From the NCBI GenBank assembly GCA_028877215.1, contig JAPPFJ010000033.1, positions 62,001-126,000 of the forward strand: a DNA stretch of 64,000 bases. The letters run 5' to 3'. A model generated the notes under the pieces. That model was not told the origin of the DNA and did not search any database. It saw only the letters and a program-made list of their open reading frames with translations. Position numbers and translations under genes: made by a program. The DNA comes from Gemmatimonadota bacterium. GTDB taxonomy: Bacteria; Latescibacterota; UBA2968; GCA-2709665. This document shows positions 1 through 64,000 of the stretch, one piece after another (within the stretch, counting starts at the first letter, position 1; each line of letters opens with the position of its first letter).

Positions 1-78
1 CATGTGGGCTGCGAAAAACCGTGAACCTTTCACCAAGAATGGGATCTATAGGTTGGATCCACAAATTGGGGCACTCCG

Positions 79-1230
79 ATGGATGGGACATCGCTATACG
101 ACATCAACTTGATCAATCAAGCCCGCCGCGGGACTGAGAGCGCATTTACCGCCCTGGTGAATCGGAACCGATCTTTGGTGTTCGGGACGATTTGCGCCGT
201 GCTGAAAAATGCCGACGATACCGCTGACGCCGCGCAAGAGACGTTCATTCTTGCGTTTCGGCACCTGGATCAACTGGAAGATTCTGAAAGATTCTCGTCC
301 TGGCTTCATTCGATTGCACGCAATGTAGCCCTCAAGTGGCTCAGAAAGCGTACCCTTGAGGCACGGGGGTTGTCCAGAGTGCGGGAATACTCGCAGATTG
401 CACAAACTGAGAATGGGATGCCACCGAACCGTACGTCCTACCTGAAAGAGGCCATTAGGTTACTCCCCCAGCCTGACCGCACCACGACGACGCTATATTA
501 TCTAGTCGGTTTATCTCAGGAAAAAATCGCCAGCGCCGTAGGCATTCCGGTAGGTACGGTCAAGAGCCGGTTACACAGATCGCGCCAACAACTGAAACGG
601 AGGCTTTTAGACATGGAACGTGGTACATCCGACAATCGTGGAAATCAGCAAGATTACGGACGACGGGTAGTTGCCGGTATGAGAGGGGTTATCCACTGGC
701 AGAAGTTGATTGAGAACCATGGATTGGCGAATTGGAGAACCGCTCAGGAGCACAATGAAGCGAAAATGGATCACGTTTGGACCTGTACAGGCGAAGCTAT
801 CGTCGGTGAAGCTGATTATATGAGCGACGAGGGCTATCCGCTGATCATCGGAGACTCCTCCTGGAAGGACTACGAGCTGTCTCTCCTCATCACACCAATC
901 TCAGGGGGCAATGCTCAGGTGTTTTTTCGCATTTCCGAAGACGAGCGGAACTGGTATCTACTCGACTTCCTCCTGGGTTGGCAGGCCGTGGCGATTAGCA
1001 AAGTCGCTCCTGAAGGGCTTACGAAACTAAGTGTGGTCAATTATCCGATCGAACTCGGACAGGAATACGACGTCCAAATCGCCGCCCGGGAAGCATCCCT
1101 TACTACATACATTGACGGGAAGTTGGTCAACCAGTTGACCGATTTCAGCTACCAATCAGGTCCTATTGCGCTGAATGTGTGGCAATGCAAAACGGCTTTC
1201 CGTGATGTCCGGCTACGTCACCTCCATTAA
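79..1230 (+). CDS. ECF sigma factor fused to a LamG/DUF1080-like domain
   Basis: This is a 383-residue protein. Residues ~17-93 are sigma70 region 2: the segment AAQETFILAFRHL followed by FSSWLHSIARNVALKWLRKR. Residues ~124-178 are region 4, with the helix-turn-helix GLSQEKIASAVGIPVGTVKS. ECF sigma factors normally end near residue 180-190. This one continues for ~200 residues into a beta-rich domain (DYELSLLITPISGGNAQVFF, later TTYIDGKLVNQL and a final AFRDVRLRHL). That pattern resembles the concanavalin-like 3-keto-disaccharide hydrolase (DUF1080) fold. No transmembrane segment or anti-sigma gene is visible. The ATG at 79 has only a weak ribosome site. The sigma assignment is firm; the C-terminal family is inferred from pattern. 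The fusion might make the sigma factor a direct sensor of sugar. Confidence 0.85.
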   Translation: MDGTSLYDINLINQARRGTESAFTALVNRNRSLVFGTICAVLKNADDTADAAQETFILAFRHLDQLEDSERFSSWLHSIARNVALKWLRKRTLEARGLSRVREYSQIAQTENGMPPNRTSYLKEAIRLLPQPDRTTTTLYYLVGLSQEKIASAVGIPVGTVKSRLHRSRQQLKRRLLDMERGTSDNRGNQQDYGRRVVAGMRGVIHWQKLIENHGLANWRTAQEHNEAKMDHVWTCTGEAIVGEADYMSDEGYPLIIGDSSWKDYELSLLITPISGGNAQVFFRISEDERNWYLLDFLLGWQAVAISKVAPEGLTKLSVVNYPIELGQEYDVQIAAREASLTTYIDGKLVNQLTDFSYQSGPIALNVWQCKTAFRDVRLRHLH

Positions 1231-1590
1231 GATGGAATTCGTGTCCACGCTGCGCGGCGCAAGCAAGATCGAACCCCATTCGATTTCGCTATATTCATGC
1301 GTGGTGTTGGAGTCCGATCTTTACCTTGGCTGTCAAGGTTTGTAGCGTGTGGGTCGCCGAACAGTACCTGCACCACGTGGTTAATTGCGAGTATTGCATT
1401 TCGGATCAATCGTATTCGGCGATCATTGTTTTTGCAATGCGCCGCCCATAAGATCAGGCCAAGGGCATCGAGATCAGCCTCAGGTCTTCAATCAAATCGC
1501 TGCACGAAATTCACCCCACCGCGCCAATAAGACTACCTCTCTCGCATTCTCGCTTTATTCCCTGGAATATCGAACCTCAGGTGGATTGTA
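1231..1590. other. Intergenic stretch, no gene recognised
   Basis: These 360 bases lie between the sigma-factor stop and the remnant permease. Short open frames exist, but none shows family motifs, a ribosome site or consistent codon use. The AGGTGG at 1579-1584 is probably the old ribosome site of the permease pseudogene. The stretch may be degraded coding DNA. Confidence 0.5.
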
Positions 1591-2024
1591 ATTTTCAAGA
1601 GCTATCTCACCGTCGCGATCCGCAATTTGCTGCGGCACAAAGCCTTTTCATCGTTAGGGTGCTATCGTACATATCTATCTTTGTAGCCTGTCTGGGCCTT
1701 CTAGGATTGGTTGCGTTCACCGCTGAACGACGAACCAAGGAAATCGGGATTCGAAAAGTGCTGGGGGCATCGGTAGCCGATGTGGTATTACTATTGGGAC
1801 GGAGTATTCTCAGACTGATTCTCGTTGCGAATCTCGTTGCGCTTCCAGTTGCCTATTTCTTCTGGCAGCGCTGGTTGGAAAATTTCGCATATCGGACACA
1901 ACTTGGCATGGAAATATTCGTTCTGAGTGGAGGGAGCATTGTGTTCATTGCTCTGGTGACTATCTGCTACCACGCTTTGCGTGCTGCAGCCGCCAATCCA
2001 ATCGAGGCTTTGCGTTATGAGTAA
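1591..2024 (+). pseudogene. Internally deleted FtsX/MacB-type ABC transporter permease
   Basis: Two ends of one permease family are joined with the middle missing. From 1591 the frame reads FKSYLTVAIRNLLRHKAFSS, the typical first ~20 residues of a MacB/FtsX permease, preceded by AGGTGG and an ATT where the ATG should be. Around 1655-1665 a different frame takes over: RVLSYISIFVACLGLLGLVA, then ERRTKEIGIRKVLGAS, two further membrane segments and the family's terminal ANPIEALRYE. Intact members are ~800 residues, so roughly 650 residues, including the first periplasmic domain, are gone, with a frameshift at the join and no usable start. A product from the C-terminal frame alone (~115 residues) cannot be excluded but would lack most of the transporter. 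Confidence 0.8.
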
Positions 2025-2336
2025 AGACACTTCCAAAATGTCTGTTCGTACTTCGAGACTGAACTCATTGAAATCCTCAGAATGGCCCCACCTCAGCGAA
2101 CGTCATTGAAAAAGAGGACTCCTGCTCTACCTCGGAAGCGAACCCGCCCATCCCCTCTCTCATTCTTCCGCAGCGATCGACGAAGGAAGAATGACCACCT
2201 GCCCTCCGCAAACAGGTCGAACTCGATCAAGACATCCAAGAGGCGTTCGCCGCCGGTCGAAGGCCTCTTCTGCATAATTCAAGAACTTTAAATGCCCTGT
2301 TCCTGCTGTGACGAACAGATTCGTTCGAGAAAAACA
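2025..2336. other. Intergenic stretch with one palindrome, no gene
   Basis: This is non-coding sequence between the permease remnant and the promoter of the regulator operon. The only structure seen is the 10-bp inverted repeat at 2160-2194, listed separately. Confidence 0.5.
2160..2194. repeat. 10-bp inverted repeat (hairpin)
   Basis: TCATTCTTCC (2160-2169) pairs perfectly with GGAAGAATGA (2185-2194) around a 15-base loop that itself contains GCGATCG. It lies 136 bases past the permease remnant. It resembles the short dispersed palindromes (REP-like) common in large bacterial genomes. It could also act as a weak terminator, although no T tract follows. Confidence 0.5.
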
Positions 2337-2365
2337 TTGACAATAAATGCCACTACTGTTATATT
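2337..2365 (+). promoter_or_regulatory. Sigma70-type promoter of the GntR-S41 operon
   Basis: TTGACA at 2337-2342 and TATATT at 2360-2365 are separated by exactly 17 bases, close to the consensus. The -10 box lies inside the 20-bp palindrome, so a bound repressor would block RNA polymerase. Transcription would begin near 2372, about 30 bases before the ATG of the regulator. Confidence 0.75.
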
Positions 2366-2386
2366 TAAATATAACATTATAACAGT
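2355..2386. promoter_or_regulatory. Nested palindromic operator, probably for the GntR/YtrA regulator
   Basis: Bases 2357-2376 form a perfect 20-bp palindrome (half-site TGTTATATTT). A second inverted repeat uses ACTGTTATA (2355-2363) and TATAACAGT (2378-2386), so the left half-site can pair with either of two right half-sites. The element overlaps the -10 box and lies 16-48 bases upstream of the regulator start. That is the usual arrangement for an autorepressing GntR-family protein. Assignment to this regulator is inferred from position. Confidence 0.7.
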
Positions 2387-2402
2387 CGGCCCAGGAGGAA
2401 TT

Positions 2403-3341
2403 ATGCGTTTTTCCGTGGATCAGGATTCCAGAACATCCATATACCTTCAGATTAAAGACCAGATCCTGTATGCCATCTCTGTGGGCGAACTTCGAGCGGG
2501 AGATCCTCTGCCGTCCATTAGAGAACTGGAAGCGGAACTCGGCATTAACCGCAATACCATTCGTCGTGCCTACCTGGAGCTCGAGAGCGAGGGGACACTG
2601 ACCATCCGGCAGGGCAAAAAGGCCAGAGTCGCCGCCGGGACGCTTCAACCTCATGAGCGACCATCTGATTCGCAGGCTGAGGCGCTCGCCCTCAGGATGG
2701 TGAAAGAAGCGGAGGGCTTGGGATTCGATGGAGTTCAATTTGCCTCGGCGTTTGAAAGGGCTGCTGCCGATCACGACAGGCGCTACGCCAAGTGCGCCTT
2801 CATCGAATGCAGCCAATACCAGGCAGACGACTTTGCGTGTGCAACCCGCGCGGCATGGGGTCGACACGTGGAGGGAATGGACTTGAATCGACTGCTGGAG
2901 AATGTGGAGTCGCTTCCATCGTCTACTCAATATGTGCTGACTACTCACTGGCACCTCGCGGATGTTCAATGGCGACTTAAGGAACGGGTCAAAGCGATTC
3001 ATGGCGTGAATGTTAAAATCTCTCCGGCATTCTATGAAGGCGTGCACAGGCTGAACGGTTTAAGGACCGGACTGATTCTGCGGGATCCCGAGTCCGAACC
3101 CGGATATCGGAAACTCGTCCGGGAACTTGTGGACGTCAAGGGCGACGTCCCGGTAGCCCTTATGGGCAACTATGAAGCCGAGAGGCTCATGGATTCCGTC
3201 GAAGGGATCGTTTACACGACACCATGCAGGGGCTTTACAGCCGACCACGCGCCACACCATCTTGTCACTCAAGAATTGCTTTACGTACCCGACTTTGACG
3301 ATCTCAATCGCATTAGAGAGGATCTTTTCCCCACTCAATAA
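2403..3341 (+). CDS. GntR-family transcriptional regulator (YtrA-like)
   Basis: The protein has 312 residues. The N-terminal ~75 residues are a winged helix of the GntR family (IYLQIKDQILYAISVGELRA, then LPSIRELEAELGINRNTIRR). The remaining ~235 residues lack the FadR-type helical bundle and the UTRA and aminotransferase domains. They look like an unusual effector domain, unlike the short tail of classic YtrA members. The ATG at 2403 is chosen over the upstream in-frame start at 2292 because AGGAGGA sits six bases before it and the promoter lies between the two. It is followed after 12 bases by the peptidase gene, whose AAGGAGG overlaps the stop. It probably represses its own operon through the palindrome at 2357. 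The effector is unknown. Confidence 0.85.
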   Translation: MRFSVDQDSRTSIYLQIKDQILYAISVGELRAGDPLPSIRELEAELGINRNTIRRAYLELESEGTLTIRQGKKARVAAGTLQPHERPSDSQAEALALRMVKEAEGLGFDGVQFASAFERAAADHDRRYAKCAFIECSQYQADDFACATRAAWGRHVEGMDLNRLLENVESLPSSTQYVLTTHWHLADVQWRLKERVKAIHGVNVKISPAFYEGVHRLNGLRTGLILRDPESEPGYRKLVRELVDVKGDVPVALMGNYEAERLMDSVEGIVYTTPCRGFTADHAPHHLVTQELLYVPDFDDLNRIREDLFPTQ

Positions 3342-3353
3342 AGGAGGTTTAGT

Positions 3354-5189
3354 ATGAATCTCTATCGCGCAACTATGGTCCTGGCCGTAATACTGTCGCA
3401 CACACTGCCAGTAGAAGGCCATACTGAGAGAGGAGTAAAGCCAAGGCGAACGCAAATGAGGTTAACTTCACAGAAACTTGCCGAGCGCCATCGGGATCTC
3501 GCGGTTGTTGATCGCGATTACAAGCTGGGGGAGAAATTAAGGATTGAGTTGAAGAAAAACGAGTCGGCGCGACTCAGGTGCGCAGACAATCCTTACGGTT
3601 TGCAGGAAATCCTATTAGGCTGGATTTCCAATGATGTTTCCCTGGGCATTTCGGGCGACCTCATGGACGTGCGTTTTGTGTCTGACCAGGGGAAAATCGG
3701 GGGCGGGGGTTCGTTTTTACCCCGATCCACGGGCTTCCTTCGGCAATTTCGCTCCACGCCTTGCCTGGCGGTCGGCAGATATGACCTCGTGGATGGCAAG
3801 ATAGCGATGCAATTCCGATTACAGACCGACCCGGCTGAGAACCGGCGCGCTTACGAAGAGTACTTGAAGATCGGCGGAATGGCTTTACACCAGAGGGGAA
3901 ACTGGAATGTGTTGACCGACACGGATCAAATGCCGGTCCCGACACTTACTGCCAGCGAACGCGTGGCGACGTTTGCCCGCCTTTGGAGCGAGGTAAAATA
4001 TAACTTCGCGTTTTTTGATCAGGTTCCGGATCTCGATTGGGACTCCGTACTGGAAGAATACCTTCCGAGAGTAATGGAAGAGCGATCTTTTCATGAGTAC
4101 TACCTGTTGTTGCAGCGCTGCATTGCGCGGCTTAACGATGGTCATACCGAAGTCTGGGCGCGCGTCCCAACCATAATGACGGACAGTCCACCATTGCTCA
4201 TACGGCCAGTCGAAGGTAAGGCGCTTGTTGCGGATATCGGCACATCCAGGGAGATTCAGGCGGCGGAATTGACGAGGGGGGACGAGATTACCCATGTTGA
4301 TGGCCTTTCGGTGCAGGAAAAATTAGAGCAAGACATTTTTCCCTACGTATCCTCATCGACACAACAGGCACGAGACCTTGAGGCGTACGCGAAGCTTCTC
4401 GACGGACCTAAAAACAGTCCCGTCAATATTCGAATTCGTGGTTCCGATAACGCCCCGCGAGAGCTGGAATTGATCCGACGTTCAAAATGGGAAGATAAAC
4501 CGTGGACTCAGCTTTCCAGCTTTGAATTCAGAGACATACCCCAAGGGATCGCTTATGTTGCAATCCGCTCATTTGGTTCCGGCGATGTCGTTGAACAGTT
4601 TGATGAAATCTTCCATAAGGTACAGAATGCGCGGGGACTCATTATTGATGTAAGGGAAAATGGGGGCGGAGATACACGCTACGCGTCGGCGATCGTCGGC
4701 TATCTGACCGACAGAACTCTCATTGGTTCCCGGTGGAAAACGCGGCAATATATGCCTTCTTTTCGAGCCTGGAATCAGGAAGAGAAGTGGCACGAAGGGG
4801 CGCACGAACCTGTCGAGCCGGGAACTCGGAATCCGTTTCTTGGACCGCTTGCTGTTTTGATCGGACCAGGCACAGTCAGTGCGGCGGAAGACTTCCTTGT
4901 CACGTTACATTACAGTGGACGGGCGACGCTGGTTGGGGAGAATACGGCAGGAACCACGGGGCAACCACTCATTGTCCCGCTGACAGCCGGCATGGCCAGG
5001 ATCTGTACCAAACGGGATACCTATCCCGACGGAAGGGAATTCGTTGGGATCGGTGTCATTCCGGATGTAGAGGTCGTTCCAACTCGGGAGGATGTCTCCA
5101 GCGGCCGGGACGCGGTCTTGGAAAAGGCGATGGACGTAATCAAAACCAGCGCCGCCTCGTGGACGGCGCCTGGAGCAAGTGAAAGGTAG
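3354..5189 (+). CDS. S41-family (tail-specific/tricorn-like) serine peptidase
   Basis: The 611-residue protein starts with a probable Sec signal (MNLYRATMVLAVILSH). Residues ~200-270 carry the N-terminal S41 helical domain with NDGHTEVWARV. A PDZ-like segment follows (LTRGDEITHVDGLSVQE). The catalytic domain has GLIIDVRENGGGDT and GPGTVSAAEDFLVTL, where Ser509 is the expected nucleophile, and ends with IGVIPDVEVVPT. S41 enzymes cut protein tails or small peptides in the periplasm. The AAGGAGG ribosome site is 6 bases before the ATG. It forms an operon with the regulator and is convergent with the heparinase cluster. Substrate is unknown. Confidence 0.9.
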   Translation: MNLYRATMVLAVILSHTLPVEGHTERGVKPRRTQMRLTSQKLAERHRDLAVVDRDYKLGEKLRIELKKNESARLRCADNPYGLQEILLGWISNDVSLGISGDLMDVRFVSDQGKIGGGGSFLPRSTGFLRQFRSTPCLAVGRYDLVDGKIAMQFRLQTDPAENRRAYEEYLKIGGMALHQRGNWNVLTDTDQMPVPTLTASERVATFARLWSEVKYNFAFFDQVPDLDWDSVLEEYLPRVMEERSFHEYYLLLQRCIARLNDGHTEVWARVPTIMTDSPPLLIRPVEGKALVADIGTSREIQAAELTRGDEITHVDGLSVQEKLEQDIFPYVSSSTQQARDLEAYAKLLDGPKNSPVNIRIRGSDNAPRELELIRRSKWEDKPWTQLSSFEFRDIPQGIAYVAIRSFGSGDVVEQFDEIFHKVQNARGLIIDVRENGGGDTRYASAIVGYLTDRTLIGSRWKTRQYMPSFRAWNQEEKWHEGAHEPVEPGTRNPFLGPLAVLIGPGTVSAAEDFLVTLHYSGRATLVGENTAGTTGQPLIVPLTAGMARICTKRDTYPDGREFVGIGVIPDVEVVPTREDVSSGRDAVLEKAMDVIKTSAASWTAPGASER

Positions 5190-5249
5190 AGTATTTGGCT
5201 TATTGTGGGAGATTTATCCAACTGGAATTTGGGGAAACGTGGTGGGAAT

Positions 5250-5277
5250 GCTCGGTGTTGAAACCTACATTCCGAGC
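5250..5277. terminator. Possible bidirectional hairpin between convergent genes
   Basis: GCTCGGTGT (5250-5258) can pair with ACA..CCGAGC (5267-5277) with a two-base bulge and an 8-base loop. It is the only stem seen in the 118-base gap between the converging peptidase and heparinase genes. There is no clear T tract on either side, so this is a weak call. Confidence 0.3.
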
Positions 5278-5307
5278 GTACTCTTCCTATAGGTGACACA
5301 ACCGCGA

Positions 5308-8300
5308 TCACAGACCCAGCATCGACAACGTCCCGTCCGAAGATCCGAGCAATAGGCGGCCGTCCACGTGCGGTGTCAGCGCGTGAATCTTCGCCGCCGT
5401 ACGGTGAACGCCGAGGGTTCGGCCTTCCCCGTCCAGTATCCATATGCTCCCGTCTTCACACCCGGCGAAGATCTCCGGCGCGCCGTCCTGATTCACGTCG
5501 GTGGCAAACAGCCGCCGCACCGGGGCCTCCAGATTGCGCCGCCATCGCTCGACGCCGTTTTCGTCGAACAGGTAGAGGTAGTAACAGTCCGACCCGGCCG
5601 CCACCTCGGGCTTCCCGTCTCCGTCAAGGTCCACCGCGGCAACCGCGTGCACCTCTTCGCCCACCTCCCGGGTCCACAGGGACGCCAGCGTCTGACCGTC
5701 GAGCCTCAACGCATGCACCTTCGACCGGGTCGTTCCGCAGGCGATCAGATTGTCGCCGTTCCCGTACAGGTACACGTCACACCCCGGCAGCATCGACGGC
5801 CATCCGTCCAGACCGTTTTCCGCGATTGCATTTCCATCCGCGTCCAACACGTAGCAGGTGCCGCCGCAGGATATCCTGCCCGGACCGCCGATCACCTCGG
5901 GCAGCCCGTCGCCGTTCACGTCCGCCATACAGAACGGGTCGAAGATCCCGTAGATGAAGAAATTCCAGCGTTTATTGCCGTCCGCGTCGAAACAGTGGAG
6001 TTGCCGGTCGGTGACCGCCGCGAGAATATCCGGCCGCCCGGTGCCGCGAAGGTCCGCGGCCTTGACGAGTTCGACGGAGGAATTGCGGGTATACCACGCC
6101 CAGCCTCCACGGAAAATCTCGAACGTGTGGGACCATTGCACGACACCTTCGCCATCCAGATAGTAGAGACATCGGTCATTGGCGCCGGCTGCCACCGGAC
6201 CGCTCTCGTCGCCGTTCCGCCCCGCTGCACACACCGAAAGCACCGCGTCCCCGGCCTGAAACGTCCAATCGGTTTCTCCTTCACGGGACAGCGCCGCGAC
6301 CCGACCGTCCTGCGTCCCCGCAACTACGCCATCTCCCCTGCGCGCCGCGCATCGAACCGCGGATCCGAAATCGCACCTCCATAGGGGACGCACGGATTTC
6401 GCCGGACCCTTTCTGATAACCGCCCCCGCATCGGGACGCCATTCGGGAAGTCTCCACAGCGCAGTCGGCACACCTTCGCCGGATTCCAGATCCAACTCGA
6501 CGGTCACCGGCGCGTCGCTCTCGAAAAGCGTTGCGTCCCCGTGCAACAACGTGCCTCCGAGCAGGACGAACCATCCCTCCCCGATCGCGTAAACGTCCGC
6601 CTTTCCGGATATCGGGCCGACCGAAAACGAGCCGTCCTCGCCGCCGGTCCCGATGAGCATTCGCCCCTCCGATCCTTCGATCACGGCCGCAGCGTCACCG
6701 ACGCGCCGCATCCGCACGTCCAGCGGTTTCGCATCGTTCGTCGCGTAGAACAGATTGATGAACGTGTGCCGGTCGCCCGCGGCCATCTCCCGGCTGACGG
6801 ACTGGCGCAGAATATTGACGAAATCGTCCGAATACGGATATTCCTTCCACCAGTGCCCGAAGGCCTCCCAGTCCCGCTCCATCGTCACCCGGTCTCCGCC
6901 GGCGCCTTCCAGGACGAACCGGTCCTCCCGTCCGCTGTCCGGGTCCCTCTGCAGGGTCTCCAGCCGATCTCCATCCAGCGTCGGCGTTCCCAGCGACCGC
7001 CAGTTGCATTCGAGTGCGAACGTCCCAGCCTCCGTAGCCTCGATCTCATCGATGACCACGAAGAAACGCCCCTTGAGCCAGACCAGGTTCCTTGTCCATC
7101 GCGCTCCCCATTCTCCATCCATCGAGGTCCGGCTCATGCCAATCCGGTCCAGGTCCGCCACGCTGTCAAGGCGGCACAGGGCGGGCACCTCCCACGGCTC
7201 TCCGTTTCGGACTGCCGTCACCCCGTTGTGATGTTTCAGGGTGGGCCCTTCCGTGTATGAGGCATCCACCAGGAACACCCGGTCGTTGGCAGAAAACTCC
7301 ACGATGGTGTTTCCGTCGTCGTGTCCGTGGTTACCGTACGAGATCCCGTGGATCATCAGGTACTGATCGTCCCGGTCGAACCCCTCGCGAAAACAGACCG
7401 TGTCGAAGGCGTCGTGGCGCGGCAGATTGAGAGGCTTGACTTCCGACGGCCGCGCCTTCGGGTCGGTGGCGAAGTCGTAGAAGCTGTTCGCGACCTCCAG
7501 CACCCGCACGCCCGCCATCTCCGATGGCGTTACGGGCTCCAGGCCGTCGCCGAAATATTTATCGAATCCATGGATGAGCGAAACCCGGTCCGAATGTGAG
7601 CGAATCAGGAATTCGGCGCGTCCGTCCCGCAGCACGTGTCCGGCCTTCGCCAGGTAACTCGCCGGCGGCGGCACCTGGCATCCCCCGGAATCGCCGAAGG
7701 GCGGCATGGCTCCCCGGTTGTTGCAGTACATAACCGCCTGATCCAGCGACCTCCGGCAGTTGCCGTTTTCGATGTACGTCTCGTCCCCGCTGGCCATCGT
7801 ATAGGTCAGGAGATGGTCCAGCGTCGTCCACTGGTAGGCATTCGCGTCCTCGGTGGGCTTGAACGATGCCGCCTGACCCTTGAACAGGTCCGCGGATGCC
7901 TCCTGCCACTCCTTTGCCTCCGGCATCCCGTAATGCGTGGCGAAGTACCGGCCCGCGAACCACGACGACAGGCCCACGAGCGTCTGGTGGTTCTGCCGCA
8001 ACATCCGGTGGCCTACGCCCTCGCGAAAGAATCTGTTATATGCGCCTTCGTGCGAATCCATCAGCCACAGCAGATAGCACGTAATCCGCAGGCGGTCCTC
8101 ATCCGAAAAAACCGGACTTTCCTCGATCAACTCCCAGATCACTGCAAGCCACCAGACGTTAAAATGCGCCATTACGCCGTGCTCACCCATTTTCAGGTGC
8201 GCATCCACCGCTTCGCGTAACGCCTTCGCATGGACCTCATGTCCTGTCCGGTGATACGCGAACCCCTGTCTTCCCGCCTCGGTAACCATCCCGTGCCCCG

Positions 8301-8904
8301 CCCCGGCTTTCGACGCATGCGGCTGGCTGACCTGCCGGATGTAGTCCTCGCGCCGCTCGTCGAGCCAGCCGTCCGGCGGACGTGAGAGTGAATCGAAGGC
8401 CGGACCCAGCTCGACGTCCATCAGCCAACCGAAGCTCACACTCGCGCCCGTGCCGACTCGCTCCAGAAACTGCGACGCCGCGCGGTCCAGCCCGGCTTCG
8501 TCGCTGGCTCCCAACAGGACCACGTTCCTTCCGTTTACAAGCAGATTGTGAAGCGTCCGCAGCGTATACCCTCCCTCACCTGGATAACAGAGGTCTTCGA
8601 TCGCCCACCACTGGTAATACAGCCAGCGGACGAAGGGGTTGTCCGCCATATTTCCCAGTGCGACCACGTGTGTGTCGAGCAGTGCCTTTGCAGCCGACAC
8701 CTCGTTGGCGCGGACCACCGGCAGACGGGCGCCCGCGGCCGCCTCGATCCGTTCGACGATCTGGTCTGCCAGACGCCGATGCGCCGGGCTGTCCCCGATG
8801 ACGATCTTCCCTCCGGGTTGGCCGTCGGCCGCCAGTACCGTCTCCAGGCACATGTCCTTCAACTTTCCGATTTTCAGTCCGACCGACCCCTGATCCGAGT
8901 CCAT
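5308..8904 (-). CDS. Heparinase II/III-like protein with C-terminal FG-GAP/PQQ-like propeller
   Basis: The protein has ~1198 residues. Residues ~20-170 resemble the alpha/beta N-terminal domain of glycan-active enzymes (KIVIGDSPAHRRLADQIVER, VVALGNMADN). Then comes an alpha-barrel with RQNHQTLVGL near residue 305, and a heparinase II/III beta-sandwich with the motif GNHGHDDGNTIVEF near 525 and ASYTEGPTLKHHNGVT after it. From ~860 to the end there are repeated blades that mix PQQ-like (LHCFDADGNKRW) and FG-GAP (AVDLDGDGKPEVAAGSD) signatures. There is no signal peptide. AGGAGGAA precedes the ATG at 8904, so the GTG at 8928 is not needed. It is the last gene of the cluster, 24 bases after its neighbour. 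It is a close paralogue of the protein at 33492-37235. Lyase activity on a uronic-acid polymer is inferred; the substrate is unknown. Confidence 0.85.
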   Translation of the reverse strand: MDSDQGSVGLKIGKLKDMCLETVLAADGQPGGKIVIGDSPAHRRLADQIVERIEAAAGARLPVVRANEVSAAKALLDTHVVALGNMADNPFVRWLYYQWWAIEDLCYPGEGGYTLRTLHNLLVNGRNVVLLGASDEAGLDRAASQFLERVGTGASVSFGWLMDVELGPAFDSLSRPPDGWLDERREDYIRQVSQPHASKAGAGHGMVTEAGRQGFAYHRTGHEVHAKALREAVDAHLKMGEHGVMAHFNVWWLAVIWELIEESPVFSDEDRLRITCYLLWLMDSHEGAYNRFFREGVGHRMLRQNHQTLVGLSSWFAGRYFATHYGMPEAKEWQEASADLFKGQAASFKPTEDANAYQWTTLDHLLTYTMASGDETYIENGNCRRSLDQAVMYCNNRGAMPPFGDSGGCQVPPPASYLAKAGHVLRDGRAEFLIRSHSDRVSLIHGFDKYFGDGLEPVTPSEMAGVRVLEVANSFYDFATDPKARPSEVKPLNLPRHDAFDTVCFREGFDRDDQYLMIHGISYGNHGHDDGNTIVEFSANDRVFLVDASYTEGPTLKHHNGVTAVRNGEPWEVPALCRLDSVADLDRIGMSRTSMDGEWGARWTRNLVWLKGRFFVVIDEIEATEAGTFALECNWRSLGTPTLDGDRLETLQRDPDSGREDRFVLEGAGGDRVTMERDWEAFGHWWKEYPYSDDFVNILRQSVSREMAAGDRHTFINLFYATNDAKPLDVRMRRVGDAAAVIEGSEGRMLIGTGGEDGSFSVGPISGKADVYAIGEGWFVLLGGTLLHGDATLFESDAPVTVELDLESGEGVPTALWRLPEWRPDAGAVIRKGPAKSVRPLWRCDFGSAVRCAARRGDGVVAGTQDGRVAALSREGETDWTFQAGDAVLSVCAAGRNGDESGPVAAGANDRCLYYLDGEGVVQWSHTFEIFRGGWAWYTRNSSVELVKAADLRGTGRPDILAAVTDRQLHCFDADGNKRWNFFIYGIFDPFCMADVNGDGLPEVIGGPGRISCGGTCYVLDADGNAIAENGLDGWPSMLPGCDVYLYGNGDNLIACGTTRSKVHALRLDGQTLASLWTREVGEEVHAVAAVDLDGDGKPEVAAGSDCYYLYLFDENGVERWRRNLEAPVRRLFATDVNQDGAPEIFAGCEDGSIWILDGEGRTLGVHRTAAKIHALTPHVDGRLLLGSSDGTLSMLGL

Positions 8905-8928
8905 ATTTCCTCCTGCCCGCGGTCCCAC

Positions 8929-11900
8929 TTACGGGCGGTCATCCACCCGCCACCGGCTGATCTCCCCCCGGTCCGTCGCCAGTACAACCGTTCCGTCCAC
9001 CGCCACGATGCAGGTCGGCCTCCCGGTCAATCCTCCGATAAGGACAACCCCTCCGTCCCCGTCCAGGACGGCGAGCGGCCCGTCTTCGCAGCCCGCCACC
9101 ACCCTCGCGCCGCTCTCGGCCCTAACTGCCGCCATCACCGCTGGCGGAGACGGCAGTCGCCTCGACCACACCTTCTCACATCGGTGATCGAGGGCGAGAA
9201 TCAGCCCGCCCGACAGCGCAGCGAGAAGCTCCTTACATCCGTCCCCATCCAGGTCGAAAACGTCGAAGTCCCGGACGTTGTTCGCCGGAATGCGCTGCCC
9301 AGGACCCAGGTGGACGTTGTGCAGGGCGCGCCCGTCCTGAGACCAGACCGTTACCCGGTTCCAGGTCCCGTTGATTTCGCTGACCACTTCCTTTCTGCCG
9401 TCACCGTCCAGATCCTCGTAGAAGATGTGCTTCCGGCTCATACAGGCCCATCCGCCGATACTCGTATGTCCGTCCGGCACGTCGTGGAAGGCGCGCTGCT
9501 TCGGGTCCAGTTCGCGATTGTTCACGACGGCCATCGCGTGCGAGTCCGTGGGCTGCCTTGCAATCAGCAGATCGATGCTGCCTTCGGGTCCGTCGATCAG
9601 TGCAAACCGGGAACCCGGCCCCCAGAATACCGGAAGCCGTTTCACCAGGTTCCCGTTTTCATCCAGAATCTCCAGCGTGCAGGCGCTGCCCACGAATGCC
9701 TGGCTCTTGCCGTCCAGAAAGACGCCGGAATGGAGTCCATGAACACCCGCGTGTCCCGGCGCCGTCTTAAACCAGTAGGGTTTCGCGGCCCTGAACACGG
9801 CCGGGTCTTCCTCGGAGACGAAGACCCATTTCCGGTCGCCGGAATCCGGATCGAACGCGATGACCTTTTCGTCCTCGCACCCGGCCAGAAGGAGGCCGTG
9901 TTCCCCCCACCAGTGGAGGAGACGGATGGGACCGTCCGCCGGCAGGGTCCGGAGCTTTTCTCCTTCCTGCGACAGCACGTGGACATTCCGGCCTTCGGCC
10001 GCACAGATCAGAGTTTTCCCGCCGGAATCCGCCGTGACCAAGTCCACCACGCCGCCACCCACAGGGGAAGCAAAAACCGGCGATATGGACGGGACATCCG
10101 GCATTGCGGGCGATGGCGCGGCTGCGGATTGCCGTCTGGCATCCCGGCCCTGCTCCAGAAGGCCCGAGAGCCGCGCCGTCACCCTTTCAAGCGCGGCCGC
10201 ATCCGGCGCCGCGCCGGTAACTGAATGTCTCCCAGCGGGGATTCGGATCGTCTCCGGACCCAGTCCATCCCCACGGTACACCGGTACGCTTCCGCCGACG
10301 CGCACGCCGCGCGGATCGGAAACGGTCAGCCGGATTTCGGTCTCTTCATCCGCGACCAGTTCCAGCGCGCCACTGTGAAAGTCCCAGTCGACCTGAACGG
10401 GCGCGCTTGCCCGGAACAGCGAGGCGCCCAGCGCCGCCCCGGTCAGGTTGACGCCGTGCAGATGGTCTCCGGCCAGCACAACCAGATCGCCGTTCAGCCC
10501 CTCGTATTCCCCCGCGACGGCCACGGCCGGCTCCGGGAGCGCCAGTGCCGCGGCGTTTTCGGCCAACCGCGCGCACGCCGTCCCGTCTCCTGCCAATAGC
10601 GAAAACCAGCATCTCCCGCTTCCCTTCTCCACCGCCCCCCGCCACAGCATGCGGGCCTGACTGTCCGCAACGGCGGTCTCTACCGGATCCGACATGCAGA
10701 TCCGGGCGACATCCCGGATGCGCGCGGCGCCGCCATCCGGCAGTGCCGCCCACGCGCCTTTCCCCTCCCAGAGGAACTCCACCTCCAGTTCCTCGCTGTC
10801 CGCCCGGAAATCCAGACGGTCGACAAACAGCGCGTACCGGCCGACGCGCTGCGCCAGCGTCCTGCGCCAGGCGCAGAACGCCGCCCTCGGTACCTCTGCC
10901 GCGACCACGGCGGTTCCCCCGACCACGTCCCGGTACTTGAGCGCGGAATCCATCGCCACCACCGGCTCCACCATCCCCTCGGAACGCGTCAACACCTGGT
11001 TCAGGTAGCCTTCCAGCAACGTCTCGCCATCCAGCCGGAGTTCCAGGACGACAAAGGTGTGATACGCGTTTCGGGACGCGCCGTTCATCCCCTTCACCAG
11101 GATGAAATCGCCGCTTGAATCCGCTGCGCTCCGAAAACTGCCGAACAGATACGATTCCTCCAGCGGCAGTCCGCTGTGACGGTCCCCCCACAGCGGCTCG
11201 GGGATGGGATGGATGGACCACTGGTTCACAAGATCCGTGGGCAGGCGGGGCTCTATATCGTCTTCCGGCCAGAAAGACTGCCCGAGCCGGAAGATGTCCA
11301 GGTCCATCCCGGTCCGGCGCAGGTACTCGCGGTAACGGCCGTCACCCGTCAGATAGGCGGCCTTGTTGAGAAATCCGATGGACGCGGAATTCAGGGCCCA
11401 ATCGGGTTCCCGCCCCGAGGCGAGGATCTCCTGCCCGCGAAGCAGATTGGCCATCACGCCATTTTCAATGGGTTTACGGTCGCCGGTAAGCAGCATATAG
11501 CTCAGAACCGGGGCCATTCCCGTATTGTACCAGAACAGATTGTCGTGTTCCCCGTCCACCAGGGCGTGGTGATGCAGCGAAGCGAAATGCCATCTGGCGG
11601 CCTCCATGGATTGCTCCCAGAGCGCGCTGGGGTAGTGGCTGTTGAAGTAACGGCCGAGACAGTACAGCGAAATCGCGGACCACTGCCCATGCCGCGAACC
11701 CACGCTGTGCGGCGGGTCTCCGAATCCACTCGTGCCGCTACGCACGTTTTCAACGACCCGCCGCCTGGCGCCCTGGTCCTGCGCGTGGCCGAACTGTGCG
11801 GCGAACGCGTTGGTCACACGCAGGCGTTCATCGTCGGTAAACACGGGGCTTTCTTCAATCAGATCCCAGTACAGGATCATCATATGCGCGTTGTAGTGGT

Positions 11901-12645
11901 AGGGTCCGCTCAGCGGCTCGTCCTTGTTTTCGATCCGCTCTCCGTCGATTTCCGTGATCTCCGCCATCGCACGGTCGTCCGGGAAGGCCAGCCGGATGGC
12001 TTCGCGGGCGTGAAAGGCGTCTCCGGTCATGTAGTACATCGCCATTCGCTTGCTGATGCTGTTCCACCCGAAATACCCCACCGAACCGTACCCGGCGGAC
12101 GCCTCCCAGGTCTCGAATTCCCGGATGTCCTCCGGAACCTGGATTCCCCGCCCCAGCTCGATCTCCATCAGACGGCCCAGTGAGAGCCCGCGCTCCGCGG
12201 CATTCGCGTCCAATACCTTGCCCGCAAGCACGTCGGCAGCCGCTTCCACGCCCTCCGCATCGCTGCCGCCCACAAAGATCACATTGTGCCCGTTGCCGAA
12301 CGGATTGTGAAGCGACCGGACCTCGTACCCGCCCGGCCCCGGATAGCGCAGGTCCAACAGCGTGTAGTACTGGTTATAGAGCGATTCTATCGTTCGGTTG
12401 TCGGACCGGTTGCCCAGCACGATCAGATGCCCGGAGATGGGCACGGCTCCGGCCGCGGACAGGTCATCGTCAACGGGTACGAGCACGCCGGTCTTCGCCT
12501 GAATCGCCACCTGAACGCGATTCGCGGCCCCGGCGTAGCGTCCGTCTTCCGGAACCACGATCGTTGCGTTCGGCCGGCCGTTCCGGACCAGTTCAGTATC
12601 CAGATTCAGGTCCTTCAGTTCCGTGTACACCGGTGGAATACGCAT
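8929..12645 (-). CDS. Heparinase-like/propeller protein, divergent paralogue
   Basis: The 1238-residue protein has the same architecture as its downstream neighbour: an alpha/beta N-domain (ATIVVPEDGRYAGAANRVQV, LIVLGNRSDNRTIESLYNQY), a helical barrel, a beta-sandwich, and a propeller from ~900 with DLDGDGRKEVVSEINGTWNR and DLDGDGCKELLAALSGG. Sequence similarity to the neighbour is much lower than between 5308 and 33492. Where paralogues have the NHGHDDGN-type His motif, this protein reads NGASRNAYHTFVVLELRLDG (about residue 520). The canonical catalytic histidines are therefore not obvious. There is no signal peptide. The ATG at 12645 has GGGAGTGAT upstream. It may be an inactive partner or act on a different glycan. 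Confidence 0.8.
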   Translation of the reverse strand: MRIPPVYTELKDLNLDTELVRNGRPNATIVVPEDGRYAGAANRVQVAIQAKTGVLVPVDDDLSAAGAVPISGHLIVLGNRSDNRTIESLYNQYYTLLDLRYPGPGGYEVRSLHNPFGNGHNVIFVGGSDAEGVEAAADVLAGKVLDANAAERGLSLGRLMEIELGRGIQVPEDIREFETWEASAGYGSVGYFGWNSISKRMAMYYMTGDAFHAREAIRLAFPDDRAMAEITEIDGERIENKDEPLSGPYHYNAHMMILYWDLIEESPVFTDDERLRVTNAFAAQFGHAQDQGARRRVVENVRSGTSGFGDPPHSVGSRHGQWSAISLYCLGRYFNSHYPSALWEQSMEAARWHFASLHHHALVDGEHDNLFWYNTGMAPVLSYMLLTGDRKPIENGVMANLLRGQEILASGREPDWALNSASIGFLNKAAYLTGDGRYREYLRRTGMDLDIFRLGQSFWPEDDIEPRLPTDLVNQWSIHPIPEPLWGDRHSGLPLEESYLFGSFRSAADSSGDFILVKGMNGASRNAYHTFVVLELRLDGETLLEGYLNQVLTRSEGMVEPVVAMDSALKYRDVVGGTAVVAAEVPRAAFCAWRRTLAQRVGRYALFVDRLDFRADSEELEVEFLWEGKGAWAALPDGGAARIRDVARICMSDPVETAVADSQARMLWRGAVEKGSGRCWFSLLAGDGTACARLAENAAALALPEPAVAVAGEYEGLNGDLVVLAGDHLHGVNLTGAALGASLFRASAPVQVDWDFHSGALELVADEETEIRLTVSDPRGVRVGGSVPVYRGDGLGPETIRIPAGRHSVTGAAPDAAALERVTARLSGLLEQGRDARRQSAAAPSPAMPDVPSISPVFASPVGGGVVDLVTADSGGKTLICAAEGRNVHVLSQEGEKLRTLPADGPIRLLHWWGEHGLLLAGCEDEKVIAFDPDSGDRKWVFVSEEDPAVFRAAKPYWFKTAPGHAGVHGLHSGVFLDGKSQAFVGSACTLEILDENGNLVKRLPVFWGPGSRFALIDGPEGSIDLLIARQPTDSHAMAVVNNRELDPKQRAFHDVPDGHTSIGGWACMSRKHIFYEDLDGDGRKEVVSEINGTWNRVTVWSQDGRALHNVHLGPGQRIPANNVRDFDVFDLDGDGCKELLAALSGGLILALDHRCEKVWSRRLPSPPAVMAAVRAESGARVVAGCEDGPLAVLDGDGGVVLIGGLTGRPTCIVAVDGTVVLATDRGEISRWRVDDRP

Positions 12646-12697
12646 CGGATCACTCCCTTCGTTACTTGTGTTCGACTTCTGACGCCCGGTTCCCGGT

Positions 12698-14665
12698 TCA
12701 ATACGCGTGTACGCCGTGACCCTGACCCGGGAAAAAGATCACGTCCAGCACGTAACCCAGGGGAACGGCCAACGCGTATCCGACGATGGTCCCGATAAAG
12801 AACGGGACGGTCCGCCGGTAGAGCAGCATGCCGCCGGTCTTGATCACGACAAACTTGCAGACCCATGCGGCAAAGATGCTGAAGGCCGCGTGCCTCGTCA
12901 TGCCGGTATAGCCAACCGCCAGCCCGGCCGGGTGCACCGGCCACCAGTTGAACCGGTATCGCAGGAACGCCAGCAGGGCCATCCCCGCGGCGCCGGCCGC
13001 AAAGAGGATGAACGACGCCGCGTGAACGGGGTCCGGGCTGCGCATGTGGCTCACGTATCCGTTCACGCTCGGCACGGTTCTCCGGAAGAGCGCGATACTG
13101 CCGAAATTGTACGCCCCGCCGGAATATCCCCAATAGAGCGTCAGGGCAACGGAAGTCGCGATGCTCGTCAGCAGGCCCAGCAGCACGACCCACCCCAGCC
13201 GCTTGCGGTGGCGCTCAACCCGTTCGGCCAGCTTTGCAATCTGCGCGAAGGCCGGCATGAACAATCCCATGTGGTCGTTTGCGAACACATTGGTAAACGC
13301 CATGGCAGTGAGCCCTTGCGCCGGAATGGATGCCGCGCCCGCGGTACCCAGAATCAACCCCTGGGCGCTCTGCGGCAAGTTGACATAGAGCAGACCGGTC
13401 TGCGCCACGATCCGCGCGAGACCCAGGTAACTGACGAACAGCAGCACGGTCAGCGCCGTGGCCAGAAGAAGCCCCATACCGGCCATCCGCAGCCAGCAGA
13501 TGACAAAAGCCACCCCCAGAACCAGGCCCCACACCGCCCATCGGTACCTCATCAGCTCCCCGGCGTCCTCCGCGCCGTCCGTTCGACCCAGCGCCCTGCG
13601 AACCACGCGCCTGAGGTGTCCCCGGGCCGTCCACAGCGCCAGGCCCACGTAGCACATCATCGCCCCGCCGCCCTGCCACGACACGTCTCCGCCGGAGAAT
13701 CCCGCGACGCCCAGTCCAATCCGGGCGAACGCCGCGATCTCCATAATGTAGAACAGATGAAACAGCCAGATGCTCAGCAGCAGGTCCAGCCCCGTCATGT
13801 ACGCGAACCCGATGGTATAGAAATTCAGGCTCACGTGGACCATCGAGTACTGCGTAAAGTACACCCACAACTGCTGGTGAAACAAACGGATCATCGGGAA
13901 TCCGTGTACGAAGGCGGGTACCAGGTTCCAGACCTTGATCGCCAGTGCGACCGACAATCCCGCGATGAACAGCCGGTTCCGCAACAGCCCCGCCCATTCG
14001 CCTCTGCCTGCGGCCCCCTCCGCCATGTCAGCGGCCACCGACGGAATGGGATAGGCCAGCCGTTCGTGCCCCGACCACTGCCGGTGAAGCAGTGCAACCG
14101 AACAGAACGAAACCAGCGCCATCCCGCCCAGCAGCGCCGTCCACCAGAAGAGGGGAACAGCCCATTCCCCCCAGGGAATCCCGTCACCGGGGGGAAGCCC
14201 CTCGAAGAGCCATCTCATGGCTCCCTGCGCGTTGGACGGCACCATCCATCCGGGCACGTGGGGCAGGAGGTACTCTCCCCATTGATTCTCCGGCGTGGCG
14301 AGATAATGCGGGATGGCCAGCATGCCGATCCAGGTCGTGGACAGACCGAACGTCGGCACCATACCCCCCGCCAAGCCCGCGCACAGCGCCACCAGGAGTT
14401 CAGGGCCGGACATCGCCAATCTGGGAGCGAACCGCCGAAGGACGGGAGTCGCCAGGACGAGGATCAGGAACGGAACGAACACGCCCATGGGGAAATGGGT
14501 CCGGTTCAGCCATGATCCCCGGATGATATAGAGCGAGTGCAGGCTCCAGAAATTGTGCAAGGCGGCAATTCCCAGGCCTACGCTCAGGGCGCGCGCCGAA
14601 ACCCCGCGTATCGCCAACCTGGTTCCGACTGCGTCCGCTTCGCGTTGCCCGGCAGGACTCGCCAT
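12698..14665 (-). CDS. Polytopic membrane protein, DUF6784/DUF6785-like (copy 1)
   Basis: The 655-residue protein has about 12-14 hydrophobic segments. It resembles the large multi-spanning proteins annotated DUF6785/DUF6784 in Planctomycetes and candidate phyla. No transport substrate is proven for that family, although its size and topology suggest a carrier of the oligopeptide-transporter type. Motifs shared with its paralogue at 19425-21389 are LATPENQWG, IPWGEWAVPLFWW, RYRFNWWPVHPAG and a glycine/histidine C-terminus (FPGQGHGVH). GAGGAAT lies nine bases before the ATG at 14665. It is 25 bases downstream of the M28/FtsX fusion and 52 bases upstream of a heparinase-like gene, so uptake of glycan breakdown products is a reasonable inference. 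Confidence 0.8.
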   Translation of the reverse strand: MASPAGQREADAVGTRLAIRGVSARALSVGLGIAALHNFWSLHSLYIIRGSWLNRTHFPMGVFVPFLILVLATPVLRRFAPRLAMSGPELLVALCAGLAGGMVPTFGLSTTWIGMLAIPHYLATPENQWGEYLLPHVPGWMVPSNAQGAMRWLFEGLPPGDGIPWGEWAVPLFWWTALLGGMALVSFCSVALLHRQWSGHERLAYPIPSVAADMAEGAAGRGEWAGLLRNRLFIAGLSVALAIKVWNLVPAFVHGFPMIRLFHQQLWVYFTQYSMVHVSLNFYTIGFAYMTGLDLLLSIWLFHLFYIMEIAAFARIGLGVAGFSGGDVSWQGGGAMMCYVGLALWTARGHLRRVVRRALGRTDGAEDAGELMRYRWAVWGLVLGVAFVICWLRMAGMGLLLATALTVLLFVSYLGLARIVAQTGLLYVNLPQSAQGLILGTAGAASIPAQGLTAMAFTNVFANDHMGLFMPAFAQIAKLAERVERHRKRLGWVVLLGLLTSIATSVALTLYWGYSGGAYNFGSIALFRRTVPSVNGYVSHMRSPDPVHAASFILFAAGAAGMALLAFLRYRFNWWPVHPAGLAVGYTGMTRHAAFSIFAAWVCKFVVIKTGGMLLYRRTVPFFIGTIVGYALAVPLGYVLDVIFFPGQGHGVHAY

Positions 14666-14690
14666 ACAACATATTCCTCAGCTGGTGCGT

Positions 14691-17600
14691 TCAGGACGCG
14701 ACTTCCCGGACAGGCGGCGTCTCCAGTTCCGCCTCGCCCTGCCGCGCATAGTCCGTCTTGGTATCCGGAGGCATTGTCTTCCATACCAGGAAGAGCTTGC
14801 GGAGGTCGTTCAGGAAACCCCTGTTCACGCGTTGCCACGAGTTCACATCTCCGCTCAGGCGATGGATACGGACCTCGATGCGGTATATATCGTGTTCTCC
14901 CGTGGGAATCGCAACCATCTGAACGTCCTGGCTGATGCCCAGATCGTATGGCGCCAGCCACATCCGCAGCGCGATCCTGTACCCCGTGCCGGCAGGAAGC
15001 GGATTGGACCCGAAACGCACGTCCCGCGAAACGAAGCGGCCCAGGGAACCCTCGCCGAACGACTCGAAACTCCGAAAGAGATAGGTGTACATCCCCAGGG
15101 CTTCCGATCCCGCCAGGGTAAACGGAAAGTCGAAAGTCCAGTCGTCCCCATCCGGATTCGGAAACTGCCACCGCCGCGTCACGTCCGGTACGGACATCTG
15201 TTCGGCCTTCCTGGCCGGATAGAGGGTCGACAGGAACACCGCCAGCATCACCAGCAGCGTTGAAGAAACGGCCGACAGGGAAGAGTAGTTCAACGACAGC
15301 CCGCCCAGCGCTCCCTGCTCGTACAGGACCAGCGCCAGCGCCTGGCCGATCAGATAGCCGAAAGCCGCTCCCAGCGTGGCGAACACGGCCGCTTCGGCCA
15401 GAAAGAGCGCGGATATGTGGCTTGGCGCCAGGCCGACTGCCGAGTAGACGCCGATTTCGCGGAATCTCTCATATACGGCGCCCATCATCGTATTCAGAAC
15501 GATGAGCGAGGCGATCACCAGCGGGATGAAGAGATTCGCGATACCGGAGAGGGAGGTGGTGCCAATGGAGCTGTATACGGTCACCTCGTCGTCGATCCCG
15601 ACGAACATCGTCAGCGCAACCCTCGACATGAAGTCTTCAATCTGCCGGCGGACGTCCTGGCTGGGATTGCCCTGGGCGTCTTTGAAATCGGTGATCGCGA
15701 TCGACCGGAGGGTGCCCCCTATTTCGATGACGAACTCGTACGGGAGCAGCGCCGTATTGCTTGTGTCCAGGTGAATGAACGCCTCGATCGGCTCAGCTCC
15801 CATCAGCCTCGGGTCCTGGCTCAGGTTGCGCCAGTCGCTCGTTCCGGCGGTCTCCATCGTCGTGTCGATGGGCGTCGGGCGTTCGTCATCCATATCCGCG
15901 AGCCTGTCCACGGCCCGGGAGTCCAGAATGCCGACGACGGCCAGCTCCACCCCCAACATACGCACCCGCGCCCTGCCGGCTTCCACGTCCGCGCCGGTGA
16001 TCCCAACGAGGTCCGCCAACTCGCCCGGCAGGATGACCGCGTGCCGTTCCCCCTCACGGAACCAGCGGCCGGCCGTCAGCAGCCGGTCCATCCCCAGCAC
16101 GTGCGGTTCCACCGGCGTCACGCCCAGCAACCCGTTCGCGAAACTCCGCCGTCCGCTTTCGGGTTCCTCAAAGTCGATATACGCCCGCTCGCCTCTCTTT
16201 TCTGAAATGTAAAACGCCCGGGGCGCAACCCGGGCGAAACCGCCGAAATGACTCTGGATGTACGTGAGCGCGGAGGGCTGCATTCCCCTCCAGTTCCGGT
16301 CTCTCACCAGCGCACCCTGGTATGGCGGACGGTTGTCCCTGGGCAACTTGTAGAAGCGCAGGTACGTCTGGACCGACGTAAACGAGAGCACCGTGAAGGT
16401 CAGCAAGGTCAGCGTGACCGCCGTGAGCCCGCTGCGCAGGGGGCGTTTTCGCAAATTCGATACGCCTAGCGTAAACGCCACGATCATCGCCGAGATCCGT
16501 CCCACGTCCTCCTCGTACACACCCGTTGCGGACTGCTTCATTCGTCTTACCTGTTCCGCGAACCTGGACACCACGATCACCATTGCCACCCCGCCCAGAC
16601 ACAGGATCACAAACGCGAGAAAGATGATGTACGGAGAACTGGACAGTTGAAACGCGGGATGCACCCACCGCAGGGCCAGGAACATGGCAATGAGAATCGC
16701 GGCGAATCCGACAATACGCCTCTGAACGTCGGGAAACCCGAAAAACAGCCGCTCGCAGAAGAACGAGAACGGCAGCAGCAGGACGAAATAGAAGATGACG
16801 CCCCGGACCGTGTCGTTGGCCGTCTCCTTCACCTCGGGGTAGCCGCGCGCCTCGAGCCCCCAGCCCTCCCTGGCCGATGCAATGAACCGGTCGTAACGCA
16901 GGTTTTTCAAGTGGCCTTCGGCTTCGAGCAGAGACGCGCGCGCGCGGTCGTGAAGCCGGGAAAGCCTCTGGTTTTCCACGCCGTACCGAGCCAGTTGCTT
17001 CATCCTGACGTCATCCACGATCCACATATCCCGTGCCGCGCGGTAGGAAGGCAGGGTAATCGCATTCCCGTCCGGTACGTACCCGGCTCCCATGGACCGG
17101 ATTACCGTCTCCGCGTTTACCTGCCGCGGCGCAACGGGATCGGACAACAGGTCTTCAGGAGCGTTGATGAGCAGGTACTTGATTCCGAAGAGCCCGCTGC
17201 TCATCAGGATCTTGATCCGTTCACCGGGCGGCGCGAATGCCACGGACGCCTGGGTGACCTTTCCCTCCTTCCGTCCCTGGTTGGCTACGTAACGAAATCC
17301 GTATTCTATCGGCTCGCTGTTGTCCCTTCCCAGCACCTTCATATGGTCGAGTACGGACAGATAGCTGGAATCCACAATCTCGAACAGGCTGAGCGACCGG
17401 CATCTGAACAGCACGCCCATCATCTCGTTGTCCCACCATCCGTATCCCTGAACCAGGGGGTACTTCCCGTTTTTTCCATCAGAACCGGCGCCGTCTATAC
17501 CCATGTCCGGCGCCGAGACAATCCGTCCCTCGGCGTCGAGCTCGTAAGCCAGAACCTGATTCGAAAAGCGGTTTCTGACAATGTCGAATTCAAACCGGCC

Positions 17601-19403
17601 GGTCTGTGCGACCACTTCCCTTGAACCGTACAACGCACCCCTTGACGCCGGCCCTTCGTAAATCGGGCCTTTGGTTGTCTGTGTGACCATCAGCGTCCTT
17701 ACGCCGGCCAGGCTACCCGGGCCCGGCTGCTTGTACGTAACCAGCGACCCCGGAACCGGCACCCTGGGAATCGCGAAGTCCACATCCCGATCGAACCAGA
17801 GAATCCGCCCGGACAGGCGGTGGCCGCGGTCCATCAGCCGAAGCTGGGTCTCGCGGAAAAAGCCCGGGTCGCTCCCCGCCCTGATCATCATTGCAGCCAC
17901 CGACCGCACCTGGTCGGTCAGGCGGCCGAAGGCCATGACCTCGGGTACATCCAGCGGCGTGTCGGTCCGGACGCGACCGTCGTACAGGGTCACCAGGGTC
18001 ATCGCCTCCTGACCGACGAATACGGCTGCCTCGCTCTCCAGGGCCAGCGGGACCGGCATATATGACGTCCAGGGCCGCTTGGCAGGGGCCACCACGTCCA
18101 CGTAGCGCTCTTCATCCGGAAAGAGCGCGCTGGTGTACTCGCGAAACCGGTGCGAATAGGGCGTCAGCAGGTTCTTCAGGTACTCGTCCGTCCCCTTGCG
18201 GGCGTTGTAGAAGGTCCCCATTGCAAATCCGCCAACCTGCCTGCTGCGGCTGGACAGGTCCAGCCCGACGAACAGGCTGAAATCGATTCGCTCGCCCTCG
18301 GGGATCCGGTCCCGGAAGTAATCGCTTCGGCGGGAATGTCTGAATAGGAAATCGTTGATTCCCGTCAGCCCCTCGAAGTGCGCCGACGTCGCAAGAAAGA
18401 GAAAGGAGTGTCTGGAACCGTGACGTTGCAGCGAACGGATCACCTCGAGCAGGGCGGCGGCTCCCGATGCGCTCTCGGCGCCGGGTGCGAGCGCGGGCAC
18501 CACGGACATGGCGTCATAGTAGGCGCCTACCACAATCAGCCGGTCTTTCCACCTGGCGCCCGTTCCTCCGGGTATGCGATCCTCCGAACCCGGCAGATAC
18601 CCCAGTACATTGGCCGACTGCACCGTCTTCCAGTCCATCCGGGCCGTGAGACGCACCCTGACGTCCCCGCGCTCAACTTCATTCAGAAGGCGATGCGCAT
18701 CCTCCCGGTTCACCCAGAACCGGGGCACGTTCACGGGCACCTCCAGAAACTTGTCCTCCGCCTCCCCGCGGGTCACGTTCCCGTCGTCGAAGAACAGAAT
18801 GGCCTTCGCGCCGAGGGTCATCGCGTTCAGGTAATTCTGTCCGCAGCCGAAATCCATCAACACGACGCTTCCGTCCACGACCGACCCGTTGAAATCCTTA
18901 AATTCACCGCGCCGTCCGTAGATCAGATGCCCCTCGACGCCTCCGGCCGGGAGCGTCGGCGTCCGGACGTCGTTCGGCCAGAGGCCATAGATGGGTATCT
19001 CCTCCCCGGTGGCAGTCACCTTCAGTACGCCGCCCCGGTCCACCGGCACGGTCACATCGAAAGTCTCGGTGGTGACCCGCTCCAGGCCCAGCGCCTCGAA
19101 CTGCGATCTGATGTAGTCCCGCGCCTGCCGTTCGCCGCCGTATCCCACCACGCGCGACGGCAACCGGGTCAGGGCCGCCACGTGGGAGCGCACGTCGTCT
19201 TCAGCGATCGCATCCACAATTCGCCGTACCGCCCGATCCGCGGCCGACAGGTCCCTCCGGACCTGCTCCGGTGGCGGCGACTGCCGGATATCAAGCGCAT
19301 CCCTGATCACGTCGGACACATTCTCGGGGTCGAATACCACCACGAGTGCGAGGACGCCAAGCGTCAACAGAATGAGCAGTGCCCTTTTGATTCCGTCGAT
19401 CAT
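14691..19403 (-). CDS. Giant fusion: degenerate M28 peptidase-like ectodomain plus FtsX/MacB permease
   Basis: The protein has 1570 residues. A signal anchor occupies residues 8-25. Residues ~55-450 form a PA domain inserted in an M28-type fold (VVGAYYDAMSV, LAPGAESASGAAALLEVIRS, SAHFEGLTG). The usual metal ligands GAHYD, PGADD and EE have become GAYYD, PGAES and HF. Three membrane segments follow at ~870-990. Then comes a complete FtsX-type permease: VSNLRKRPLRSGLTAVTLTL, a periplasmic MacB-like domain, and NLFIPLVIASLIVLNTMMGA with two further helices to ~1450. A soluble tail ends the protein. No ABC ATPase gene is in the window. It sits between two paralogous membrane proteins, with 21- and 25-base gaps. 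It is probably a non-catalytic binding or scaffolding protein of the envelope. Confidence 0.85.
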   Translation of the reverse strand: MIDGIKRALLILLTLGVLALVVVFDPENVSDVIRDALDIRQSPPPEQVRRDLSAADRAVRRIVDAIAEDDVRSHVAALTRLPSRVVGYGGERQARDYIRSQFEALGLERVTTETFDVTVPVDRGGVLKVTATGEEIPIYGLWPNDVRTPTLPAGGVEGHLIYGRRGEFKDFNGSVVDGSVVLMDFGCGQNYLNAMTLGAKAILFFDDGNVTRGEAEDKFLEVPVNVPRFWVNREDAHRLLNEVERGDVRVRLTARMDWKTVQSANVLGYLPGSEDRIPGGTGARWKDRLIVVGAYYDAMSVVPALAPGAESASGAAALLEVIRSLQRHGSRHSFLFLATSAHFEGLTGINDFLFRHSRRSDYFRDRIPEGERIDFSLFVGLDLSSRSRQVGGFAMGTFYNARKGTDEYLKNLLTPYSHRFREYTSALFPDEERYVDVVAPAKRPWTSYMPVPLALESEAAVFVGQEAMTLVTLYDGRVRTDTPLDVPEVMAFGRLTDQVRSVAAMMIRAGSDPGFFRETQLRLMDRGHRLSGRILWFDRDVDFAIPRVPVPGSLVTYKQPGPGSLAGVRTLMVTQTTKGPIYEGPASRGALYGSREVVAQTGRFEFDIVRNRFSNQVLAYELDAEGRIVSAPDMGIDGAGSDGKNGKYPLVQGYGWWDNEMMGVLFRCRSLSLFEIVDSSYLSVLDHMKVLGRDNSEPIEYGFRYVANQGRKEGKVTQASVAFAPPGERIKILMSSGLFGIKYLLINAPEDLLSDPVAPRQVNAETVIRSMGAGYVPDGNAITLPSYRAARDMWIVDDVRMKQLARYGVENQRLSRLHDRARASLLEAEGHLKNLRYDRFIASAREGWGLEARGYPEVKETANDTVRGVIFYFVLLLPFSFFCERLFFGFPDVQRRIVGFAAILIAMFLALRWVHPAFQLSSSPYIIFLAFVILCLGGVAMVIVVSRFAEQVRRMKQSATGVYEEDVGRISAMIVAFTLGVSNLRKRPLRSGLTAVTLTLLTFTVLSFTSVQTYLRFYKLPRDNRPPYQGALVRDRNWRGMQPSALTYIQSHFGGFARVAPRAFYISEKRGERAYIDFEEPESGRRSFANGLLGVTPVEPHVLGMDRLLTAGRWFREGERHAVILPGELADLVGITGADVEAGRARVRMLGVELAVVGILDSRAVDRLADMDDERPTPIDTTMETAGTSDWRNLSQDPRLMGAEPIEAFIHLDTSNTALLPYEFVIEIGGTLRSIAITDFKDAQGNPSQDVRRQIEDFMSRVALTMFVGIDDEVTVYSSIGTTSLSGIANLFIPLVIASLIVLNTMMGAVYERFREIGVYSAVGLAPSHISALFLAEAAVFATLGAAFGYLIGQALALVLYEQGALGGLSLNYSSLSAVSSTLLVMLAVFLSTLYPARKAEQMSVPDVTRRWQFPNPDGDDWTFDFPFTLAGSEALGMYTYLFRSFESFGEGSLGRFVSRDVRFGSNPLPAGTGYRIALRMWLAPYDLGISQDVQMVAIPTGEHDIYRIEVRIHRLSGDVNSWQRVNRGFLNDLRKLFLVWKTMPPDTKTDYARQGEAELETPPVREVAS

Positions 19404-19424
19404 CGTTCACCCTGACACTTCAGT

Positions 19425-21389
19425 CTATTCAATCCACGGGTGAATACTGTGTCCGGCTCCCGGGAACATGAACATATCCACGAGGAACGCCCCCGTTATC
19501 CCCAGAACGTGCCCCACAAGCAGGCCGAGGAAGAACGGCTGCGCCTGCCGAAAGAGCGAATTTCCGCCAACCCGCAGGATAACCGTCTTGCACGACCACG
19601 CCAGGAACAGCGTCAGCGCAAAATTCCGTACCAGGTCCGTGCCCATGATGGCGAACCCCACCGGGTGGATCGGCCACCAGGGAAACCGGTAGCGGAGGAA
19701 CGTGAGCACGACCATAACGGCGGCGCCGATACCAAAGAACATGATCCGGTTCCAGTCGACGTCGAACGGCTCCTTGATCTTGCTCACCGTATCCGGAAAA
19801 TTGTGAACGCCACCGCAGATGAAGCCGTGTCCGAAATTCTCGGCACCGCGCGTGTAGCCGAGATAGAGCGTCCCGATGATCACGACCAGGGTCGTCGCCA
19901 GGAAAGACAGGCCCACGGCCCAGAACAGGCGCCTACCGCGATCCCGGACCTGTTCTCCCACCTTGGCCACGTGCGACATCTGCGAGGTCGAATTCGCGTG
20001 GATCGGATACGAAAACAGGAGCGTGGTGAGGCTGGACGGCGACACGGCTTTGGCCCCCAGCAGATAGACCGAAAAGCTCTGTGCCGTCATCGGCCCCTGC
20101 ACGTACAGGAGGCCCGATTCGGCAATAATCCGCGCAACGCCGATGTAGAGGACAAACAGCATTGCCACCAGCGGAATGGCCATCTGCAAGTCCATGCCCG
20201 CCCGGTTCAGCCACACGACCGTGAATATGAATCCCACAAGAATGCCGACGACCGCCGTGCGGTACGACAACATCTCACGCGAATCGTCCACAGAAGCGTC
20301 CGACCGCCAGGCCTTCATCACAACGTCTTTCAGGTGGCGCCTGGCCATCCACAGACCGAACAACACGAAGACGCAGAACGCGCCAAGGCCCTGCCAGCTC
20401 GATGCAGCGTCATAGGAACCGTACCTGTCGCCGCGCCCGCCGATGCTGTAGCCCAGCCTGTTGAAGATGCCGAATTCAAGCACGAACACCGCGAAGAAGA
20501 ACCACACGCTGAACAGAACGTCCAGATTCGCGAAATAGGAAAACGCGAACGTAAACGGATCGATATAGCTGAACATCGGAGGCATGTCCCGCCCGAAGAA
20601 GGCGTACACCCGCCCCCGAACCGGCATCTCGGGAAAGGCGGGGGAGATCCAGGGCAGCGCGTTCCAGAAAATGAAGACGAACGCGAACCCCGCCCCGAAC
20701 CAGAACAGTTTTCCGCGGGCGAATTGCGGCCACAAACCGCCGGTTTCGGACCCGGAGGCCATCTCCACGATGGGCTCCAGGACCGGATACCGCAGCCGCT
20801 CGTGTTCCACCCATTGTTTCCGGAGTATCACCGAAAGCGACGCCGCGGCGAATGCCAGCACGCAGAACAGAAGCACCCACCAGAACATGGGAACGACCCA
20901 AGCTCCCCATGGAATCGCGCCCTGGCCGCCCGGAAGGCCGTTGAACAGAAGCGTAACCGCGCCGTCCACGTCGAGGGGCGCGACCCACGAAGGCAGGTGC
21001 GGGTGAAGCAGGGCGCCCCACTGGTTTTCCGGAGTGGCCAGGTAGTACGGAATGGTTATAAAGGCATACAGCGCCGCGATGGGCGCGCCGCCCATCAGCC
21101 CCATCGCGAATATCGTCAGGATCTCCGCGAGACTCAGCCCGGCGGACCGGACAACCCGCCTCAGGAAGGGATTCAGGACGAACAGGACGAGGAGGATTGC
21201 GATAAACAGGGCCGGCGAAAGAAATCCGGCCGTCACGCCGGACGACCGGATCACCCTGCTGGAAAAAATACCCCAGCCTTGAATGAACAGGGCCACGCCA
21301 AGCCCGATGGCGACCGCCCGCATGGTTACGCCGCGTCGTTCCAGGCCTGACGCCGCTTCAGGAATCGAATCCGGTTGCGCTTGCTGCAT
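19425..21389 (-). CDS. Polytopic membrane protein, DUF6784/DUF6785-like (copy 2)
   Basis: The 654-residue protein is a paralogue of 12698-14665, sharing LATPENQWG, the IPWG.W.VPMFWW block, RYRFPWWPIHPVG and a C-terminal FPGAGHSIHPW. About a dozen membrane segments are visible. GGAGTAGGAT precedes the ATG at 21389. The two copies bracket the M28/FtsX fusion, which suggests a three-gene transport or export unit. The copies are clearly diverged, so the duplication is old or they carry different ligands. Function is inferred only. Confidence 0.8.
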   Translation of the reverse strand: MQQAQPDSIPEAASGLERRGVTMRAVAIGLGVALFIQGWGIFSSRVIRSSGVTAGFLSPALFIAILLVLFVLNPFLRRVVRSAGLSLAEILTIFAMGLMGGAPIAALYAFITIPYYLATPENQWGALLHPHLPSWVAPLDVDGAVTLLFNGLPGGQGAIPWGAWVVPMFWWVLLFCVLAFAAASLSVILRKQWVEHERLRYPVLEPIVEMASGSETGGLWPQFARGKLFWFGAGFAFVFIFWNALPWISPAFPEMPVRGRVYAFFGRDMPPMFSYIDPFTFAFSYFANLDVLFSVWFFFAVFVLEFGIFNRLGYSIGGRGDRYGSYDAASSWQGLGAFCVFVLFGLWMARRHLKDVVMKAWRSDASVDDSREMLSYRTAVVGILVGFIFTVVWLNRAGMDLQMAIPLVAMLFVLYIGVARIIAESGLLYVQGPMTAQSFSVYLLGAKAVSPSSLTTLLFSYPIHANSTSQMSHVAKVGEQVRDRGRRLFWAVGLSFLATTLVVIIGTLYLGYTRGAENFGHGFICGGVHNFPDTVSKIKEPFDVDWNRIMFFGIGAAVMVVLTFLRYRFPWWPIHPVGFAIMGTDLVRNFALTLFLAWSCKTVILRVGGNSLFRQAQPFFLGLLVGHVLGITGAFLVDMFMFPGAGHSIHPWIE

Positions 21390-21609
21390 ATCCTACTCCA
21401 GGTCTAAGGACACCGAATATGGATTGGGTGGTCACGCGTCCCGGCCGCCGGACGGCCTGCCGTCCCACCTGCTACGGAAGACGTGAAACCACGACGCGCA
21501 TAATATGGAAATATCTTGATTTTTCAAGGAAAAAGACCTCTACATTCGAACTCCGGGCCGTGTCATCGAGCCCTGCGGCCGCATACTCCCATCGGGCACT
21601 GAACGGTTT

Positions 21610-24600
21610 TCAGCCTCGCCGCGCAGGCCATTCGCTGCCGGAATTCGGAATCGAAATCCGATCGCCCGGTTTGAAGTCAAGGATTTCAAACCGGCTGCCC
21701 GGCCGGAGCCCTGCCACGGATTCGAGGCGGATCTTCTTAAACGCCAGCAGTTCGACGATCCGGGACGCGAAGGAGCCGTCCTCCGTACGCAGCAGCTTTC
21801 CCCTGTATTCGCCCTTGTCCCCGCTGTTGTTGAAGCCCCAGGCAAAAGCGAGCGGTACGTTGCAGAACAGAACGTCCGGGGGCTCGACTGAGGCAATCGT
21901 CCCTCTCGCAAGCCGGGGATCGCCGTGCTGCAGGAGGAGGCGGGCGTTATTCCCGTCCTCCGCGGCGACAACCCGATATGCGGAGCTGTGAGAGTACGGC
22001 GTTTCCGTTTCGCCTGATTTCACCCGGCAGAGGCGTCCCTCCAAGTCCATTCCGTCAGGGAGACACCGGTCGATCGTCACGGATTCTCCGTCGGCGTCCA
22101 GCTCCACGATCCGTGCGTCGAAACCATTCTGCGAGAGCCGCGTTTCGGCGTCGCCATACCGGAGGCGCGTCCCTTCCACAAGGTGAAGCGCCACCTCTCC
22201 ATCCCGTTCGCGAATGACTCCGAACCGTCCGTCGAGCGCGATCGGTACCTCATCGCCATCCCGGACTTCCATTCTGCCGCGCCTCGAAAACAGGTGCGTG
22301 TCCCGCCGGCCGTCCGCCAGTTCCACCCGCACGGCGGCGTTCCCTGCTTCCTCCTCCCGCGTAAGCACCCTTACGCCAGTCACGTTGCGCGAACCGGAAA
22401 ACGCTTCAAATACACTGACGAATATACTCTTCAGATCCTCGCCTTCCCTCCGGAAGATCAGACGACGGATCTGCTGGTCACCTCGCAGATCGGGACCCTT
22501 CGCAGCGACCAGGGTCGCCGAGGGGTCGGCGGGTAACAAGACTCCGTATTGAGTGTCACGCACGTCTCCAAATCGCCAGTGTGCGTATGCGTCGCGATCA
22601 AGCGGGGCGGTTCTGACGTCGTGAACGAACGCGTACCCGTTTCCAGGAGGCGGCAGCCATCCGTAGGGCAACGGGCTTCCGTCCGGCGCGGCCACACCCT
22701 GAATGCGATCGTTCGGCCCGATCCGTTCCCCCCAGCTATTACCAGGCGCGTTCGCCTCTTCGGAACCGTCCGCGGTCCCCAGCGCCGCCAGTGTCCAGAC
22801 CCCGGGGCGCGCCTCCGGAGACACACCCTCCAGCGAATAAGACCCCGAGTCCGCTTCGAAGAACCTGGGCCCGTTCATCGCGTAGTCGTGAATCCGGCCT
22901 CCGGCCACAATAAAAAGGTCAAGCGTATAGGACGTGTCCTCGTCAACGTCGCAGAAGATCAGCGCGCGGCGGTACTCGGTCGCGCCCTGGTGGATCCGCG
23001 ACAATGGCGCGGAATATTCCGCGACCTTGACATCGCCCAGGTCCTCGAAGGCGACCAGGTCCGCGCTCGGCACGAATTCGTAGCCCTGAGACGTGGGAAT
23101 GTCCTCGTCCACGGTCACCATCGCGTGGGAGATCGCCCGCATGCCCCATCCCTTGTGCACGTGTGAGCCGGCCAGCGCGTAACCCACGTCTTCGATGACC
23201 GTCCGGCCCTTGTCATACAGAAAAACCGCCAACTGGTCGTCCTGAGACAGCAGATTCGCGCCACCGCGCACAACCAGCGCCCGAGACCGGTCGCCCGTCC
23301 CGCTTCGCAGGACCACGACGCCCTTGTGGCCGGCGAACGAAGAGGCGGATTGTGGCTCGGCCCGATCTTCTCCGGCAGGTCCGGGTTCCGAATTGAACAG
23401 CGCCCACGTGCCGTTGCGGACGTTTTCCGCAGCACCATCCGACAGATCCAGCATCAGTTCCCTCGCCCTCAACCTTGTCTGCGCGTCGTCGCTCCTGACG
23501 TAGAGTCGCTCCAGTAGTGACCAGTGAGTGGGCATCACCTGGCGTTCCGACGGCGGCCGGTAACCGGGGAGCGCGTTCGTATTTCCATAAGAGGGGATGC
23601 GCCCGCACGCCCGGGTCAGCTCCGGGTATTCCAGGCACAAACGGACGAGGCGGGGGTGATCGAATGCGTTCTTCATCCCCACCAGCACATCGGCCTCAGG
23701 GAAATCTTCACCTGAGGGGTACTTGCCGGGAGCGTAGTGGTACAGCAATTCCGCTACGTCCTGCATCAGCGTACCGGAGAAATACGCGTACATCTCGGAG
23801 TTCTCGTAGTACCCCCCGTCCCTGCCGACCACATTATCCAGAAAGGCCCGGGAAGCGCTGCCCGCCCAGGTGATGAAATCGGGTCTGTCCGTCGCCAGTC
23901 CAATGGACAGCAGCGCCCGGAACCCGTCCAGTTCGTGATTCTGAAAATGCGTGAGATTCCCTCCGCGCAGATTGTACCCGCCACCTTCGGTCATCACGTA
24001 ATCTTCCAGCATGCCCTCGGCGATATTCCCCCGGATGCTGATGCGCCCGTCCCCCCGCGTGGGCGAATCCTCGTCCATTGCGGGCAGCCCGGAGATCAGG
24101 TCGTACGCCTGCATGTCCACGAAGCGCTGCCGGTTGACGTGGCACGTCTCGGCGTGCATGCGGCCCATCTCCCGCTCCTGGCCCTCGGGAATGTCCAATG
24201 GACCGATTGTCGTGGGCGCCAGTGTGGCCAACGCATCGTAAATCAACAGCGCCTTTTCGCCGAACCGGGTTTCGCCGGTAATCGCGTAGGCGAGGGCAAG
24301 ATTCAGCAGCGCGTTGTCCGTGGGGCCGCCGGACCCGTACGAATAGGTGCTGAGCATACTGACGATAAAGCTGTTCCACACGGGCACCGGCGCGAACCAT
24401 TTCCCCTCGTGGTAAAAGCCGTGTCCTTCGTCGCGAAACGGAGATCCCTTCCGGTTCTCGGGATACGCTCGCCCGCACGCCTCGCAAAAGGACCGCCCGG
24501 GCTGTGACACGTCGCACCGCCAGGCCGCCTTGCAGCAAGGACTTCCGTTGCGCCCGCTGCAGAAAATCGACCCCCGTTCCGGTACCAGCGCGTGTATCTC

Positions 24601-24771
24601 CTCGTCGGACACCCGGACCCACTTCTCCGCAACCGCGCTGATTTGCGCCCACTCCTTCGCGGCCCACGGCTGGGTACGGATATTTTCCCGCGCACGTCGA
24701 ATCGCTTCCACCGTGTACCAGATGGACCGTCCCGGCCGCGGGACCGGCGCCTTCGGATCGATAGACAACAT
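21610..24771 (-). CDS. Heparinase II/III-like protein with N-terminal zinc ribbon
   Basis: The 1053-residue protein has a cysteine cluster at residues 71-99 (CSGRNGSPCC, then C86 and CEACG at 96-100). This matches the zinc-ribbon insert seen in many heparinase-like proteins of Planctomycetes. A helical barrel (~110-440) and a long beta-sandwich follow (LLSQDDQLAVFLYDKGRTVI near 510, HVHKGWGMRAISHAMVTVD). A ~300-residue extra beta region completes the protein. No signal peptide is seen. The start is the ATG at 24771, eight bases after GGAGG, rather than the overlapping GTG at 24780. It lies 44 bases downstream of the Gfo/Idh/MocA gene. A polysaccharide lyase role is inferred. Confidence 0.8.
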   Translation of the reverse strand: MLSIDPKAPVPRPGRSIWYTVEAIRRARENIRTQPWAAKEWAQISAVAEKWVRVSDEEIHALVPERGSIFCSGRNGSPCCKAAWRCDVSQPGRSFCEACGRAYPENRKGSPFRDEGHGFYHEGKWFAPVPVWNSFIVSMLSTYSYGSGGPTDNALLNLALAYAITGETRFGEKALLIYDALATLAPTTIGPLDIPEGQEREMGRMHAETCHVNRQRFVDMQAYDLISGLPAMDEDSPTRGDGRISIRGNIAEGMLEDYVMTEGGGYNLRGGNLTHFQNHELDGFRALLSIGLATDRPDFITWAGSASRAFLDNVVGRDGGYYENSEMYAYFSGTLMQDVAELLYHYAPGKYPSGEDFPEADVLVGMKNAFDHPRLVRLCLEYPELTRACGRIPSYGNTNALPGYRPPSERQVMPTHWSLLERLYVRSDDAQTRLRARELMLDLSDGAAENVRNGTWALFNSEPGPAGEDRAEPQSASSFAGHKGVVVLRSGTGDRSRALVVRGGANLLSQDDQLAVFLYDKGRTVIEDVGYALAGSHVHKGWGMRAISHAMVTVDEDIPTSQGYEFVPSADLVAFEDLGDVKVAEYSAPLSRIHQGATEYRRALIFCDVDEDTSYTLDLFIVAGGRIHDYAMNGPRFFEADSGSYSLEGVSPEARPGVWTLAALGTADGSEEANAPGNSWGERIGPNDRIQGVAAPDGSPLPYGWLPPPGNGYAFVHDVRTAPLDRDAYAHWRFGDVRDTQYGVLLPADPSATLVAAKGPDLRGDQQIRRLIFRREGEDLKSIFVSVFEAFSGSRNVTGVRVLTREEEAGNAAVRVELADGRRDTHLFSRRGRMEVRDGDEVPIALDGRFGVIRERDGEVALHLVEGTRLRYGDAETRLSQNGFDARIVELDADGESVTIDRCLPDGMDLEGRLCRVKSGETETPYSHSSAYRVVAAEDGNNARLLLQHGDPRLARGTIASVEPPDVLFCNVPLAFAWGFNNSGDKGEYRGKLLRTEDGSFASRIVELLAFKKIRLESVAGLRPGSRFEILDFKPGDRISIPNSGSEWPARRG

Positions 24772-24815
24772 TGGCGTCACCTCCGAGCGTATTTCGGCGA
24801 TGTCCCAAGGGTCAC

Positions 24816-25862
24816 TTACGCGTCGTGAATGGGTATTGCCTTGCCGGTATTGGCCGCTTCTCTCGCCGCAAGCGCGATTCTCATGGCGAGTTTGCCGTCT
24901 TCACCCGTTGTCAGCGGCGTTTTTCCCTCTCGCACGCACCCGATGAAATGCTCGACTTCGGCCAACAGCGTTCCCTGGATGCCCCGTTCTCCCATCGGCC
25001 ACGTAACCGAATCGGCCACCTGGTAGCCGGCATCCGTAAACACCTTCAGGGGCTGGGACATGAAGTCCACGTGCAGGACGCCCCGTTCTCCCAGAATCTC
25101 GATGTTCCGGTCCACTCCATGGGGATAAGTACCTGGGTATGCGAAGGTCTCGTAGAGCGTCGCGATGGACCCGTTGGGGAACCTGAACGTCATCACCGCA
25201 CAATCCGTGAAGTCCTGATCTTTAAGGATGAGCTGCCCCATTTCGGCGTACACACGCTCGGGAGGCCCGCCCATCAGCCAGCAGATCATGTCGATATTGT
25301 GCGGTCCGGCATAGTTCAGGACCCCGCCGGTCTCGTCGTCGTTCACCCATGCCCTGCCTCTCAGCACGGAAAGCGGATGGCATCTCCTGGCGAGCATCAT
25401 CCTCGGCGTGCCGATCTCGCCGGCATCGATCCGCCTTTTGGCTTCCATACACGGGTGGCTGTACCGCTCGGTGAACCCGACCATCAGGATCACGCCGTTC
25501 TCACGCGTTTCCCGGATCATCCCTTCCGCCTCATCGGGAGACCGGCACATGGGCTTCTCGCACAGCACGTGTTTTTTCGCACGGGCGGCCAGGACCGTGT
25601 GCTCACAGTGAAATTCATCCGGCGTGGCGACAATTACCGCCCGGATGTCCGGGTCTCCCAACATGGCGTGATAGTCCGCAGTCCATCCGGATACCCCGCA
25701 GGATTCCGCCGCCGCCCGGGCCGACTCCTCGTTCCGGGTGCAGAACATCCGCACCTCGGCGCCGGCGCAGGACCGGATGGCCAGGGCGAAATTCTGCCCC
25801 GCCTTCCCACCGCCGATGATTCCAATCCCGACGTCGTCATCTGGGATGTCAACTCCCTGCAT
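24816..25862 (-). CDS. Gfo/Idh/MocA-family oxidoreductase (copy 1)
   Basis: The 348-residue protein has an N-terminal Rossmann fold with the dinucleotide-binding GIIGGGKAGQNFA, then VIVATPDEFHCEHT and the family's CEKPM. The C-terminal alpha/beta domain follows (GPHNIDMICWLMGG). These enzymes use NAD(P) to oxidise or epimerise sugars, sugar acids and inositols. Being next to heparinase-like genes suggests a role on released (un)saturated uronates or derivatives. The ATG at 25862 follows GGAGGAG. That ribosome site lies inside the end of the upstream gene, whose stop is one base away, so the two are probably translationally coupled. Confidence 0.88.
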   Translation of the reverse strand: MQGVDIPDDDVGIGIIGGGKAGQNFALAIRSCAGAEVRMFCTRNEESARAAAESCGVSGWTADYHAMLGDPDIRAVIVATPDEFHCEHTVLAARAKKHVLCEKPMCRSPDEAEGMIRETRENGVILMVGFTERYSHPCMEAKRRIDAGEIGTPRMMLARRCHPLSVLRGRAWVNDDETGGVLNYAGPHNIDMICWLMGGPPERVYAEMGQLILKDQDFTDCAVMTFRFPNGSIATLYETFAYPGTYPHGVDRNIEILGERGVLHVDFMSQPLKVFTDAGYQVADSVTWPMGERGIQGTLLAEVEHFIGCVREGKTPLTTGEDGKLAMRIALAAREAANTGKAIPIHDA

Positions 25863-25863
25863 A

Positions 25864-27852
25864 TCACTCCTCCGCCGGTACAACGACCTTTATGGACAGG
25901 CTTTTCGAACCCTCCATGACCAGATCGACGTCCTTCTGCACGGAAGCGGTCGGGGGCGGGGCCGGTCGTGGAATGCCTCCCCCCCGGCCGGGCGGAGGGC
26001 CCTCATCTCCGGGCTCCTCAAGCGGCATTTGGAACGTCAACCGGGCTTTCAACACGATGTTTTCGTCCTTGCTGTTGACCCTCGCAAAGGCTTCTTCGAG
26101 CGTATCGTCGCCCGGGAAGCGACCGAAGAACGGTGGGATTCCGGCCTGCACGAGCGCCGCGGCCGAACCCGCCTCGAGCAGGTAGACCCCCGCGCGAAAC
26201 GAATCGGGAACGGCCAGCGCCAGTTCGATCTCCCGATCGATCCGACGTCCCACCCGCAACAAAGTGGTAACGTCCAGCGTGTCCCCGGGACTGATGACGG
26301 AGTCCGCGGACACTTCAAAGACTTTGGCGTAACGGGGTTCGTCAATTACTTCGACGTGTACGACGGCTTCCTTCACCTGCAATGCGTAGTCGTCCCTTGT
26401 CATCAGATCGAAGAGCGCGGAGGAAATATCGGATGACGCGTACCGGATCAACGAACCGAGCCGGCCTTCGGGCGAGGCGTGGAGTTGAGTGCGTGAGAGC
26501 GTTGAATCGGTAACGTCGAAGGAAACATCGGCCGTAACACGGATGCTGTGGTCCGGGTCCAGCTCGACACGGTTGACAAGGGGTCTGAAAAACGCGCCGA
26601 CAACAAGGTCAATGGACAGATCCAGACTCACGCCGACTGTGGGCATCGTATGCAGGAGCTCAACTTCTGCGCCCGAGGGAAACGAATACACGCTTCTGAT
26701 CGGCGCAAGCTCCGGCCCGTCGCCCAGTGTTCCCCGGACCGCGGGAATGCGGTCTTCGGTGAGGGTACCGCGCACGGTCGGGTTCAACGTTGCGAATTTG
26801 TACGGCGCCTGCAGATTTGAGATTTCTCCCAGCACAACCGCCTCAATGATTGGCAGCGAAACTGGACCGGCGTCATCCATGGAATGTCCGAATCCATAAA
26901 CCCGGTCGCCGTCCACGAAGGAGATGGTCCCGATGGCGCCGGCTGTCAATTCGCCCAGAAGTAGGCCTACCGCCAGCGGCCTGCCCGGTGCAAAGCTGGT
27001 CTGGCGCTGCGTGGTCAGACCGGCGGCGATCGCGTTGCTCAGCGGAGACGTACTCCCTTCCGGATGAAGCTGGATCCGATTGAGACCTGTACTGACGAGC
27101 GGAACGTCCAAAGGTACGATGCTGCTTCCGCCCCAGTTGGCCGCACGTTTGGCCAGTGGAATCGTTCCGCGTTCTCCGATGACCCATTCCATAGGCGTGG
27201 CGAAAAAGTAGTAGGGCGGGCTGTCCTGCGCGATGAAGCCGTAGGCGATCGCGCCCCAGGCGCCCTGCGGCGAAAAAATCGGGGAACCGCTCATGCCCTT
27301 GGCGATGCCTCCCAGGGCTACCAGCACGGAATCGGAGGCTTCCACCATATAAACCGGCATGGGCGGCAGGAAGTCGTCCACGACCTGGATGAACTTCATT
27401 TCCAGGTCGGCGAGTTTGCCGTTGGCGAATTCGGTCCGCATGAAGACACGTGTGCCTACAGGTGTGGTCCGGACCGAGTCGATCGGCACAATTCTGGAAA
27501 GATCCCAGGGCAGGAGCATCCCGAGAGAAAGGTCCTTCCCGTAGTGTTGCGAAAAGACCACAAAGTCCGAGAACCCGATTTCCCCGTCGCCATTCAGATC
27601 GAACCGGGCTTCGTACCCGTCGTCGCCTTCACTTCGTCCGAATTTCGCCGCGAACTGCGAAAAATCGCTGAAGCCAACCGTCCCGTCTCCGTCAAAATCC
27701 GGCAGGAATGTCGTGTCTTCATCGTAGGCATTGACGGTGTTCTCTTGTAATGTGGTCTGATCGGCATGCGCGTCCGAACCCGCTGCGACGAATGCCGTGC
27801 ATACCAGAAAAACAAACGTGACAATAAACAGAACGCTATTCTTTTCAGTCAT
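25864..27852 (-). CDS. SpoIVB/S55-like peptidase-domain protein with tandem EF-hand module
   Basis: The 662-residue secreted protein has a signal peptide at residues 1-30. A dockerin-like pair of calcium loops follows at 51-63 (DFDGDGTVGFSDF) and 84-97 (DLNGDGEIGFSDF). The S55-like domain has GIAKGMSGSPIF at residues 183-193, where Ser188 would be the nucleophile, and VYGFGHSMDDAGPV near 320, the GH-type motif of the family. SpoIVB itself is a sporulation signalling protease; this lineage has no sign of sporulation, so only the fold is transferred here. The C-terminal ~300 residues are beta-rich, and a low-complexity Gly/Pro stretch lies near 620. The ATG at 27852 has AAAGGA ten bases upstream. 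It is the first gene of the cluster. Confidence 0.75.
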   Translation of the reverse strand: MTEKNSVLFIVTFVFLVCTAFVAAGSDAHADQTTLQENTVNAYDEDTTFLPDFDGDGTVGFSDFSQFAAKFGRSEGDDGYEARFDLNGDGEIGFSDFVVFSQHYGKDLSLGMLLPWDLSRIVPIDSVRTTPVGTRVFMRTEFANGKLADLEMKFIQVVDDFLPPMPVYMVEASDSVLVALGGIAKGMSGSPIFSPQGAWGAIAYGFIAQDSPPYYFFATPMEWVIGERGTIPLAKRAANWGGSSIVPLDVPLVSTGLNRIQLHPEGSTSPLSNAIAAGLTTQRQTSFAPGRPLAVGLLLGELTAGAIGTISFVDGDRVYGFGHSMDDAGPVSLPIIEAVVLGEISNLQAPYKFATLNPTVRGTLTEDRIPAVRGTLGDGPELAPIRSVYSFPSGAEVELLHTMPTVGVSLDLSIDLVVGAFFRPLVNRVELDPDHSIRVTADVSFDVTDSTLSRTQLHASPEGRLGSLIRYASSDISSALFDLMTRDDYALQVKEAVVHVEVIDEPRYAKVFEVSADSVISPGDTLDVTTLLRVGRRIDREIELALAVPDSFRAGVYLLEAGSAAALVQAGIPPFFGRFPGDDTLEEAFARVNSKDENIVLKARLTFQMPLEEPGDEGPPPGRGGGIPRPAPPPTASVQKDVDLVMEGSKSLSIKVVVPAEE

Positions 27853-28034
27853 TTGGTACGATCCTTTCCACAAGCGTGTTGATCCCAATGTGGTAACATC
27901 AAGTGATGAGGAAACGTCTTGTCTGAAATTCGGATTGCTCCCGGCCCCAAACGGCTCTTTGGAAGACTACCGCGGAATTGGGGTCAATGCGTCATTTTAT
28001 CTCCTTTCCTTCTCTTCACGACAGATGGCAATTC

Positions 28035-29306
28035 TCAAAGTTTCCTCAGCAGCACGATCCGGTTGGTATTGGTTCCCTTCTTGAGATTTTCCACGCCCCA
28101 GCAGTTCGACGTCTTGGTGAAGACCTGATCGTTTACCAGGACCATGAGCGGTTCGAGCCCCGCTTCCGAGGCAGCAGGGACAACGAGCGATTCCAGGAGA
28201 ATTTTTCCGCCTCGGACTTCCCCGACCTCGAACGCGACAAAACCTTCCGGCTTGAGGACTCTTCTGAGTTCGGCAAACACCCGCGTCATCGCGGTTTGCC
28301 ACTCCCGCGGTTTTTTGAAGTGCCATATCTGCACGGATTGCGCGTCGATGCCGTTGAACCAGAATCGCAGCCAGTTGTCCGTCTTGTAATCCACGACGTC
28401 CAGAAACGGCGGCGAGGTCACGACGAGGCCGACCGAATCGCTCTGGATTTCGGGCGTGACGTCCGAAGATCCAGTGATGAGCAAAGCTTTCTTCGAGGAC
28501 GCCCGCAGGTTGTCGATGTCATCTTCTTGAAGTTTGCCGAGGAGCGACCTGGATTTCTTCAGAATAGATACCCGAACGTCCCGTTCGGGAGGCGTCTGCT
28601 TTCGACTCCGGTTGATGCCCTGCTGCCGCTCGACCGTGACCGTCTGGTTCGGGGGCAGCGTATAGACTGAAAAGAAACCGGGCGAATGGCCAGTCAGCCG
28701 GTTGGTCGCCACCATCCTGATCCACCTGTCGATCGCATCCAAGCTGCCGTCTTCCCGTTTCGCAAGCAGGTAACCCCGCAGGTTCGTAATTTGTCGCAGT
28801 GTATTCGGATGATAAAACGCCAGCAGGTCGTCCCGCGTCTCGCAGTTGCTACCGAGAGGCAGTTCGCTCAGGCGATCGGAAACAGCCGCAAGGGGAGGCG
28901 GATCCAACCGCGGCGCCACGAGTATCTCGCTCAGCGGATTGATGTCCGTACCGATGGGCCTGCGTCCCAGCAGTGCCGCCTCGATGGCGGTCGTCCCGCG
29001 GCCCAGGAAAGGATCGTAGACGGCGTCACCTGGCCGCGTCAGCCGCTCGATGAAAAACCGCGGCAACTGGGGCTTGAAACAGGCGCGGTACGAGACTTCG
29101 TGAAGCGAGTGCGCGGCTCTTTGTCGCGAAGTCCAGAATTCATTCACATAGACTGGAATATCGAACTCGGTATCGGGGAATTCCAGAATCGCCGTTTTTT
29201 TATGAAAATCGTCGAAACCCACGATTTCGCCAAGAAACTCGTCATACGACAGGGGTCGTTTTAACGTATCGGACTGTTTGAATAACTCTGTCTGTAGTGC
29301 CGTCAC
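28035..29306 (-). CDS. Orphan site-specific DNA methyltransferase (N4/N6 amino type)
   Basis: The 423-residue protein binds AdoMet through DPFLGRGTTAIEAALLGRRP at ~98-117, followed by IGTDINP. The catalytic motif IV, TSPPF, lies at 297-301. The order (AdoMet motif first, ~200 residues, then the catalytic motif) differs from the common beta class, where the catalytic motif comes first. The ~200 residues between probably hold the target-recognition domain. SPPF with a preceding T suggests N4-cytosine or N6-adenine transfer. No restriction endonuclease is encoded nearby. The start is GTG at 29306 with GAGGA six bases before. Its GC content is visibly lower than that of its neighbours, consistent with transfer. 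Confidence 0.85.
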   Translation of the reverse strand: MTALQTELFKQSDTLKRPLSYDEFLGEIVGFDDFHKKTAILEFPDTEFDIPVYVNEFWTSRQRAAHSLHEVSYRACFKPQLPRFFIERLTRPGDAVYDPFLGRGTTAIEAALLGRRPIGTDINPLSEILVAPRLDPPPLAAVSDRLSELPLGSNCETRDDLLAFYHPNTLRQITNLRGYLLAKREDGSLDAIDRWIRMVATNRLTGHSPGFFSVYTLPPNQTVTVERQQGINRSRKQTPPERDVRVSILKKSRSLLGKLQEDDIDNLRASSKKALLITGSSDVTPEIQSDSVGLVVTSPPFLDVVDYKTDNWLRFWFNGIDAQSVQIWHFKKPREWQTAMTRVFAELRRVLKPEGFVAFEVGEVRGGKILLESLVVPAASEAGLEPLMVLVNDQVFTKTSNCWGVENLKKGTNTNRIVLLRKL

Positions 29307-29393
29307 TCAATTCCTCGGGAATTGGCCTGGATTCCAAAAATTAGATTGCAAGGGTCCGTAAATAGCTACCGAGCATCATCTCCGCCGGCGGCC

Positions 29394-29420
29394 CGGGCGC
29401 CCACAAGGGACGCCCCTACA
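29394..29420. repeat. Dispersed 27-bp palindromic repeat, copy 1
   Basis: The 27 bases are identical to 56092-56118. The element contains GGGCG and CGCCC arms around CCCACAAGGGA, ending in CCTACA. It lies in the 196-base gap between the methyltransferase and the CBS protein. An exact second copy 26.7 kb away in another intergenic gap argues for a dispersed repeat family. Confidence 0.75.
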
Positions 29421-29502
29421 TGGCGGCGAGGAGTCAGTCTGCGCTGAGGGTGCCTGATTCGGTGCCGCGAACTGGCATTTTGCGGCACGGTCGAAGTACA
29501 TG

Positions 29503-30537
29503 CTATTCCCCTTCCGATACCTGCCGGCGGCGGCGGCGCGCCAGTTCCCGCATGTCCGTAACCGTATCGGACTCATCCACAATCTCCCTGCCAAGAATCT
29601 CTTCCAGCACGTCTTCCAGCGTCAGGATCCCGGCCAGCCCGCCGTATTCGTCAATGACCGCAAAGAGATGCTGCCGTCGTTCCAGGAACATCTCCAGGAC
29701 GCGGTCCAGTGAGACCGTCTCGGCGACGAAGTGAATGGGGCGCATCAGGTCCGAGACCGGTTGCTGCCCCTGACCCTCCGCCAGCGCATGCAGCGCGTCG
29801 CGGCGCATCACGACGCCGATCACGTCCTCGAATTCATTCTCGTAGACGGGAACCCGGCTGTGCTGCCAGGTCCCGGCCTCCTTCTGCGCCTGTTCCACGG
29901 TCAGATCCGCGCTCAACGCGAACACGACCGTCCGCGGGGTCATGACATCCCTTGCGGTCTTGCGTTTGAGCGATAGGATGTTCTGCATCACGCGGGCTTC
30001 GTGTGGCTCGATCGCGCCGGCTTCCCTCCCCATCCGCGCCAGTGAGGCGATTTCGTCTTCGGAAACCTCCTGGGACGATCGACCCTTCGAGAATGCCCGG
30101 GTCACAAGACGGCATGTCTCGACAAACGGGTACATTGCCAGGACTAGAATTCTAAGCGGTATCGCGATCAGACTGGCCAGGTACCGGCTGTAGACCACGC
30201 CGACAGTCTTGGGAATAACCTCAGACAGGAGCAGGACCGAGAGTGTAATAAATATCGTAAAATAGTGTTCCCACTCCGCGCCGTAGACCTTTATGAACGC
30301 CGCGCCTGCCAGGAACGCGCCGCCCGTGTTCGCGATTGTATTCAGCGAGAGGATGGCCGAGATGGGACGGTCGACGTTGCGCATCCGCAGGTCTTTCAGG
30401 ATACGGCCCGATAAAGAACCCTTCTGCGCAAGGCTTTCGACGTAGCTCACCGGAACGGCGTAAAGAACAGCCTCCGCGAGAGAGCAGGTCGCGGAAACGA
30501 AGATAACGGCACATACGAAAATTACCAGTTCAACCAA
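29503..30537 (-). CDS. CNNM/HlyC-type membrane protein (DUF21 plus CBS pair)
   Basis: The 344-residue protein has four hydrophobic segments in the first ~150 residues (DUF21/CNNM domain). A tandem CBS pair follows at ~195-325 (ARDVMTPRTVVFALSADLTV, LMRPIHFVAETVSLDRVLEM, FAVIDEYGGLAGILTLEDVL). It then ends with RRRRRQVSEGE. The usual C-terminal CorC_HlyC domain (~80 residues) is absent. Members of this family transport or sense Mg2+/Co2+. The start is TTG at 30537, supported by GGAGGTGA seven bases before it and by the membrane segment that begins at once. It stands alone between unrelated genes. Confidence 0.85.
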   Translation of the reverse strand: MVELVIFVCAVIFVSATCSLAEAVLYAVPVSYVESLAQKGSLSGRILKDLRMRNVDRPISAILSLNTIANTGGAFLAGAAFIKVYGAEWEHYFTIFITLSVLLLSEVIPKTVGVVYSRYLASLIAIPLRILVLAMYPFVETCRLVTRAFSKGRSSQEVSEDEIASLARMGREAGAIEPHEARVMQNILSLKRKTARDVMTPRTVVFALSADLTVEQAQKEAGTWQHSRVPVYENEFEDVIGVVMRRDALHALAEGQGQQPVSDLMRPIHFVAETVSLDRVLEMFLERRQHLFAVIDEYGGLAGILTLEDVLEEILGREIVDESDTVTDMRELARRRRRQVSEGE

Positions 30538-30649
30538 GTCTGTTCACCTCCTGCACCCGAGTATAAAGTCATGAGTGTATGCACCGGAAACAGTTTGCCG
30601 AAACTCCCGCGTCGTATCTCACGGGTCGTTGTACCGCGGAGCACGAAAG

Positions 30650-33388
30650 TCAATTCCCGGTATTGCGCCTCCCAAATTGGGCCGCAAGGATCAGAAAATC
30701 CCGAAATCCGACTTCGCCGTCGCCGTTCAGGTCGAACCGGCCGTCCCAGCCGTCGGCTCCGGCGCGGGACCCGAACGCCTGCGCGAGCGCCAGGAAGTCG
30801 CTGAAACCCACCGTACCGTTCCCGTCGAAGTCGGCGGTCAACTTGACAGGCGCCTCCGGGAACGCCGGCAGCCAGACACCGTTCGTCAGCACGAATTCAC
30901 CCTCTCCGTCCGGGAAGTCGCGCAGCCGACCGGACCCATCGCGGTACCGGAGCATGTCCAGGACCCTGGCCCTGCGTCCCCCGGCTTCAACAAGGGTAAT
31001 CACCACGGCGCGCCCGTCGGTCTCGAGCCCATCCACGGCCACGACCTCCGCCGTTCGATTGAACCCTACCCGGGTGCTGTCCGAAAACGTAACAAGCAGG
31101 ACGCCAGGTGTGATTTCAAGCGCCGGACGCGTCGCCGAGGGGTCGAGGCCCAGCACGGCCACAATCGGCGTGGCACTTACCGGCCCGGTGGTCAACTGCA
31201 GCCGGCCGACCCTGGGGTGATAGTCGGGTCGCGCGATATTGTTCCACGTCGGTTCGTAGCGGTCAAATTGCGAGGTCATGCCGTCCGGCGTCAGAATATC
31301 GATTCGCAGCGACGCGCCTTCGTAAGTCGCCGCAAACCGGCCCTGTCCCGACGACAGCACGTCCGCGTCTTCGTCGAAATGAAGCAGCCACGTGAAACGC
31401 CGCGGACGGTCGGCCTCCAGATGGTCCGCAACCAATACACGCCTGTCATCCAGCATCAACATCTGGCGTGTGAACCGCTGCAGACCCAGTTCGGGAGGGT
31501 ACGCCGATGCGGCCTCCCCACGCACATACGGGAACTCGGTGGAGGCGTACCCGATGTACGACCACCCGGGATACCAGCGCGGCCACCGCTCTCCGTCGCC
31601 GTACTGCCCCTGCCCGTCCACCAGGACCGTGTTGTGGTTCGCCGTCAGCTTCTTCAGCGTATAGCCGGGATCGATCAGCAACTCCTTTCCGCCGCCGTAC
31701 AGCACAAAGCTGTTCTGTGCGGGATGGTTGTGTCCGACCCCGCCGATCCAGGGATATGCCTCGATCAGCCGGGCCAGTGTGTGACCGCCAAGGGGTCGCG
31801 CGCCAAGCGCGAACATCGTAGCGTCCGTGCGCCACGACGTCCGCGCAAAATATGCTTCCACGTCCCGGTAATAAGCCAGCTTGGGCATCAGTTCGTCCAG
31901 CGTTCCCGCTGCCGAACCGACACCTCCGGCCAGCGCCCTCAGGGTCCACCAGTGCGTACTCCGCTTCCCTTGGTGTATCAACTCGGCGATTCTGAACAGC
32001 CGCGGATCCCGGTTGCGCGCGGCCAGCCAGAGCAGCGTCTCCAGCGCGGGTACAACCCCGGGACGAAACGTATCTTCGATCGCCGCGCCCGATCGCAAAT
32101 CCGGATAGACGTAGTGGATAGGGAAATAGCCTGCCTTCCGCAGCCACGTGTCCGCATACGCGATGGTCTGTCCGGTTGTGTGTTCATACAGGTCGATCCA
32201 TCGAAAAAGCGACCCCATGGAGAAGTTCCAGTACGCAGGCCCCTCGTGGAACCCCCCATCCTGGGCGAAGGTCTTCAGCGTCCCCTGGAGGCGGCCCCAG
32301 CTCCAGGCCATCCACACCTCGGCATCGGGCACCTCGCCGTAAAGCGCCGCGCCGGCCACGCCGATGGCGTAATTGTCGAACCAGTAGTGGTTCTGCTGGA
32401 CGGTACGCGCCCAATACATTCGCTCCATAAAGGACGCCTCGAACATGAGCCGCGCCTGATACGCAAGCTTCTCCCGGATGACCCGTCTTTCCTCCTCCGT
32501 AAACCAGTTGTAGAGCCAGTCATAGGCGACAGCGGTCCCGTGGATCATATAAGCCGCGTCCAGGTCCAGATCCGGTGTGCTGTGCGACCATCCGTCAGGG
32601 AGCCACTTATCGTATGTACAGATCGTGAGAACGTGGCGCCGGATGGCCTCGAAGCGTTCGGCAGCATCGGGGGAATCGGCGAGAAGGCAGGAGATTGCCT
32701 CATTTTCCATGCGCCAAGCCCACCCCGCACGCTTCGGCGGACCCGAGGCCGGGGGCGGCGTTCCTCGCAAAACCCCCCGCCGCCGGTAGAGCCGCTGGCC
32801 GGCCTCACTCCGCTGCGCGGCGCGTAAACGCTCGATGTCCCACCGCGTCACAAACAGGCGCGGGCGCTCCCCGGTCAGGGCGGGGCGGATAACCGACGCG
32901 GCATCGAAACGAACGGTCAGACGCGTCAGCTTCAGGCGGGCGACGCTCACACCGGGCCGTTCCCGAAGCACGAGACGAATGTCCGTTCTTCCCGACACGT
33001 CCAGTCGAAAGCCCCGATGCACTTCAGTGTACTCGCCCTTGGGCAACACGATCGGTTGCGGCTGCCGCTCTCCGTTCACCTCCAGCCAGAATGAATCGGT
33101 TGACGTTGACGGGGCAGAGCAGAGAACGCTCAGCCGGTAGATCCCCGGCATCAGGTCCCGATCAAGCGTCAACGCGAAATCCGTTCCCAGAGTGCGAACC
33201 ACTGTTCCCGGCTCGCGTCGGACCAGATCGAACCTCCCGGAAGCAACCTGGTTGAGCGCTTCACCCGCTGCTGAAAAGAGCACTTCTTCCTTTATCAGAT
33301 CGCTCCTGGAGGGATCGTCTGGAACGGCAGTGGCGGGGCTTTCCATCCCAAAAGCCAGGAACAGGACCAAAGAGAAATATCGCAGCAT
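30650..33388 (-). CDS. Secreted heparinase II/III-like protein with dockerin-like tail
   Basis: The 912-residue protein starts with a Sec signal (MLRYFSLVLFLAFGMESPATA). A ~130-residue beta domain follows, then a helical barrel (~190-500) with RTVQQNHYWFDNYAIGVA. The beta-sandwich carries GGVGHNHPAQNSFVLY near residue 550, then LLIDPGY and NHNTVLVDG, a classical heparinase/alginate-lyase pattern. The C-terminus is a pair of EF-hand loops, DFDGNGTVGFSDF and DLNGDGEVGFRDF, similar to those of the S55-like protein at 25864-27852 but placed at the other end. It is the only heparinase-like protein here with a clear signal peptide, so it probably works outside the cytoplasm. GGAG precedes the ATG closely. 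Confidence 0.87.
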   Translation of the reverse strand: MLRYFSLVLFLAFGMESPATAVPDDPSRSDLIKEEVLFSAAGEALNQVASGRFDLVRREPGTVVRTLGTDFALTLDRDLMPGIYRLSVLCSAPSTSTDSFWLEVNGERQPQPIVLPKGEYTEVHRGFRLDVSGRTDIRLVLRERPGVSVARLKLTRLTVRFDAASVIRPALTGERPRLFVTRWDIERLRAAQRSEAGQRLYRRRGVLRGTPPPASGPPKRAGWAWRMENEAISCLLADSPDAAERFEAIRRHVLTICTYDKWLPDGWSHSTPDLDLDAAYMIHGTAVAYDWLYNWFTEEERRVIREKLAYQARLMFEASFMERMYWARTVQQNHYWFDNYAIGVAGAALYGEVPDAEVWMAWSWGRLQGTLKTFAQDGGFHEGPAYWNFSMGSLFRWIDLYEHTTGQTIAYADTWLRKAGYFPIHYVYPDLRSGAAIEDTFRPGVVPALETLLWLAARNRDPRLFRIAELIHQGKRSTHWWTLRALAGGVGSAAGTLDELMPKLAYYRDVEAYFARTSWRTDATMFALGARPLGGHTLARLIEAYPWIGGVGHNHPAQNSFVLYGGGKELLIDPGYTLKKLTANHNTVLVDGQGQYGDGERWPRWYPGWSYIGYASTEFPYVRGEAASAYPPELGLQRFTRQMLMLDDRRVLVADHLEADRPRRFTWLLHFDEDADVLSSGQGRFAATYEGASLRIDILTPDGMTSQFDRYEPTWNNIARPDYHPRVGRLQLTTGPVSATPIVAVLGLDPSATRPALEITPGVLLVTFSDSTRVGFNRTAEVVAVDGLETDGRAVVITLVEAGGRRARVLDMLRYRDGSGRLRDFPDGEGEFVLTNGVWLPAFPEAPVKLTADFDGNGTVGFSDFLALAQAFGSRAGADGWDGRFDLNGDGEVGFRDFLILAAQFGRRNTGN

Positions 33389-33491
33389 GTCTCCGGCTCC
33401 CTGTACACCCCCGCAAATCCAGAGCCCCCGTCCCCATTCTCCGGTCGTCCATCGCTGTCACGAAGTAAGGGCCGCGACGATCGAGCCGTCC

Positions 33492-36400
33492 TCAAACGCT
33501 CAGCAGCGACAGCGTCCCGTCCGAACATCCGATCAGCAGACGGCTTTCTTCATGCGCCGTCAGGGTGTGTATCTCAGACTCTGCACGGTGAAGGCCGAGG
33601 GTCCGTCCGTCCCCGTCCAGCACCCACACGGATCCGTCCTCACACCCCGCGGCGATCTTCGCGTCCCCGTCGCGTTCAGCCACCATCACCTGTTGAACGG
33701 GCGCGGCCAGGTTACGCCGCCATCTTTCCTTACCATGTTCGTCCAACAGGTATATATAGAAACAGTCCGACCCGACCAGGACCTCCGGCCTGCTGTCTCC
33801 GTCCACGTCCGCAGCGCAAACCGCGTTGACTTCCTCTCCCACCCGCAGCTTCCAGAGCGTCTCCAGTCGATTGCCGTCCAGTTTCAACCCGAAGACATGC
33901 GACCGGTTCGTCCCGCACGCGATGAGGTGCTCGTCCCCCCGTACCCAGACGTCGCACGCGGGCATCATCGACGCCCAGCCGTCGAGCCCGTTGCTCGCGA
34001 CCTCCGCGCCGTCGGCATCCAGCACGTAACAGGTCCCCCCGCAGGTAATCCGGCCCGGACCGCCGATCACCTCCTGCCTTCCGTCCCCGTTAAGATCCGC
34101 GACACGAAGCGGCGCGAATATGCCGTAGATCATAAAACTCCAACGCTCGTCGCCGGTCGCGTCAATACAGTGGAGCTGCCGGTCCGAGACGGCCGCCAGG
34201 ATGTCCGTCCGCCCGTCACCGCGCAGGTCCGCCGCCGTCACGAACTCCACCGCAGAGTTCCGCGCGTACCGGTCCCATGTCCCCCTGAATATCTCAAAAC
34301 CACGGGACCACTGTACGCCTCCGCCTTCTTCCAGCAGATAGAGACGCCGGTCGTCGGCGCCCGCGATCACACAGCGGCGGCCATCCAGGTCCGCCGGGCA
34401 CACCGAGAGTACGGGACCCTCCGCCTGGAAGGACCAGGCCGGCCTTCCGTTATCGTCCAGCGCCAGAACCCGTCCGTCTACCGTCCCCAGGACCACCCCA
34501 TCCGCGTTCGCGGCGGCACAGCGTACGCCGGAACCGGCGTCGTACCTCCAGACCCGGTGCAGCCCGGGTGCGGACGCCGCCGGTGCGGGCGTTCGAAAAT
34601 CCGCCTCGTACGCCGGCACGTCTGCAGTCCCGCCCATCGAAAATACGCCTGCTCCTGGCCGATGCGTCTTTACCTCCTGCCGCCCGGCCGCAACGTGTAA
34701 CCGCTCCTTGTTCAGCGTGATCTCAGCGGGCCGCGGCGTTACAACGATGCCTTCGCCACGTTCCAGATCGAATTCGATTGAAACGGGGTGTTCACTTTCG
34801 AAAATCGCGCATTCCGAGCACAGCGATGTGCCGTTGCACAGCGCAAACCACCCGTCGCCGGCCGCATAGATTTCGGCGCGGCCGGAAATCGACCCGACTT
34901 CGAACGCGCCCGTCCCGCCTCCGGTCCCCACCAGCATGCGGCCTTGCGATCCTTCGACCGCCACCGCCGATTCCCCGACGCGGCGCATCCGGTCGTCCAC
35001 GGGCTTCCGCGTATTAGACGCATAGAACAGGTTGATGAACGTGTGCCGATCTCCCACCGCCATCTCGCGGTTGGCCGACTCGCGCAGAATATTCACATAG
35101 TCATCCGTATGGGGATATGCGTCCCACCAGTGGCCGAAATTCTCCCAGTCCCGCTCCAGCGACATCCGGCCTCCGCCCACGCTCTGCAGAACGAACCGGT
35201 CTTCGCGCCCGGTCTCGGGGTCCCGTTGCACCGACTCTAGGATTCCGTCCTTCAATGCGGGCGTTCCCAATGTGCGCCAGTGACACTGCAGCGCGAACGC
35301 GCCTGGCTTCGTCGCTTCGACCTCGTCCACCACCACGAAATACCGGCCCCTTTGCCAAACGATATTCCGGACCCACAGTGCGCCCCAATCGCCATCCGCG
35401 GACGTCCGGCTCATGCCCACGCGGTCCAGGTCCGCCACGCCATCCAGCCGGCAGAGGGCGGGTACGTCCCACGCCTTCCCGTCCCGTACCGCCGTCACGC
35501 CGTTGTGGTGCTTCAGGGTCGGACCCTCCGTATACGACGCGTCCACCAGGAAAATCCGGTCGTTGGCCGAGAATTCCGGTATGGTATTCCCGTCTTCGTG
35601 GCTGTGGTTGCCGTAATAGATCCCGTGCAGCATCAGGTACTGGTCGTCCCGGCCGAAACCCTCCCGGAAACAGACCGTATCGAATGCCTCTTCTTTCGGC
35701 AGGTTCAACGGCTTCACTTCGCGCGGCCTCGCCCTGGGATCTTCGGCGAGATCGTAGAAGCCGCCAGCGACCTCGAGCACCTGCACCCCGGCCATCCCTT
35801 CCGGGACCTCGGGAGGCAGCCCGTCGTCGAAGTACTTCTCGAAACTCATCACGAGCAACGGATCTCTCACCGCCTCGTACCGCTCGCCCGGCGGCTGGGG
35901 CCGAAAATAGTCCGAGGGCCGGTCGAACCGTCTGCCCAACAGAAACACCGCACGCCCATCCTGAAGTACATGACCCGCCTTGGCCACGAAATTCGTGGGG
36001 TATCCATCCATCGGCGCGCCCGTATCTCCAAACGCGGGCAGCGCTCCCCGGTTGTTGCAATACAGCACCGCCTGGTCCAGAGATCGTTTGCAGTTACCGT
36101 TCTCGATATAGGTCGTATCCCCACTCGCCAGCGTATAGGTCAATATGTGGTCCAGCGTCATCCACTGGTAGGCATTGGCATCCTCGACCGGCTTGAACGA
36201 TTCCGCCTGACCCTTGAACACGTCGGCAGACGCGGCCATCCACTCCTTTCCCTCCTCAAAACCGTAGTGGGTTAAAAAGTATCTTCCTCCGAACCACGCC
36301 GCCAGCGCCACCAGTGTCTGGTGGTTCTGACGGACCATCCGGTGCCCGACGCCCTCGCGGAAGAACCGGGTGTACGCCCCTTCCTCGGAATCCATGATCC

Positions 36401-37235
36401 ACAGCAGGTATTGCGTGATCTTCAGCCGGTCCTCGTCCGAGAACACGGGACTCTCCTCAATCAGGTCCCATACGACCGCCAGCCACCACACGTGGAAGTG
36501 CGCCATCACGCCGTACTCGCCCATCATCAGATGGGCTTTTGCGATTTCCAGAACGGCGGATGCATACGCCTCGTGCCCGGTCCGGTGATACATCAACCCG
36601 TAGGCGCCGGCCTCCGAGATCAACTGGAACCCAGCTCCCGCCTCGGAAGCGTGAGGCGCCGTCGCCCGCGCGATGAAGTCCTCCCGCCGCTCCTGCAGCC
36701 ATCCCTCCGGCGGACGGGAAAATGCGTCGAACTCGGGGCCCAGCCGGATTTCCATCGTCCATCCCAAGCTGAACGTCTCTTCATCCGCTACAAGATCCAC
36801 GAAACGCGACACGACACGATCCAGCCCGGCCTCGTCGCTGGCGCCCAGCAGCACCACGTTGTACCCGTTCCCCAGAGGGTTGTGCAGCGTCCGCAGCGCG
36901 TACCCGCCCCTGCCGGGATAACAGCGGTCTTCCACCGCCCACCACTGGTAATAGAGCCACCGGATGAAGTCGTTGTCGGCCATATTCCCCAGCGCCACCA
37001 CGTGCCCCTCCAGCAGCGCCCCGGCAGCCGCGTCTGCTGCCCGAACCACCTCCAACCGCGCCCCCGTGGCCGCCTCGACCCGCTCGACGACTCTGGCTGC
37101 CTGCCGCGTGTGCGTGCCATCCCCTCCGATGACGACCTTCGCCTTTGTCTCGCCGTTGAGAACGACCGCCGTCTCCGGGCGCATGTCTTTCAACACATTC
37201 ACCTTCAGGCCCGTCGGTCCGTTATTCACGTTCAT
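33492..37235 (-). CDS. Heparinase II/III-like protein with propeller, close paralogue of 5308-8904
   Basis: The protein has 1247 residues and matches 5308-8904 over its whole length. Shared blocks include LLGASDEAGLDR, RQNHQTLV (near residue 303), GNHSHEDGNTIPEF (near 543), and in the propeller DRQLHCID and EVIGGPGRITCGGTCYVLDA. No signal peptide is visible. The ATG at 37235 overlaps the TGA of the upstream gene in ATGA. GAGGAG directly abuts the ATG, so the GTG two codons later, at a better distance, is an alternative start. The duplicate copy in the same 64 kb and the same association with a Gfo/Idh/MocA gene suggest duplication of a functional module. Confidence 0.87.
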   Translation of the reverse strand: MNVNNGPTGLKVNVLKDMRPETAVVLNGETKAKVVIGGDGTHTRQAARVVERVEAATGARLEVVRAADAAAGALLEGHVVALGNMADNDFIRWLYYQWWAVEDRCYPGRGGYALRTLHNPLGNGYNVVLLGASDEAGLDRVVSRFVDLVADEETFSLGWTMEIRLGPEFDAFSRPPEGWLQERREDFIARATAPHASEAGAGFQLISEAGAYGLMYHRTGHEAYASAVLEIAKAHLMMGEYGVMAHFHVWWLAVVWDLIEESPVFSDEDRLKITQYLLWIMDSEEGAYTRFFREGVGHRMVRQNHQTLVALAAWFGGRYFLTHYGFEEGKEWMAASADVFKGQAESFKPVEDANAYQWMTLDHILTYTLASGDTTYIENGNCKRSLDQAVLYCNNRGALPAFGDTGAPMDGYPTNFVAKAGHVLQDGRAVFLLGRRFDRPSDYFRPQPPGERYEAVRDPLLVMSFEKYFDDGLPPEVPEGMAGVQVLEVAGGFYDLAEDPRARPREVKPLNLPKEEAFDTVCFREGFGRDDQYLMLHGIYYGNHSHEDGNTIPEFSANDRIFLVDASYTEGPTLKHHNGVTAVRDGKAWDVPALCRLDGVADLDRVGMSRTSADGDWGALWVRNIVWQRGRYFVVVDEVEATKPGAFALQCHWRTLGTPALKDGILESVQRDPETGREDRFVLQSVGGGRMSLERDWENFGHWWDAYPHTDDYVNILRESANREMAVGDRHTFINLFYASNTRKPVDDRMRRVGESAVAVEGSQGRMLVGTGGGTGAFEVGSISGRAEIYAAGDGWFALCNGTSLCSECAIFESEHPVSIEFDLERGEGIVVTPRPAEITLNKERLHVAAGRQEVKTHRPGAGVFSMGGTADVPAYEADFRTPAPAASAPGLHRVWRYDAGSGVRCAAANADGVVLGTVDGRVLALDDNGRPAWSFQAEGPVLSVCPADLDGRRCVIAGADDRRLYLLEEGGGVQWSRGFEIFRGTWDRYARNSAVEFVTAADLRGDGRTDILAAVSDRQLHCIDATGDERWSFMIYGIFAPLRVADLNGDGRQEVIGGPGRITCGGTCYVLDADGAEVASNGLDGWASMMPACDVWVRGDEHLIACGTNRSHVFGLKLDGNRLETLWKLRVGEEVNAVCAADVDGDSRPEVLVGSDCFYIYLLDEHGKERWRRNLAAPVQQVMVAERDGDAKIAAGCEDGSVWVLDGDGRTLGLHRAESEIHTLTAHEESRLLIGCSDGTLSLLSV

Positions 37236-39574
37236 CTCCTCGTTGCGACGCCCTCATCCCCAAGTTCATACTCATGGCCCTGAACGACCACCAATGCAAG
37301 CCCGCCAGAGCGATGGCTGCCGTATGCCACGCCGTCACTATCGCCGACAAGCACGAGGTCGTCCCCGATCCGCGCCACCTCCGTTTCTCCCGACCGCTCG
37401 GTCTGTACTCCAGACCGATCCAGCGACGCGTGTCCCGGACACAGCACGACCCCCAGGTTGCGACGGCTGACCAGGCCGGAGGCGGTAAACCGCAGGTGGT
37501 ACTGCTGGCCCCACTGCGAATCGTCCCTGCCGGTCCGCATCGGAGGGGGGTCCCATCCGTCGGTCAGGGAGAAGAATGCATTGTTGTGGTACATGAAATG
37601 CCCCTCGAGGGAACTCCCTTCACGCTTCAGCAGGAAGGTCCTTCTCTCCTCATCCACCGAAAAACGGTTCCAGGAATGGATATTCCACTGCAGCGCCGAG
37701 TCGATGCCCGGAACCGCAACGAACTCGTCGATCATCACGAAACAGCTCTGCGTCTTCAGGAAGAAAACGTGCCGCCGGCACCGTTCCGCACGGTCGCTGT
37801 AGCTGGCGTCCGCGTTGCCGGCGAAATAGACGATCCGCTCGTCCTCGAACGCATTTTCGATCTTCCCGAGCGAATCGTGCGACCGCATGATCTGGGACGC
37901 ATCTGAAAGCGTGACGCAGTTGTGCGACTTGGTGTGCCATACCCAGTGCGTGTGATGATCCGAACCGTACCCGATGTAGTAGCCGCTGGGCATCGCCATC
38001 ACCTTGCCGCCGGCGTGGAGAATGAAATCGTTGTTGTTCGCGTGGGAATGGCTGATGGCGCCGAGCGGAGAAGAGCGAAAGATCAGAGCGACATCCCGTG
38101 CGGCATCGTTCAGGTCCGTCCGGACCGCGGCCCATCCGGCGGCCGGGAACACGCGAAAGATCGATTCTGTCGCGCTGTTCTCCGGACACGCCTTTTCGGG
38201 TTGCGCCAGGAAGAGTTGCGACATCACGCCCGAGCTTCGCCGCTCCGCCGGTGTCTGCATCTGCTCTGCCTCGGCGCGGAAGGCTTCCACGTATCCCGCG
38301 AACTCGTCGGTATCCGTCTCGCGCCCGATCAGATCCACCAGGTCCGCGTTGGACCTCCAGGAGCCTGCCCACCGCTCGGTATGGTCGCCGAATCCCATCC
38401 ACTCCGCGTAGGGCGGCAAACAGTACTGTCGCCAACGGGCGTGGTTCTTCCAGAAGGGTCTCTGGTAAAGATCCACGCCGACTCCCCGCTTCAGCGCCGA
38501 GGCGAACATCGACATTATTGTGACATATGCCAGACCATAGGAGGGTCCTTCCGCCCATGCCCCGTCGTCGCCAGACCAGATCGGCCAGATGCCGCACAGT
38601 ACCGGCCTGAGCCACTCCAGCCACGACTGCGCTTCGGGAATATGGTCGTGAAACACCAGCGCGATGTGCGCCAGGAACACGATCTCGCGGCCTGCGTGCG
38701 AGTCGAATCGCGTGACCCCGTACGACCCCCGGTTGTGCATATAGTCGAACGTTATTCGTCCCCGCCGCCGGAACTGCGCCACAACGGCATCGCGTTCCTC
38801 TTCCGTAAAACGATCCCACACCCAGTCGCACGCGTTCGAGCCGTTCCAGATGACGGACATGTGGGCCTCGTCGTTATGGGCAAGGTGACTCGATCCCTCC
38901 GGGTCCCAGCGCGATATGGACGCCATCCGTTGGCAGGCGGCGCGGGCGAACCGGTCCTCCCCGCCTACCAGATACGCCAGAGCCAGGGTCTCCGCGCCTT
39001 TGACAAAGCGCCGGGACTCCCACATGATCGGCGCCCACGTCTCATGATATTCCTGATAGTTCTTGCTGCGGTCAGGGAGAAAGGGCGGCTCTTCTATCTC
39101 GTGCGGTTCGGGCAACACGGCCTCGGCGCTGTTTCGCAAGCCCTTCCACGCCCGTTCCGCATCGCCGGCGGAGGCGGCCCGGAGCGCCGGCACCTCCTCC
39201 GGCCCCACATAGATCCGCGGGTGTTCGGACGGGAATCGCTTCAGCCACTCGCTTGCCGGGGGCACCTCCACAACTGTGGCCTCAGGCCGGATCTCAAACG
39301 AGAAAACCTCCGACATCGCGCCATGGTCCGCGGACCACCGCCAGAAATACTCCCCGGACTCAAACGCCCGTTCAGGCAGGTACACCGGTTCCCGCAGGCC
39401 GCCCTTGTCCAGACAGATATTCTCAAAACCCGGGTCCCGCGCCACCTGCAGGCGATAGCCCGAGGCGGAATCCACCGGAAGCCAGGCGAAGACAGGGGGG
39501 TTGGTTTCCGGACCGGCCCCGTCCCTGGGCTGTCTCGGATCCTTGTGCGGATGCGGATGTCTGTGTTCCTTCAT
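37232..39574 (-). CDS. DUF4962-type heparinase II/III-family protein
   Basis: The 780-residue protein begins with a fibronectin-like segment (FAWLPVDSASGYRLQVARDP, GEYFWRWSAD). Next is a helical DUF4962-type barrel (~90-440; NDEAHMSVIWNGSNACDWVW). The beta-sandwich has ISHSHANNNDFILHAGGKVM near residue 508 and TKSHNCVTLSDASQ. In characterised relatives these His/Asn positions belong to the lyase active site acting on glycosaminoglycan-like polymers. No signal peptide is present and the start is rich in His. The ATG at 39574 has GAGGT seven bases before. Its TGA overlaps the next ATG (ATGA), so translation of the pair is coupled. Confidence 0.87.
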   Translation of the reverse strand: MKEHRHPHPHKDPRQPRDGAGPETNPPVFAWLPVDSASGYRLQVARDPGFENICLDKGGLREPVYLPERAFESGEYFWRWSADHGAMSEVFSFEIRPEATVVEVPPASEWLKRFPSEHPRIYVGPEEVPALRAASAGDAERAWKGLRNSAEAVLPEPHEIEEPPFLPDRSKNYQEYHETWAPIMWESRRFVKGAETLALAYLVGGEDRFARAACQRMASISRWDPEGSSHLAHNDEAHMSVIWNGSNACDWVWDRFTEEERDAVVAQFRRRGRITFDYMHNRGSYGVTRFDSHAGREIVFLAHIALVFHDHIPEAQSWLEWLRPVLCGIWPIWSGDDGAWAEGPSYGLAYVTIMSMFASALKRGVGVDLYQRPFWKNHARWRQYCLPPYAEWMGFGDHTERWAGSWRSNADLVDLIGRETDTDEFAGYVEAFRAEAEQMQTPAERRSSGVMSQLFLAQPEKACPENSATESIFRVFPAAGWAAVRTDLNDAARDVALIFRSSPLGAISHSHANNNDFILHAGGKVMAMPSGYYIGYGSDHHTHWVWHTKSHNCVTLSDASQIMRSHDSLGKIENAFEDERIVYFAGNADASYSDRAERCRRHVFFLKTQSCFVMIDEFVAVPGIDSALQWNIHSWNRFSVDEERRTFLLKREGSSLEGHFMYHNNAFFSLTDGWDPPPMRTGRDDSQWGQQYHLRFTASGLVSRRNLGVVLCPGHASLDRSGVQTERSGETEVARIGDDLVLVGDSDGVAYGSHRSGGLALVVVQGHEYELGDEGVATRR

Positions 39575-39635
39575 GGCATGACCTCACGAATGTGTCAGTG
39601 ATGCTGGTAAGAAAACCATGTATCCTCTGGCCGCC

Positions 39636-40616
39636 TCAGGCCCTTGCAAGCGACGCGACCCGCTCCGGGTTGCCGCTTTCGATACTCCTGCCCGCCTGGA
39701 TCATCATCAGCGTGGCCATCAGACCGTCCACGTGGTCCGCGGCCATGGGCGCACCGGTCCTCAGCGCCTCGACAAACAGCCGGTTCTCCTCGACGAATCC
39801 ACCCTCTTCGCCGCGGTAGACCGCCGGCTCCTTCCCGGTCTCCGTATACGTCAGCGTGCAGAACCGGTCCGTAAGGAGCGCGGACCGGTTTTCGGAAAAA
39901 ATCTCCATGAAGAGCTTGCTTGTCATTGCCGGCTGATTGGCATCTCCCTGGATCCAGCAGCCTGCCGCGCCATTTTCAAACCTGAACGTGGCGGTCAGAT
40001 TGTCCAGCCTGCCGTTTGGCTGATAGTAATTCCCGCCCGCCGCGTAGACCTCCTCCGGATCCGAACCGGCCATGTACCTCAGAAGATCGCACGAGTGACA
40101 TCCCTGGCTATACACGTTGCCTCCCCCCAGGACGGGATCGTTGGCCCAGGTATCCCCCCATCGGTTGTCCATCATCTGCATCACCACCATCAATGGATCG
40201 GGGATCAGTTCGCGGGCCTTCTGTACCATCGGATAGTACCGCATCTTGAAGGCCGTAAAGAGCTGAATCCCCTCACGCTCGACTGCATCGCCGATCTTCC
40301 GGCAGTCTTCAACGGTCAGAGCGAGCGGCTTTTCCACCAGTACGTTCTTTCCCGCTTCCGCCGCCCGGATACAGTAATCCGCATGGGTGTCGTGGTGGGT
40401 ACAGATATAGACCGTGTCCAGCGAATGATCCGCGAGGACGCGGCCGGCGTCGTTGGTGGCATAATCGCCTCCGTATCGAGTACACAAGTCGCGCGCCTTC
40501 TGCTCAACCACGTCGCAGAACGCCGCCATGCGTATGCCGTCCAGCCCCGCCACTGCTTCGCTATGCACGCCGCCGATCGCTCCACATCCGATCAGTCCCG
40601 CGCGAAGTCCAGACAT
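39636..40616 (-). CDS. Gfo/Idh/MocA-family oxidoreductase (copy 2)
   Basis: The 326-residue protein has the NAD(P)-binding GLIGCGAIGGVHSEA at its N-terminus, then YICTHHDTHADYCIRAAEAG and VEKPLALTVEDC. The C-terminal domain has GGGNVYSQGCHSCDLLRYM. The start is the ATG at 40616, eight bases after GGAGGAG; the longer frame to 40742 has no ribosome site and runs through the hairpin at 40665-40692. It lies 61 bases upstream of the DUF4962 heparinase gene, the same pairing as 24816/21610. A role in oxidation of released sugar acids is inferred. Confidence 0.88.
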   Translation of the reverse strand: MSGLRAGLIGCGAIGGVHSEAVAGLDGIRMAAFCDVVEQKARDLCTRYGGDYATNDAGRVLADHSLDTVYICTHHDTHADYCIRAAEAGKNVLVEKPLALTVEDCRKIGDAVEREGIQLFTAFKMRYYPMVQKARELIPDPLMVVMQMMDNRWGDTWANDPVLGGGNVYSQGCHSCDLLRYMAGSDPEEVYAAGGNYYQPNGRLDNLTATFRFENGAAGCWIQGDANQPAMTSKLFMEIFSENRSALLTDRFCTLTYTETGKEPAVYRGEEGGFVEENRLFVEALRTGAPMAADHVDGLMATLMMIQAGRSIESGNPERVASLARA

Positions 40617-40664
40617 TTCCGTTCTCCTCCCTCCAAAATCGATTCCAAATGGTCCACAGATGCA

Positions 40665-40692
40665 AGCAGGGCGCAGCGTACTGCGCCCTGCT
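40665..40692 (-). terminator. 12-bp perfect hairpin, terminator-like
   Basis: AGCAGGGCGCAG and CTGCGCCCTGCT form a perfect 12-bp stem with a CGTA loop. It lies 52 bases past the stop of the GWxTD gene and 49 bases before the start of the Gfo/Idh/MocA gene, both on the minus strand. No T tract follows, so it may terminate weakly, pause polymerase or protect a 3' end. It probably marks the end of the envelope operon. Confidence 0.55.
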
Positions 40693-40743
40693 GACGTCCA
40701 TCCCGCGATGAGCGATGCCGGATCGTTGGCAGCGGCATGCAAG

Positions 40744-43215
40744 TCAGATTCCGTAGCGGAACTGAATCTCGCGGGTGTCGCTCTTGCCGCTGACCCGGTC
40801 CTTGATCTTCACCTCGAGGACCTGGACGCCCGGCTTGGCCTTTTCCAGATCGATTTCAAAGTACTGTTGCTCGGTGGTTACGGTCCCCGCGTGTTCGTAC
40901 GAAACCGACACCTGTGTCTTCCTGCGTTTGAAAAGGGAAGTGATGGCGCCCACCACGCCTTCCGACCGCCCCACGACCGTACGGACCAGGTATTCCACCT
41001 CGTAGTCGGTCTGTCCGAACCGGTTCTTCTTCAGGTTGTAGATCTCGTAGTAGGCATATACCTTCTGCGCCTCTCTGTAGTTCCTGGTGGGCATCGGCAC
41101 GACCCGGATATCGCCCTTACTGAATTTGCCCGCCGAATTCGAGTCGGAGATTTCCGAAGCCAGAAGGATGTCGCTGATCTTGAGCTTTTCAACACCGTAA
41201 TCGGGCACTTCGACCGCCTGCTTGTAGAGTCCGGTATGTCCGGAAGCCAGATCCTTGATCTGGACCTGCAGTTCGTATTTGCCCGGCGGCACCGGGGTCT
41301 TGAGCATTTCCGGAAGAAACGCCCCTTTGACCCTGTCGAAGTCTGCCCGTCCCTCGTAGTGGAACTCCCGGGTATCGCGATAGATCGTCGTGTGCGCCGC
41401 GTCGGCCAGGGCCATGGCGCACTGCACGCTGACCTGCGCCGAATCCGCCTGCTCGGCAATCCGGACCTGTTCGGGTGGAATGCCATAGTAGACTTCAACG
41501 TTGGTCTGGCCGTCGGATCCCTGGAAGTTGGCCAGGTCATAATAGAAATTGAGCGCCGGTCCCTGGATTCCCGGCCGGTAATAGTCGGGGGTCTCGTGCG
41601 CGGCGTTCTGGTAGATGATCTCGGGTGCGTATTTGACCAGGCGGGTGATGTTGACAAGCTGGTTATTCAGAGCGGTCACCGGGGGAATCGGGGCAAAATT
41701 GAACTGCCCGCTCTTGTTTTCATCGGTAAACACGATCTCGATGCCCCCCTGGATCTGCGTGTAGATCCAGGTCTCCCAGGGAACCGTGGCCATATCGGTG
41801 TGGATCGTTACGGGTATGTAGTCCCCGAATTTCATCCGGGCGATCTGATTTCCTAATTCTTCGAACCTGGCACCGTCCTGGTCGTCATAGTCGCTTCGCG
41901 TGAGCGGCGTTGGCAGTGGGGTTCCTTCCAGGTCGCGTTCCTGGAACTCCTCTTCATCCGCGGCATCGGTATTGGAAGTAAAACCGTCTTCCAGAAAACT
42001 GGCGTCGCGCTGATCGGCCGAACCGAATCCGTGGAGTGCGTCCTGGGTACGCTGGGTTATGGGATGGCGAAACGCCCGGATCGGGAACACCGGTCCTGTA
42101 AACGTCATAAAGGAAGCCTCGGCCCCGTAGAGACTGGCGGCCGTTCGCATGCGGACGGCATCCACGTCGGGGGTAACGGATAGATCGCGCTGATAGGACC
42201 GTGACCGGTAATCCGGCTTTCCATAGCGGATATAGACTTCACCCCGCTTGTCCCAGGGCGAAACCTTATCGGCAAAGAAGGTACGCGCATACCAGACCCG
42301 CCGGTAGTGCTCGACCATACGTTCGTTGACGCGGGTCATCATATCGGGGTCGCGCCGCAGCCAGAAACGCTCCCGGAACGCCCTTCGCTGAGTCGTGTCC
42401 GGCAACGCCTGATACTCCCGAAGTTCATCTACGGAAGCCACGTACGCAATATCCGTGTACAATTCGCGCTCGCCCGGCCCGACTGTGTCCAGGAAGCGTT
42501 TGAAATTGTCCAGCGCCTTGTTGTATTCTTCCTTGTAGAAATGGCCCTGCGCTGCGATGGGCAGCAACCGGGTCTCCTCGTCAAGCGCCGCCATATGTGG
42601 TGCAATGTGTTTGGAGATCCTTTCGTACGCATCGGCCTGTATACATGCCAGGCCGAAATAATACAGGCCGTCCGGATCGTCGGGCTCCATCCCAAGATAG
42701 GTATCGAAATAGCCAAGAGCCTTCTCGTGGTCCTCCTTGAAACGCTCGTGCGCCTCTCCCAGCGCTCGGTAGGCATCTGCCTGTTCGGGATCCAGTTCGA
42801 TGGCCTTTTTTGCCGCGCCAACCGCCCGGCGGAAGTTGTGAAAAGCGCTTATCCCCTTTGCCGGCATCTCAGCGTACACAAGTGCCAGGCCGGCGTGCGC
42901 CGCTGCATCATCTTCATCCAGTTTCAGCGCCGCCTCGAACGACTTCCTTGCCGACTTGAAGTCTTCAGCCTTCAACTGTACGCGGCCCAGACGGGTCAGT
43001 ATATGCGCGTCGTCCGGAAACGCTTCGGCAAGCCGGTAAAATGTGTCCAGAGCCGCGTCGAGTTGGCGGCTGTCCAGCTGCCGTTCGCCGACGGCACGAA
43101 TGGAATCCCGTGTCGAAGACGTCCCCGCTGTCGTCGAGACGCTCAGTCCCAGCATCAGAATGACAATACAGTACCGCTGAAGGCGGACAGGCTGAAATCG
43201 ATGTCCGGTGTCCAT
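40744..43215 (-). CDS. GWxTD-type TPR protein, secreted
   Basis: The 823-residue protein has an N-terminal membrane or signal segment (RYCIVILMLGLSVSTTAG). TPR-like repeats cover ~35-260 (ARKSFEAALKLDEDDAAAHA, AIELDPEQADAYRALGEAHE). A GWxTD-type domain lies at ~280-345: FWLRRDPDMMTRVNERMVEH, then PWDKRGEVYIRYGKPDYR. The signature GW.TD is altered to PWDK here. The long C-terminal part contains a beta-rich repeat of the same family (GIEIVFTDENKSGQFNF) and ends in DTREIQFRYG. The biochemical role of GWxTD proteins is unknown; they are typical of Acidobacteria, Gemmatimonadetes and candidate phyla. AAGGGGG precedes the ATG at 43215. It is the last gene of the envelope cluster, 16 bases after the CRTAC1 gene. 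Confidence 0.82.
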   Translation of the reverse strand: MDTGHRFQPVRLQRYCIVILMLGLSVSTTAGTSSTRDSIRAVGERQLDSRQLDAALDTFYRLAEAFPDDAHILTRLGRVQLKAEDFKSARKSFEAALKLDEDDAAAHAGLALVYAEMPAKGISAFHNFRRAVGAAKKAIELDPEQADAYRALGEAHERFKEDHEKALGYFDTYLGMEPDDPDGLYYFGLACIQADAYERISKHIAPHMAALDEETRLLPIAAQGHFYKEEYNKALDNFKRFLDTVGPGERELYTDIAYVASVDELREYQALPDTTQRRAFRERFWLRRDPDMMTRVNERMVEHYRRVWYARTFFADKVSPWDKRGEVYIRYGKPDYRSRSYQRDLSVTPDVDAVRMRTAASLYGAEASFMTFTGPVFPIRAFRHPITQRTQDALHGFGSADQRDASFLEDGFTSNTDAADEEEFQERDLEGTPLPTPLTRSDYDDQDGARFEELGNQIARMKFGDYIPVTIHTDMATVPWETWIYTQIQGGIEIVFTDENKSGQFNFAPIPPVTALNNQLVNITRLVKYAPEIIYQNAAHETPDYYRPGIQGPALNFYYDLANFQGSDGQTNVEVYYGIPPEQVRIAEQADSAQVSVQCAMALADAAHTTIYRDTREFHYEGRADFDRVKGAFLPEMLKTPVPPGKYELQVQIKDLASGHTGLYKQAVEVPDYGVEKLKISDILLASEISDSNSAGKFSKGDIRVVPMPTRNYREAQKVYAYYEIYNLKKNRFGQTDYEVEYLVRTVVGRSEGVVGAITSLFKRRKTQVSVSYEHAGTVTTEQQYFEIDLEKAKPGVQVLEVKIKDRVSGKSDTREIQFRYGI

Positions 43216-43231
43216 GGTGTGCCCCCTTGTC

Positions 43232-44962
43232 TCAATCCGCCGCCGGATTGTCTCTCAGCGGCGTTCCGGCAACAATTCCCCGTCCCTCCCGAACGGTCAC
43301 GGTCTGCCCGGCTGCGACGTTGCTGATCCGTTCAATCCGGCCGGACGGCCAGGCCACCTCAACCGAATCGGCCGCCCCGGCCCCTGCCAGACCGAATGTC
43401 AATATCTGCTCACTCTGCGAACAATAGCTCGATCCCGACCTCACGAAGCGCGTTTGCACCACGTCCGCCGACCGCACGCGCACGGTCGCGCCAATTCCGT
43501 CCCGGTTGGACCAGCGCGACTCTCCGTCCGGCTGGCGGTCGTCCTCGCCGGCGGTCGCAATGCCTCCAATCAGTTTCACCCTCAGACAGCGGTTCCGGTT
43601 CCCGCCTTCGTTGCGATAGAGCGCGGGACGACCGTTGTTGGCGGAAACCAGCACGTCCAGGTCGCCGTCGCCGTCATAGTCCGCGTACGCCGCGCCGCGC
43701 CCGACCAGGCGATCGACGAGACCGCTTGCCGCACCCATTTCCTCGAAGCTGCCATCGCCCCTGTTTCTGTATAGTAACGGGCGCTGAGCGTAGCTGAGGT
43801 GGGACTTGACCAGGCGGATCCGGCTGTCCACGTGTCCGTTTGCCGCGAAGAGGTCCAGGCGCCCGTCCAGATCGAAATCGAAAAAGAAAACTCCGAAGGT
43901 GACGAACGGCGCACTCGGGTGCCCCACGCCGGAAGGCAGGGTCCGGTCCGTGAAGTATGCCCCGTCCCGGTTCTCAAACAGGGAAATCATCTCGTAGGCG
44001 AAGTTCCCGATGGCCACGTCCTCCCTGCCGGCGTTGCGGACGTCTCCGGCGCCGACCCCCATCCCGGACTTCGCCTCTCCGGCGGCGCTGTACGCCACGC
44101 CCGCCAAAAGGCCATCCTCGGTAAACGTGCCGTCCCCGTTGTTGCGGAACAGATAATCCGGCATCGTATCGTTGGACATCAGGATATCGGGCCATCCGTC
44201 GCCATTGTAATCGAGGGAGACGGCGGACATGCCCTTGCCCGGCTTTCCGCCGATGCCCGACGCTTTCGTAACGTCCGAAAACCGGACTCCGTCATTCCTG
44301 TACAGCCGTGAGTAAACCGGATCGTACAACTGAGGCGCATACGAACCCGCCCCCGAACGCGCTGACAGCCAGGAATCCCGTTCCGCCGACCATCGCAGGT
44401 AGTTGCCCACAAACAGGTCCAGGTCCCCATCCCGGTCGTAGTCCAGCCAGACCGCGCACACACTCCACGTGGAGTCAACCACCCCCGCCTGCGCCGTGAC
44501 GTCCTCAAACCGTCCGTCGCCCCGATTCCGAAAGAGCCGGTTCGCGCCCAGGCCGGCCACGTACAGGTCGCTGTCACCGTCGTTGTCGTAGTCTCCGGTC
44601 GCGCAACCCATCCCGAACATGGGATGCTTGAGCCCCGCCTGCGCGGTCACGTCGGAGAAACGACCGCTTCCGTCATTCCGGTAGAGCGCCATCGTGGACG
44701 GCGGGTCGGATCCGCGCTCGTGCAACGTGGCGCAACTGATCAGGAGAATATCCGAATCCCCGTCGCCGTCAAAGTCCCAGAACGCGCATCCGGACCCCAT
44801 CGATTCCGGCATCAACTCGCTGCCGGAACCCCCGTTGTCGTGCCTGAACCGGATCCCTGCGGAACGGGTTACATCCTTGAAAATCACCCCTTGCGCGAGG
44901 CCGTTTCCCTCCATGCAAATTGAGAACGCGAGAACCGCGAATATAGTCCTTGTGCGTTTCAC
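43232..44962 (-). CDS. CRTAC1-family FG-GAP/ASPIC-UnbV protein, secreted
   Basis: The ~576-residue protein starts with a signal peptide (KRTRTIFAVLAFSICMEGNG). Multiple FG-GAP/VCBS calcium-binding blades follow (FWDFDGDGDSDILLISC, DYDNDGDSDLYVAG, DYDRDGDLDLFVGN). Near 470-540 is an ASPIC/UnbV-type domain (DGIGATVRVRS, SSYCSQSEQILTFGLA, DSVEVAWPSGRIERI). These proteins are usually extracellular, and their ligand is generally unknown. The start is GTG at 44962, which shares GTGA with the stop of the TPR gene. This gives coupling, and the chosen start places the signal at the very N-terminus; longer frames inside the TPR gene are unlikely. Confidence 0.88.
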   Translation of the reverse strand: MKRTRTIFAVLAFSICMEGNGLAQGVIFKDVTRSAGIRFRHDNGGSGSELMPESMGSGCAFWDFDGDGDSDILLISCATLHERGSDPPSTMALYRNDGSGRFSDVTAQAGLKHPMFGMGCATGDYDNDGDSDLYVAGLGANRLFRNRGDGRFEDVTAQAGVVDSTWSVCAVWLDYDRDGDLDLFVGNYLRWSAERDSWLSARSGAGSYAPQLYDPVYSRLYRNDGVRFSDVTKASGIGGKPGKGMSAVSLDYNGDGWPDILMSNDTMPDYLFRNNGDGTFTEDGLLAGVAYSAAGEAKSGMGVGAGDVRNAGREDVAIGNFAYEMISLFENRDGAYFTDRTLPSGVGHPSAPFVTFGVFFFDFDLDGRLDLFAANGHVDSRIRLVKSHLSYAQRPLLYRNRGDGSFEEMGAASGLVDRLVGRGAAYADYDGDGDLDVLVSANNGRPALYRNEGGNRNRCLRVKLIGGIATAGEDDRQPDGESRWSNRDGIGATVRVRSADVVQTRFVRSGSSYCSQSEQILTFGLAGAGAADSVEVAWPSGRIERISNVAAGQTVTVREGRGIVAGTPLRDNPAAD

Positions 44963-46128
44963 TCTTTTCGAGACGCTTCCAGCCGGGCGAGCCTGGTCCT
45001 GGCGTCCGCGACCCACGCCTGCTGCACGGAATCCCGCCGGGCCAGCCTCAGATACGCCCGCCAGTGGTGGATGGCGCGCTCAACGTCGCCCGTCCGTTCG
45101 TGAATGATGCCCAGATTGTAATGTCCGTCGGCAAAACCCGGCGCGATGCCGATGGCGCGCGTATAGGACTCAATCGCCGCCGTGTGGTCGCCGAGATTGA
45201 AATACGCGTTGGCCAGGCCCGCGTAACGCATCGCGTGCTGGTGTCCGGCCACCGACCGCGTGTACGCACCCTGATTCGCATCCACCATCGACACGACCGA
45301 ATCCGGCGGCGCGCTATCCGGTTTCAGCCGGATGGCCTCCCTGTACGAGACCACCGCCTCCCCGTACCGTCCCTGTCGTGAATACGCGTTGCCGAGATTG
45401 TAATGCGCCTCGGCAAGGTCCGGATCCAGCCGGATGGCCTCCACCTGCCGGGAAACCGCCCCGTCGAAGTCTCCGCTGAGCATATGGACAAGGCCCAGAT
45501 TCGCCTGCGCCTCGGCGTAGTCCGGCATCAGCGCAACAGCCCGCCGATACGCAGTACGCGCATCCTCTACTTTACCTCGGTCCAGAAACTGGGTGCCCCT
45601 CGCAACCTGCTGCGCGGCGGTCTGGCAACGGGAGACCGCACCCAGGAAGAGCGCCTTCATCGGATCGCCGGAAAAGGGCAACCCTACAAGGGCGGCCCGG
45701 CGATAGGCTGCCAGCGCGTCCCCGTACCTTCGCTGGCGCGCTTCCATGAGGCCCAGCATGTAGTGCGCCGCGGCGAAATCCGGAGCGACGGCCAGGGCCT
45801 CCCGAAGCCGCGCGACCGCGAAAGCGACCGCCGGACGGGTCAGGTTCCAGTTCGCCCGTCCCCGGCCTCTGCTGTCGGCCACGCGTCCGGCGGCTTCGAC
45901 AAATGGCGGATAGGCGTCTCGAGTCGCCCCCCTCCCGAATCCGGCCGTCGTCTCTGACGTCAGTCCGATTGCGTCGTTCAACCTGGCGGCAACGCTGTCC
46001 TCAAGCACGAACCCTTCAGCGCTCGCGGCGACAGGTAGCGCGGACGAAACGCTGAACACCAGCATTCCCCACCCTAAAGCGCGGCGCAACTTGCGGGCCC
46101 ACGAACTATTGACGTACGTCCCGAGCAC
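44959..46128 (-). CDS. TPR-repeat protein, secreted
   Basis: The 389-residue protein has a positively charged start and a hydrophobic signal (KLRRALGWGMLVFSVSSALP, VAASA). At least five tetratricopeptide repeats follow (DFAAAHYMLGLMEARQRRYG, DYAEAQANLGLVHMLSGDFD, DLAEAHYNLGNAYSRQGRYG, FADGHYNLGIIHERTGDVER). TPR arrays bind partner proteins. The start is uncertain: GTG at 46128 keeps the full signal peptide and overlaps the previous gene by 23 bases. It is coupled to the CRTAC1 gene by a GTGA overlap. TPR and CRTAC1 proteins are often encoded together, so a complex between the two is likely. Confidence 0.82.
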   Translation of the reverse strand: MLGTYVNSSWARKLRRALGWGMLVFSVSSALPVAASAEGFVLEDSVAARLNDAIGLTSETTAGFGRGATRDAYPPFVEAAGRVADSRGRGRANWNLTRPAVAFAVARLREALAVAPDFAAAHYMLGLMEARQRRYGDALAAYRRAALVGLPFSGDPMKALFLGAVSRCQTAAQQVARGTQFLDRGKVEDARTAYRRAVALMPDYAEAQANLGLVHMLSGDFDGAVSRQVEAIRLDPDLAEAHYNLGNAYSRQGRYGEAVVSYREAIRLKPDSAPPDSVVSMVDANQGAYTRSVAGHQHAMRYAGLANAYFNLGDHTAAIESYTRAIGIAPGFADGHYNLGIIHERTGDVERAIHHWRAYLRLARRDSVQQAWVADARTRLARLEASRKE

Positions 46129-46963
46129 AGCGAAATCCGATGAAATTGCCCTTCTGGTCGGGATAGAATCTGAACCGGGCGGATGTCTTCAGGTAGTGAG
46201 GAAGGTGGTGCCATGAACTGCCTCTTACAACGCGAAACGTCCCGGCCGCGGGGCCGGATGGGTCTTCCCTGGGACTTCGACCATAGTACGTGTCGTCGTA
46301 CCAGTCGTTGCACCACTCCCACGCGTTGCCCGCCATGTCCAGCAACCCGTAAGGGCTCGCTCCCCTGGGCCTGGAACCCACCGGCAGGGTATGACAGAAC
46401 TCGCCCGGCACCGGGCCGGCCGAAGGATTCGCCCAGTTGGTGCGGCCGCACGTGCCGCCCAGGTCCATGATTGCGTAGTCCGCTCCGGGCGCTGCTTCAC
46501 CCCACGGATAGGTCCGTCCGTCCGTTCCCCGAGCCGCCTTTTCCCACTGCGCTTCCGTGGGCAGGCGTCCGCCCCGCCACCTGCAGTAAGCGTCCGCCTC
46601 CGTCCACGTCGCCCCCACGACCGGCTGGCGGTCATTCGAAAATAACGGATTTTCGGTCTCAGCCGGCAATGACGCCCCGGTCGCGCGCGCGTACGCACGG
46701 AACTGAGCATTCGTCACTTCGTATTTGTCAATATAGAACGCATTGAGATACACGACGTGCGCAGGGCCTTCGGGGTCGAAACCCTGATTCGTACCCATCA
46801 GGAAGTCGCCTGCATTTACCACCAGCATCGTATCCACGGTACCCGCCGGCGTGCGGTCCAGGAAGACCCCATCAGGCATTTCGTCCAGGAGGGACTCTCC
46901 GCTGCACCCGGCGCACACCAGGAGACCGTACCAGGCAACTCGCCACCACTTGCGCCGGCGCAT
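46106..46963 (-). CDS. SUMF1/FGE-fold lipoprotein (copy 2), catalytic cysteines missing
   Basis: The 285-residue protein has a lipobox at its N-terminus (YGLLVCAGCSGE). The formylglycine-generating-enzyme fold follows: VNAGDFLMGTNQGFDPEGPA, YIDKYEVTNAQF, GGRLPTEAQWEKAARG, GLLDMAGNAWEWCNDW and FRVVRGSSW, ending IGFRCARD. True FGE carries two active cysteines just after the RGGS motif. Here the segment is RGSSWHHLPHYLKTSARFR, with neither. It is therefore probably a structural or binding member, not a sulfatase activator. The ATG at 46963 lies two bases after the TGA of copy 1 (TGAGCATG), so translation is coupled. The longer open frame upstream overlaps copy 1 and is not real. Confidence 0.85.
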   Translation of the reverse strand: MRRRKWWRVAWYGLLVCAGCSGESLLDEMPDGVFLDRTPAGTVDTMLVVNAGDFLMGTNQGFDPEGPAHVVYLNAFYIDKYEVTNAQFRAYARATGASLPAETENPLFSNDRQPVVGATWTEADAYCRWRGGRLPTEAQWEKAARGTDGRTYPWGEAAPGADYAIMDLGGTCGRTNWANPSAGPVPGEFCHTLPVGSRPRGASPYGLLDMAGNAWEWCNDWYDDTYYGRSPREDPSGPAAGTFRVVRGSSWHHLPHYLKTSARFRFYPDQKGNFIGFRCARDVRQ

Positions 46964-46965
46964 GC

Positions 46966-47853
46966 TCAGTTTACGTCCCTCGCACAGCGGACGCCCCATC
47001 CGTCCGTGGCTCCTGTTGGATCGGACCAGCTGCGATAGGTGATGCTGAGCTTGTTCGGATCCTGTCCCGCGGCGGTCCGCCAGGAACCGCCTCGAAGTAT
47101 ACGAAATTTGCCCTGCTCCGGCCCAGTGGGTCCGATGGTTGCGCTCACCTTGTAATATTCGGCGTCGTAGTAGTCCGCGCACCACTCCCACACGTTTCCC
47201 ACCAGGTCCATGGCTCCGTAAAAGCTGACGCCCTCGGGATAGTTCCCCACCGGCGCCAGGGTATTGTCGTAACCGTCGTCGCCGTCCCTGAAATTCGCCC
47301 GGGAACCGTTCAACCCCTTGTTCCAGGGGTAGGGCTCCCTCGCCTCGTCTCCGCGTGCGGTCTTCTCCCATTCCGCTTCGGTGGGCAGCCTGGTCCCGCG
47401 CCATGCGCAATAGGCGGCCGCGTCGAACCAGTTGATCCCCACGGCCGGAAAGTTCGGCTTCGTTTCCGCCCGGTCGGGCCAGTCCCCGATACGGTCCTTG
47501 GACCCATGGCTGGCCGGCGTATACCGCTGCCGGTTGCCCCCGTCCGGAGCTTCCCAGAACCTGAAATACTGGGCGTTCGTGACTTCAAACCGGTCGATGT
47601 AGAAGGCGCTCAGGTACACCTCGCGTGCCGGCTGCTGGTCCGCCGGGCCGCGTTCCATTCCCATGGTGAAGTGACCCGCCGGGACCCGAACCATTTCCAC
47701 ACCCCCGAAAAGCCGCACCAGACCCACTGGAAGAGGTCGATCCTGGTTCGGGTCAAATTCCTCCACGGCGCTGGTGGGTGGTTCGTCCGCCCCGCCGCAA
47801 GCCAGGAAACTCCACCAAATGAGGCAAACAAAGAAAAACCCGATGGCACGCAT
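46966..47853 (-). CDS. SUMF1/FGE-fold lipoprotein (copy 1), catalytic cysteines missing
   Basis: The 295-residue protein has a lipobox-like start (IWWSFLACGGADEP). The fold shows VRVPAGHFTMGMERGPADQQ, FYIDRFEVTNAQYF, GTRLPTEAEWEKTARG, YGAMDLVGNVWEWCADYYDA and FRILRGGSWRT, ending VRCARDVN. As in its tandem paralogue, the two catalytic cysteines of FGE are absent (RGGSWRTAAGQDPNKLSITY). CGAGGTGG precedes the ATG at 47853 closely. The two copies lie head to tail and are clearly diverged. They may form a lipid-anchored pair at the cell surface. No sulfatase gene is in the window, which fits a non-FGE role. Confidence 0.85.
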   Translation of the reverse strand: MRAIGFFFVCLIWWSFLACGGADEPPTSAVEEFDPNQDRPLPVGLVRLFGGVEMVRVPAGHFTMGMERGPADQQPAREVYLSAFYIDRFEVTNAQYFRFWEAPDGGNRQRYTPASHGSKDRIGDWPDRAETKPNFPAVGINWFDAAAYCAWRGTRLPTEAEWEKTARGDEAREPYPWNKGLNGSRANFRDGDDGYDNTLAPVGNYPEGVSFYGAMDLVGNVWEWCADYYDAEYYKVSATIGPTGPEQGKFRILRGGSWRTAAGQDPNKLSITYRSWSDPTGATDGWGVRCARDVN

Positions 47854-47946
47854 GGACCACCTCGCGCCGGGTCGAAGGCAGATGCCCGATCGATCCCTCT
47901 CTGCCCGCACCTCTTCTCTCTCGATCGATTCGTGTGGTGATAACAA

Positions 47947-48003
47947 AACGGCGGCCAATGCCCCTTCCCGCCGACCCGGCCGGAGACACATTGCGCCGCC
48001 GTT
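47947..48003 (-). terminator. Large hairpin followed by a short T run
   Basis: AACGGCGGCCAATG (47947-47960) pairs with CATTGCGCCGCCGTT (47989-48003), apart from one bulge, around a 28-base GC-rich loop that could fold further. On the minus strand the stem is followed by TTTT. It lies 59 bases past the stop of the PorV-like gene and about 95 before the first SUMF1 gene, so it may split the envelope cluster into two units or attenuate it. Confidence 0.5.
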
Positions 48004-48061
48004 AGCGCTGTTTCTGTTTAGTTTAGAGCGGCCCCGCTACGGACCGCCACGTCATCTGATA

Positions 48062-49042
48062 CTAAAATGCGCCGCCGATGCTGAACCGAATCGGTGCATC
48101 CAGCAACTCGCCGACGTTGGTATAGCCGACGTCAACCAGCACCGTCCGGTCGCCCCAGTCGCCTTTGAAGCCGGCGCCGAAGCTGTACGTCTCCAGGTCG
48201 TGGTTGAACTTGTACCCGGCGCGCAGGGCCACCGCGCCCGACAGCCACAGTTCGCTGCCGACCTGCCACCGCTGTTCGTAGTCCACCTGGTAGGAACTCT
48301 CGAAAGAGACCGTCAGGTAATTCGGCTCGTCCATCTGACCGAAGAGCTCCATGGCCACGCCGATATCGAAATTCATCGGCATCAGGAATTTCTGGTCTTC
48401 CGCCAGCACCTTGGTGTCAGGCCCGAAATTCCGCATGGCCAGGGCAATTCGGGAACTCCGGAAACCCGTGTAGAAGTGGGTGCCGGCGTCCAGAACGAGG
48501 GAGGTCATGTTGTCCACGTGCAGGGTCTCGGAGATATACACCACCCGGACGCCCAGGCCCAGCTTGTCGGTCGCGTGAAACGCATAGGCCAGGCCGACGG
48601 AAGTTCCGCCGCCCTTGATCATTTCCCCCGTGCCCTCGGGGTTGAATATGGTCCGTACCGGCATATCGCCCACGTCGTAATTCAACACGCTGGCGCCCAG
48701 AACACCCCAGCCCGTCCGGTAGGCAAACGCGCCGCTGTAGAACCCCGTGTCGACCAGCCACCGGGTGTGGGAAAGCTGGTACCCGAAACGCTCCAGGTGA
48801 ACCAGGCCGGCCGGGTTGAAATAGATCGCGTTGATGTCGTTCGAAACGGCCGTAAACGCATCTCCCATGGCCGCCGCACGCGGGGACTGGGTCACCTTCA
48901 TCCACGGAAACGACGCCAATCCAAGTTTCCGGAAATCCTCGGACTTGAGGATTTCGGGCACGTCCCGCGCTTCCGCGGGCGGGTTCCCAAATGCGCCGGC
49001 CACGAGAACGGTCATCAGTGTCATGCAAAGTATCCGCTTCAT
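48062..49042 (-). CDS. PorV/PorQ-like outer-membrane protein (UPF0164-type)
   Basis: The 326-residue protein has a signal peptide (MKRILCMTLMTVLVAGAFG). A motif typical of PorV/PorQ and FadL-like barrels follows: SPRAAAMGDAFTAVSNDINA, then IYFNPAGLVHLERF. Alternating beta strands run to the C-terminus (GYTNVGELLDAPIRFSIGGAF). In the type IX secretion system PorV shuttles cargo proteins after translocation. The gene before it encodes a protein with a T9SS-like C-terminal domain, which supports that link here; other T9SS genes are not in the window. AAGGAGCG lies ten bases before the ATG. It is 37 bases after the cargo gene. Confidence 0.8.
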   Translation of the reverse strand: MKRILCMTLMTVLVAGAFGNPPAEARDVPEILKSEDFRKLGLASFPWMKVTQSPRAAAMGDAFTAVSNDINAIYFNPAGLVHLERFGYQLSHTRWLVDTGFYSGAFAYRTGWGVLGASVLNYDVGDMPVRTIFNPEGTGEMIKGGGTSVGLAYAFHATDKLGLGVRVVYISETLHVDNMTSLVLDAGTHFYTGFRSSRIALAMRNFGPDTKVLAEDQKFLMPMNFDIGVAMELFGQMDEPNYLTVSFESSYQVDYEQRWQVGSELWLSGAVALRAGYKFNHDLETYSFGAGFKGDWGDRTVLVDVGYTNVGELLDAPIRFSIGGAF

Positions 49043-49079
49043 AAGCTTATCGCTCCTTCCCGGGATTGCCTCACGCCGG

Positions 49080-51512
49080 CTATCGGATGACCATGAACTT
49101 TCCTATCCGTTTTTTTCCCATACTTTCGGATACGAGAGATTCCACCACGAAGAAGTAGACGCCCGCGGAGATCGACCCCGTGCCCAGCGACATCGCCAAC
49201 TGGTCCCACTGCGCTTCGCCCAGCCAGACGTTCGGATCGTCGGGCGCATCCGTGCGGTCGTCGTGCAGGATCTTTCCGACCATGTCGCCCGCGCTGTTGA
49301 ACACGTAGATCCAGGCCTTGCTCGGCACATTCACGAACCGGATCTGCGGTTTGCCCGGGTACTGCAGATTCGCGTCGCCAACCCGGAAGGGATTGGGTAC
49401 CACGAAGACCTCTCTGCCCAATGCCTCGGTCTCGCCAACCGCGGGCTGCTTCGGACTGAAGAACGGCGGCTTGCGCTGGGACCGGGCCCACTGGCCGCCT
49501 TCGAGGCCGGCCTTTACCTGCGCCTGCACAAGGGCGGGCAGGGTGGCCATGGTGCCCACGCGGCCTACCCAGTCCTGGTGGCCGTTGGCGAACGGCCTTA
49601 CCGAATACCAGTAATTGAAGCCGGCTACAGACTCTACGTCCGTATACGTATGCGTCCCGGCCGGGACCTCGCCGATCCTCGTCCAGGGCCCGTCCGGGTT
49701 CCACTCGGAGCGGTAGATACGGTAACCCGCCACGTCCTGCGCCTCCGCGCCGATATAATCCGGGTTCATCGCGCCGTCCGCCGAGTTCCACGTGAGCAGG
49801 TTCTGCGCGTCCGGGCTGTTTGAAACGTCCACGTACACATCCGGCGGCGAATCCGGCACGTCGTATTCATTATCATAGGCCCACTTCGCGCGATTGAAGA
49901 ACTCGACCATCCATTCCTCGCCCTTCTTCAATCCTTCGAAGTCGTACAGGTGCGACCGCGTCCACGTGTAAAGGTCGCTCTCACCGGCGCCCGAGCCGCC
50001 CACCCAGGCCACCACCAGCTTGGCCTTGTCGCCAGGGCCCAGCGAGTACGGTCCGAAGGTCTGGGCGCTGTAAAACACGCCGATCTCGCCGGGATTCGCT
50101 TGATAGCCGGCATCCGCGATCATATTGAACATGGTCTCCCGGTCATGCGCACCGGGCCGGGGGTCTTCGGACACCGTGGTGCTTTCGATCCGCCAGAAGC
50201 GCACCGCGTGTGGCTGGTCACCCTGGGGCTGGACGAACTTGCCGGCGTCACGGGTATTGAATCCCCAGTCCCCGCCGTCCTCATACGCCAGCGGCCCGAA
50301 GCCCATGTATTGATAGGAGGTGAATTCACCGTCCTTGCGGCCCGTATCGCACGAAGGCGAAATAATCAGCCGGTTGACGGGATCGCCGGTATCGTCCCAG
50401 GGAAACTCGGGACTGTCGCCGTCCCAGTCCACGATCATCTTCAGCCCCTTGGCCGGGCCCGAATAACCGGCATTTTCGGTATAGACGATCCAGTCGTCGA
50501 GACCGCCCACGTTGTACCAGTGCCAGCGGTCCGATCGATTGTAGTGAGACAGCCCCGCGTCCGTGAGCATCCAGGAGCCGATGATGGGAACGAAAACGTT
50601 ATCGAGCCTTTCCGCGGGCAGATCCCTCTCGCCGTCGCCGTCGCTGTCACCCGTGTTCTCGATCTCGATCTCGGTAATAATGAAGTCATCCCAGGCGGGG
50701 TAGCTCCAGGCCATTGTCCGTCGCGTAAAGGTAACCCCCGCCAGCGTGGTCCACTTGGTGACGATGATCTCTTCGGGCCATTCGTCGGAACGGGAAGAAG
50801 GAGCGGCCGGAGGCCCCGGAGTCGCGTATTCCCCCCACGACCAGTTGCTGATCCTCACGGGGGCCCTGTTCAGCGGCGCATTCTCCAGAATCTGCGCCAG
50901 GTTCTCGCTCCAGGTGGGCGCGTAGTACCACGGCGCGCCTTTACGCCATTCGAAGCCCGGATTCTCGGCGGATGAAGGCTGCACCCTGATCTCCCCGCCC
51001 AGGTACTGCAGTTCCTCATCCATGGACGGGTCGCCCACCATGGGCACGATCTCGTCGAGCATGTCCGACCGCGGGCCGGTCAGTACCACGTAGTACCCGT
51101 TCTTGGAAAAATTGTCGTAGGCTCTCGAGCCCTGGAAACTGGATGGAAGGCGTAAGGCCAGGCCAATGCCCTCCCCGTGCGACGTGGCTTCGATTCGCCC
51201 TTCGCTGTTGCAGTCGACGCGGAAGAACGGCAACTGGCTGGCCCAACCATCACCTGTAATAATGTCGCCGCCCACCGTGGCGGGGTACACCATGCTGGAA
51301 GACCGCGAGAGCGCCGCGCCGATGGAGCCTCCCTGCGTGCCAAGATTGGTAACAGACGTGTACAGCATCCCGCGTTCCAGGGGCGCCCTGCCGGCTGATC
51401 CCGGGTGATTCGCCTGGCCCCAGACCTGCCCGGACCAGCATATCGCCAGGACTGCTGCGAACGCCCAACCACCGCACCCTTTCAGGACGGTGTTCATACG
51501 GTTCGAACGCAT
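49080..51512 (-). CDS. Large secreted protein with FN3-like region and T9SS-type C-terminal domain
   Basis: The ~810-residue protein has a signal peptide (RMNTVLKGCGGWAFAAVLAI, then QVWGQ). A long region without a recognised family follows. From ~560 there is a fibronectin-like segment (LLTWNSADGAMNPDYIGA, VAGYRIYRSEWNPDGPWTRI). The C-terminal ~90 residues begin with VVPNPFRVG, have KAWIYVFNSAGDMVGKILHD and SAGVYFFVVES, and end with GKFMVIR. That pattern is the type A sorting / FlgD-Ig-like C-terminal domain. It would be moved across the outer membrane and held at the surface. AAGGAGG precedes two adjacent ATGs; the second, at 51512, has the better spacing. Confidence 0.8.
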   Translation of the reverse strand: MRSNRMNTVLKGCGGWAFAAVLAICWSGQVWGQANHPGSAGRAPLERGMLYTSVTNLGTQGGSIGAALSRSSSMVYPATVGGDIITGDGWASQLPFFRVDCNSEGRIEATSHGEGIGLALRLPSSFQGSRAYDNFSKNGYYVVLTGPRSDMLDEIVPMVGDPSMDEELQYLGGEIRVQPSSAENPGFEWRKGAPWYYAPTWSENLAQILENAPLNRAPVRISNWSWGEYATPGPPAAPSSRSDEWPEEIIVTKWTTLAGVTFTRRTMAWSYPAWDDFIITEIEIENTGDSDGDGERDLPAERLDNVFVPIIGSWMLTDAGLSHYNRSDRWHWYNVGGLDDWIVYTENAGYSGPAKGLKMIVDWDGDSPEFPWDDTGDPVNRLIISPSCDTGRKDGEFTSYQYMGFGPLAYEDGGDWGFNTRDAGKFVQPQGDQPHAVRFWRIESTTVSEDPRPGAHDRETMFNMIADAGYQANPGEIGVFYSAQTFGPYSLGPGDKAKLVVAWVGGSGAGESDLYTWTRSHLYDFEGLKKGEEWMVEFFNRAKWAYDNEYDVPDSPPDVYVDVSNSPDAQNLLTWNSADGAMNPDYIGAEAQDVAGYRIYRSEWNPDGPWTRIGEVPAGTHTYTDVESVAGFNYWYSVRPFANGHQDWVGRVGTMATLPALVQAQVKAGLEGGQWARSQRKPPFFSPKQPAVGETEALGREVFVVPNPFRVGDANLQYPGKPQIRFVNVPSKAWIYVFNSAGDMVGKILHDDRTDAPDDPNVWLGEAQWDQLAMSLGTGSISAGVYFFVVESLVSESMGKKRIGKFMVIR

Positions 51513-51622
51513 CATATCCTCCTTAGCGTGTATAGATCGTCAATGAAAGAACCGCGTGGCGGCGGGAACCCGGGCAACCCTCCAGGTTCCCCGCCCATTC
51601 GAAGACTCAATTCCGGAATGGA

Positions 51623-54600
51623 TCAGAACTGCATTCTCAGACCCATTTCCGTGCGCCGGGGATGGCTGTAGAAGTTCCGGTCGCGCGTATCCCCGTAAAG
51701 GAGGAATTCGGAGTTGTCCGGACGGGCCGTCAGCAGGCCCCAGTTGGTCCAGTCGGTGGTATTGTATGAACTGTCGTCCTTCTGGTTGAACAGGTTCCGC
51801 ACCTCCAGGAAGAGGCTGACGTCGCCGCGTCCCTGACCGAACGGAAAGCGCTTTTCAATGGCAAAGTCGGTCCAGGTGCGGATGGGACGCAGCCGCCGTT
51901 CGCGGCCGGAATTCGGCGGCGTGTACCAAAACGACCCGGTATTCTGCATGCGCCACAGCAGGTTGATCCGCCAGTTGGCAAGGAACTTGCTCCCGAACAC
52001 CTTGAAATCGGGCCCGTAGTCCCCTGGCGTGAGGTAGAGGAACTGTACGCTGCCCTGGTTGCGGATGTTGCCGCCGTCTGCGTTCAGCCCGGTTTGATAA
52101 CCCCTGGCCCACACGTGGATGTGGTCCAGTTCGAAGTCATCCAGACCGATGAGCCCGTACTCCCGGGCGGTCATCCTGGTCTGCTCGTATCCTCTGCCAC
52201 CAGGCCTGCCGTCCCGCTTCGCGTTATTCCGGATCACTCTATTTGCGGTGGCGCCGATCTCCCTGATCTGTTCCACCGTGAGGGGCACCGGTACCTCAAC
52301 ACCGTTCTCCACCCTGTATTCGTACCAGTATCGCCCGCTGGCGATGTAGAGGGAATCGGGATACAGGAAGTTGAACCATGCGTCGAAGTTGCCCCATCCT
52401 GCCTGCGCCCATGTCATGTTGTATGCCAGATTGATGGCGAAATTGTGGCTGAGGGGCTTCCGAAGGGAGAATTCAAGACCCCGCTGTTCCTCGAAGCCGT
52501 TGTTGTGCAGGATCCGTGCGTAGGGATGCACCCAGCCCGGCCTGTGCGGCGCGTAAAAGCGTACGTCGGAGTGGTAATGGTACTGGTCCTTCGCACTCTT
52601 GTAGTAAATCGCGATCGCGCCGGTGTAGTCCTGCACGAAGTTCCAGTCGGCCCCCACTTCCATCGACACGGTCTTCTCGGGCCGGATTTCGGTGGTACCC
52701 TGCCCGCTTCGAATCGGGTAGGAAGGCCGCATGGCGTTGTAACGCTCACCCGGGTCGATCGCGCCGTTCCCGTTCCAGTCTTGGTCGGGACCCGATGTGC
52801 GCCAGTCCCCGTTGAACAGGTAATAGATGTCGGGATAGGCCAGGAACAGACCCGCGAAATAGTGCATGGACGAACGCGCCGTGATCGGATGCGACACCCC
52901 CACCCGCGGGCTCAGGTTCTTGAATACGACAGGCTCGCGGTGGGGCGCATTCTGGAATCTCAGTGGTGAGTTGAACATGGGCGAGAACGCGTATGCACCC
53001 GAAGCCGGAAACTTGGACACCGGATCGAACAGGTCCAGACGAAGGCCGGCATTGATGACCATGCCTTCGAACTCCATCTTGTCCTGCGCGTAGATGGCAA
53101 GGTGCTGTGGCTTGACGGGTGCTCCGACCACGCCCTGCTCGCCCGCAAACTCCAGCCGCCTGGCCTGCGCGCTCTCTCCCGTGTAGCGGGTAAGATACAT
53201 ACTGTACTTGATGAATTCGAAACCGGCCTTCACGAAATGACCCTTCGTGATCTGGCTGGCCAGGTCCAACTTGACCTGGTACCGCTTCCGATCCGCAACC
53301 TGGTAATGCCTGACCTCGCGGTCCACGGCGAACCATCCGTCCGCATCCGTACGTACGTCCGACGTTCTCGCCGCGATATCGCTGGTGTCGTCGACGGTTG
53401 AATAGCGCGATATCCGGAGGTCGTAGAACGTCCTGGGCGAGAGAGAATGGGTGATGGCCAGGTATTGCATATTGTGGGTCGTGCTCATCTTGCCCGCCGC
53501 ACTCCAGTCAACCGGCAGGAATATGTTCTTGCCTGAGCCGCGGATGACGCCACTGGAAGTGCCCGCGGACCGCTCGTTCCGCCAGGAATCCCGGTCGGTT
53601 CCGATGAATTTCTTATTGTATTCGAACAGACCGCCGACCTTCATCTTTACGTTTTCGGAGGCGCGGACGGTGACGCTGTATGATCCCTGGTAGTTATTCA
53701 ACGAAGGGACAAACCGCCCGATGTCGTCATAATAGCCACGCTCCGTGCCCGAGGGATAGACGGGCGCCTTCCGGGCCGTCTTGCCCGAAACGATGAACGA
53801 GGCGCTCCTGGAAAGCGGCCCGGAGACATTTCCCTCCACCTCGTGGCCTGTGATTTCATCGTAGTCCGAGCGCTGGTGGACGAGTCGACCCGTTTCCGGG
53901 TCGCGCTCGTTCTGCCACTCACCTTCGCCCCATTTCATTTTGTCGAGATTCGACGGACTCTCGTAGATGTTTGCGCCCCAGTGCTTCTGCCCCGGGGGGG
54001 TCCGCCGGTACTCCGCCCACCCGTGGAAGTTCTGGCTCCCGTCTTTCGTGATTATGCTGATGACGCCGGCCTGGGCGTTGCCGTACTCGGCGTTCATCCC
54101 GCCCGTTACCACCGAAATCTCCTGGACGGTGGACCGGTTGATGGCCTTCCAGTTGTGAGACCCGGCGCCGTCGCTGTTCACGATTTTCACGCCGTCCACG
54201 TAATAGGCCACGTCTCCGCCCGTGCGGCTTCGCCATTCCCCGGGACGGTTGCTTCCCCGCATGCGGTCTGAGCCGTCGAGGTGCACGCCCGGCTGCAGCG
54301 TGATCATCTCGCTGGTGGTGCGCACGATGGGAAGCTGCTCGATCTCATCGGCGCCTACGATGTACTTGCTGAAGGTCTTGTCGACCTCCACCGGAGGGCG
54401 TTCCGCCTTGACAACCATCTCACCGAGCTCAAGCGTCGCCTCCTGCAGCGTAAAATCGACCTCCGTGGTCACGTCGGCCTGCACGCGCACGTCCGTCTGT
54501 GACTCGGCCTGGTATCCGATCAGGGACGCCTTGAGCGTATACAGCCCCGGATCGGCGCGGAGAATCACGTAGAATCCCTCCGCATCGGCCGTCGATCCAA

Positions 54601-54763
54601 TGTTGACGCCCTCGACGACCACATTGGCGCCAGGCAGCGGTTCTCCCTGGCTGTCAAGAACCTTTCCAACAATCTTTCCTGTCGTTCCGGCCCAGACGCT
54701 ACCGCTGAACGCCAGTGCCGTGCAGAGGGAAAGAATCCCAAAAAACAAAACACACTTCCTCAT
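51623..54763 (-). CDS. TonB-dependent receptor with CarboxypepD_reg-like domain
   Basis: The ~1046-residue outer-membrane receptor has a signal peptide at residues 1-26 (MRKCVLFFGILSLCTALAF). A carboxypeptidase-regulatory-like domain follows at ~28-115 (KIVGKVLDSQGEPLPGANVV, EGFYVILRADPGLYTLKASL). The plug lies at ~120-250 (ADEIEQLPIVRTTSEMITLQ, VAYYVDGVKIVNSD, VVTGGMNAEYGNAQAGVISI). The beta-barrel ends in GLRMQF with the expected terminal Phe. Such receptors import ligands using TonB energy. No SusD partner is next to it, so it is not a standard SusCD pair. The start is the ATG at 54763 with GGAGGTT before it; the frame to 54853 is not needed. Confidence 0.92.
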   Translation of the reverse strand: MRKCVLFFGILSLCTALAFSGSVWAGTTGKIVGKVLDSQGEPLPGANVVVEGVNIGSTADAEGFYVILRADPGLYTLKASLIGYQAESQTDVRVQADVTTEVDFTLQEATLELGEMVVKAERPPVEVDKTFSKYIVGADEIEQLPIVRTTSEMITLQPGVHLDGSDRMRGSNRPGEWRSRTGGDVAYYVDGVKIVNSDGAGSHNWKAINRSTVQEISVVTGGMNAEYGNAQAGVISIITKDGSQNFHGWAEYRRTPPGQKHWGANIYESPSNLDKMKWGEGEWQNERDPETGRLVHQRSDYDEITGHEVEGNVSGPLSRSASFIVSGKTARKAPVYPSGTERGYYDDIGRFVPSLNNYQGSYSVTVRASENVKMKVGGLFEYNKKFIGTDRDSWRNERSAGTSSGVIRGSGKNIFLPVDWSAAGKMSTTHNMQYLAITHSLSPRTFYDLRISRYSTVDDTSDIAARTSDVRTDADGWFAVDREVRHYQVADRKRYQVKLDLASQITKGHFVKAGFEFIKYSMYLTRYTGESAQARRLEFAGEQGVVGAPVKPQHLAIYAQDKMEFEGMVINAGLRLDLFDPVSKFPASGAYAFSPMFNSPLRFQNAPHREPVVFKNLSPRVGVSHPITARSSMHYFAGLFLAYPDIYYLFNGDWRTSGPDQDWNGNGAIDPGERYNAMRPSYPIRSGQGTTEIRPEKTVSMEVGADWNFVQDYTGAIAIYYKSAKDQYHYHSDVRFYAPHRPGWVHPYARILHNNGFEEQRGLEFSLRKPLSHNFAINLAYNMTWAQAGWGNFDAWFNFLYPDSLYIASGRYWYEYRVENGVEVPVPLTVEQIREIGATANRVIRNNAKRDGRPGGRGYEQTRMTAREYGLIGLDDFELDHIHVWARGYQTGLNADGGNIRNQGSVQFLYLTPGDYGPDFKVFGSKFLANWRINLLWRMQNTGSFWYTPPNSGRERRLRPIRTWTDFAIEKRFPFGQGRGDVSLFLEVRNLFNQKDDSSYNTTDWTNWGLLTARPDNSEFLLYGDTRDRNFYSHPRRTEMGLRMQF

Positions 54764-54859
54764 TGCAGAACCTCCGTTTGTATTGACTCCCAGACTGTAT
54801 TGAGCCCTTCGCGCCCGATTCGGATTACAACTCCTCCTTTCCCGGGCGTTCAAGGCGCT

Positions 54860-55606
54860 CTACTTCCTTCCCGATTCGTAAAACTTGACGGCCACCTCGA
54901 GGTCCAGCATCTGCAGCAGCGGCATCACGCCCTTGATGCCCCAGGCCTCCCGAGGACCGAGCGTCCCCACCAGGAAATTGTGCTGAGCCCGGAAATCCAG
55001 TGAAATGTTGTTGGTCATGAACCTCTCGACGCCGAACCCGAAATGCGCCCCCAGCGCCCACCGGCTCTCCACCACCGGATCGAGGACCACGCTTGGATCC
55101 AGCCTGTTCTGCTCGGAGCCCGCGACAGGGATGCCCTTCTGCCCCGGATAGATCAGGCCGCTCACGCGATTGCTGTAGCTGTGAAAACCGCCGCCGGCGA
55201 CCACGTAGGGTGACGTCGCCTGGTTATTGAACAGGCGCGATTTGTCACCGAGCCGGAAAATCATGTTGCACAGCACGCTGTTGATCCGCATACTGGCATC
55301 CGAGCGGGGGCTTGCGTAATCCTTCGAGTCTTCGTTCCAGGTGAACGTCTGATTCTCGATCTTGCCGTCTTTGTATTGTAAACGGTGATATTCGAACTCG
55401 AGCGCGTTGTTGGCATTCCTGTTGTAAACCACGCTGCCGCCCCAACGCACTGCCTGGGTGTACCAGTTGTTCCGAAGCCCCAAAACGGGCAGGTTGTAGC
55501 CCAACAGCAACCGCCCGCCGATCCGGTCATACTCCTGCGCGCCGGAATTCGGGGCGAGAAGCGCCACCAGAAGCCCGGCAACAGCCGCAAACCTCCATGT
55601 GCCCAT
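54860..55606 (-). CDS. Small outer-membrane beta-barrel protein, family unknown
   Basis: The 248-residue protein has a signal peptide (MGTWRFAAVAGLLVALLAPN, then SGAQ). Alternating strands follow (IGGRLLLGYNLPVLGLRNNW, NALEFEYHRLQYKDGK, SPYVVAGGGFHSYSNRVSG, ALGAHFGFGVERFMTNNISL), consistent with an eight- to ten-strand barrel of the OmpA/OMP_b-brl kind. No enzyme motif is seen. The ATG at 55606 is eight bases after AAGGAGGG. It is the first gene of the envelope operon, 96 bases before the TonB-dependent receptor gene. Confidence 0.72.
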   Translation of the reverse strand: MGTWRFAAVAGLLVALLAPNSGAQEYDRIGGRLLLGYNLPVLGLRNNWYTQAVRWGGSVVYNRNANNALEFEYHRLQYKDGKIENQTFTWNEDSKDYASPRSDASMRINSVLCNMIFRLGDKSRLFNNQATSPYVVAGGGFHSYSNRVSGLIYPGQKGIPVAGSEQNRLDPSVVLDPVVESRWALGAHFGFGVERFMTNNISLDFRAQHNFLVGTLGPREAWGIKGVMPLLQMLDLEVAVKFYESGRK

Positions 55607-55889
55607 AGACTGCCCTCCTTGTGATGGATCGGGCCGCGCGATCGCCGCCGACATTCTCGCGAAACCCGGTCCGATTGCAGTACTTTGGCTCAACCTGTCA
55701 CCGACTCCCCGCAAGTTTCCGGCGATGCTTCACGGGCCCGTTCGGCGGCATCCGGAACGGGCGTCCGCAAATTCCGGAGGGGGGCCGAAAATTACAGATA
55801 CGGCAAGACGGTGCCCCTCCCACAGAGAAAGCCGTCGCGATGCCGTTTCGATACCCGCCACCGAAGCGGGTACACAACTAAAACATCCT
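55607..55889 (-). other. Structured ~285-base 5' leader of the envelope operon
   Basis: The predicted start of transcription is near 55890, so the mRNA carries a long untranslated leader. Two stems are visible: TACCCGC/GCGGGTA with a 7-base loop (55852-55872) close to the 5' end, and CCCGTTC/GAACGGG with an 11-base loop (55737-55761). No known riboswitch consensus was recognised. No convincing gene is present. Confidence 0.45.
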
Positions 55890-55896
55890 ATTAGCA

Positions 55897-55926
55897 ATGA
55901 TAACACCGGCCCGCGGATTTTGTCAA
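55897..55926 (-). promoter_or_regulatory. Strong sigma70 promoter of the envelope operon
   Basis: On the minus strand TTGACA (55926-55921) and TATCAT (55902-55897) are separated by 18 bases. Just upstream lie a run of eight T and a run of seven A on that strand (55930-55948), which would act as an UP element. The promoter points toward the outer-membrane gene at 55606. Confidence 0.75.
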
Positions 55927-55965
55927 GAGAAAAAAAAGGTGTTTTTTTGAAAACAGGAACGTCAG

Positions 55966-56118
55966 GGGCCCGCACGGGCGTGGCGGGGTCGTACGCGGGA
56001 CGAAGACCCCGCCCCATGCGGGGAGGAGTGCGGCCCCCGACGCGGTCACACAGGAATGTCCGCCCCAACCTCGCAACGGTCCTTCGCGGCGCGGGCGCCC
56101 ACAAGGGACGCCCCTACA
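55966..56118. repeat. Palindrome-dense intergenic block
   Basis: The block contains GGCGGGGTC (55982-55990) paired with GACCCCGCC (56005-56013), CCCCGC/GCGGGG around CCCAT just after it, and GCCCG/CGGGC before it. It ends with copy 2 of the 27-bp element. The arrangement resembles a composite REP/BIME array between divergent operons. Confidence 0.6.
56092..56118. repeat. Dispersed 27-bp palindromic repeat, copy 2
   Basis: It is identical base for base to 29394-29420. It lies in the divergent gap between the envelope operon and the acetyltransferase operon, at the end of the palindrome-dense block. Confidence 0.75.
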
Positions 56119-56174
56119 ATGCTAACGCGGCCGTGAGATCCGGTAACACGAGTTGGAAATTCGCGGTGAAGGTA

Positions 56175-56214
56175 TCGCAAAATGTGTCGCTACTGTCTCA
56201 TTTTGCGACAGTAG
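56175..56214 (+). promoter_or_regulatory. Overlapping alternative hairpins upstream of the heparinase-like gene
   Basis: TCGCAAAATG (56175-56184) pairs with CATTTTGCGA (56199-56208). CTACTGTC (56190-56197) pairs with GACAGTAG (56207-56214). The two stems use overlapping bases and cannot form together. The element lies ~160 bases before the first gene of the + operon. If it is within the transcript it could switch folds; if not, it could be a protein-binding site. Confidence 0.4.
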
Positions 56215-56274
56215 TAGGGTCATACTACGCGTCTTGTCCGAATGCGCCGCCATCCGCTCCACGGTCAAAGGGGC

Positions 56275-56303
56275 TTGCAATCCCCCCCGGTATGGTTTAG
56301 ACT
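56275..56303 (+). promoter_or_regulatory. Weak promoter candidate for the right-hand operon
   Basis: TTGCAA (56275-56280) and TAGACT (56298-56303) are spaced by 17 bases, each matching four of six consensus positions. It lies ~70 bases upstream of the ATG at 56371. No better match was seen in the gap. Confidence 0.3.
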
Positions 56304-56370
56304 TGGGTTGAAGGGCTTTGCGAAGCCAGACCGTTCGATTTCATGCCTGATCCTGAAATGGATTCCTCCG

Positions 56371-58479
56371 ATGGTCGATCCCGAGGCGCCGCGGTTGATT
56401 CTGTCTGACTGCGAACTGGATGAACTGCGCAATCGCAGCGCTTCGACGCACGAGCGGTTCTTCAGGGCAATGGTCGAAGACCTGAACGGCCGGTTGCCTG
56501 TCGATCCGCCCGAATCGCTCTGGGACCTGGAGGAGCCCGCGTACAGCGATCTCCTCGAGATCTGTTTTTCTCTGGTGGTGAATTGCGGCATCGCCTGGCA
56601 CGTTACCGGAGACGGGAGGTGGAGCGGACTGGCCGAACGCTGGCTGGCGCGATGGGTCGATGTCGACAGCGCACGCGACGAACAGGTCAGGGCGTCCTAC
56701 CTGGTGGCCTTTCACGTGATGGCGCTGGCTTATGGCGTGGATCTGTTGGGGCGGGTTCTGCCGCGACCGTTGGTACAACGCGCGGTCGAGGTGTTGCGGG
56801 TCGAGACCGGACGTATGGTCCGGCACATGGATACCGGCGAAGCCGGCTGGAGCCGGCGATACCACTACCACGACTGCTGGGTGCCGGTCTTCGGCGCCGG
56901 CGTCGGCTGTCTGGCCCTGTTGCCCTACGCGCCCGAAGCCGGGGCCTGGTTATCCGCGGTGGAACGGGAGGTCGAACGAATCGTCTCCATCCAGGGAGAA
57001 GACGGGGCCTGGAACGAGGGCGTGGCCCCTCTGAATTACGCGCTGGGGCCGATGTTGTTCTACCTCGAGGGCAGAAAACGGGTCTTCGGCGAAAATGCGT
57101 TTGACGTGCCCTGGCTGAAGGCATTGTCCCGCTGGCGCGCGTACCACCTGCTTCCGGACGGAAGCTACGTATTTCTTGACGATTCGACGCCCAGCGGCCG
57201 GTATCACGGTGAGACCGGCGGTGTTGTGGCATTTCAGATGTACAAACTCGCGTCCGAGTTCAACGACAGCCTGGCGCAGTGGCAGGCGGAACGGGAATCC
57301 GCCCGCTCGTTCCTGAAGGATTATCACGACTACGGCTGGAGCTTCCTTTGGTACAGTCCCGGCGTTGAGGCGGAACCCCCTGACGGATTGCCGACCGCCG
57401 CCGCCTTCCCGTCGATGGGCCAGTTTTTCTCCCGCACGGGGTTTGACGAGGGCGCATCCGTACTTAGCTTCGAGTGTACCGTTCCCGGCGGGCCTCTGGC
57501 GCAGTCGGGGCTGAATGCGGGGCTTCCCATACAGACCATTACGCAGAACAAGCACGCCCATTACGAAGACCGCGCGGCGTTTACGTACTTTGTTAACGGT
57601 CACTATTTCTTCCGGCCGTCAGGATATTTCAGGTTCGACACCGCATTCAAGAATACGCTCACCTTCGACAGCCGGGGACAGTCGGTCGATCCGGACACCG
57701 GCGGCGAGATTACGGGCGTGTTTCGGGGCGAGAACGACGTGTATTCGGCCGCGCGTTGCGAGGCGGCGTCGGCGTACCCGGAAGTGCCGGGCCTGTCCGC
57801 CTTCGAGCGGACCGTGTTGCACGCGCGGGACCGTCACGTCGTATTCGTGCTGGATCGCGTACGGTTCTCCGGCCCTGAGACGCTTCCCGTGGAAGCCCAC
57901 TTTCACGTCGGACATGAGGTCACTACCCGGATCGACGCGGACGGATCGCTCCGGCTGGAGACGCCATGCGGACGGGCCTGCGGTCTTTATCACGCTGCGC
58001 CGCAGGCGGCGGCGTTCGAACGGGTTCCGCAACCGGTCGACCCGTTTTGGAAAGAGTACCTGTCCGGCTACGACATCCCGCCGGAAGACCTGGAGGCGAT
58101 GGATCAGGTGGACCTTCGCTTCCGGTTCGAGATGGCCGGCGAGACGTCGCTCGACGTCCTTTGGGCGATTCTGCCTTTCGGCGCGGACTGCGTTGCGGGA
58201 CAACGGGCCGAAGGTTCGATGATCTCATTCTGGTACGCAGTCCCGGGCGAAGCGCCGCAGCTGGTTCTGGCGCCTCCCTTGGAGGAAGCCCCCGGTCTGA
58301 TCCGCGGACCGTTGCTTCCGCAGCGTCCTGACAGCATCTACATCCTGGGTGGCCCGCCAGAAGGAGCGATCAGGTTCGTACTTGAGAACGATGACCGTGA
58401 ACGATGGAAACCCGTGCTCGGCGAGGGCCCGGCATATACGCTCACCGAGGCTGGAACGGCCATAATCAAGCGCGACTGA
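56371..58479 (+). CDS. Heparinase II/III-like protein, cytoplasmic form
   Basis: The 702-residue protein has a helical barrel (~30-340: HYHDCWVPVFGAGVGCLALL, GEDGAWNEGVAPLNYALGPM). A beta-sandwich follows with TQNKHAHYEDRAAFTYFVNG at ~391, the position of the catalytic His motif. No signal peptide is seen. The ATG at 56371 is chosen because the long upstream extension has no family features, although no good ribosome site precedes it; the start is uncertain. It opens the right-hand operon, with the GNAT gene 49 bases downstream. Lyase activity on an amino-sugar- or uronate-containing glycan is inferred. Confidence 0.8.
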   Translation: MVDPEAPRLILSDCELDELRNRSASTHERFFRAMVEDLNGRLPVDPPESLWDLEEPAYSDLLEICFSLVVNCGIAWHVTGDGRWSGLAERWLARWVDVDSARDEQVRASYLVAFHVMALAYGVDLLGRVLPRPLVQRAVEVLRVETGRMVRHMDTGEAGWSRRYHYHDCWVPVFGAGVGCLALLPYAPEAGAWLSAVEREVERIVSIQGEDGAWNEGVAPLNYALGPMLFYLEGRKRVFGENAFDVPWLKALSRWRAYHLLPDGSYVFLDDSTPSGRYHGETGGVVAFQMYKLASEFNDSLAQWQAERESARSFLKDYHDYGWSFLWYSPGVEAEPPDGLPTAAAFPSMGQFFSRTGFDEGASVLSFECTVPGGPLAQSGLNAGLPIQTITQNKHAHYEDRAAFTYFVNGHYFFRPSGYFRFDTAFKNTLTFDSRGQSVDPDTGGEITGVFRGENDVYSAARCEAASAYPEVPGLSAFERTVLHARDRHVVFVLDRVRFSGPETLPVEAHFHVGHEVTTRIDADGSLRLETPCGRACGLYHAAPQAAAFERVPQPVDPFWKEYLSGYDIPPEDLEAMDQVDLRFRFEMAGETSLDVLWAILPFGADCVAGQRAEGSMISFWYAVPGEAPQLVLAPPLEEAPGLIRGPLLPQRPDSIYILGGPPEGAIRFVLENDDRERWKPVLGEGPAYTLTEAGTAIIKRD

Positions 58480-58528
58480 GCGCAGCGCGGGGGTTGGCCC
58501 CCGACAATTCGACAAGGAGACAGGGACT

Positions 58529-59119
58529 GTGAGAATCGAAGCAATCTGGGAGAAGAAGCAGGAATACATTCCGGTGGTGATGGTCAGGGAAGACCTCACG
58601 GACCTCCCCGTATATCCGCTTCCCGCGGGGTACCGCCTCCGCTACTACCGGGCCGGAGAAGACCACCTCTGGGCGGAAATCGAGGTCGCCGTGGCTTCGT
58701 TCGATTCGATGGACGGGGCGTTGGCCGGCTTCGAACGCGAGTTCGGCCACGGTCGGGACCGGATGGAGGAACGGTGCCTTTATCTCGAAGCCCCGGACGG
58801 TCAGGTGATCGGCACGAGCACGGCCTGGTACAACGATGCATTCAATGGGAAGGACTACGGCCGCATCCACTGGATCGCCATCCGACCGGAGTATCAGGGC
58901 CGGGGACTCGCCAGACCGCTTCTGGCGGCCTCGCTTCGGCGGATCGCGGATTTCCACGATCGTGCGTACCTGACCACCCAGACCACCAGCGCGCGCGCGA
59001 TCAACCTGTACCTGGACTTCGACTTCGTCCCGTTTGAGACGTACAGTCGATGTAAAGAAGGCTGGACATGGCTCGCCTCCATCCTGGACCATCCGTCTCT
59101 CGCCGGGTACCGCGGCTGA
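58529..59119 (+). CDS. GNAT-family N-acetyltransferase
   Basis: The 196-residue protein contains the acetyl-CoA-binding signature IHWIAIRPEYQGRGLARPLL, followed by AINLYLDFDFVPFE. The first ~90 residues are a family-specific substrate part. The start is GTG at 58529, with AAGGAGA eight bases before. It sits between a heparinase-like gene and two AAC(3)-fold genes. Acetylation of an amino group on a sugar derivative is plausible but not shown by the sequence. Confidence 0.88.
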   Translation: MRIEAIWEKKQEYIPVVMVREDLTDLPVYPLPAGYRLRYYRAGEDHLWAEIEVAVASFDSMDGALAGFEREFGHGRDRMEERCLYLEAPDGQVIGTSTAWYNDAFNGKDYGRIHWIAIRPEYQGRGLARPLLAASLRRIADFHDRAYLTTQTTSARAINLYLDFDFVPFETYSRCKEGWTWLASILDHPSLAGYRG

Positions 59120-59193
59120 CTGGCAGAAGGACCGGGCGGCAAACGACTCTGATATCGGAACCTGCTTCGCTCATTTCAAGGGAGACTCCCCGG

Positions 59194-60069
59194 ATGGCAA
59201 AGAAACCCTGGTCACCGGAAGGAAAGACCGTCGTCAGGAAAAACGACGTCATCGAAGGCCTCCGAAACCTGGGGGTGAACCCCGGAGACGCCGTGTTTTT
59301 CCACAATTCCCTGAGCAGTATGGGTTACGTGGAGGGCGGCGCGGAAACCGTGATCGATGCGTTTCTTGAGGCGGTAGGGCCCCGGGGCACGATCGCGGTG
59401 CATACGTGTCATTTCAACGGATGGCACTGTGAGTACGTGCTCAACAGCGGAAGCCCGGCATTCGACGTTCGACGCTCGCCCTCGCGGATGGGTCGGATCA
59501 CGGAAGTCTTCCGGCATCATCCTGATGCCGTGCGATGCCTGGATTCCAGCAATCCGATGTGTGCGATCGGGCATCAGGCGGAGTACCTCGCGGAAGGCGC
59601 GGTTCGCTGTTTCACCCCGTGCGGACGGGATACGGCCTGGGGAAAGCTGGGCGAAATCGACGCTCATTACATGTTCCTGGGAACGGGATGGACCAGCTGC
59701 ACGATGATGCACGCCTGTGAGGAATACGGGCACGCGCCCTATGCGCTGATGGACGAGCCCTCCCGGCTGGAGGTGGCGGACGAGCGGGGCCGGATCCACG
59801 TCCACGTTCAGAAGGTGCATACGCCGAACGTGCCCAGGGACTACTTTCTGATGGAGCCCGAGATGCAGAGGCTGGGCCTCGTTCAGTACGGATCGATCGG
59901 CGATGCGAGAGTGACGATGATGAACGCCCGGGAACTGATTGACGCCGGCGCCCGGTGCATCGTGGAAGATCCGGGATTCCTGTTGCGGGAACGCAGTTTC
60001 CTGGAGCACTGCAGGGACCATCAAAGAGGACTCATTCCTCCTGGATATACGGGCGTTTCCGACGTTTAG
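59194..60069 (+). CDS. AAC(3)-fold protein, possibly inactive
   Basis: The 291-residue protein matches the aminoglycoside 3-N-acetyltransferase family: DAVFFHNSLSSMGYVEGGAE, VIDAFLEAVGPRGTIAVHT and FLGTGWTSCTMMHACEE. Family members usually have RSxHP before the active region; here it is LDSSNP, and the usual HSS is HNS. The catalytic His may thus be missing. Similar proteins outside resistance loci act on other amino compounds. AAGGGAGA precedes the ATG at 59194, which is preferred over the upstream start at 59068 inside the GNAT gene. The MBL gene follows after 25 bases. Confidence 0.85.
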   Translation: MAKKPWSPEGKTVVRKNDVIEGLRNLGVNPGDAVFFHNSLSSMGYVEGGAETVIDAFLEAVGPRGTIAVHTCHFNGWHCEYVLNSGSPAFDVRRSPSRMGRITEVFRHHPDAVRCLDSSNPMCAIGHQAEYLAEGAVRCFTPCGRDTAWGKLGEIDAHYMFLGTGWTSCTMMHACEEYGHAPYALMDEPSRLEVADERGRIHVHVQKVHTPNVPRDYFLMEPEMQRLGLVQYGSIGDARVTMMNARELIDAGARCIVEDPGFLLRERSFLEHCRDHQRGLIPPGYTGVSDV

Positions 60070-60094
60070 AGTGACAGAGCCGACGGAGGTAGGA

Positions 60095-60790
60095 ATGCAA
60101 ATATTGCCGAACATCTATCTCGCGGACGGGTTCGCCTACGCCCAGCACCCGAATTTCTACGTGCTGCATAACGATGCCGGCACGATCATGGTCGACTCGG
60201 GATCGGTCCCCGGCGACCTGGATCGGGCCGAATCGCAGCTGGCCTTGTGGGGAATCTCGCTGGAAAAAGTGGATTACCTGTTTCTGACCCACAGCCACTA
60301 CGACCACATCGGCAACGCCGCGGCGATTCGTGAACGCGGCGCCCTCGTGATCGCCGGGCCCGGCGACGCGGAGGGGATCGAGAACTCGGACGCGCGCACG
60401 ATTCCGTACGCCGCCGGGTTCCGTCTCCCGGCCTGCAAGGTTGACCGCGTGGTCGAGGACGGCGAAGTCATCGACGCCTGCGGATTTCGATTCGAGGTCA
60501 TCCACGCGCCCGGTCACACCAACGGGTGTGTCATCTACCAGTTAGAACACGCCGGAAAGACCATCTGGCTCGCCGGCGACGTGTTGTTCTGCGGAAATAC
60601 GCACTACCAGCCGGAACTGGGCTGGCAGGGAGGAGAAGAGTTCGACAAACCCACGTATATACGGACCCTGAAAAGGCTTTCCACGCTGCACGTTGATTGC
60701 ATCCTTTCAGGGCATCACATACCTTACCTGCGCGAGGGCTATAGACTGGTGGGGCGCGCATACGCGAAGGCGCTGATCGAATGGCGGTAG
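60095..60790 (+). CDS. Metallo-beta-lactamase-fold hydrolase
   Basis: The 231-residue protein shows the dinuclear zinc motif HSHYDHIG at ~68-75, then HAPGHTNG, WLAGDVLF and LSGHH, the full ligand set of the MBL fold. This group includes glyoxalase II-like thioesterases and sugar lactonases; the size and motifs do not settle which. GGAGGTAGG lies just before the ATG at 60095, so the longer frame starting at 59939 inside the AAC(3) gene is not used. It may hydrolyse an acetylated or lactone intermediate of the same pathway. Confidence 0.88.
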   Translation: MQILPNIYLADGFAYAQHPNFYVLHNDAGTIMVDSGSVPGDLDRAESQLALWGISLEKVDYLFLTHSHYDHIGNAAAIRERGALVIAGPGDAEGIENSDARTIPYAAGFRLPACKVDRVVEDGEVIDACGFRFEVIHAPGHTNGCVIYQLEHAGKTIWLAGDVLFCGNTHYQPELGWQGGEEFDKPTYIRTLKRLSTLHVDCILSGHHIPYLREGYRLVGRAYAKALIEWR

Positions 60791-60872
60791 CGACGGGGCC
60801 GCGAAAAGGCATCTGCCACATAAGGCACAAAAACACAAAAGGGCCTGGCAGTCCAAAGTCGTCGTTTTCGAA

Positions 60873-62447
60873 ATGTCCGGGACAGCAGTGATGTTGACTC
60901 AACGCGAAATCGAAGAAGGGTTGTTGGCGCTGGGATTGCAGCCCGGCGCGATTGTGGTCGTCCATTCGTCACTGAGCAGCCTGGGACCCGTATCGGGCGG
61001 CGCTAACGCGGTGATCGACGCACTCATCGAAGCCTTGGGACCCGACGGAACCCTGATGATGCCCACCCATCCGGCCCGCGACGGACGCACGTTCGATCCG
61101 GACGCGATCCCTTCGGACATGGGCGTCATCAGCGAGACGTTTCGATTGCGGCAGGGCGTGCTGCGCAGCCGGCATCCGTATCATCCGGTGGCGGGGCACG
61201 GTGCGAGGGCGGAGGAGATCCTCTCCGATCACGAAGAAAGCGCCGTGCCGGACGGGCCGGAGACGCCCTATGGCCGCCTGATCACCCTCGGCGGAAAGGT
61301 GCTGCACATCGGATGCGACCTGGATACGATGACGCTGCTGCACACGGTGGAGGCGGAACTGGACCTGCCGTATCTCCGTGAATTGGATATGAACTATGTG
61401 GGCGAAAACGGCGAGGTCCGCGCGATGACGATTCGCCGCTGTCCGGGAGGGCATCGCGGGGGCGTGTTGAAGTTCGATCGGCTGTTCAGAGCGGAGGGCG
61501 CCATGGCGGTGGATACGATCGGGCCGGCGGTTTGCCGCCTGATCGACGCTCCCAGGGGCGCGGCCATTATGCGGCGCGAGATGTCGCGCGACCCCGGCTT
61601 TGCGCTGGATGAGAATCCGAATTGCGCCGATTGCGTGGGATACAGGGAGAAGATCGCGAGATCGATCGCCGTCCAGACGGCCGCCCGGCGCGATGAGTCA
61701 GCCGCATCCGTGGAATCCCTGAAGTCCTTGTTGGAGGATGAGGATTTCAGCGTGAGCGTGCCGCTGTGGAAGATGCATGGCAATCCCGGCAGAACGCTTG
61801 ATTCGGTCGCAAGAGCGGGGGTTTCATCGGTCGAAATGCATACGAATCACCTGGTCCACATGGCTATCCTTGGCGAAGGCCTGGAGGATCGGGGCCTCAA
61901 CGTTCTTGTATCACGCACGCCGTTCGCATCTTCCGGGGTGCTGGCTGAGGCTTGTGAAATTGCATCCGGTTTCGGTGCGGAGTACCTGCACGTCCGGCTG
62001 CCTGAAGACCTCGATCGGGCGGACCTCAACCGTGCGTTGGAAAGGCTGTCCAGGGTCGCCGACGTCAATGGGATGGACGTGCTTGTGGGTAATCCCGCGG
62101 GTATGAATCCGTCGGATATCGCCGGAGGGCTTAGAGAAATCGGATCGGCCAGACTGAACATGGCATACGATCCGGCCGCCGTCGCGGTCCAGGTCGGAAG
62201 CCCGTTCTATATGGGACTCTACAAGGGGCCGATTCGGCGGTCTGTCAGGCACGTCGACTTCAGGGACGTCGTTTCGCCGACCGGCGAACCGGCGGTTCCC
62301 GGCGGAGGCAACGCGGAACTCGTGGAGATTATGTCCAATCTCCGGTGTCGAAGTTTCGACGGCGTCTTCTGCCTGTGGCCGCTGCCCGGCGAATCGGGAT
62401 TTCAGGATGCCGTAAACGGACTTCGTGATATACTGATGCGTATTTAG
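60873..62447 (+). CDS. Fusion of AAC(3)-fold acetyltransferase and TIM-barrel domain
   Basis: The protein has 524 residues. Residues 1-~280 are a well-preserved AAC(3) domain: IVVVHSSLSSLGPVSGGANA, LIEALGPDGTLMMPTHPARD, LRSRHPYHPVAGHG, GCDLDTMTLLHTVE, and a Cys pair (NCADC). After a linker, residues ~295-524 look like a sugar-phosphate-isomerase/AP-endonuclease-2 type TIM barrel (LDSVARAGVSSVEMHTNHLV, GFGAEYLHVRLPEDL, LNMAYDPAAVAVQV, VRHVDFRDV). The ATG at 60873 and the ATG at 60891 are both possible; neither has a strong ribosome site. A second, weaker AAC(3) paralogue lies two genes upstream. The barrel's metal ligands are not all obvious. Confidence 0.82.
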   Translation: MSGTAVMLTQREIEEGLLALGLQPGAIVVVHSSLSSLGPVSGGANAVIDALIEALGPDGTLMMPTHPARDGRTFDPDAIPSDMGVISETFRLRQGVLRSRHPYHPVAGHGARAEEILSDHEESAVPDGPETPYGRLITLGGKVLHIGCDLDTMTLLHTVEAELDLPYLRELDMNYVGENGEVRAMTIRRCPGGHRGGVLKFDRLFRAEGAMAVDTIGPAVCRLIDAPRGAAIMRREMSRDPGFALDENPNCADCVGYREKIARSIAVQTAARRDESAASVESLKSLLEDEDFSVSVPLWKMHGNPGRTLDSVARAGVSSVEMHTNHLVHMAILGEGLEDRGLNVLVSRTPFASSGVLAEACEIASGFGAEYLHVRLPEDLDRADLNRALERLSRVADVNGMDVLVGNPAGMNPSDIAGGLREIGSARLNMAYDPAAVAVQVGSPFYMGLYKGPIRRSVRHVDFRDVVSPTGEPAVPGGGNAELVEIMSNLRCRSFDGVFCLWPLPGESGFQDAVNGLRDILMRI

Positions 62448-62534
62448 TGTCGCTATTGCCTCCCACTGAACACGTACCAGGGACGCGATCCGGACTATTG
62501 ACGCTGTAAACTTCCTGCAACCGGAATTGGAAGG

Positions 62535-64000
62535 ATGACGGAAAACGAACGCTCAGCCGAAATCGTCGTGGACAAGGACGTCCCCGTACCGATGTCCGAC
62601 GGCGTGGTGTTGCGCGCGAACGTGTTCCGGCCCGCGGGAACGGGGCGGTATCCCGGACTGTTGATGCGCACCCCGTACGGAAAGCCGAACGGAGGATTCC
62701 AGCGGGTCGTGCGGTCCGGATACGCCGTGGTCACCCAGGATTCACGGGGCCGCTATGCATCGGATGGGACGTACATCCCGTATACGGTCGAGGGCGGCAC
62801 GCCGGATGCGCAGGACGGGTACGAGAGCGTCGAGTGGCTGGCGCGGCAGCGGTATTGCAACGGTAAGATCGGCACGTTCGGCGGTTCGTACAACGCCTGG
62901 ATGCAGTGGATGCTGGCGAAGCTACGGCCGCCGCACCTGGTCGCGATGTGCGCCTGGTCGATTCCGCTCGAGAATACGGAAGTGGACTGGTGGGGGTCCT
63001 TTCGACCCGCGCGCCGCGTCAAGTGGTGGATGGGGAGCATGGCGCCCGATATCCGGCGGAGGGAGGGCGCTCCCGGTCCGCATCACAGAGACGAGGCGGT
63101 GGAAATATGGGAAGACGTTGAGCGTATGCGGTGGCTCTATTTCATGCCATGGCTGGACCTGCCGCGCTACCTGCCTGAGGGCCTCTCCGGGTACGTGGAG
63201 GACTGGCTGCGACATCCAAATCGCCGGTGCTGGAAATTCGACGAAGTCCACCGCGACGTGGAGGTTCCGAACCTGGATTTCAGCGGCTGGTACGACCATT
63301 GCGGGGGCACGATGGCCCACATCGGGCTGATGCAGAAGCACGGACGGACGGAAAACGCAAGGACGCAGACCCGGCTCGTGATCGGACCGTGGAACCACAA
63401 CAACCTGGGCGGCCGGAAGCAGGGGCCCTTCGATTTCGGGCCGGCGGCCAAACTGAACCTTCAGGATGCGATGATCCGCTGGTTCGACCGCTGGCTGAAG
63501 GGCGAAGACAACGGGGTGGACCGGGATCCGGCAGTGCGGTACTTCGTGATGGGGTCCGGCATTTGGAAGTCCGCGTCGACCTGGCCGCCGGAAGGAACGA
63601 AGCGGGCGGTCTACTTTCTGGACAGCGACGGCGATGCGCACCTGTCCGCGGGGTCCGGCCGTCTGCTGGACGCCCCGGCAGCCGGCGAAAGCCCTGACAC
63701 GTACGTATACGATCCGAATGACCCGGTTCCCACGCTCTGGTCAACCGCGTTGTACACGGAACCGTCGGACCGGAGGCGGCTCGATTATCGCCCGGATATC
63801 CTGATTTTCCGCACGCCGCCCCTGCAGACCGACGTGGAGACCGTGGGCTTTCCCGAGGTCGTTCTCTTCGCGGCGACCTCCGCGGCGGATACCGATTTTT
63901 TCGTCCGGCTCGTGGATGAAGATCCCGGCGGTCCGGCAATGGACGTCGCATACGGAATGGTCCGCGCCCGCCACCGCCATTCGCTGGACGAGGAGGATTT
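62535..64000 (+). CDS. CocE/NonD-type (peptidase S15-like) hydrolase, 3' end outside window
   Basis: The first ~488 residues are in the window and the reading frame is open to the edge. The alpha/beta-hydrolase core has VPMSDGVVLRANVFRP, RTPYGKP, VTQDSRGRYASDG and the nucleophile GGSYNAW with Ser118. LDFSGWYDH carries Asp254 and IGPWNHN carries His288. A C-terminal jelly-roll begins with EVVLFAATSAADTDFFVRLV. Characterised relatives hydrolyse esters (cocaine esterase), acyl-amides or X-Pro peptides. In this operon a deacylase of the acetylated or acylated product is a reasonable idea. The ATG at 62535 follows GGAAGG. Confidence 0.88.
   Translation, partial: MTENERSAEIVVDKDVPVPMSDGVVLRANVFRPAGTGRYPGLLMRTPYGKPNGGFQRVVRSGYAVVTQDSRGRYASDGTYIPYTVEGGTPDAQDGYESVEWLARQRYCNGKIGTFGGSYNAWMQWMLAKLRPPHLVAMCAWSIPLENTEVDWWGSFRPARRVKWWMGSMAPDIRRREGAPGPHHRDEAVEIWEDVERMRWLYFMPWLDLPRYLPEGLSGYVEDWLRHPNRRCWKFDEVHRDVEVPNLDFSGWYDHCGGTMAHIGLMQKHGRTENARTQTRLVIGPWNHNNLGGRKQGPFDFGPAAKLNLQDAMIRWFDRWLKGEDNGVDRDPAVRYFVMGSGIWKSASTWPPEGTKRAVYFLDSDGDAHLSAGSGRLLDAPAAGESPDTYVYDPNDPVPTLWSTALYTEPSDRRRLDYRPDILIFRTPPLQTDVETVGFPEVVLFAATSAADTDFFVRLVDEDPGGPAMDVAYGMVRARHRHSLDEED

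Follow-up and report, generated by a model that had tools for sequence, protein, structure and literature searches.

An FtsX permease carrying a pseudo-aminopeptidase domain, linked to OPT-fold proteins in a Latescibacterota glycan cluster: a possible transport unit

The closest described systems are of four kinds. Type VII ABC systems, among them MacAB-TolC, LolCDE, FtsEX-EnvC, HrtBA and YbbAP-TesA (PMC5985334, PMC12646458), share with the giant membrane protein studied here (M28-FtsX) an FtsX fold with an extracytoplasmic domain between TM1 and TM2, a coupling-helix motif and, as inferred for M28-FtsX from linkage and co-occurrence, a LolD-like ATPase partner, and YbbAP-TesA is likewise a type VII machine joined to a hydrolase-type partner. 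M28-FtsX departs from them in having a peptidase-fold domain within the permease chain, three extra transmembrane (TM) segments and a C-terminal domain, and its constant partner is an OPT-fold carrier, which is found in none of them. OPT/YSL transporters such as barley YS1 (PMC9691689) share their fold with the neighbouring DUF6785 proteins (Foldseek), which give weak matches to the PF03169 profile. However, DUF6785 shows ~11% identity to these transporters, has no hmmscan match to PF03169 and is found in linkage with, or fused to, an ABC-type permease. Nicalin and transferrin receptor 1 resemble M28-FtsX in carrying a membrane-anchored PA and/or M28-fold ectodomain without the residues of peptidase activity, but in M28-FtsX this domain is fused to FtsX and the replaced residues are conserved in a pattern of their own. 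Finally, PUL/SUS-type TonB-linked polysaccharide loci similarly cluster a TonB receptor, probable lyases, a dehydrogenase and an inner-membrane transporter; here, in contrast, the cassette includes PorV-like and 811-aa proteins, and the inner-membrane component is the OPT-fold/M28-FtsX unit.

The window, i.e., the whole stretch of 64,000 nucleotides that was analysed, comes from an uncultured member of the phylum Latescibacterota. The three genes of interest (the trio) lie in a TonB-linked glycan cluster, as part of a seven-gene operon-like run (Table 1). Coordinates, strand and Pfam assignments upheld the original prediction, made from sequence alone, that two membrane proteins bracket a 1570-residue M28/FtsX fusion, leaving 21 bp (19403/19425) and 25 bp (14665/14691) between the genes. 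Both outer proteins matched DUF6785 and DUF6784 in Pfam (E 1e-103 and 6e-100), and a hydropathy scan gave 11 strong TM segments in each. They had been called paralogous; both indeed belong to DUF6785, but they are not sisters in the tree. The upstream protein, which is co-inherited with M28-FtsX (64% and 65% identity in G021 and L071), grouped with a DUF6785 from another M28-FtsX locus (64% identity), whereas the downstream protein grouped with a free-standing DUF6785 from a separate lyase-like cluster (G000:C2:1743, 51% identity). The tree rejected an origin of the two window genes by recent tandem duplication. The position directly upstream of heparinase-like genes needed correction: the only Pfam domains of the two genes downstream of the trio are beta-propeller/FG-GAP, and a heparinase-like gene is also found directly upstream. 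None of these three flanking genes reached the curated Pfam heparinase cut-off, leaving a canonical heparinase identity for the adjoining genes unsupported by Pfam, and true Hepar_II_III_C genes lie farther from the trio. Proteins resembling the product of the nearer downstream gene adjoin another DUF6785 pair (L019).

Table 1. Features of the window discussed in the text
Feature	Coordinates	Strand	Length	Description	Evidence
Protein of make-up similar to the 8929..12645 product	5308..8928	-	1206 aa	carrageenase-type beta-propeller	
Probable secreted lyase-like enzyme	8929..12645	-	1238 aa	C-terminal FG-GAP/PQQ beta-propeller	
Second DUF6785/DUF6784 protein (downstream slot)	12698..14665	-	655 aa		Pfam, tree
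M28-FtsX giant	14691..19403	-	1570 aa	M28/PA/FtsX	Pfam, profile matches, fold, TM scan, conservation
DUF6785/DUF6784 protein (upstream partner of M28-FtsX)	19425..21389	-	654 aa	OPT (yellow-stripe) fold	Pfam, AF2 model
Probable polysaccharide lyase	21610..24780	-	1056 aa	directly upstream of trio	sub-threshold Hepar_II_III_C, E 0.018
Gfo/Idh/MocA sugar or inositol dehydrogenase	24816..25883	-	355 aa		Pfam/NCBIfam
Hepar_II_III_C gene	30650-33388				
Hepar_II_III_C gene	37232-39574				
PorV-like outer-membrane protein	48062..49042	-			
811-aa cassette protein	49080..51515	-	811 aa	no Pfam family	
TonB-dependent receptor	51623..54853	-		CarboxypepD_reg + Plug; outer-membrane entry of cluster	

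The wider cluster satisfies the SUS/PUL-type criterion of a TonB-dependent receptor accompanied by carbohydrate-active enzymes (the Hepar_II_III_C genes); no SusD-like glycan-binding lipoprotein was seen among the window genes scanned, in a search that was unsystematic. The p284-TBDR-p811-PorV cassette is common to the window and L071, where it precedes DUF6785 ... M28-FtsX.

M28-FtsX consists, in order, of an N-terminal TM anchor, a PA and M28 aminopeptidase-fold domain, a further periplasmic region, three TM segments, a MacB/LolC-like FtsX module (four TM segments plus an extracytoplasmic domain) and a C-terminal domain of ~150 aa; the hydropathy scan gave 1+3+4 strong TM segments. Pfam recognised FtsX (1.9e-14), Peptidase_M28 (8e-5) and PA (4e-4, just under cut-off). 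Profile matches to the aminopeptidases 2ek8 (4e-19) and YwaD (1e-14) establish the M28 fold and homology, and further matches were to MacB, LolC and YtrF. The canonical M28 active site, with its general base Glu and zinc ligands, was not recovered in the alignment of 79-80 sequences. The general base is replaced by His342 in 79/79, the first zinc-ligand position (295) is Tyr or Phe in 65/79 and His in 14/79, the last ligand His is replaced by Asp481 in 78 of the 80 rows, and the position of the bridging Asp is mostly Glu310. Note that the invariant Tyr296 is not the residue aligned with the first ligand. Residue conservation thus shows that the M28 domain lacks its catalytic base, and an active peptidase was rejected as the default reading on these grounds. 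The domain is related to the nicalin and transferrin-receptor pseudo-peptidases.

A Foldseek search with a model of residues 855-1562 returned MacB, LolCDE, HrtBA and YbbAP, each with probability 1.00, and also matched FtsEX and BceAB; the global confidence of the model was low (pTM 0.49). The coupling-helix motif (E/D)RxxEI...G between TM2 and TM3 (E/D1312, R1313, E1316, I1317 and G1324) was conserved in all 80 aligned sequences. Fold and motif together assign the FtsX half to the type VII ABC permeases of the MacB and LolCDE kind. The cytosolic coupling helix contacts the ATPase in MacB; for M28-FtsX, ATPase contact and ATP-driven mechanotransmission are inferred.

A literature search returned nothing on DUF6785, for which the papers searched describe no function. 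Since profile searches against the PDB gave no sequence homologue for either DUF6785 or the OPT-like partner described below, fold comparison was needed. The AF2 model of the upstream protein (pLDDT 84.8, pTM 0.87) matched, with E <= 0.001, no PDB folds other than barley YS1 (7wst and 7wsr; E 2e-7 and 1e-6, probability 1.00, TM-score 0.60-0.67). Comparison of this predicted model shows that DUF6785 has the OPT (plant yellow-stripe) fold; proton-coupled import is inferred. Against PF03169, DUF6785 stayed below the curated cut-off except for a marginal match in one genome (G072). Some downstream partners exceeded the cut-off in the genome profile search but not in hmmscan, and OPT membership was therefore not rested on these matches. 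All PF03169 matches examined in relatives and in genomes of other phyla fell within DUF6785 or the OPT-like partner family. The latter, which has no Pfam entry and was identified in neighbourhood maps by homology to the L035 and L029 proteins, aligns to DUF6785 with 93% probability; its OPT nature rests on this profile match and weak PF03169 matches, with no fold of its own. DUF6785 is expanded to ~20 or more copies per genome in these bacteria, and ~20 per genome are also present in the absence of M28-FtsX.

The strict DUF-M28FtsX-DUF order was confined to the window's genus (4/4 genomes); outside it, one slot is filled by the different OPT-like family and gene order varies. The exact sandwich, whose conservation had been proposed as a check, is therefore restricted to the genus, but the wider association of M28-FtsX with OPT-like proteins is conserved in relatives and other phyla. 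In 59 of the 64 M28-FtsX loci of relatives, a DUF6785 or OPT-like partner was either fused or encoded on the same strand no more than 6 kb away. This also held for 65 of 80 loci in a second set, which overlaps the first and extends to Omnitrophota, Planctomycetota, Armatimonadetes and Zixibacteria-labelled MAGs. The median gap to this neighbour was 49 bp. Two loci (L108 and L110) encode M28-FtsX followed by DUF6785 as a single ORF of ~2088 aa, a 2129-aa ORF contains a PF20581 match of 422 bits, and ORF lengths point to the same fusion in five more genomes. Full-length M28-FtsX, DUF6785 and the OPT-like partner occurred together in 55 genomes, and the remaining 5 lacked all three (60/60 concordant). 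Note however that these observations are largely non-independent: four of the five absences belong to one family, and the fifth genome is 67% complete. Association, natural fusion and co-occurrence support the dedicated transport complex of the original prediction; sensing, its alternative, is not excluded. The order-wide M28FtsX-OPT copy adjoins apparent housekeeping genes and no catabolic genes (L035, L089-L094), and ancestral M28-FtsX operons carry PqqD-like and TPR genes.

As predicted, no ABC ATPase homologue was found among the window ORFs, nor in the window's own cluster. However, the suggested search for a MacB/LolD ATPase elsewhere in the genome revealed a conserved LolD-like orphan gene upstream of a second DUF6785-M28FtsX-OPT locus. 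A LolD-like gene precedes such loci in L029, L098, L107, L134 and L144, and in other lineages (L159, L163, L194, L203, L225) M28-FtsX, OPT, a small FtsX and an ABC ATPase share one operon. Still, an ATPase adjoins M28-FtsX in only 5/64 and 6/80 loci, most having none. In the four system-less genomes searched (G048, G052, G056, G059) the best matches reached only 45-47% identity; sampled carriers gave >= 56%, except one 80%-complete genome. These computations show that a LolD-like ATPase subfamily, encoded elsewhere in the genome, tracks the system. Its pairing with M28-FtsX is inferred from linkage and co-occurrence, without binding data and with no such gene in the window cluster.

We propose that the trio represents, in a form peculiar to its genus, a conserved transport unit of the inner membrane composed of OPT carriers and a type VII ABC permease with a large periplasmic pseudo-aminopeptidase. 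With the ATPase-coupled mechanism and glycan role included, we give this reading a probability of roughly 0.5; there are no co-fold or physical data, and substrate, direction and energetics are inferred. The LolD-like ATPase, supplied in trans, would dock on M28-FtsX, either as a homodimer or together with the small FtsX, and ATP-driven movement of the FtsX helices would be passed to the periplasmic M28-like domain, which may capture substrate, or gate a bound OPT carrier, and hand the substrate over for uptake. The window unit would serve its glycan cluster along a path from outer-membrane receptor to secreted lyases, to OPT/M28-FtsX at the inner membrane and to the Gfo/Idh dehydrogenase. Given the TonB-linked setting, the likely substrate is inferred to be an oligosaccharide or uronate-type breakdown product. 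The downstream DUF6785 is probably a carrier that came with the lyase cassette. The unit seems to be an undescribed ATP-assisted transport complex, although this is an inference. Against it stand the OPT carriers of known structure, which are proton symporters needing no ABC machine, the lack of an ATPase in the window cluster, and the commonness of DUF6785 without M28-FtsX. A bolder version, which we advance with less conviction, is an undescribed class of hybrid transporter: the type VII machine (LolD-like ATPase, giant pseudo-peptidase FtsX and small FtsX) would drive or gate a secondary carrier of OPT fold. This class would be ancestral to several uncultured phyla, and in Latescibacterota it would have undergone repeated duplication and recruitment into nutrient clusters.

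The alternative that survives best, and remains possible, is envelope biogenesis or trafficking, in which the type VII module transfers a lipid, a lipoprotein or a modified peptide out of the inner membrane into the periplasm, like LolCDE or YbbAP-TesA, and its OPT partner acts as a flippase or exporter and not as an importer. The housekeeping surroundings of the order-wide copy, the PqqD-like and TPR genes and the presence of LolCDE and YbbAP among the best folds speak for it. Against it, the window copy and its G021 relative lie within TonB-linked clusters with lyases or sugar-metabolism genes, and OPT carriers of known function import (PMC9691689). It is unlikely that M28-FtsX is a nutrient sensor that detects glycan in the periplasm, much as BceAB-type complexes detect peptides, and signals via FtsX while DUF6785 proteins transport alone. 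The BceAB match and a pseudo-enzyme domain suited to binding without catalysis fit this idea, but the conserved neighbour clusters listed include no recurrent regulator, and direct fusion to an OPT-fold protein would be unusual for a sensor. Also doubtful is an ATP-independent role for M28-FtsX, comparable to that of nicalin in eukaryotes, in which it would serve OPT carriers as a chaperone or docking subunit and its FtsX module would have ceased to work with an ATPase; the scarcity of adjoining ATPase genes and the kinship of the M28 domain to pseudo-peptidases favour it, but the coupling-helix motif is kept in all 80 aligned sequences and a specific LolD-like clade tracks the system. That the genes are bystanders, merely co-transcribed in catabolic clusters, with whose genes the abundant DUF6785 clusters freely, is very unlikely in view of gene fusion, linkage kept across phyla and matching presence and absence.

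The OPT fold makes DUF6785 a directly testable carrier candidate. Under the proposed transport reading, linkage or fusion of a carrier with a type VII ABC permease would represent a novel means of powering or gating uptake. If true, nutrient transport would join export, division and lipid handling among the roles of mechanotransmission ABC systems, and the unit would partly account for the uptake of polysaccharide fragments by Latescibacterota, which are known only from uncultured genomes.

All three open reading frames of the trio (DUF6785, M28-FtsX, DUF6785) are present on the minus strand, where the original prediction had placed them, with spacers of 21 and 25 bases. Pfam assigns DUF6785 and DUF6784 to both outer proteins and PA, M28 and FtsX to the 1570-aa middle one, and grouping by gene spacing sets the trio within a seven-gene run. 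The genome (G000; 37 contigs, 5.35 Mb) encodes 23 DUF6785 genes and four full-length M28-FtsX genes.

Coordinates of genes within the window
Feature	Coordinates	Strand	Remark
Gfo/Idh	25883-24816	minus	seven-gene run
Probable lyase	24780-21610	minus	seven-gene run
DUF6785, upstream copy	21389-19425	minus	seven-gene run; Pfam
M28-FtsX	19403-14691	minus	seven-gene run; Pfam
DUF6785, downstream copy	14665-12698	minus	seven-gene run; Pfam
Two beta-propeller proteins	12645-8929, 8928-5308	minus	end of seven-gene run
674-aa protein, SpoIVB peptidase S55 similarity, dockerin/EF-hand-like repeats	25864-27888		directly upstream of run
TonB-dependent receptor (TBDR) cassette	54860-48062		about 27 kb from trio
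524-aa Antibiotic_NAT protein (aminoglycoside 3-N-acetyltransferase family)	60873-62447		distant from trio

Neighbourhoods were mapped for two overlapping sets of M28-FtsX loci, 64 from relatives and 80 from a named genome collection. In 59/64 and 65/80 loci, respectively, M28-FtsX had one or more DUF6785 or OPT-like partners (the latter a family without a Pfam entry, usually downstream of M28-FtsX) fused to it or encoded on its own strand no more than 6 kb away, at a median gap of 49 bp; several loci lacking such a neighbour are short contigs. The commonest order was DUF6785, M28-FtsX, OPT-like partner, and the orders M28-FtsX-DUF6785-OPT, M28-FtsX-OPT-DUF6785 and OPT-DUF6785-M28-FtsX were also found. 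The original prediction, a three-part transport or sensing complex, was to fall if the trio was not conserved in relatives; this is fulfilled only in a narrow sense, because the exact sandwich is restricted to the window's genus (4/4 genomes) while the wider linkage recurs. In some genomes the OPT-like partner has a length of about 1070 aa and includes PDZ-like domains (L115 4386-7610, L113 12071-15289).

Two loci (L108, L110) hold a single 2088-aa frame in which M28-FtsX continues directly into a complete DUF6785; at the same place G037 has a PF20581 match of 422 bits within a 2129-aa frame, and frames of 2101-2145 aa suggest more fusions. A 3036-aa open frame with an M28-FtsX match, adjoining an OPT-like gene in a Planctomycetota-labelled MAG (L220, 8327 onward), is possibly another. 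Full-length M28-FtsX, DUF6785 and OPT-like partner occurred together in 55 of 60 genomes and were all missing from the same five. Since four of these come from a single family and the fifth has a completeness of 67%, the co-absence represents only about one or two independent events.

Sequence profile searches found no solved relative of DUF6785 or the OPT-like partner, two families whose mutual alignment has a probability of 93%. For 19425-21389 AlphaFold gave a good model (pLDDT 84.8, pTM 0.87), whose only two significant Foldseek matches in the PDB were to structures of the barley yellow stripe 1 transporter (7wst, E 2e-7; 7wsr, E 1e-6; probability 1.00, TM 0.60-0.67), the third-ranked match having a probability of only 0.25. 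PF03169 (OPT) matches in relatives and genomes of other phyla all fell, as far as examined, in these two families. They were not recovered with hmmscan, and the fold is therefore the main evidence for OPT nature.

The N-terminal part of the M28-FtsX protein resembles M28 aminopeptidases in profile matches (2ek8, E 4e-19; YwaD, E 1e-14) and, more weakly, nicalin and the transferrin receptor. The catalytic Glu position is His342 in 79/79 homologues, Asp481 replaces the last zinc-ligand His in 78/80 rows (a weakly aligned position), the bridging Asp is mostly Glu310, and the first ligand His is Tyr or Phe in 65/79; Asp382 was equated with the middle ligand on motif alone. An ordinary di-zinc aminopeptidase is unlikely, but the replacing residues are conserved in their own right. 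The C-terminal half (residues 855-1562; pLDDT 80 yet pTM 0.49) has a fold like MacB, LolCDE, HrtBA, YbbAP and FtsEX, and the FtsX coupling-helix residues are kept in 80/80. Within the C-terminal part, 14691-15130 gave a weak Bet v1/START-like match (probability 0.7-0.8, E 0.03-0.05), a hint that the cytosolic side may hold a pocket for hydrophobic ligands.

No ABC ATPase homologue was detected among the window genes, as originally predicted. Elsewhere in G000, on contig C7 (L029), a LolD-like ATPase immediately precedes tRNA-Phe, DUF6785, M28-FtsX and OPT-like partner; it is 77-100% identical in 21/21 near relatives. It is also upstream of these genes in G001, G002, G003, G004 and G016, and within roughly 5-20 kb of the DUF6785-M28-FtsX locus in G007, G008, G010, G011 and G013. 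In G005, G015 and G020 the ATPase is close to the end of a contig and that locus begins another, with tRNA-Phe first in G015 and G020. The tRNA-Phe separates ATPase and DUF6785 in L029 (5984-6059), L105, L106 and L134, and several assemblies break there. No further FtsX permease was detected beside the ATPase at these loci. M28-FtsX, OPT, a small FtsX (about 220 aa) and the ATPase form one operon in deeper lineages (L159, L163, L079), in L225 (Armatimonadetes) and in L194 and L203, mostly with a PqqD-like gene and a gene of about 300 aa of unknown kind. Best matches to the ATPase reach 45-47% identity in four tested genomes lacking M28-FtsX and at least 56% in sampled carriers, except the 80%-complete G055. 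A distinct conserved locus (L036 6028-9366; L140-L145) encodes an S41 C-terminal processing peptidase, a small FtsX (about 230 aa) and a LolD-like ATPase, the latter two being those inside the M28-FtsX operon of deeper lineages.

In the DUF6785 tree, the upstream window copy groups with that of L071, where consecutive genes encode p284, TBDR, p811 (in the window an 811-aa protein without a Pfam family), a PorV-like outer-membrane protein, DUF6785, aldo/keto reductase, an isomerase-like protein and M28-FtsX; the downstream copy groups with a free-standing DUF6785 of another lyase-like cluster. From these pairings, and the TBDR cassette common to window and L071, we conclude that a DUF6785/M28-FtsX unit has been joined to a lyase cassette within a TonB-linked glycan locus.

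We propose that the ATPase would drive movements of FtsX, which would pass to the periplasmic M28-like domain, and that this domain would in turn load or gate the OPT carrier. The halves of this scheme are known from described type VII systems (PMC5985334, PMC12646458) and OPT carriers (PMC9691689); the new element, still unproven, would be the coupling of a type VII machine to an OPT carrier. DUF6785 is strongly expanded, with at least 21 copies in most relatives, which often accompany TonB receptors, PhyH-like, Gfo/Idh or probable lyase genes. It has the appearance of a main carrier family of these bacteria, transport itself being inferred.

Follow-up and report, generated by a model that had tools for sequence, protein, structure and literature searches.

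The stretch of DNA analysed here, 64,000 nucleotides in length (henceforth the window), carries nine consecutive genes (g1–g9) on its minus strand, and an ORF check of the interval 40744–55714 found all nine to be present. The first gene, g1 (54860–55606), starts at an ATG with a ribosome-binding site at 55606, which is the boundary given by a first-pass annotation, and codes for a small outer-membrane β-barrel of 248 aa with a weak, below-cut-off match to OMP_b-brl (E=0.0016). It opens a four-gene core that further comprises a SusC-like TonB-dependent receptor (g2, 51623–54763, with an ATG and ribosome-binding site at 54763), an exported protein of about 800 aa (g3, 49080–51515) and a β-barrel of the PorV/PorQ family (g4, 48062–49042). 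Beyond the core lie genes for two exported FGE-domain proteins (g5, 46966–47853, FGE-sulfatase 186 bits; g6, 46106–46999, 203 bits), an exported TPR protein recognized in the domain scan (g7, 44959–46128), a CRTAC1-like protein with FG-GAP repeats and an UnbV/ASPIC domain (g8, 43232–45016), and an exported protein combining TPRs with a GWxTD domain (g9, 40744–43215; TIGR04514, 59 bits against a cut-off of 28). The spacing between these genes is short or they overlap. All three congeners keep the complete order g1–g9 at 75–97% identity (75–77% for g7 and 79–86% for g8), and the co-oriented cluster of the first-pass annotation is hence borne out within the genus.

The promoter placed by that annotation ahead of the cluster also has a candidate, namely a promoter-like TTGACA-18-TATCAT (55926–55897, minus strand) that agrees with the consensus at 11 of 12 positions, has a TG, and ranks first among 8 promoter-like sites, against 4.7 sites yielded by shuffled sequence. 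Congener G002 shares both hexamers and G003 the −35; the sequence taken from G001 is too short to show the site. The gene run extends past 40744: a Gfo/Idh/MocA oxidoreductase (39636–40742) follows g9 after 1 bp, and is succeeded by a protein with DUF4962 and a heparinase II/III C-terminal domain (37232–39574), a large protein with C-terminal matches to CGLA-type β-propellers or FG-GAP repeats (33492–37235), and a protein with DUF4962, heparinase II/III C-terminal and dockerin-like regions (30650–33388), all on the minus strand and all kept in congeners. The description of the cluster as encoding only exported or outer-membrane proteins is therefore true just for the boundaries chosen, 40744–55606. 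On the plus strand, divergent from g1, a heparinase II/III-like gene (56242–58479; Hepar_II_III_C E=1.8e-4, below the cut-off) adjoins g1 in 3/3 congeners. Farther away, at 19425–21389 on the minus strand, lies a DUF6785/DUF6784 membrane protein with a predicted OPT-transporter fold, a relative of which, encoded in a Baikal MAG, is found directly 3' of g4.

The four-gene core and its spread

The conserved unit is g1–g4 and not all nine genes. Among 75 named g3 loci, the order receptor–g3–barrel was recovered in 67, with the receptor and PorV-family genes each at most 400 bp from g3, and g1 lies upstream of the receptor in 57. Seven of the eight misses (L097, L107, L109, L110, L115, L119, L120 and L125) are near a contig end; at L097 the g3 that was counted is the second on its contig, the first being cut. 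Wherever the sequence allows, the first g3 is directly preceded by a receptor, and some loci have further g3 ORFs downstream (13 in all) that lack a receptor of their own. The greedy gene caller skipped true genes in L036, L058, L060, L076, L094 and L128; these were recovered from all ORFs for the order count, whereas the median gaps of about 20 bp (67 receptor–g3 pairs and 63 g3–barrel pairs placed by the caller) still carry such omissions, as do parts of the comparison with congeners and paralogues and of the survey of accessory genes.

Cassette loci range across Latescibacterota, Neomarinimicrobiota, KSB1, Calditrichota, Ignavibacteria and Rhodothermales. Six divergent copies occur in the window genome itself, each on a separate branch in the tree of g3 proteins, and are thus ancient paralogues. 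In two relatives assembled as one contig, G007 and G010, every strong receptor match (in lists from which those scoring under about 129 bits and second same-frame pieces were removed) has a PorV-family gene within 6.5 kb, i.e. 11/11 and 21/21 respectively, against random-position expectations of 0.3 and 1.0. The 21 divergent copies of G010 represent the highest number per genome. These data agree with the first-pass annotation in that parts of TonB-dependent import and of type IX secretion (T9SS), the latter being a sorting-domain cargo and a PorV-like barrel, occur in one cluster. They contradict its premise that such parts are usually encoded apart, because in these phyla the receptor–cargo–PorV order is the rule.

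Across nine copies in one genome, the distances of the four core proteins correlate with each other (Mantel r 0.66–0.80, p 0.0005–0.0025). In 30 of the 67 cassettes, chosen as non-redundant and possessing g1, the barrel is tracked more by the sorting domain of g3 than by its passenger (partial r of 0.36 against 0.20), and the receptor more by the passenger than by the sorting domain (0.49 vs 0.29), a weak contrast for which the bootstrap 5–95% ranges touch or cross zero.

Core proteins and their secretion background

The receptor g2 contains CarboxypepD_reg and Plug domains above cut-off, and a partial match to TIGR04056 (78 bits against a cut-off of 368). The barrel g4 belongs to the PorV/PorQ family (NF033709, 160 bits against a cut-off of 90), although it falls below the equivalog cut-offs of both PorV proper (NF033710, 64 vs 250 bits) and PorQ proper (NF033711, 71 vs 220 bits); its sole sequence match in the PDB is the PorV of the T9SS (E=6e-4).

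The domain scan recovered no Pfam family in g3, and PDB sequence searches with profiles of g3 and of its sorting domain returned no match. An alignment of the window protein with 50 of 85 g3 ORFs (after removal of 32 as redundant and 3 as partial) and an AF2 model (pLDDT 82.9) nevertheless predict a signal peptide, a supersandwich at about 34–553, an FN3 domain at about 556–645 and a type A T9SS sorting domain at about 700–811. The supersandwich aligns in VIA-align with Z 18.8 and rmsd 2.9 over 234 residues, and comparisons of the predicted model with the supersandwich domains of GH15, GH65, GH94 and GH116 give Z of 15–19. The fold claim is based on this VIA-align table, the top Foldseek rows being FN3 proteins and partial phosphorylase matches of low TM. 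The passenger of g3 is accordingly predicted to be a supersandwich as in these enzymes, where it is N-terminal; in g3 the (α/α)6 catalytic barrel is missing and FN3 and sorting domains occur instead. As the match is limited to the non-catalytic supersandwich of the glycoside hydrolases, an enzymatic identity for g3 was rejected. The fold by itself is no proof of sugar binding. In a single-sequence domain scan the C-terminus matched neither TIGR04183 nor PF18962, but hhalign against 17 TIGR04183 domains of its own and related genomes (96.7%, E 4e-10) points to a divergent type A sorting domain.

The secretion machinery that such a domain would require is widespread: in 23/23 genomes SprA is above cut-off and type A sorting domains occur, and a C25 (PorU-like) peptidase is present in 21/23, including the window genome. 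A search for GldM gave no match, and as its controls were also silent it says nothing on GldM. The SusD families PF07980 and PF14322 have no match in the window genome, and at the window locus no SusD-family lipoprotein adjoins the SusC-like g2. PF07980 is lacking in the genome's own family and gives one weak match (22–37 bits) in 9/23 genomes, while PF14322 is lacking in all 23. Pfam and NCBIfam scans found no SusD-family match in g3 either, and a SusD homologue was rejected on this basis.

Proposed import function and its alternatives

Genes flanking the cassettes offer hints on function. Among 99 downstream neighbours (of 101 eligible proteins of 180–1000 aa, uncut by a contig end, with 7 core-family proteins removed) the commonest family is DUF6785, with 16 cases; it is absent from the 25 commonest Pfam families tallied for 96 control proteins. 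DUF6785 lies near 14 of the 21 cassettes in G010 against 3.9 expected, though it is also common away from cassettes, with 23–49 matches per genome. For the window protein, Pfam lists only DUF6785/DUF6784 at E <= 0.001, and we found no paper on DUF6785 in the open-access PMC literature. The DUF6785 model aligns with Yellow stripe 1, an OPT protein, with Z 22.7 and rmsd 4.1 over 546 residues (the next unrelated row having 4.7), and is hence predicted to have the OPT transporter fold. SSF symporters account for 5/99 downstream neighbours. Sulfatases are not enriched directly 3' of cassettes (4/99 vs 4/96 controls among the listed families), and copies in the window genome adjoin a gamma-glutamyltranspeptidase, a PALP enzyme or LRR proteins. 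Taken together, the neighbourhoods point to no single substrate class.

We consider that g1–g4 probably constitute a TonB-powered import cassette that operates in the manner of SusCD but whose receptor is exported by the T9SS and held on a dedicated PorV-like barrel. All four proteins would be exported by Sec, and g3 would use its C-terminal sorting domain to pass the outer membrane via the translocon SprA. It would then stay surface-bound on its own barrel, g4, instead of being passed to PorU for cutting, and its supersandwich would act as the substrate-catching lid or receptor of the g2 channel, as does the SusD lipoprotein in Bacteroidota, with g1 perhaps serving as a small barrel accessory. 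Imported fragments would cross the inner membrane via nearby transporters, often DUF6785 or sodium:solute symporters. Given the heparinase II/III-type enzymes at the window locus, the most likely cargo of this cassette consists of fragments of uronic-acid polysaccharide or of proteoglycan; other copies, being beside other catabolic genes, presumably take other nutrients. The suggested role in polymer capture is plausible in view of the heparinase-type genes to either side of the cluster; a machine of all nine genes is not supported. As for retention, parts of a review (PMC10202324) describe the PorZ sorting domain as staying bound to the PorV relative PorQ, and propose that cognate PorV-like barrels shield sorting domains from cleavage; against it counts a statement in PMC10994853 that PorV normally lets its cargo go.

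In the SusCD/RagAB systems of Bacteroidota, too, the gene for a TonB receptor with CarboxypepD_reg (SusC there, the SusC-like g2 here) precedes that for a surface protein; divergent paralogues are likewise numerous, and catabolic genes and a transporter of the inner membrane lie close by. The cassette differs in lacking SusD, its putative surface partner being a supersandwich protein with a T9SS sorting domain and a PorV/PorQ-like barrel of its own. In PorZ–PorQ-type pairs a barrel of this family holds a sorting-domain protein at the surface, as proposed for g4 and g3, whereas the cassette pair is encoded together with a TonB receptor in an operon-like run and has many paralogues, and a supersandwich takes the place of an A-LPS handler or peptidase as passenger. 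Type B cargo genes, such as SprB, adjoin the gene of their carrier barrel, SprF, a dedicated arrangement akin to that of the cassette, in which the sorting domain is instead type A-like and the barrel of the PorV/PorQ family. PorP/SprF barrels are presented as carriers of type B cargo in passages of PMC10994853 and PMC10202324.

There is about an even chance that the cassettes represent a separate class of outer-membrane importers across at least six FCB-group phyla, in which a T9SS-delivered receptor clamped in a private PorV/PorQ-like barrel replaces SusCD in SusD-less lineages and feeds OPT-fold (DUF6785) or SSF carriers. In its relevant passages, the 2015 Latescibacteria genome paper (PMC4454575) predicts wide polysaccharide breakdown, with non-specific porins only for the outer-membrane step and TonB reserved for B12 and iron. 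The cassette, present up to 21 times in a single genome, is a candidate for this uptake step. If so, type IX secretion and TonB import would be joined in one gene run, PorV-family paralogues outside Bacteroidota would gain a job, the retained-cargo idea would become testable, and DUF6785 would become a candidate OPT-type transporter. We found no paper describing the cassette in open-access PMC literature, preprints excluded, and it may be in print elsewhere.

It is conceivable, if unlikely, that the same machine takes up metal chelates or oligopeptides in place of polysaccharide fragments. OPT transporters are known for peptide and metal-chelate substrates, not for sugars, and Yellow stripe 1, whose fold DUF6785 shares, is an Fe-phytosiderophore transporter; the gamma-glutamyltranspeptidase beside one copy of the window genome, and an M28 peptidase-FtsX protein found both in the window and in the Baikal relative, are in keeping with such a cargo. 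The large number of divergent copies and the heparinase-type flanks, however, better suit varied organic polymers, and the SSF symporters also speak against it. Quite improbable, in our estimate, is a module for secretion or display, in which g4 is an extra PorV that helps g3, as an adhesin or scaffold, to be released or displayed, while the TonB receptor senses or energizes release and does not import. PorV does carry type A cargo from the translocon, according to part of PMC10994853, and the additional g3 ORFs without a receptor would fit display, but the invariant receptor ahead of the first g3 and the importer-type inner-membrane protein as commonest neighbour argue for the import cassette. 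That all nine genes form one dedicated machine, with g5–g9 as structural parts such as GldK-like ring lipoproteins, is very improbable: the order is kept in congeners and g6 and g5 are the genome's best GldK (TIGR03525) matches, but their scores of 119 and 96 bits are far below the cut-off of 350, which nothing in the genome exceeds, so that a GldK/PorK ring role is not supported, and g5–g8 do not occur in that order in the five other copies of the genome or in L055, the nearest outside relative.

The order of the cluster is kept in the congeners; beyond the genus, a nine-gene machine was rejected because g1–g4 alone stay together. The genes g5–g8 are a genus-level addition to the core. Both g5 and g6, which are present in 3/3 congeners, have the FGE-sulfatase domain; their designation as lipoproteins is uncertain, since the Cys motifs FLAC and CAGC are imperfect and missed by the lipobox pattern. 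In the formylglycine-generating enzyme, a pair of catalytic Cys residues lies close to the C terminus; no such pair was seen in the C-terminal stretches of g5 and g6 as read. FGE2-query matches occur in 4/75 named loci and CRTAC1-query matches in 5/75. The GWxTD family of g9 (>60 bits) is a recurrent accessory of the cassettes, seen in 25/75 loci at no fixed position.

The four-gene cassette within the nine-gene run

The window, positions 62001-126000 of contig C2 in a 5.35-Mb assembly of 37 contigs, carries nine ORFs, g1–g9, at 40744-55606, which the first-pass annotation had read as a single envelope cluster, possibly a polymer-capturing surface machine. Their placement was borne out, with all of them lying on the minus strand and separated by short or overlapping junctions. 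Pfam and NCBIfam supported the named domains with two exceptions: g3, an exported protein of ~800 residues, belongs to no Pfam family, and the barrel match of g1 fell below the cut-off. The region's best promoter-like match, TTGACA-18-TATCAT (55926..55897), lies upstream of the nine genes, and both hexamers are present in the congener G002. The observation was correct, but the unit was mis-drawn: a widespread cassette of g1–g4 underlies it, and beyond the genus these four alone are kept together. The order of the accessory genes g5–g8 was seen in the genus only. Past 40744 the run continues into Gfo/Idh and then heparinase II/III-type genes, in an order identical in three congeners; a divergent heparinase II/III-like gene also stands upstream of the cluster. 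The GWxTD family, to which g9 belongs, was found in 25 of 75 named loci, and once, with a weaker match, in control regions. By the GldK cut-off, the FGE-domain proteins g5 and g6 do not qualify as GldK.

When g3 was searched against 60 relatives, 24 genomes gave matches, often in many copies. The neighbourhoods of 20 loci, followed by those of 75 named loci on GTDB contigs, shared a single arrangement of small barrel, TonB receptor, g3 and PorV-family barrel, with median gaps of ~20 bp. Among the 75 primary g3 genes, the receptor lies within 400 bp upstream in 71 and the PorV-family barrel within 400 bp downstream in 68; both are present in 67, and the small barrel as well in 57. Seven of the eight without both partners have g3 near a contig end, and in the eighth (L097) the counted g3 is the second on its contig, the first being cut. 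Thirteen extra g3 ORFs, in records labelled Neomarinimicrobiota/Marinimicrobia, Caldithrix, KSB1 and one unassigned bacterium, lie further downstream in the same loci with no receptor and barrel of their own. In two one-contig relatives (G007 and G010), a PorV-family gene occurs within 6.5 kb of 11/11 and 21/21 strong receptor matches, respectively; the remaining PorV-family genes, 4 in each, stand by themselves. The taxa named for the 75 loci are Latescibacterota, 'Gemmatimonadota' (which may be an old name here), Neomarinimicrobiota/Marinimicrobia, KSB1, Calditrichota/Caldithrix, Ignavibacteria and Rhodothermales.

Six cassette copies are present in the window genome; they occupy six separate places in the g3 tree, each close to copies from other genomes, and hence are ancient paralogues. 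Further, within one genome the distances of the four core proteins correlate across nine cassettes, which suggests inheritance of each cassette as a whole.

Predicted structure of g3 and a putative retained pair

The AF2 model of g3 (51 sequences; mean pLDDT 82.9, pTM 0.88) comprises a signal peptide helix, a large β-sandwich, an FN3 domain and a C-terminal β domain. The large domain resembles the supersandwich found at the N terminus of GH15, GH65, GH94 and GH116 enzymes (best Z 18.8, rmsd 2.9, 234 residues); unlike in those enzymes, no catalytic α/α barrel follows it. Over its C-terminal ~115 residues, g3 matches genuine type A sorting domains from its own and related genomes (profile comparison 96.7%, E 4e-10); single-sequence Pfam/NCBIfam scans of g3 did not detect this domain. 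Elsewhere, a TIGR04183 sorting-domain protein (3605-4414 of locus L031) lies close downstream of the cassette on contig C34 of the window genome, and in G002 a g3 on contig C62 has several sorting-domain matches after it.

SprA and type A sorting domains were found in all 23 searched genomes, the window genome included for SprA; the C25 peptidase has one match in the window genome and at least one in 21 of the 23. Type IX secretion does not need the cassette, since in G022, a related genome, SprA and 49 type A matches occur with no g3 match. SusD_RagB had no match in the family of the window genome and a single, weak match in each of 9/23 genomes, and SusD-like_3 had none in the 23. Five of the nine weak matches (G008, G010, G012, G017, G018) contain one TAG within the matched frame, which may reflect a match overrunning a stop, or something stranger.

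The widespread cassette probably works like SusCD yet is not SusCD; contact between the partners, retention of g3 and the substrate are what we infer. PorV is described as carrying type A cargo away from the T9SS translocon (PMC10994853), and the sorting domain of PorZ as staying bound to PorQ (PMC10202324); the latter, a review, also puts forward that a PorV-like barrel may protect its cognate sorting domain against PorU. By analogy, g3 and g4 fit a retained pair of the PorZ-PorQ kind, which the receptor g2 would turn into an importer. In the distance comparisons the pairings of sorting domain with barrel and of passenger with receptor come out slightly ahead of the opposite pairings, a tendency that is not decisive (bootstrap, 0.94 and 0.90 of resamples that way).

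Import context and neighboring genes

DUF6785/DUF6784 is the commonest family among proteins downstream of cassettes (16/99), where SSF symporters account for a further 5/99; both are absent among the families listed for 96 control proteins (20 control regions, two relatives). A DUF6785 gene lies within 15 kb of 14/21 cassettes in G010 versus 3.9 expected, and of 6/11 in G007 versus 1.7 expected; the family gives 23-49 matches in each of three genomes. The window encodes two such membrane proteins (12698-14665 and 19425-21389), flanking a 1570-aa protein that combines an M28 peptidase, a PA domain and an FtsX permease (14691-19403). DUF6785 has 11 hydrophobic segments, and the model of the second window protein (pLDDT 86.2) has the fold of the OPT transporter Yellow stripe 1 from barley (Z 22.7, 546 residues; next unrelated row 4.7); no OPT family sequence match occurs among the matches listed for the window DUF6785 proteins. 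The closest cassette outside the genus, from a Lake Baikal MAG (L055; ~43-49% identical), is followed after g4 by a DUF6785 gene 64% identical to 19425-21389 and, further on, by an M28-FtsX protein 63% identical to 14691-19403. Hence, the window cassette and its DUF6785 and M28-FtsX genes are probably one conserved set.

Three large proteins (5308-8928, 8929-12645 and 33492-37235) bear C-terminal β-propeller/FG-GAP matches of the λ-carrageenase propeller family; they look like paralogues, given ~62% identity between the first and the congener copies of the third. A 1056-aa protein (21610-24780), 88-97% identical in congeners, had no Pfam match. Dockerin/EF-hand-like repeats occur on the heparinase II/III protein (30650-33388) and on a Peptidase_S55-like protein (25864-27888). 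Finally, a metallo-β-lactamase-fold gene (59939-60790) lies between two putative aminoglycoside 3-N-acetyltransferase-family (Antibiotic_NAT) genes (59068-60069 and 60873-62447).
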